Assembly (NCBI GenBank): GCA_030655715.1
Contig: JAUSPR010000188.1
Coordinates: forward strand, 1 to 17,567
DNA length: 17,567 nt
Direction: 5' to 3'
From: Thermoplasmata archaeon
GTDB taxonomy: Archaea; Thermoplasmatota; Thermoplasmata; SG8-5
Positions 1 to 17,567 of this stretch are shown one piece after another; the first letter of the stretch is position 1; each line of letters starts with the position of its first letter. Both the position numbers and the translations under genes were made by a program. The notes beneath the pieces are model-generated. The model was given only the letters and a program-made list of their open reading frames with translations, was not told the DNA's origin and ran no database searches.

Positions 1-39
1 GTGATTACAATATTCGTTTCTATACTGCATAAATGCCGA

Positions 40-231
40 GAACGCTCAGACCTTCAGGGCTGAGATGAATCGGCACAAGCAGTAAAAACGTGGAAGACCG
101 CCATGCACCGTGCAGATTTTTGCACATGGAATCAAAGCTAATAAGCTTTGATAAGTTAGGTGCATGGCCTACGCACGTAAACTTCCAGCCCTGGCAACAA
201 ACGCCAGCTCCTTTAGGGGCTGGTAGTTTAC
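40..231 (+). repeat. Structured non-coding repeat, copy 1 (IS200/IS605 right-end or omega-RNA-like)
   Basis: This is a non-coding block with a counterpart at about 11991-12191. Its last 55 bases (177-231) match 12137-12191 at all but one position. Visible stems are: hairpin a, CTCAG 45-49 with CTGAG 60-64; a closing stem, GCCATGCACC 100-109 with GGTGCATGGC 159-168; inside it hairpin b, GTGCA 110-114 with TGCAC 121-125, and hairpin c, ATCAAAGC 131-138 with GCTTTGAT 145-152. The 3' part can fold as GTAAACT 177-183 with AGTTTAC 225-231 enclosing CCAGCCC 185-191 with GGGCTGG 217-223, or alternatively as a short CCAGCTCC/GGGGCTGG hairpin with a TTTA loop. A TTTA-loop hairpin followed by TAGTTTAC resembles right ends of IS200/IS605-family elements, which overlap the TnpB guide RNA. 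No transposase is visible, so this would be a non-autonomous or solo copy. The repeat and its folding are directly seen; the family assignment is tentative. Confidence 0.6.
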
Positions 232-240
232 ACAAGATAC

Positions 241-277
241 TTTAATGTAATATTACTATTATAATCCGGCTGAAGCT
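241..277 (+). promoter_or_regulatory. AT-rich probable promoter of the winged-helix regulator
   Basis: The 46 bases between the end of repeat copy 1 and the regulator start are strongly AT-rich (TTTAATG near 241, then TAATATTACTATTATAAT). This suits an archaeal TATA region with a very short or absent leader. No clear Shine-Dalgarno motif precedes the ATG at 278. The exact TATA element cannot be fixed by eye. Confidence 0.3.
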
Positions 278-1357
278 ATGTCAGAAAACAATCATCCATT
301 ATCTCGGAATGAACAGACCGTTTTATATCACATGGTAAGGTACCCAGATATTTCAGACCAGGATATTTACGAACGTATCAAAATGAAACAATCTACATAT
401 TCTACAATTAAAAAGAAACTTAGAGAGGAGGGTTATTATCATGATACCTACACCCCTATTTTACAGCACCTGGGATGTGAGTTGTTTGTATTATGGTATG
501 TGACCTTGAACAGGAAGACGCGCACGCATGACCGCCTTGCACTTACCAGGGATAACCTGCTTGCTGCAACCGATGTATTCACCGTGGTGAGCGAGTCTAA
601 TCAGGCGATTATTCTCTCTATCTCGAAGAATATAGCGGATTTTGTCAAGACCTCCGACCGCCTTGTTCATTTGTACGAAAAACATGATTTCCTCGAGAGC
701 ATTCATTACGTCCAGTTCCCATTCGATGTATCTGCGGTCTTCAGCTTCTTTGACTTCGCACCATTGCTGAACCGTATTTTCCAGATCGAGCCGATAGAGG
801 ATAGCATAGGGGATGTGGACATCACATCCGACAGGGTACAATGCAAGGTGAAATATGTCCAGATGAACGAACTGGAGAAGAACGTGTATTTGGGCCTGAT
901 AAAATTTCCGGAACTGTCTGATTCTATCCTCAGCGAGAAACTGGGCTGCTCGCGCCAGGTGCTCACCCGCATCAAATACAGATTCCTCGAAGAGAAGTTG
1001 ATTAAAAAGCGAAGGGTCGTAAACCTGGAGAAGCTGGGCTTCAAGATTTTGTCCGTGATACACACAAAGTACAATCCGTTAAAGCCTCTGCATGAGAGGC
1101 AGATATGCGTGCAGAATACCATGATGCACCAGACACCAATATTCAGCATTGGCAGGTATCCAGAGAGCGTGATGCTGGTCGCGTTCAGGAATTTCGAAGA
1201 ATATAAGCACTTGCACAATGAATATGTGAGTTTTTGTGCTGAACGGGACATAATAAGAGGCGATCCAGTCACATTTAATTTATCCATACCACGCATCCAT
1301 GAGATAAAATGGCTTGTGTATGAGCCCATGGTTAGAAAACTGCTGGACGAATTATAA
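278..1357 (+). CDS. Two-module winged-helix (Lrp/AsnC-like) transcriptional regulator
   Basis: This 359-residue protein is an internal duplication. Residues 8-80 (a winged helix followed by a strand-rich segment) align with residues 196-270: both share the pattern E-x-x-V-(L/Y)-x-x-(M/L)-(V/I)-(R/K)-(Y/F)-P-(D/E)-(I/L)-S-D, an HTH-like stretch (IYERIKMKQSTYSTIKKKL in the first, LSEKLGCSRQVLTRIKYRF in the second), and a short linker leading into a LG.(E/K) strand. Each half ends in roughly 100 residues that look like a regulatory alpha/beta domain. Paired winged-helix modules of this kind are common in archaeal one-component regulators. The gene converges with malate dehydrogenase with a 10-base gap and lies upstream of the hdr region, so control of the phased TTAACA array at 2346-2406 is an attractive but unproven guess. 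The ATG start lacks a strong ribosome binding site and translation may be leaderless. The DNA-binding role is fairly secure; the effector is unknown. Confidence 0.75.
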   Translation: MSENNHPLSRNEQTVLYHMVRYPDISDQDIYERIKMKQSTYSTIKKKLREEGYYHDTYTPILQHLGCELFVLWYVTLNRKTRTHDRLALTRDNLLAATDVFTVVSESNQAIILSISKNIADFVKTSDRLVHLYEKHDFLESIHYVQFPFDVSAVFSFFDFAPLLNRIFQIEPIEDSIGDVDITSDRVQCKVKYVQMNELEKNVYLGLIKFPELSDSILSEKLGCSRQVLTRIKYRFLEEKLIKKRRVVNLEKLGFKILSVIHTKYNPLKPLHERQICVQNTMMHQTPIFSIGRYPESVMLVAFRNFEEYKHLHNEYVSFCAERDIIRGDPVTFNLSIPRIHEIKWLVYEPMVRKLLDEL

Positions 1358-1367
1358 ATGACCTGAA

Positions 1368-2249
1368 TCAATACCCTACCTTGGAAAGGTGTTCTCGCAA
1401 GGTTCTTGCTGCTTCTTTAAATATTTTCTCTTCTTCGGCAGTCATTATCATTTCCTTGACTTCCTCGACACCGTTCCTCCCCAGGATGATGGGCATACCA
1501 ATACAGACATTTTCCTCTTCCAGATAAACTGAACTCGGAATCATGGTTTTTTCGTCGTTCATGAAAATCCTTGCCATCACAGAAGTGGCATGCGCAGGTG
1601 CATAGAATGTGGCGCCTTTCAGTGCTATGACCTCTCTGCCTGCATCCTTTGTCCTCTCGATGGCTCTTTTGATTCCCTCCTCATCAGGGGCAATCCCTTC
1701 AATCTTCACTGAGCTGGCCAGAGGAACCATGATCTCTCCGTGTTGTCCAACGACAGTCGCTTGTATTTTATCTATATGGGTGTGGAATTCCCTGGAAAGG
1801 AAGAATCTGAAACGGTTAGAATCGACTACACCACCCATGCCGAACACATGGCGTCGGTCAAATCCCGATTCTTTCAGGGCCACATATGTCATGGAATCCA
1901 TGGGGTTGGAAACTATGAGAAGTTTTGAATCCGGTGCATAATGCTTGACCTGTTCTATGACCGATTTCATAATCTTGACGTTGGTGCCCAACAATTGCTC
2001 CCTGGTCATGTCCGGTTTTCTTGCAATTCCCGCAACTATGATGATAAGATCCGAACCGGAAACATCACTGTAGTCGGTTGAGCCGATTACAGGGCAAAGA
2101 CAAGCCTGTCCCAGGTCCAGCTCCTCGCCTTTCACCAGGTTTTCAATAATATCAATCAAAACCAGTTCGTCCACAATACGCTCCTTCGCCACGGAAAAAG
2201 CTATAGTCGAACCCAATCTCCCAGCCCCAATGACAGAAATCTTTGACAT
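1368..2249 (-). CDS. mdh: NAD-dependent malate dehydrogenase (LDH/MDH family)
   Basis: This 293-residue enzyme interconverts malate and oxaloacetate in the cytoplasm. Visible hallmarks are the N-terminal nucleotide loop GAGRLGS, an acidic residue at the end of strand 2 (LVLIDI) that favours NAD, the mobile loop RKPDMTR with Arg at the position that separates malate from lactate dehydrogenases (lactate enzymes have Gln), the Asp/Arg pair in VVDSNRFR, and the catalytic His in GQHGE. Length matches the Archaeoglobus-type enzyme (about 294 residues). The open frame extends 27 codons further upstream, but I chose the internal ATG at 2249: it begins exactly at the nucleotide-binding strand (MSKISVIGAG) and has an AGGT motif upstream. 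The extension would add an implausible Cys-rich hydrophobic leader. It is divergent from the glcD-hdr operon, so malate or oxaloacetate could be metabolically tied to it. Confidence 0.92.
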   Translation of the reverse strand: MSKISVIGAGRLGSTIAFSVAKERIVDELVLIDIIENLVKGEELDLGQACLCPVIGSTDYSDVSGSDLIIIVAGIARKPDMTREQLLGTNVKIMKSVIEQVKHYAPDSKLLIVSNPMDSMTYVALKESGFDRRHVFGMGGVVDSNRFRFFLSREFHTHIDKIQATVVGQHGEIMVPLASSVKIEGIAPDEEGIKRAIERTKDAGREVIALKGATFYAPAHATSVMARIFMNDEKTMIPSSVYLEEENVCIGMPIILGRNGVEEVKEMIMTAEEEKIFKEAARTLREHLSKVGY

Positions 2250-2345
2250 AAATATTACCTGATAATGAATACACCAATTAATACAAATACATATCGAAGA
2301 ACAAGCATAGAATATAATCATTAAGTACATACTTTTTAATAATTT

Positions 2346-2406
2346 TTAACATTTTTGATAAAATCATGGTTTTTGGGAAATTAACAACTCTTAACACAGG
2401 TTAACA
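2346..2406 (+). promoter_or_regulatory. Phased TTAACA motif array (candidate operator)
   Basis: The hexamer TTAACA occurs at 2346-2351, 2381-2386, 2391-2396 and 2401-2406. The last three start exactly 10 bases apart, about one helical turn, so they would face the same side of the DNA. The last one sits in the palindrome GTTAAC (2400-2405). Such spacing is typical of a cooperative regulator or chromatin-protein binding array. It lies between the two divergent promoters. Function is inferred from position and spacing only. Confidence 0.45.
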
Positions 2407-2515
2407 TTTAGATATTTGGTTACATAAAACATAAAAATTGGACATTATTGTGATTTCTAATGAAAATTGATGGACGAACAAAACCTCAGGTAATTGAAAA
2501 ACCAACAGATTCAGC

Positions 2516-2530
2516 CACAAACTTTATATC
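2516..2530 (+). promoter_or_regulatory. BRE/TATA promoter of the glcD-hdr operon
   Basis: TTTATATC at 2523-2530 is a good archaeal TATA box, preceded by the purine/A-rich CACAAA stretch expected of a BRE. Transcription would then begin near 2550-2555, giving a leader of about 20 bases that includes the GAGGGTGAGG ribosome binding site just before the ATG at 2572. Confidence 0.6.
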
Positions 2531-2571
2531 TCTACTTATAGTCATATTTGCCTATATTGAGGGTGAGGCAT

Positions 2572-4011
2572 ATGGTCGAACTGGACATTGAGAAATTAAG
2601 GGAAATTGTAGGTAAGGAGAATGTTTCTGACGATATTGCAGATCTTTATGTCTATTCTTCAGACGCTTCAGTTCATCAGGCAATGCCGTCTGTTGTCGTG
2701 CGGCCTGGAAAAACCGAGGAAGTTCAAGAAATATTGCGATATGCCAACCAGAACAAGATTCCGGTGGTTGCACGAGGCGCAGGCTCGGGTATGTCCGGCC
2801 ACGCGGTTCCCATAGACGGCGGAATTGTCCTGGATATGAAGCGTATGAACCGGATACTGGATATCAGACCTGAAGATCTTCTTGTCAAGGTCGAACCAGG
2901 CGTCATCAATGACGAACTGAACAAGGTTCTCAAGCCCCACAATTTCTTCTTCCCGCCCACGCCATCGTCAGGAAACATATGCACCATCGGTGGCATGATA
3001 GGAACCAATGCCTCTGGCAATCGTGCCGTGAAGTACGGCGGTACAAGGGATGCGGTTCTCGGTCTGAAGGTGGTTCTGGCCAATGGAGACCTCGTGACTC
3101 TTGGCACAAATACGAAAACCGATGCCTCAGGCTATCAGCTGGCACGCCTGATTGTTGGCTCTGAAGGCACCCTGGGCATTGTGGTGGAAGCCACATTACT
3201 AATCTCTCCCCTGCCGAAATTTAAGGCCATGGCTGTGGCGAACTTCGATAAACTTGAAGATGCTGGAAATGCAATATCCAAAGTAATGTCATCTGGCATC
3301 ACACCGTCCATGGTAGAGCTAATGGACAATGTTGCAATAACAGCAGTGAATAAAGCGTTAGGGCTTGGGCTGCCAGATGTTTCTGCAATAATCATATTTG
3401 AGTGCAATGGCATGGTGAAAGAGGCTGTTGATTACGAAATGAACGCAATAACAAAGATATGTGAAGTGCATAATGGCAGCGGCATAAAGATGACAGATGA
3501 TCCAAAGGAGATGGCCAGGATTTATGAAGGTCGTAAGAAACTCTTTCCCTCGCTTTCCAGATTCGGAGACGGGCTTGTTTCCACTTCACTGGCTGACGAT
3601 ATGGCTGTTCCTGTATCCAAGATTGCAATAGCTGTCCATGAAATACACGAAATTGCAAAGCGCAACAATGTAGTAATGAGCGCATACGGGCATTGCGGCT
3701 CTGGCCTGATACATACAAAAATTTTAATGGACCCCACAAAGGAGAGCCAGTGGGAAGATGCTAAGAAAGCCGTGGCTGAGACTTATGAATTCGTTAGGTC
3801 AATTGGCGGAACAACATCCGGCGAGCACGGAATCGCCCTTTCCAAAGCACCGGCCATGAAGCTGGAGAGGAAGGACTCGCTTGAAATGATGAGGGCAATC
3901 AAGAGGGCGCTAGACCCGAATAATATACTCAATCCTCACAAAATGATGGACGCGCCTGATGACTGGACAACTGCGACCCGGCTCAGGTACAATGTGAGAG
4001 GTGGTCAGTGA
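2572..4011 (+). CDS. glcD: FAD-linked 2-hydroxyacid dehydrogenase (GlcD / D-lactate dehydrogenase type)
   Basis: This 479-residue flavoprotein of the GlcD/D-lactate dehydrogenase family oxidises a 2-hydroxyacid (lactate, glycolate, malate or 2-hydroxyglutarate are candidates) and passes electrons to an Fe-S partner. The PCMH-type FAD domain shows VVRPG near 44, GAGSGMSGH (69-77), GTNASGN and GSEGTLG (196-202). The C-terminal FAD-oxidase domain keeps the likely metal ligands in GHCGSGLIH (373-381) and GEHG (417-420), but the usual GDGN core reads GSGL. The C-terminus ends with the family's DPNNILNP motif. A TTG eight codons upstream is open, but the ATG at 2572 has a strong GAGGGTGAGG site 5 bases before it. 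The stop overlaps the next start (TGATG). The neighbouring HdrD/GlcF-like protein is the expected electron acceptor. The exact substrate cannot be read from sequence. Confidence 0.88.
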   Translation: MVELDIEKLREIVGKENVSDDIADLYVYSSDASVHQAMPSVVVRPGKTEEVQEILRYANQNKIPVVARGAGSGMSGHAVPIDGGIVLDMKRMNRILDIRPEDLLVKVEPGVINDELNKVLKPHNFFFPPTPSSGNICTIGGMIGTNASGNRAVKYGGTRDAVLGLKVVLANGDLVTLGTNTKTDASGYQLARLIVGSEGTLGIVVEATLLISPLPKFKAMAVANFDKLEDAGNAISKVMSSGITPSMVELMDNVAITAVNKALGLGLPDVSAIIIFECNGMVKEAVDYEMNAITKICEVHNGSGIKMTDDPKEMARIYEGRKKLFPSLSRFGDGLVSTSLADDMAVPVSKIAIAVHEIHEIAKRNNVVMSAYGHCGSGLIHTKILMDPTKESQWEDAKKAVAETYEFVRSIGGTTSGEHGIALSKAPAMKLERKDSLEMMRAIKRALDPNNILNPHKMMDAPDDWTTATRLRYNVRGGQ

Positions 4012-5069
4012 TGGAAGCCAAGAACCTTAAGAAATTCGAGCAAGAAATGAACACCTGCATTCGCTGTGCTTATTGCTCCGAGGAATGTCCAGTCATTGTT
4101 CAGAAAGGTTGGGACACTGATGGCGCCAGGGGAAAAGTTGCCTTGTCATATGGCCTTTTAAGCGGAGACCTGGAGCCCACCCAGTCAATAGCAGACAAGT
4201 TATTCCAATGCACCCTTTGCAGAAACTGCGAGTCCAAATGCCCATCAGGGGTTGAGGTTTGTGACATCATTACCTCGGCCAGGGCGGACCTTGTTGAGAA
4301 GGGTTATGCCAGCGACATTCATAATACTGTAATCAAGAACATCAAGGAAACCGGCAACATATACGGCGATACAGAAGTGATGGCGCCTCTCCAGGAAGGT
4401 GAGGTTCCGCTGTTCGTAGGTTGCCAGTATCTCTCAAGGCCCAACAAGACAAAAAAATACATCAAGATACTGGAGAAGCTTGGCATCAATGTCAAGGTAG
4501 GGCGAGAAATATGCTGTGGCTTTCCAATGGAGGTGCTGGGTTTCAAAGATGACCTAGAGAAGCATAAAGGACAATTCAAGGTCTTATTTCCCCACAAGGA
4601 AGCTATCACTTTGTGCCCCACATGCACCGTGTTCCTAAGGGTGGGACATGATGTGGACGCAAAACATATTCTCCAGATAATACTGGACAAACTTCCAGAA
4701 GCAAATCTGGATATGAAAGTGACATTCCATGACCCTTGTGATTTCTCTAGAGGATTGAAGATAATTGACGAACCGCGCCAGATACTTGAAAAGCTTGGTG
4801 TGGAGGTCGTAGAAATGAAGAATAATAAGGGCAACTCAAGCTGCTGTGGCGGTGGCGGAGGATTACTGATGTCGGATTCCAAGCTCTCGGACGATATTGC
4901 ACTGGCACGCATCCGTCAGGCCATTGACACGGGCGCCGACACGGTAATCACGACCTGCCCTACCTGCGAAACAGTGCTGAAGAAAGCAGCCACCCAGATA
5001 AAGGAACTCGAAGGAAAGGATATAGTGGTCAGAAACATAGAGGATATTATCTGGAAGGGGCTGAAATAG
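4011..5069 (+). CDS. HdrD/GlcF-like Fe-S oxidoreductase (fused HdrC and HdrB modules)
   Basis: This 352-residue protein has an N-terminal ferredoxin module with two [4Fe-4S] motifs (Cys 16/19/22/26 and 67/70/73/77), followed by two complete CCG domains (Cys 138, 168-169, 202/205 and Cys 243, 278-279, 316/319). CCG domains bind the noncubane clusters that cleave disulfides in HdrB. The layout is that of HdrD, GlcF and LldE/LutA-like partners of flavin dehydrogenases, that is, HdrC fused to HdrB. Its gene overlaps glcD by one base, so the two very probably form one complex. A GTG at 4008 is an alternative start; I prefer ATG 4011 with GAGAGGTGG upstream. No membrane segment is seen, so it is probably soluble. 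Because both CCG motifs are intact, it may act on a disulfide and not merely relay electrons. Confidence 0.85.
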   Translation: MEAKNLKKFEQEMNTCIRCAYCSEECPVIVQKGWDTDGARGKVALSYGLLSGDLEPTQSIADKLFQCTLCRNCESKCPSGVEVCDIITSARADLVEKGYASDIHNTVIKNIKETGNIYGDTEVMAPLQEGEVPLFVGCQYLSRPNKTKKYIKILEKLGINVKVGREICCGFPMEVLGFKDDLEKHKGQFKVLFPHKEAITLCPTCTVFLRVGHDVDAKHILQIILDKLPEANLDMKVTFHDPCDFSRGLKIIDEPRQILEKLGVEVVEMKNNKGNSSCCGGGGGLLMSDSKLSDDIALARIRQAIDTGADTVITTCPTCETVLKKAATQIKELEGKDIVVRNIEDIIWKGLK

Positions 5070-5070
5070 A

Positions 5071-6138
5071 ATGGAAAAAATGCATCTCTTTGACCTTGGA
5101 GAATTGCCATATCAGCAGTCCATGCTGATATTCCATTCCCTTGCCAGGATGAATATCGAAGGTCTTGTACTGGTGTCTCCCCAGAACCCATTCATCAGCA
5201 TAGGTTATTTTCAAAATTTGGAAAAAGAGGTGGACGTCGAGTACTGTAAAAAAAAAGGCCTCCCTATATTCAGGCGTGAAGTGGGCGGCGGTACAGTTTA
5301 TCTTGATAAGGACCAGATATTTTATCACACCATCTGGAACAAGAACAATCCAATATTCCCTAAACGGGTGAGTGACATATACAAATTTCTTTCAGTACCG
5401 CCAATAGAAACTTATGGGGAGTTCGGCATCCAGACCAAGTTCAGGGAAGTGAATGACATAGTCACTACCCAGGGCAGGAAAATTGCTGGGCTTGGCGGTG
5501 CAGACATCGATGATAGTATGGTGTTTGTCGGTTCAATGATGATGGACTTCGATTACGAGACCATGAGCAAAGCCATCAAGGTTCCGGATGAGAAATTCCG
5601 TGACAAGGTGTTCAAGACCATCGAGGAGAATGTCACGACTATGAAGCGGGAATTGGACAGATTGCCGCCCAGGCAGATGATTATCGACGAACTGGTGAAG
5701 CGTTACGAAGCCCAGCTTGGAAAGCTCACTCCGGTGAAATTAACCGATGATATTGTTCAAAAAATGACTGAGTTGGCGGTTTGGTTCAACTCACCCGAAT
5801 TCATGTACCGCAAGACACCCCAAGTCCCGAAAGGCGTAAAAATCAAGGAAGGCGTGGAGCTCATCTACGAGATGTACAAGGCCCAGGGTGGCCTAATCAG
5901 GTCCGCGCAGGAAGTGCAGGATAATAGACTAAATGATATAGACCTGTCTGGCGATTTCAGCCTCTATCCAAAAAGAGAACTGGGAGAGCTTGAATCAGCC
6001 CTCAAGGGCACAGACAGGGAGAAGAACGATATCACCTCGACTATTGAAGGATTCTACGAGGGAACCGAGATTGAAACCCCAGGTGTAAAACCAAAAGATA
6101 TCACAAAGGCCATAATGGGGGCTGGCTCAGATGATTGA
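5071..6138 (+). CDS. lplA: Lipoate-protein ligase (LplA-like, with C-terminal accessory domain)
   Basis: This 355-residue ligase attaches lipoate or octanoate to a carrier lysine through an acyl-AMP intermediate. Family motifs are RREVGGGTVYLD (68-79), where the Arg pair and triple Gly hold the lipoyl-adenylate, NDIV (128-131) and GRKIAGLGGA (135-144) with the essential lysine at about K137. After residue 240 there is a domain like the LplA C-terminal domain (LplB in split archaeal enzymes), so catalytic and accessory parts are fused, as in sLpl(AB) of sHdr clusters. The gene starts one base after the HdrD-like gene and overlaps hdrC by 8 bases, which embeds lipoylation inside an Hdr operon. 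The likely target is the GcvH-like carrier at 12188-12622. A GGAAGGGG stretch upstream supports the start. Octanoate versus lipoate preference cannot be told. Confidence 0.88.
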   Translation: MEKMHLFDLGELPYQQSMLIFHSLARMNIEGLVLVSPQNPFISIGYFQNLEKEVDVEYCKKKGLPIFRREVGGGTVYLDKDQIFYHTIWNKNNPIFPKRVSDIYKFLSVPPIETYGEFGIQTKFREVNDIVTTQGRKIAGLGGADIDDSMVFVGSMMMDFDYETMSKAIKVPDEKFRDKVFKTIEENVTTMKRELDRLPPRQMIIDELVKRYEAQLGKLTPVKLTDDIVQKMTELAVWFNSPEFMYRKTPQVPKGVKIKEGVELIYEMYKAQGGLIRSAQEVQDNRLNDIDLSGDFSLYPKRELGELESALKGTDREKNDITSTIEGFYEGTEIETPGVKPKDITKAIMGAGSDD

Positions 6139-6619
6139 TTCTAGAAAACTTGATCCAAATTTCAAATATGAAGTGGGAGAGGAAATCAGCGGTTCGAACA
6201 TCACCAGATGCTTTACCTGCGGAACATGCACGGCTGGCTGCCCTGTCCGGGACATCGATGATAAGTACAATCCAAGAAAGATACTTCGTATGATTATCCT
6301 TGGCATGAGGGAGGAAGTGCTGAGCAGTGATTTTATTTGGCTGTGCTCCACATGCTATACTTGCTATGACCGATGCCCACAAGGGGTTCATATTACCGAT
6401 ATAATGATGGCACTCAGAAACATCGCAGTGAAGGAGGGCCATATTCATCCATCTTTTAAGGAACAAGCTAGGCTCGTAGGAACCTTTGGCAGGCTTTACG
6501 AGGTGGAGGATTTTGACAATAAAAAAAGACAGAAGATGGGCTTGCCACCTGTCAAGAAGCAATTTGACGATGTGAAAGTTATAATTGATAAAACCAGGGT
6601 AAAGGAGTTTGTCAAATGA
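6131..6619 (+). CDS. hdrC: Heterodisulfide reductase subunit C-like ferredoxin protein
   Basis: This 162-residue protein carries two CxxCxxCxxxCP motifs (Cys 27/30/33/37 and 72/75/78/82), the standard HdrC pattern for two [4Fe-4S] clusters that connect HdrA flavin chemistry to the HdrB active site. Length is within the usual HdrC range, and no transmembrane segment (as in HdrE) or fused domain is seen. It overlaps the ligase by 8 bases and hdrB by 4 bases (ATGA), which implies translational coupling. Family assignment is secure. Whether the partner substrate is CoM-S-S-CoB is doubtful, because no methanogenesis genes are present and a lipoyl carrier is encoded nearby. Confidence 0.9.
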   Translation: MIDSRKLDPNFKYEVGEEISGSNITRCFTCGTCTAGCPVRDIDDKYNPRKILRMIILGMREEVLSSDFIWLCSTCYTCYDRCPQGVHITDIMMALRNIAVKEGHIHPSFKEQARLVGTFGRLYEVEDFDNKKRQKMGLPPVKKQFDDVKVIIDKTRVKEFVK

Positions 6620-7548
6620 AATATGCACTATTCCTGGGATGTACAATTCCTATAAGAGGCCAGAATTACGAGATATCCGCACGGAAGGTTGCAGAAGCCT
6701 TGGGCATGGAGTTTGTCGATATTGAAGAATTTGGATGTTGCGGTTTTCCTGTGAAATCCACAGATGCAAAGGCGACAACACTTCTTGCAGCACGCAATCT
6801 GGCTTTTGCCTCCAGGGAGGGGCTGGAAATATGCACTCTCTGCAATGCCTGCACAGCTGTTCTGAGCGGGGCCGCCAAGAAGCTTGACAATGATGAGAAA
6901 TTGAGGAACATTATCAATGAGGAATTGAAAGAAATAGGTCTTGAGTACAAGCCAGGCGTTAAAGTAAGGCATTTCTCAAGAATATTGTTCGAGGATTTCG
7001 GACCGGAAATAATTTCAAAGACAGTCAAGGCCGATATGAGTGATTTCTCTTTTTCAATCCATTACGGATGTCATTACCTTCGCCCCCATGATATGTATGA
7101 TGGGTTCGATAATCCCGAGAACCCAGTTACCGTTGAAAAGCTGACAGAGGCCACAGGAGCCAGGGTTCAGGATTACAAGGGCAAGTTGGAATGCTGTGGT
7201 GGCGCAATTCTCGGAGTTGACCAGGATATCGCCCTAAGAATGGCTGGAAAGAAGCTGGGCAATGTAACTTCAAATAATGTTGATGCCCTGATTACTATTT
7301 GCCCATTCTGCACTATCATGTATGAAGATAATCAAAAAAAGATTGAGGAAGTTTTGGAGAAGGAGTTCAATCTCCCAGTACTATATTATCCGCAGGTTCT
7401 AGGATTGGCCATGGGCATAGACCCGAAAGAACTTGGATTCAGATTAAATAAGGTGAAAACCAAAGACCTTCTTCAAAAATTTGAGGATGCTAACCCTCCA
7501 GAAACTTCAGGTTCAAATGAGCCAGTAACACAGGAGGCCATCCAATGA
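6616..7548 (+). CDS. hdrB: Heterodisulfide reductase subunit B-like protein (two CCG domains)
   Basis: This 310-residue protein has two full CCG motifs: Cys 9, 41-42, 73/76 and Cys 152, 193-194, 229/232, matching the CxnCCxnCxxC signature that binds noncubane [4Fe-4S] clusters in HdrB. These clusters reduce or oxidise a disulfide bond. Both are intact, unlike some HdrB paralogues that have lost one. AAGGAG at 6602-6607 is well placed for the ATG, and the start overlaps hdrC by 4 bases. The last 30 or so residues are polar and probably disordered. In this setting the disulfide could be the lipoyl group on the GcvH-like carrier instead of a free heterodisulfide; that is inference. Confidence 0.9.
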   Translation: MKYALFLGCTIPIRGQNYEISARKVAEALGMEFVDIEEFGCCGFPVKSTDAKATTLLAARNLAFASREGLEICTLCNACTAVLSGAAKKLDNDEKLRNIINEELKEIGLEYKPGVKVRHFSRILFEDFGPEIISKTVKADMSDFSFSIHYGCHYLRPHDMYDGFDNPENPVTVEKLTEATGARVQDYKGKLECCGGAILGVDQDIALRMAGKKLGNVTSNNVDALITICPFCTIMYEDNQKKIEEVLEKEFNLPVLYYPQVLGLAMGIDPKELGFRLNKVKTKDLLQKFEDANPPETSGSNEPVTQEAIQ

Positions 7549-10500
7549 GCAAAGTTGGTGCAGTATTGGTGGTTGGTGGCGGGATTGGTGGTATGCAATC
7601 TGCTCTGGATCTTGCCAATTCAGGATTTAAAGTATATCTCTTGGAAGAGAAGCCTGCCATCGGTGGCGTCATGGCCCAGCTGGACAAGACATTTCCGACG
7701 AATGACTGCTCGATGTGCATAATGTCCCCGAAATTGGTAGATGTTGGCAGGCATCCCAATATTGAACTCATCACCTATGCTGACCTGGAAGAGGTTACGG
7801 GCGACGTAGGAAATTTCAAAATCAGGGTGAAAAAGAAGGCAGGATTCGTTGATATGGAAAACTGTACTGGCTGTGGTGAATGCGCCCTTGTTTGCCCGGT
7901 TAATCTTGCATCAGAATTCGAAGAGGGCCTTACAACCAGAAATGCCATTTACAAATTATACCCGCAGGCCATACCAAACGTTTTCACCATTGAAAAGAAC
8001 GGGACATCTCCGTGCAAAATCGGATGTCCAGCTAGTGTAAATGTCCATGCATATGTTGCACTTACTTCACAGGGAAAATTTGACGAGGCACTGACCGTTG
8101 TAAGACGGACACTTCCATTCCCATCAATATGTGGGAGAACATGCCATCACCCCTGCGAAAGCGAGTGCAATAGAAAAGAGATTGACGAGCCAATCGCCAT
8201 CAGGCCAATAAAACGTTTTCTTATTGACAGGGCCAGGGAGAACAATGAAGATTCACTGGAACCTATATCTCCAGACAAAGATGAAAAAGTCGCAATAGTG
8301 GGCGCGGGACCAGCTGGTCTGGCTTGCGGTGCAAAGCTTCTTGAGATGGGTTACCATGTAACTATATTTGACAGCTCGCCCGAGCCAGGCGGCCTAATGA
8401 CCAATTGCCTTCCAGATTATCGTATCCCGCGAGACATTGCCATGTATGATGTTAAACGACTTCTGGACCACGGCCTCGAAGTAAAAAGCGGTGTCAAGAT
8501 TGGAAGAGATATTACAATGGACGATCTGAGGAAAAATCATGACGCCATATTCATTGCCATTGGAGCACAGGGTTCTGCACCTCTGGACATTCAGGGCGTT
8601 GACCTTCAGGGTGTTGCCTATGGTATGGATTATCTCATAGACTCAAAGAACGGGAATAAACCAGATTATCAGGGTAAGAAGGTAGCAGTCATTGGAGGCG
8701 GAAATGTAGCCATTGATTGTGCCCGTGCGGCTCTTCGTTTCGGTGCCGATGTGAGTATTGTATATCGACGCGCAAGGGAGCAAATGCCTGCCTATGAGTG
8801 GGAAATAGAGGAAGCTGAAGAGGAAGGCATACATTTCCATTACCTGGCTTCTCCCAATAAAATTGCCGGAGAAGATGGCAAGGCTATCGGTCTTGAGTGC
8901 ACCAAAATGGAGCTGGGAGAACCGGATGAGAGCGGCAGGAGACGCCCCATTCCGATTGAAGGGTCGGAGTTCATGCTGGACATAGACACAGTAATAATTG
9001 CCATCGGCCAGAAACCAGAAACAGTCGGTTTCGAAGAACTCAAAATGACCTCACGCGGAACAATAGAAATTGATGCTATCACATTGCAAACCAATGTTCC
9101 AGGTATTTTTGCAGGTGGCGATATCACAAGAGGGCCAGCATCGATAATCGAGGCGGTTGCCGATGCCAATGAGGCAGTAATATCAATTGACAGGTATCTC
9201 AAAGGAGAAAACTTGAATGAAAATCGTTGCATTGATCATATTGTTGCGGATTTGCCTGAGGGCAATATAAAAATCCAGCATAGAATAAACCCCACCATGT
9301 CAGATGTGGCGGAAAGGGTGAGTTGTTTCGCAGAAGTGGAGCATTGCTTCACCGAGGAGCAGGCTGTTGCCGAGGCATCCAGATGTCTGAACTGCGCAGT
9401 TTGTTCCGAATGCCTTCTTTGCGTGGACGCTTGCGAGGCAAATTGCATAACTCATGATATGATGGATACATTCATAGAATTTGAAGTTGGCTCCATCATT
9501 CTGGCTCCAGGGTTCGAGAAATTTAATGCACGACTAAAGTCTGAATATGGCTATGGCAGGCATGCCAATGTGATAACTTCCCTGGAGTTCGAGCGAGTTT
9601 TATCTGCATCTGGACCTTTCGAGGGGCATGTTGTTAGGCCATCGGATCGCAAGGAACCGAAGAAAATTGCATGGCTCCAATGCGTCGGTTCAAGGGACCA
9701 GGAATTTGGCAATAATTACTGTTCTTCGGTTTGCTGTACTTATGCTATAAAAGAAGCTGTGATAGCCAAAGAGCATGTATCCACCATAGAACCAACAATA
9801 TTCTTCATAGACATGAGAACCTTTGGAAAGGGATTCGAAGCTTATTACAACAGGGCGAAGGACGAGTACGGTGTTAGATTCATAAGATGCAGAATATCCG
9901 AAATCAATGAAGACCCAATCACCAAAAACCTGCTCATCAAGTATGAAACAGAGAATGGAGAACTTATTGCTGAAGAATTTGACTTGGCTGTTCTCTCAAT
10001 TGGTCTTCAACCAACCGATGGAGTTAGGAAACTTGCGGGCAAGCTGGGTGTAGAACTGAACAAATGGGGTTTCTGTAAGACTGGTGAATTTACACCAGTG
10101 GAAACCACGCGGCCTGGCATTATGGCCTGCGGCGCATTCTCCGGTCCAAAGGACATACCCGAGACAGTTATGGAAGCCTCTGGAGCAGCAGCGAAGGCCG
10201 GCGGATTGATATCATCGGAACGTTTTACAGCAGTTCAAAAAAGGGAGTATCCCCCAGAGAGGGATGTTTCAGGTGAGGCTCCGCGAATTGGTGTTTTCAT
10301 CTGTCACTGTGGAATTAACATAGGGGCTTATGTGGATGTACCATCCCTTGTGGATTATGCAAAGACCTTGCCATATGTTGTATATGCCGAGGAGAACCTG
10401 TACACCTGCTCTCAGGATACCCAGAAGAAGATTGTGGAGGCCATCAATGAGCATGGGCTGAACCGCGTCATAGTATCATCATGCACACCAAGAACTCATG

Positions 10501-11945
10501 AACCATTGTTCCAGGAGACAATTCGGGAAGCTGGACTCAATCCGCATCTTTTTGAGATGGCAAACATCAGGGACCAATGCTCCTGGGTGCACATGAACAA
10601 CAATGAAATTGCCACCAGCAAAGCAGCAGATCTCATTAGAATGGCAGTTGCCAAGGCCAAGCTGAAACAGCCACTTCCGTTACAAACCGTGGAAATAATC
10701 CAGAAGGGACTGGTTATTGGTGGCGGTTTAGCTGGCATGATATCTGCTCTGTCCATAGCAGAGCAGGGATTCCCTGTTCATTTAGTAGAGAAGGAAAAAC
10801 AGCTTGGTGGAAACCTTCGCAACATACATTTCACACTGGATAGCGATGATGTCCACTCATACATGAACACACTCATAAATGAGGTTGAGAACGAACCGCT
10901 TATAACTGTCCACAAGGATGCCAGGATAAATGAGGTCAAGGGTTTCATAGGTAATTTCGTCACCACATTGGGAAATGAGGCAGGAAGTACTGAAATCAAT
11001 AGCGGCATAATAATCGTGGCCACTGGCGCCGAGGAATCCAAGCCCAAGGAATATCTCTATGGTACGGATGAGAGGGTAGTAACTCAGTTGGGATTCGAAA
11101 AGATGATATCTGATGGCCAGGACCTTGGCCAAAAGACAATAGTTATGATACAGTGCGTGGGTTCCAGGGAGAAAGATCGACCGTATTGCAGTCGTGTCTG
11201 CTGTGCTGATGCCGTAAAGAACTCGATAAGGACGAAGAAAAGACATCCAGATGCCCAGGTATTCATCCTTTACCGTGACATGAGAACTTACGGATTTAAA
11301 GAGGAGTACTACGAGAAGGCCAGGGAGTTGGGGGTCATATTCATCAGATACGATGAGGGTGACAAGCCAGTGGTTACAAAAGGTGCAGATGGAATAGAAG
11401 TCCTGACCAAGGACCACATATTAAGCGAACCATTCCTGATAAATGCCGATGTGCTGGTACTTAGTTCGGCTATAGTGCCCAGGGCAGATACCGAGGAACT
11501 GGCTCAGATGCTCAAGGTCCCTTTGAACGAGGACAGGTTCTTCCTGGAAGCTCATGTCAAGCTAAAGCCAGTCGATTTCGCAACAGAAGGCATATTTCTA
11601 GCTGGAATGGCCCACTCCCCAAAGACCATAACCGAAACAATATCCCAGGCATATGCTGCCGCATCCCGTGCCACAACCATAATTTCTATGAAAGAGCATG
11701 TGACCGAGGCCACCATAGCATCTGTGACTGACAATCTATGCAGTGGGTGCGGTTTATGTGTCGAGGCATGTCCATATTCTGCCATCGAATTAACTGAAAA
11801 GGGCATAGCCAATGTAAACTCCGCACTCTGCAAGGGCTGTGGACTATGCAATGCAACATGCCGTTCAGGCGCAATCCAGCAACATGGATTTACTGACCAC
11901 CAGATGCTCTTCATGATAAAAGGCTCGCTGAATGAGATGTTCTGA
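7545..11945 (+). CDS. hdrA: Giant HdrA: tandem HdrA with an inserted GltD/NfnB-like NAD(P)H module
   Basis: At 1466 residues this is over twice the size of methanogen HdrA (about 650). Order of parts: FAD loop GGGIGG (11-16); first half of the inserted ferredoxin (Cys 107/110/113/117); then, where the second cluster should follow, a GltD/NfnB-type module with its own N-terminal Cys set (157/161, 196/200/204/208), an FAD site VGAGPAG (252-258) and a second nucleotide site IGGGNVA (383-389); a Cys-rich stretch (614-634, eight Cys) resuming HdrA; the HdrA core CVGSRD (713-718) with YCSSVCC. A second HdrA begins at about 914 with the N-terminal domain (CHCG 920-923, C955, SSCT 978-981), FAD loop GGGLAG (1059-1064), CVGSRE (1204-1209) and two terminal [4Fe-4S] motifs (1399-1409, 1429-1439). 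AGGAGG at 7532-7537 and a 4-base overlap with hdrB fix the start. The protein likely bifurcates or confurcates electrons with NAD(P)H. Confidence 0.88.
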   Translation: MSKVGAVLVVGGGIGGMQSALDLANSGFKVYLLEEKPAIGGVMAQLDKTFPTNDCSMCIMSPKLVDVGRHPNIELITYADLEEVTGDVGNFKIRVKKKAGFVDMENCTGCGECALVCPVNLASEFEEGLTTRNAIYKLYPQAIPNVFTIEKNGTSPCKIGCPASVNVHAYVALTSQGKFDEALTVVRRTLPFPSICGRTCHHPCESECNRKEIDEPIAIRPIKRFLIDRARENNEDSLEPISPDKDEKVAIVGAGPAGLACGAKLLEMGYHVTIFDSSPEPGGLMTNCLPDYRIPRDIAMYDVKRLLDHGLEVKSGVKIGRDITMDDLRKNHDAIFIAIGAQGSAPLDIQGVDLQGVAYGMDYLIDSKNGNKPDYQGKKVAVIGGGNVAIDCARAALRFGADVSIVYRRAREQMPAYEWEIEEAEEEGIHFHYLASPNKIAGEDGKAIGLECTKMELGEPDESGRRRPIPIEGSEFMLDIDTVIIAIGQKPETVGFEELKMTSRGTIEIDAITLQTNVPGIFAGGDITRGPASIIEAVADANEAVISIDRYLKGENLNENRCIDHIVADLPEGNIKIQHRINPTMSDVAERVSCFAEVEHCFTEEQAVAEASRCLNCAVCSECLLCVDACEANCITHDMMDTFIEFEVGSIILAPGFEKFNARLKSEYGYGRHANVITSLEFERVLSASGPFEGHVVRPSDRKEPKKIAWLQCVGSRDQEFGNNYCSSVCCTYAIKEAVIAKEHVSTIEPTIFFIDMRTFGKGFEAYYNRAKDEYGVRFIRCRISEINEDPITKNLLIKYETENGELIAEEFDLAVLSIGLQPTDGVRKLAGKLGVELNKWGFCKTGEFTPVETTRPGIMACGAFSGPKDIPETVMEASGAAAKAGGLISSERFTAVQKREYPPERDVSGEAPRIGVFICHCGINIGAYVDVPSLVDYAKTLPYVVYAEENLYTCSQDTQKKIVEAINEHGLNRVIVSSCTPRTHEPLFQETIREAGLNPHLFEMANIRDQCSWVHMNNNEIATSKAADLIRMAVAKAKLKQPLPLQTVEIIQKGLVIGGGLAGMISALSIAEQGFPVHLVEKEKQLGGNLRNIHFTLDSDDVHSYMNTLINEVENEPLITVHKDARINEVKGFIGNFVTTLGNEAGSTEINSGIIIVATGAEESKPKEYLYGTDERVVTQLGFEKMISDGQDLGQKTIVMIQCVGSREKDRPYCSRVCCADAVKNSIRTKKRHPDAQVFILYRDMRTYGFKEEYYEKARELGVIFIRYDEGDKPVVTKGADGIEVLTKDHILSEPFLINADVLVLSSAIVPRADTEELAQMLKVPLNEDRFFLEAHVKLKPVDFATEGIFLAGMAHSPKTITETISQAYAAASRATTIISMKEHVTEATIASVTDNLCSGCGLCVEACPYSAIELTEKGIANVNSALCKGCGLCNATCRSGAIQQHGFTDHQMLFMIKGSLNEMF

Positions 11946-11990
11946 ATAGGTATGCAGATGAAGCAGTAAGAAATAAATCTTAGTGATAAA

Positions 11991-12191
11991 GGCCGGGAAC
12001 CCCCCGCTTTTTAAGCCGGGGATGATAGGCCATTTACACGAATATTACAAAAAGAGATCCGCCATGGGCCGTGTATATATCAACACATGAAATCAAAGCC
12101 ATTTGGCTTTGATAAATTAGGTACATGGCTACCTGTGTAAACTTCCAGCCCTGGCAACAAACTCCAGCTCCTTTAGGGGCTGGTAGTTTAC
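11991..12191 (+). repeat. Structured non-coding repeat, copy 2 (IS200/IS605 right-end or omega-RNA-like)
   Basis: This is the second copy of the 40-231 repeat, in the same orientation. Hairpin a is CCCCG/CGGGG within 12001-12021, different in sequence from copy 1 but in the same place. The closing stem is GCCATG 12061-12066 with CATGGC 12124-12129. Hairpin b is GTGT 12071-12074 with ACAC 12083-12086, and hairpin c is ATCAAAGCC 12092-12100 with GGCTTTGAT 12105-12113. The 3' block 12137-12191 is almost identical to copy 1. It fills the space between the converging hdrA and gcvH-like genes, and its terminal TTTA supplies the stop codon of the latter. There is no coding potential of note. Copy 2 lets the folding be tested by covariation, which supports a conserved RNA or single-stranded DNA structure. 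Confidence 0.6.
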
Positions 12192-12622
12192 TGTTTCTTG
12201 CTGTCAATTTCGGCAATTTCCTTATGAACCCAATCTACAAGCGCGACGCCTTGCATAAGATTAGCGAGTTCTCCATCCAGGTCGGAAGGTTTCAGAATCA
12301 TTATCCAGCCGTTTCCGTATGGATCTTTGTTGATGAGGGTGCAATCATCCTCCAGGTCTTCGTTTACCGACAGAATCTCGCCGGATAGCGGAGAAACAAA
12401 CTTGCCAACCCATTTGGCGGACTGGATTTTCCCGCAGGTCTCTCCCTGTTCAACGTCATCGCCCTCGAATGGTAGGTCGATGTACGTGGTGTCACCAGAG
12501 TTTTTCTGATAAAAATCATTCATTCCGACCTTCACGGTGCCGTCATCCAGCTTTCTCACCCAGGCATAATCCTTATGATAAAATAACTCATCAGGCATAT
12601 TGAATCCTTCTATATCTGCCAT
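12188..12622 (-). CDS. gcvH: GcvH-like lipoyl carrier protein (LbpA-like)
   Basis: This 144-residue protein has the GcvH fold pattern: H16-xx-YAWV early, GMNDF (33-37), then the lipoyl hairpin in which K70 in QSAKWVGKFVSP aligns with the modified lysine of GcvH (classically ESVKA...YSP), then PLSGEI, NEDLEDD and GNGWIM. The classic ESVKA is replaced by QSAKW. In sHdr sulfur oxidisers, GcvH-like proteins called LbpA are lipoylated and serve the Hdr-like complex rather than glycine cleavage. Here no gcvT or gcvP is visible, while two LipS-type synthases lie directly upstream and a ligase sits in the hdr operon, so an LbpA role is more likely. GGTGAT before the ATG supports the start. The stop codon lies in the end of repeat copy 2, so the C-terminal tail may have been altered by its insertion. 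Confidence 0.88.
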   Translation of the reverse strand: MADIEGFNMPDELFYHKDYAWVRKLDDGTVKVGMNDFYQKNSGDTTYIDLPFEGDDVEQGETCGKIQSAKWVGKFVSPLSGEILSVNEDLEDDCTLINKDPYGNGWIMILKPSDLDGELANLMQGVALVDWVHKEIAEIDSKKQ

Positions 12623-12667
12623 ATAATCACCACTATTCGCGATGCCAATAATGTTTATTAAGCTTTC

Positions 12668-13696
12668 TCAAGACCAAAGCTGTTTTTTAATCAGAATAAT
12701 GTCTTCCTCTTCAGGGGAAAAGGCATAGTTCCTTATCTCTGGCCCGGGCACACAGTTTGCATATGGTCTGGTGCAGGCAACGACCCCATCTCTTCCAGCA
12801 CACCCGCTGGTTGTGAAGGGACTTCCTTTCCTGATTATGTTGTCCAGCTCTTCTTCCGGCAGACCGAAACCGTTCAGTCTCCCGGAAATATCAAACTTGA
12901 AATTGTTCGCCTTGCATATGCCCTCATCAATCAGGAATCTGGCAAGCTGAACCCTCCTGTATTGACCGATTGGCGGTTGCGGATGTTCAGCCAGCAGAGA
13001 ATCCCTTTCCGGGAAGAAAGAGAAAAGGTGGGTGCCCCCTCCCATGTCCCGAACCTTCTGAATTACCTCTATCATCTGGCACTCTGTCTCACCCAGCCCC
13101 ACTATCAGATGGGCGCCGGCCATGTCTTTGCCAAAGACCTCAATTGCCTCCTCAAGGCATTGCCAGTAACGCTCCCATCTGTGCGGGCCGCCTACCCCGC
13201 TGCCCCTGTATTTTTCGAACAGTTCCGGTGTGGCACAATCTATTGCAACGTCGACCATATCTGCCCCATCAGCCTTGTATTTGACAAGGTCTTCCTTTGT
13301 GGTAATAGTGGGCGTTATCAGAAGAGACACTGGCAGGTCCAGCCTTTCCTTCAACCTGAGTATTACTTGGGACGTATCTGACCTAGCTTTTCCGTTGGTG
13401 ACCATGGAGATGCACACCCGTTTGACGCGGTTTCCGATTTTGGACATACTGTCTATCATATCATCCCATGAGTATGTTGGCCAATCCACCCGGATAAAGC
13501 TCTTGTCGCCGTATTCTCCATGCCGTCTCGAGGATAGGCCGCAGTACGCGCAGCTGCCTGCACACCCGTCGTCATATGTGAGAAGTACATTAACACATGG
13601 TGATGTGGCATTCCTGTAGAATCGCCCCTTCTTGAAATCCATTGTCATGGCTGCGGCCAGGCTTGTTCTCAAATATTCCGGGGATTCACTTGTCAT
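12668..13696 (-). CDS. Radical SAM protein, LipS1/LipS2-type lipoate synthase component
   Basis: This 342-residue radical SAM enzyme has the CxxxCxxC motif at Cys 45/49/52 and a C-terminal Cys set at 299/308/315 (C-x8-C-x6-C) that could hold an auxiliary cluster as sulfur donor. In Thermococcus, two radical SAM proteins, LipS1 and LipS2, together insert the two sulfurs of lipoate, replacing LipA; pairs of such genes are found beside lipoyl carriers in sHdr clusters. This gene is followed by the GcvH-like gene (45-base gap) and overlaps the other radical SAM gene by 11 bases, which fits that pair well. The ribosome binding site is excellent (AAAGGAGGTG before the ATG). I cannot say which of the two is LipS1 and which LipS2. 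A BioB-like or other radical SAM role is the alternative. Confidence 0.78.
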   Translation of the reverse strand: MTSESPEYLRTSLAAAMTMDFKKGRFYRNATSPCVNVLLTYDDGCAGSCAYCGLSSRRHGEYGDKSFIRVDWPTYSWDDMIDSMSKIGNRVKRVCISMVTNGKARSDTSQVILRLKERLDLPVSLLITPTITTKEDLVKYKADGADMVDVAIDCATPELFEKYRGSGVGGPHRWERYWQCLEEAIEVFGKDMAGAHLIVGLGETECQMIEVIQKVRDMGGGTHLFSFFPERDSLLAEHPQPPIGQYRRVQLARFLIDEGICKANNFKFDISGRLNGFGLPEEELDNIIRKGSPFTTSGCAGRDGVVACTRPYANCVPGPEIRNYAFSPEEEDIILIKKQLWS

Positions 13697-14636
13697 CTTT
13701 CACCTCCTTTATGGCAAACGGAACCGAGCAGCATGTCCTCTGCCATTCGACTGTCAAACCATAATATTCTGCCCTTTTAATAGCTTCATCAGAGGGTATG
13801 GCCATCCTGTTCACGCCGCAATCCACGGCCAGCACATCGGTTTCCGGGCTGCGCCTGTCACGCGCGCATCCCAAGGATATTGGGATATCTGGCATTTCAA
13901 GCCTTGCCGTGGCAATTATCCTGGCTATATCTTCCGGGGATGGTGGGACGATGTCACACATGGGCGTCCCGCTGAGAGGCATCAGTGACACTATGACCAA
14001 AGCTTCTGGTCCATGCCTCTTTATCATCTGAATAGCTTCATATTCACCAGTTATCCGCCCATAATCCAATCCGACCACGATATGGGGCGCTGTGGGAATG
14101 CCAGCATGCTTGAGCGACTTCAGGGTGGATTCTATGGCCTCGGGGCCCGTATCCAGATGGAGCACGTTTTTCATTGTCTCGGCGTCGCCCACGACATCAA
14201 TCAGCGCCTGGTCGATGCCAGCCTCTTTCATGCGGCATGCCAGGTCCGGCCCGATTATTCCACCGTGCACCGAGATGTGAAGGCCTGTGCTTTCCTTGAC
14301 AGTCTTGATTGCCTCCAGAAAATCATCCCAGGGAAGTGTGCCATCCTTGCCGAACCCGCCTGTTATGAGGCATCCGATGTCCCCTTGTTTCTCAAGTTCA
14401 AGGCATGTATCTATCAGTTTTTGGGGTGTGGAGACATCAATCATTGGCTTCAGGAGTCTGGCCTTGCAGTGTTCGCAGAGAAGTTCGCAACTGCTGCCGG
14501 TAATCGAGATTGCAGAATATCTGCCCCATTTATCATGATATCGGAACATGCCGGGATGGTAGAATATTATCTTTTTTCCGTGTATTCTCCAAGAGGCTTC
14601 TCTGGCTTTTGCCATCAGTTCCTCAAGCTCGCTCAT
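13686..14636 (-). CDS. Radical SAM protein, second LipS1/LipS2-type lipoate synthase component
   Basis: This 316-residue protein has a radical SAM CxxxCxxC motif at Cys 50/54/57 (CELLCEHC), preceded by the IIFYHPGMF segment, and further conserved-looking cysteines at 257, 273 and 302-303 near the C-terminus that may bind a second cluster. It resembles the biotin-synthase-like branch to which LipS proteins belong. With the gene at 12668-13696 it would convert an octanoylated carrier to lipoyl. The frame remains open to a GTG at 14684 and an ATG at 14666, but those codons lie in the GC-rich palindromic tract at 14637-14753 and give a low-complexity peptide; ATG 14636 is the natural family start. 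It is the first gene of the minus-strand operon ending in the lipoyl carrier. The family call is good; the specific LipS number is unresolved. Confidence 0.76.
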   Translation of the reverse strand: MSELEELMAKAREASWRIHGKKIIFYHPGMFRYHDKWGRYSAISITGSSCELLCEHCKARLLKPMIDVSTPQKLIDTCLELEKQGDIGCLITGGFGKDGTLPWDDFLEAIKTVKESTGLHISVHGGIIGPDLACRMKEAGIDQALIDVVGDAETMKNVLHLDTGPEAIESTLKSLKHAGIPTAPHIVVGLDYGRITGEYEAIQMIKRHGPEALVIVSLMPLSGTPMCDIVPPSPEDIARIIATARLEMPDIPISLGCARDRRSPETDVLAVDCGVNRMAIPSDEAIKRAEYYGLTVEWQRTCCSVPFAIKEVKDDK

Positions 14637-14753
14637 CGTTCCGCCCCGAGCCGAAGGCGAGCGCATAGCAGGGTCGAACACCACAGACCCGAAGGGCCGA
14701 GGAACGGAGAAGTTTCTAATTCTCCTGAACCACCAGGGCTTGGCGTAGTTTTC
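14637..14753 (+). other. GC-rich palindromic tract (possible structured RNA or IS605-like remnant)
   Basis: This intergenic tract is much richer in G+C than its surroundings in its first 60 bases and has nested inverted repeats: CGTTCC 14637-14642 with GGAACG 14701-14706, enclosing GCC-GAA-GGC, GGGTC 14671-14675 with GACCC 14686-14690, and CCC-GAA-GGG at 14688-14696. It is followed by GGAGAA 14706-14711 with TTCTCC 14720-14725 and ends in GTAGTTTTC (14745-14753), which is similar to the TAGTTTAC end of the two repeats. It separates the lipoate operon from hsdR and may also contain the promoter of the former. Identity is uncertain. Confidence 0.35.
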
Positions 14754-14787
14754 AATAACCGTTTCCGTTTAGTGAGGGGGTGTTTCG

Positions 14788-17567
14788 TCATTCTTCGTCC
14801 CCATGTTTATCTTCAATTTTTGGTTTCTTTTTCTTCTTGAATTCAAAGTAGATAAGGTCGAACAGATTATTTTTTACCCTGGCTCTTAATTTATCGTTAT
14901 CTACCATTTTCTTGTAGAAGCTCATGTTTCCATTCAAAAGTTTGGTAATTTCCTCATCGAAAAAATTATCGAATATCGCAAGAACATTCTGCCTGGAATT
15001 GTGCTCGATTTTATCGATTAAGTCTAGGTTATTCATCAGGTTATCTTTTAGCCTTCCCAGGAATATTTTATCATCGTCTGTAAAATCCGTTCCAAACGCA
15101 TCGTTTAGTTCCTGCACAATCTTTGAAAGTTTCTCATAAGTTTCCGGTTTATACATTCCAGCAGTGTCAGATATTGGTTTAAGTTCGCCCTCTGGGTTGA
15201 GGATTATTTCTTTTTCGCCTTTCTTGACAATTTTATAGGAATCCATATCCACATCTTGGAGGACATTGAAAGGCAATGGATTATTGATTGTCGGAAGTTT
15301 CTTCGTCAGAAATTTGTTGAAGATGTACATTTTTTCAAGTCTTATATCTGAAAACGGTATTAACTGGGATAGGAACGAATAGATGTTTTGATATCTTCGA
15401 AGCGCCTTCTTGAATTCTATTTGGTCTTCCTTTGGTTTTTTCTTGAATTCTGCAACAAAAGGGGTCAAAATTGTATGTAATTTTGATTGGGGTGCATCTT
15501 TCTTGTAGTTCTTTACAAAATTTTCGATGTCGTCCTCCTCAAATATCTGAAAATCAAGAAGCTTGTCCATCAATTCATACAATTTATGCGGGTCGGTCCC
15601 TTCTATCAAGAATGTTGATTCATAGTATGGCTGGAATGCCTTTTCGATAACGTCCGTAGGATTGGCGAAATCAAGAACAAGGGTATCATTCTTGTTAGAA
15701 TATATCCTGTTAACTCTGCTAAGGGTCTGCACCGCCGCGACGCCGTTCAATCTCTTGTCAACATACATGGTGTGAAGTAATGGCTGGTCGAATCCAGTCT
15801 GGTATTTATTTGCGACAATGAGTATTTTGTAATCGTTCTCGGCATAGGCGTTTTCAATGGTTTTTCTCGGTGGAAGGTTATTCATTTTGTCCTCGGTGTA
15901 TTCCTGCTCGTCGTGAATTACCGTGCCAGTAAATGCAACCAGCGTTTTGATGTTGTGGCCTTCCTCTCTGAGGTATTTGTCAAATGCCTTCTTGTATAAG
16001 ACCGCATGAAGCCTCGATCTTGTTACAACCATCGCTTTCGCTTTTCCCCGAATTTTATGAGAACTGGAATTTATGAAGTGGTCAACCATTATCTCAGTTT
16101 TTCTGCCGATGGCAACCGGATGTTTCTCTACGAAATTTCTGAGAAGTTTTTTCGCTTTTGATTCGTCGTATTCAGGGTCATCCTCGATTTTCTTGACAAG
16201 TTTAAAATAAGTTTCATAGGATAGGTAGTGTTTCAATACATCCAGGATAAAGCCTTCCTCTATTGCCTGTTTCATGGAATACAAATGATATGGGTGATAC
16301 TGGCCATGCTTATCCACAACCCCGAACATTTCCAGCGTTTTGTTTTTCGGGGTGGCCGTGAAAGCAAAGAAGCTAACGTTTGGCAATTTTTTTGAGGCTT
16401 CGATTTCTCTGAGAATTTCTTCATCTATTTCGTCCATATCCTCGCTGTCCAGGGCCTCGGCTTCTTCAAGACTGCTGGTTGCCAGGACTTGCTTGAGTTT
16501 CTTGGACATGGAGCCGGATTGGGATGAGTGAGCCTCGTCGATTATGACCGCATATTTTCTCTGCGGAAATTCCTCCATGCCTTCCAAAATATGCGGAAAT
16601 TTCTGTATAGTGGTTACCACGATGTTGCTACCAGAAAATATTGCCTCGAATAACTGTTCTGAATTTTTATCGATGACTTCAACGATCCCCTTGACCTTCT
16701 CTATCTGCTTAATCTGGTCTTGCAGTTGTTTGTCGATTACCCTTCTATCTGAAACGACAATGACCATGTCATAAATCCGGTTGTCTGCTTCATCAAAGCG
16801 ATTTATCAACCCGTGCGAGAGCCAGGCAATCGTTTTGGTCTTTCCTGAACCAGCACTATGCTGGATGAGAAAATTGACACCCGGATTACAATCCTTCAGA
16901 AGATTGTTGACGCAGTCCAGTTGGTGGAATCTCGGGAATATCGGTCGTTCGGAATTGTTTTCCTTGTCCTTTTCCATGTAGATGAAGTTTGAAACCAATT
17001 TTGAAAGCTGGTTGATTTGAAGCATCTCCTGGTACAGATACGAAGTTTTGTAGTCGTTCTCATTCATGGGTTCCGGGTTGTCCATGCCCAAATTGAACGG
17101 AAGGAATTTTGTCTTCTCCTTTTCCAGGCGCGTGGCCATGTAGGCTTTCTCGTCGCTCATGGCGAAATGGACCAAACATCTGTCGAATATCAGCTCTCGC
17201 GGGTCCCTATCATTCTTGTACTGCTCGATGGCCTTTTCAACACCCTGAGAGAAGGTATCTTTCAGTTCGATGGTGAGAATCGGCAGGCCGTTGATGAAAA
17301 TCACAATGTCAAGGCGGTTCCCCATTTCCCTATTCTGATATTCCAGCTCGTCAACCACCGAGAAGATGTTCTTGTCGAATTTCTCGAACAGGTCAGGATT
17401 CTTTCTGTTGTTCGGCTTAGGGTAGAACAAGGCAAAATCGCAGCCCACATCCTTGAAACCGTTTCTGAGAATGTGTATCGTACCCTTGCGCTCGATCTCC
17501 TTGACCAACCGCACCAGGAATTTCTCGTCTGCCTGGTCCTTGTAAATACTGTCTAACTTTTGCCATT
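14788..17567 (-). CDS. hsdR: Type I restriction endonuclease R subunit (5' end outside window)
   Basis: About 925 residues are visible and the frame stays open to the right edge (WQKLDSIYKD... precedes the GTG at 17514), so the true start lies beyond the window. Seen in order: a PD-(D/E)xK nuclease motif with D in NRLDIVIF and E-x-K in TIELKD (about 17258-17310), helicase motif I SAGSGKTKT (near 16840-16860), motif II DEAH (near 16535-16545), motif III FTATP (near 16350-16365) and motif VI with the Arg pair in SRVNRIYS (near 15695-15720), then a C-terminal helical region. This is the translocating, cleaving subunit of a type I restriction system. HsdM and HsdS are not in the window and may lie to the right. 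It has no obvious link to the Hdr-lipoate genes and is probably the edge of a defence region. Confidence 0.93.
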   Translation of the reverse strand, partial: WQKLDSIYKDQADEKFLVRLVKEIERKGTIHILRNGFKDVGCDFALFYPKPNNRKNPDLFEKFDKNIFSVVDELEYQNREMGNRLDIVIFINGLPILTIELKDTFSQGVEKAIEQYKNDRDPRELIFDRCLVHFAMSDEKAYMATRLEKEKTKFLPFNLGMDNPEPMNENDYKTSYLYQEMLQINQLSKLVSNFIYMEKDKENNSERPIFPRFHQLDCVNNLLKDCNPGVNFLIQHSAGSGKTKTIAWLSHGLINRFDEADNRIYDMVIVVSDRRVIDKQLQDQIKQIEKVKGIVEVIDKNSEQLFEAIFSGSNIVVTTIQKFPHILEGMEEFPQRKYAVIIDEAHSSQSGSMSKKLKQVLATSSLEEAEALDSEDMDEIDEEILREIEASKKLPNVSFFAFTATPKNKTLEMFGVVDKHGQYHPYHLYSMKQAIEEGFILDVLKHYLSYETYFKLVKKIEDDPEYDESKAKKLLRNFVEKHPVAIGRKTEIMVDHFINSSSHKIRGKAKAMVVTRSRLHAVLYKKAFDKYLREEGHNIKTLVAFTGTVIHDEQEYTEDKMNNLPPRKTIENAYAENDYKILIVANKYQTGFDQPLLHTMYVDKRLNGVAAVQTLSRVNRIYSNKNDTLVLDFANPTDVIEKAFQPYYESTFLIEGTDPHKLYELMDKLLDFQIFEEDDIENFVKNYKKDAPQSKLHTILTPFVAEFKKKPKEDQIEFKKALRRYQNIYSFLSQLIPFSDIRLEKMYIFNKFLTKKLPTINNPLPFNVLQDVDMDSYKIVKKGEKEIILNPEGELKPISDTAGMYKPETYEKLSKIVQELNDAFGTDFTDDDKIFLGRLKDNLMNNLDLIDKIEHNSRQNVLAIFDNFFDEEITKLLNGNMSFYKKMVDNDKLRARVKNNLFDLIYFEFKKKKKPKIEDKHGDEE

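Follow-up and report, generated by a model that had tools for sequence, protein, structure and literature searches.

Here, we describe a gene cluster of an uncultured Thermoplasmata archaeon (SG8-5) whose Hdr-associated lipoyl carrier protein, LbpA, belongs to a carrier family distinct from the glycine-cleavage H protein GcvH. We propose that the clustered GlcD and GlcF may oxidize malate, perhaps D-malate, and exchange electrons with HdrABC via the lipoyl disulfide of LbpA, a reading of the sequence that we hold to be evenly poised between right and wrong. The window, i.e., the whole stretch of DNA analyzed, comprises 17,567 nt (GCA_030655715.1, contig JAUSPR010000188.1, positions 1 to 17,567, forward strand).

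Gene content and organization of the cluster

The operon glcD-glcF-lpl-hdrC-hdrB-hdrA occupies positions 2572-11945 of the + strand and faces lbpA-lipS2-lipS1 on the - strand; four of its five junctions are overlaps of 4-8 bp and the fifth is a single-base gap. Its six genes encode a GlcD-type FAD 2-hydroxyacid dehydrogenase (2572..4011), which we propose to be a D-malate dehydrogenase, a GlcF/HdrD-like iron-sulfur protein (4008..5069), the lipoate-protein ligase Lpl(AB), composed of LplA and an LplB-type C-terminus (5071..6138), HdrC (6131..6619), HdrB (6616..7548), and a HdrA of 1466 aa (7545..11945) with an NfnA/GltD-type NAD(P)H module inserted at aa 154-555. On the opposite strand lie the genes for LbpA (12188..12622), a GcvH-like carrier of the K-W type with K70 as predicted lipoyl lysine, and for the lipoyl synthases LipS2 (12668..13696) and LipS1 (13686..14684; the end at 14636 in the initial annotation is an inner ATG). 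Every gene named in that annotation was recovered by family searches and open reading frames, and the ligase does lie within the hdr operon as claimed, overlapping hdrC by 8 bp. To the left of the operon are a malate dehydrogenase (MDH) of the LDH/MDH family (1368..2249, - strand; listed ORF to 2330) and a conserved winged-helix-type regulator (278..1357, + strand), named by a weak Pfam match (PF13545, 0.00027, below cut-off), which also adjoins MDH in three relatives (G002, G008, and G009). Scans of the whole window for tRNAs and Rfam families gave no match.

Several of these names are best matches under curated NCBIfam cut-offs: LipS2 (223.5 bits versus a cut-off of 270), LipS1 (212.3 versus 230), HdrB (257.4 versus 345), HdrC (131.1 versus 160), and Lpl (141.8 versus 280). 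GlcD (404.1 versus 568) and GlcF (under all cut-offs, with 90 bits versus 333 for the GlcF family) fall short of GlcDEF glycolate oxidase, and no separate GlcE gene was found among the genes of the window. GlcF and HdrB each contain two complete C..CC..CxxC motifs for non-cubane clusters, and the sequence features expected of an electron-bifurcating HdrABC, namely the HdrA flavoprotein, HdrC, and a HdrB with two non-cubane motifs, are all present. Among proteins of solved structure, the bifurcating lactate dehydrogenase supplies the best match to GlcD, its subunit LctD (282 bits), followed by glycolate oxidase. It shares the fold and the catalytic metal and base residues of LctBCD and GlcDEF (7qh2, 9qgz), and the GlcF-like partner is as in GlcDEF; unlike these systems, the window holds neither EtfAB (LctBC) nor GlcE, and GlcD reads GHCGSGLIH where GHxGDGNxH is expected. 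A search of LipS1 against plasmids gave no match, and dihydrolipoyl dehydrogenase exceeded its cut-off in one of six genomes (G002), an uninformative result. A geranylgeranyl-reductase-like FAD protein encoded between Lpl and LipS1 at 7 of 80 carrier loci was considered as a LipT-like helper of LipS and rejected, as the published description of LipT differs.

Neighboring genes point to malate

The left end of the window (1..73) matches the final 73 bp of C166, another contig of this genome, at 98.6% identity, and in G002 a single contig spans the homologous junction. Genes for LarA, for fumarase alpha/beta, and for a triple AMP-binding_C protein lie on C166, beyond the window edge and out of view of the initial annotation. 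The substrate clue of larA, fumarase, and MDH beside the cluster is new. All four cluster-bearing genomes (that of the window and three relatives) have larA next to the cluster, and three have fumarase beside larA; in G009, MDH and larA are on another contig than glcD. For 13 of 13 LarA scanned, the best model was the malate racemase LarAH6, ahead of LarA, with 270-381 bits, all under the curated NF052593 cut-off of 500; the LarA of the window's genome reached 355 bits, its best score to any model. The malate-racemase pocket positions (H/Q plus K), placed by motif rather than structure, read H-K in 13 of 14 LarA, the 14th being ended by its contig. The adjoining LarA resembles LarAH6/Mar2 as characterized in the available text of PMC7583248 and PMC11770544 in best-matching family and perhaps in pocket motif; its score lies under the cut-off and its activity is putative. 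MDH, whose gene adjoins glcD, scores above the malate dehydrogenase cut-off (NF004863, 319 bits versus 283) and under those of the L-LDH models. The larA-fumarase-MDH neighborhood points to malate as the probable substrate and lowers lactate or glycolate as a first choice, narrowing the lactate, malate, and glycolate that the initial annotation suggested for assay.

The same machinery may instead act on lactate, glycolate, or glycerate, with LarA as a lactate racemase and the MDH-like enzyme as a lactate dehydrogenase, which we regard as fairly unlikely. The nearest solved relatives of GlcD are consistent with it, as are the score of LarA under the malate racemase cut-off and the GlcD/D-LDH pockets, described in a paper on D-2-HGDH as suiting lactate or glycolate, not malate; the MDH scores, the uniform preference for LarAH6, the H-K pair as placed by motif, and the fumarase adjoining larA argue against it. 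A pocket Lys in GlcD, considered as a possible marker for dicarboxylate substrates, occurred in 7 of 7 LarA- or MDH-linked GlcD versus 13 of 26 background GlcD (30 loci, 4 unreadable; Fisher p 0.027), a background frequency that led us not to count it as evidence for malate.

Proposed mechanism

From the observed genes, their order, conservation, and motifs, and a carrier family apart from GcvH, we infer a possible route for electrons. Lpl, LipS2, and LipS1 would mature LbpA as a dedicated lipoyl protein, lipoylated at K70, which may shuttle electrons, by means of its disulfide/dithiol couple, from one non-cubane iron-sulfur site of the Hdr type to another. GlcD would oxidize a D-2-hydroxyacid, with D-malate, yielding oxaloacetate, as the likeliest candidate, GlcF would pass the electrons to the lipoyl disulfide, and HdrB would oxidize the dihydrolipoyl arm, with the thiol transfer that this implies. 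HdrA, which combines a flavin with an integral NAD(P)H module, may couple this oxidation to NAD(P)H and ferredoxin, by analogy with methanogen HdrABC and CoM/CoB, and malate-racemase-type LarA, fumarase, and MDH would interconnect fumarate, L-malate, D-malate, and oxaloacetate. The potential of lipoamide (-0.29 V) is below that of malate/oxaloacetate (about -0.17 V), so electron transfer from malate to LbpA would be uphill unless pushed; we lean slightly toward malate oxidation aided by ferredoxin, for which the LctD-type lactate dehydrogenase offers a precedent.

The carrier family across archaea and bacteria

The gene set recurs, with altered gene order, in a congener (G002) and in further members of the family (G008) and the order (G009), which is more than chance; the initial annotation had named lack of conservation as grounds for abandoning its reading. 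The carrier is absent from the congeners G001 and G003 (85 and 89% complete). Its relatives occur in Thermoplasmata, two Thermoproteota metagenome-assembled genomes, and at least eight bacterial groups, and a phylum search around the Thermoproteota genome G250 gave a match in 15 of 29 genomes, with several K-W carriers and few neighbors on the short contigs.

We compared the neighborhoods of 80 carrier loci with those of 20 GcvH loci within a reach of 8 kb. Hdr or Glc genes were found at 30 of the 80 carrier loci, and both together at 10, from Thermoplasmata, WOR-3, Zixibacteria, Deltaproteobacteria, Sumerlaeota, Aerophobetes, and others, versus one weak GlcD match among the controls. HdrB/C (16/80), Lpl (53/80), and LipS (40/80) neighbored carriers and none of the 20 GcvH genes; enrichment of GlcD by itself was nonsignificant (13/80 versus 1/20, p 0.29), and many of the GlcD-like neighbors at other loci are without catalytic residues. 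Fumarase (6/80) and LarA (8/80) also accompany related carriers. At 37 of 80 loci, the carrier is found with HisD and Lpl without Hdr or Glc genes in reach, and other neighbors include fumarase with SdhA/SdhB-like genes, hydrogenase, and aldehyde dehydrogenase; the family is therefore not everywhere tied to GlcD or Hdr. Of the link between Hdr, carrier, and 2-hydroxyacid oxidation first suggested for this cluster, the association with Hdr stands and the 2-hydroxyacid part recurs in unrelated lineages, but the HisD loci show that it is not universal.

Such neighborhoods bear on a second alternative, in which electrons pass between GlcDF and HdrABC directly or via ferredoxin and LbpA has another role, for example reducing an OsmC-type peroxidase or holding an acyl group in a dehydrogenase reaction. 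Ohr is reduced by lipoylated proteins, and OsmC-family genes lie near the carrier at 8 of 80 loci and at four loci of G008, G036, and G026; the HisD and aldehyde dehydrogenase neighbors, some without Hdr, also favor this role. We nevertheless consider it unlikely, given Lpl inside the glc-hdr operon, fusion proteins of receiver, lipoyl-like, and HdrC domains (the lipoyl-like domain without the lysine), and the recurrence of Hdr, Glc, and carrier in several phyla. For our proposal as a whole speak the operon structure, the complete cysteine motifs of GlcF and HdrB, the separation of the carrier from GcvH, its conserved neighborhood, the NAD(P)H module of HdrA, the HdrC fusions, and the malate-related genes; against it stand the LarA scores below 500, the unspecific pocket Lys, the pockets described for GlcD/D-LDH, the uphill step from malate to LbpA, the HisD loci, the two congeners without carrier, the nonsignificant GlcD enrichment, the GlcD-like proteins without catalytic residues, the missing lysine of the fusion domain, and the split contigs of G009.

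Relation to known lipoyl and Hdr systems

The order of sHdr genes in sulfur oxidizers is hdrC1-B1-A-hyp-C2-B2, as observed in the sHdr-type loci L190-L192. Sulfur-oxidizing sHdr-LbpA systems, as described in the available text of PMC6067878 and PMC10332631, likewise pair a GcvH-like carrier with Hdr proteins and include the maturation genes for Lpl(AB) and LipS1/LipS2, which are linked in the window too (as best matches below curated cut-offs). Sequence comparison with sHdr-type clusters of the same class agreed with the contrasts drawn initially, i.e., a large HdrA, GlcD, and a cluster without DsrE/TusA. The window encodes single HdrC, HdrB, and HdrA proteins versus the double hdrC/hdrB set of L190-L192, its HdrA has 1466 aa and an NAD(P)H module versus 341-364 aa in L189-L192, and GlcDF and MDH are linked to it, unlike in sHdr-LbpA. 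DsrE, found in L190 and L192, TusA, and rhodanese are absent from the family matches of the window. The six sHdr-type carriers in the tree form one clade (support 100) with the window carrier outside, and sHdr LbpA has a pair of conserved Cys placed toward opposite termini (reportedly absent in some archaea), whereas LbpA of the window has Cys only mid-protein. An sHdr variant, in which the Hdr complex would oxidize LbpA-bound sulfane sulfur to sulfite, could appeal to the common carrier type (K-W in 6/6 sHdr-type carriers), the shared maturation genes, and a single TusA encoded elsewhere in the genome; we rejected it as very improbable on HdrA size, gene set, DsrE, and carrier clade.

LbpA is not GcvH, since the genome encodes a separate canonical GcvH and GcvP elsewhere, the carrier lies outside the clade of 32 GcvH (support 100), and its Hdr/Lpl neighborhood is conserved; the tree was built without bacterial and Sulfolobales LbpA and without Culexarchaeia GcvH. 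Grouping with a GcvH of a GcvPT system, which initially had been named as counting against an Hdr role, was thus not seen. Scores of carriers and GcvH across 250 genomes leave a gap from 204 to 125 bits, and Trp directly follows the lipoyl lysine in 91 of 91 members of the carrier's family. An ordinary H protein located here by chance, for which the GCV_H Pfam domain and a GcvH subfamily score just reaching its cut-off speak (NF002270, 117.7 versus 117), can on these grounds be practically dismissed.

The idea of a GcvH-Hdr disulfide partnership is already published for Culexarchaeia, organisms without full CoM/CoB pathways, where the lipoyl disulfide of GcvH was suggested to interact with HdrB/HdrA2B2C2 (PMC9723716). 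Their Ehe cluster combines HdrA2B2C2, SdhA, CdhA, and GcvH with a membrane hydrogenase, and the available text of that paper does not mention GlcDF, LarA, Lpl, or LipS, a contrast by description. The cluster resembles methanogen HdrABC (5odc, 8rvu, 7bkb) in HdrA, HdrB, and HdrC and in the two non-cubane clusters of HdrB; it differs in carrying the electron-partner module within HdrA and in its predicted substrate, a lipoyl disulfide instead of CoM-S-S-CoB.

Implications

The established roles of lipoic acid are in 2-oxoacid dehydrogenases, in glycine cleavage, and in sulfur oxidation by sHdr; if true, a lipoyl protein specialized in the redox chemistry of hydroxyacids or C4 acids would extend this list. 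Such a protein would also supply HdrABC with a disulfide partner where CoM and CoB are missing, a point that the Culexarchaeia paper appears to leave open (PMC9723716, in its available text). Malate racemases of the LarAH6 type would gain a physiological context; the available part of PMC7583248 calls their in vivo role an important remaining question. More tentatively, and with the balance somewhat against it, a large and mostly undescribed lipoyl-protein family may replace coenzymes M and B in anaerobic archaea and bacteria, such that HdrABC, partnered by NAD(P)H or hydrogenase, and the malate/fumarate node exchange electrons via a lipoyl disulfide, with GlcDF acting as D-malate dehydrogenase and SdhA/SdhB-like proteins as fumarate reductase. 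If true, flavin-based electron bifurcation would reach beyond methanogenesis, and malate racemases would have a cellular role.

Operon and encoded proteins

Six genes, glcD-glcF-lpl-hdrC-hdrB-hdrA, form an operon on the forward strand of the window (2572-11945), with overlaps of 4-8 bp at four junctions and a single base between genes at one, and are faced on the reverse strand by lbpA, lipS2, and lipS1 (12188-14684), of which lbpA encodes a GcvH-like lipoyl protein (LbpA, the carrier). Family scans agreed with the gene names of the initial annotation; the best NCBIfam matches of LipS1, LipS2, Lpl, HdrB, HdrC, GlcD, and GlcF lie below curated cut-offs, and the MDH-type protein encoded next to glcD exceeds one (NF004863, 319 bits vs. 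283). GlcF and HdrB each contain two complete C..CC..CxxC motifs. HdrA (1466 aa) matches NfnA and other GltD-type NAD(P)H modules at residues 154-555 and methanogen HdrA in other stretches, and we read its GxGxxG motifs at 11, 253, and 1059 as probably flavin-type and that at 384 as probably NAD(P)-type. The closest solved structure to GlcD is LctD of the bifurcating lactate dehydrogenase, followed by glycolate oxidase. At 14788-17565 on the reverse strand, a putative HsdR subunit of a type I restriction system, large and of helicase type on reading its sequence, extends beyond the window.

A carrier distinct from GcvH

The carrier is not GcvH. The initial annotation had named grouping with a GcvH encoded elsewhere in the genome as an outcome that would refute its reading, and this was not borne out: besides the carrier, the genome (1.73 Mb in 287 contigs, completeness 73%) encodes a canonical GcvH, on contig C79, as well as two GcvP-family proteins, on contig C151, and in a 98-row carrier tree, built by a quick method from few columns, the window carrier fell outside a branch holding 32 GcvH (support 100) and grouped with its two nearest relatives (support 98). 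Six sHdr-type carriers formed one side of another branch (support 100), and rows in which Trp follows the lipoyl lysine (K-W) did not together form one group (6 changes). A carrier search of 250 genomes of the class gave 11 matches in nine genomes at 204-241 bits, the next among the matches listed scoring 125 bits; ten genomes reached via other loci had one carrier each (177-214 bits), with additional matches at 88-130 bits in nine and none in the tenth (G255). Trp followed the lysine in 91/91 distinct matches of at least 140 bits, 78 of them from a scan of species genomes; an N-terminal pattern that does not include the Trp had picked up 65 of these 78. Below 140 bits were the six sHdr-type carriers, all K-W, five carriers with Phe after the lysine (K-F), eight sequences lacking the lysine, and 57 in which A, S, T, or N comes after it. 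The K-F genes (L037:8502-9005, L042:1564-2016, L045:1063-1497, L046:10706-11176, and L050:9019-9465) adjoin a ligase gene and, in most, lipS2.

Neighborhood of the carrier family

The species-genome scan found 164 relatives of the carrier, and the best 80 were retained, including close relatives of the window from the same genus (G002), family (G008), and order (G009). Their titles name Thermoplasmata, other Euryarchaeota, and two Thermoproteota among archaea, and Deltaproteobacteria/Desulfobacterota, WOR-3, TA06, Zixibacteria, Cloacimonadota, Sumerlaeota, Aerophobetes, Stahlbacteria, and unclassified bacteria. Conservation of the neighborhood, a check proposed by the initial annotation, was found in part of the family, with Hdr and Glc both near the carrier in 10 of the best 80 loci. 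Within 8 kb, on contigs often so short that absence counts little, these loci encode HdrB or HdrC (16/80), HdrA (14/80), GlcD (13/80), GlcF (13/80), Lpl (53/80), LipS (40/80), Flx/MvhD-type (17/80) and hydrogenase-type (9/80) proteins, LarA (8/80), fumarase (6/80), OsmC (8/80), and HisD (37/80). Each gene was found at 0/20 canonical GcvH loci of the same class, except for one GlcD match (24% identity); at two of these controls (L139 and L146) the GcvH frame was unrecognized and the centre of the locus was taken instead. Fisher p values (80 vs. 20 loci) were 2e-8 for Lpl, 1e-5 for LipS, 0.037 for HdrB/C, 0.065 for GlcF, 0.066 for HdrA, and 0.29 for GlcD.

The 37 HisD loci, titled Deltaproteobacteria, Desulfobacterota-type, or Pseudomonadota, have Lpl in 35 and Hdr or Glc within 8 kb in none. 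Of the other 43, 23 have any Hdr gene nearby, 17 have Glc, 10 have both, and 13 have neither. In Deltaproteobacteria-type genomes the histidinol-dehydrogenase gene (e.g., L070:8355-9647) adjoins genes for a K-W carrier, Lpl, and LipS2. Additional related loci from five genomes (G005, G012, G013, G026, and G036) have more carrier copies accompanied by Glc-like, Hdr, or Lpl genes, and many GlcD-like proteins there are without the metal and base residues. GlcD-like neighbors without the metal-binding histidines and EH pair occur at L036, L037, L039, L040, L050, L086, L090, L096, and L117, several near UbiA-type or prenyl-synthase-type genes.

Single chains at L078:10459-11781 and L161:8232-9584 join a response-regulator receiver, a GCV_H domain, and a 4Fe-4S (HdrC) domain, and are the most direct sign that such domains meet HdrC. 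Their GCV_H part sits with K-W carriers in the tree and is without the lysine, therefore being unable to carry lipoate; it may serve in docking or sensing. Similar receiver-lipoyl-like proteins without HdrC are encoded next to the L161 fusion. Proteins of 307-329 aa that combine a cysteine-rich N-terminus with a lysine-less lipoyl-like domain are encoded at L160:8868-9791 and L160:9894-10883, near HdrA and MvhD, and at L078:18297-19223.

Malate context

On a single contig of the congener G002, hdrB-hdrC-glcF-glcD are followed by MDH, a regulator, a triple AMP-binding_C protein, larA, and larA2. In the window's genome, contig C166 carries larA, fumarase alpha and beta, and the triple AMP-binding_C gene at its end; its last 73 bp match the first 73 bp of the window (98.6% identity), and the corresponding stretch of G002, where the junction is internal to one contig, aligns to both sides (96% over 278 bp and 92% over 321 bp). 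A G008 contig ends in fumarase-larA-triple domain-regulator, and one G009 contig carries larA-triple domain-regulator-MDH-OsmC-LipS2-LipS1 with fumarase alpha adjoining larA; glcD, the carrier, and hdr lie on a different contig. LarA was not found in G003, a congener without the carrier, and G001, another such congener, gave a weaker match. Related loci also encode malic enzyme and an SdhA-like flavoprotein, whose best-scoring model is TfrA, with a score below the cut-off. The protein encoded between larA and the regulator has three AMP-binding_C domains and no acyl-CoA synthetase catalytic domain, assigned by Pfam in three of four (L207:8410-9711, reverse; L208:6475-7911, forward; L209:2718-4007, reverse) and by similarity of its start in the fourth (L210:8671-10008, reverse).

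All 13 LarA scanned with NCBIfam (eight from the 80 loci and five from relatives, two of the 13 being truncated; a second G009 copy is additional to these) scored best as LarAH6 malate racemase, at 270-381 bits, below the cut-off of 500. In malate racemases, two positions of the pocket are usually occupied by H/Q and K (PMC11770544); H-K occupies these positions, as placed by motif, in 13/14 LarA.

GlcD retains the metal and base residues in a motif comparison with human D-2-HGDH and mouse LDHD as described in the literature. A pocket Lys is found in 7/7 LarA- or MDH-linked GlcD, and in 13 of 26 readable (of 30) background GlcD of the class, hence is common. According to the D-2-HGDH paper, the pockets of GlcD and D-LDH accommodate lactate or glycolate but not malate, which speaks against plain transfer of that fold's specificity. 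In the window-type GlcD, S and L (or V) replace D and N of GHxGDGNxH, a variant common to G002, G008, G009, and a WOR-3 locus (L066).

Known systems and proposed mechanism

The carrier type and maturation genes of the window also occur in sHdr systems (PMC6067878 and PMC10332631). The sHdr-type clusters of the same class (L189-L192) have two HdrC, two HdrB-type proteins where readable, a K-W carrier, and Lpl, with DsrE in both clusters scanned with Pfam (L190 and L192), and their HdrA are of 341-364 aa, in contrast to 1466 aa in the window. Prior art for the general lipoyl-Hdr idea exists in Culexarchaeia, where, according to PMC9723716, HdrA2B2C2, SdhA, and GcvH occur together and a lipoyl disulfide is suggested as HdrB partner; a lipoyl carrier tied to GlcD/GlcF, LarA, or malate was not found in titles and abstract openings of mostly non-subscription literature.

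Beside the observed gene set, motifs, and conservation, we propose that GlcDF and HdrABC exchange electrons through the lipoyl disulfide of LbpA. In known members of these families, Lpl attaches octanoate or lipoate and LipS2 and LipS1 insert sulfur (PMC10332631). GlcF would then reduce the lipoyl disulfide, HdrB would oxidize the dithiol, and HdrA would couple this oxidation to NAD(P)H and ferredoxin. The malate/oxaloacetate potential lies near -0.17 V. That of lipoamide is given as -0.29 V in PMC6067878. Given these potentials, the system either works toward reduction of oxaloacetate or oxidizes malate with a push from ferredoxin in a confurcating HdrA, and we lean slightly toward the latter. 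We speculate that MDH, LarA, and GlcDF could act together as a transhydrogenase between NADH and LbpA.
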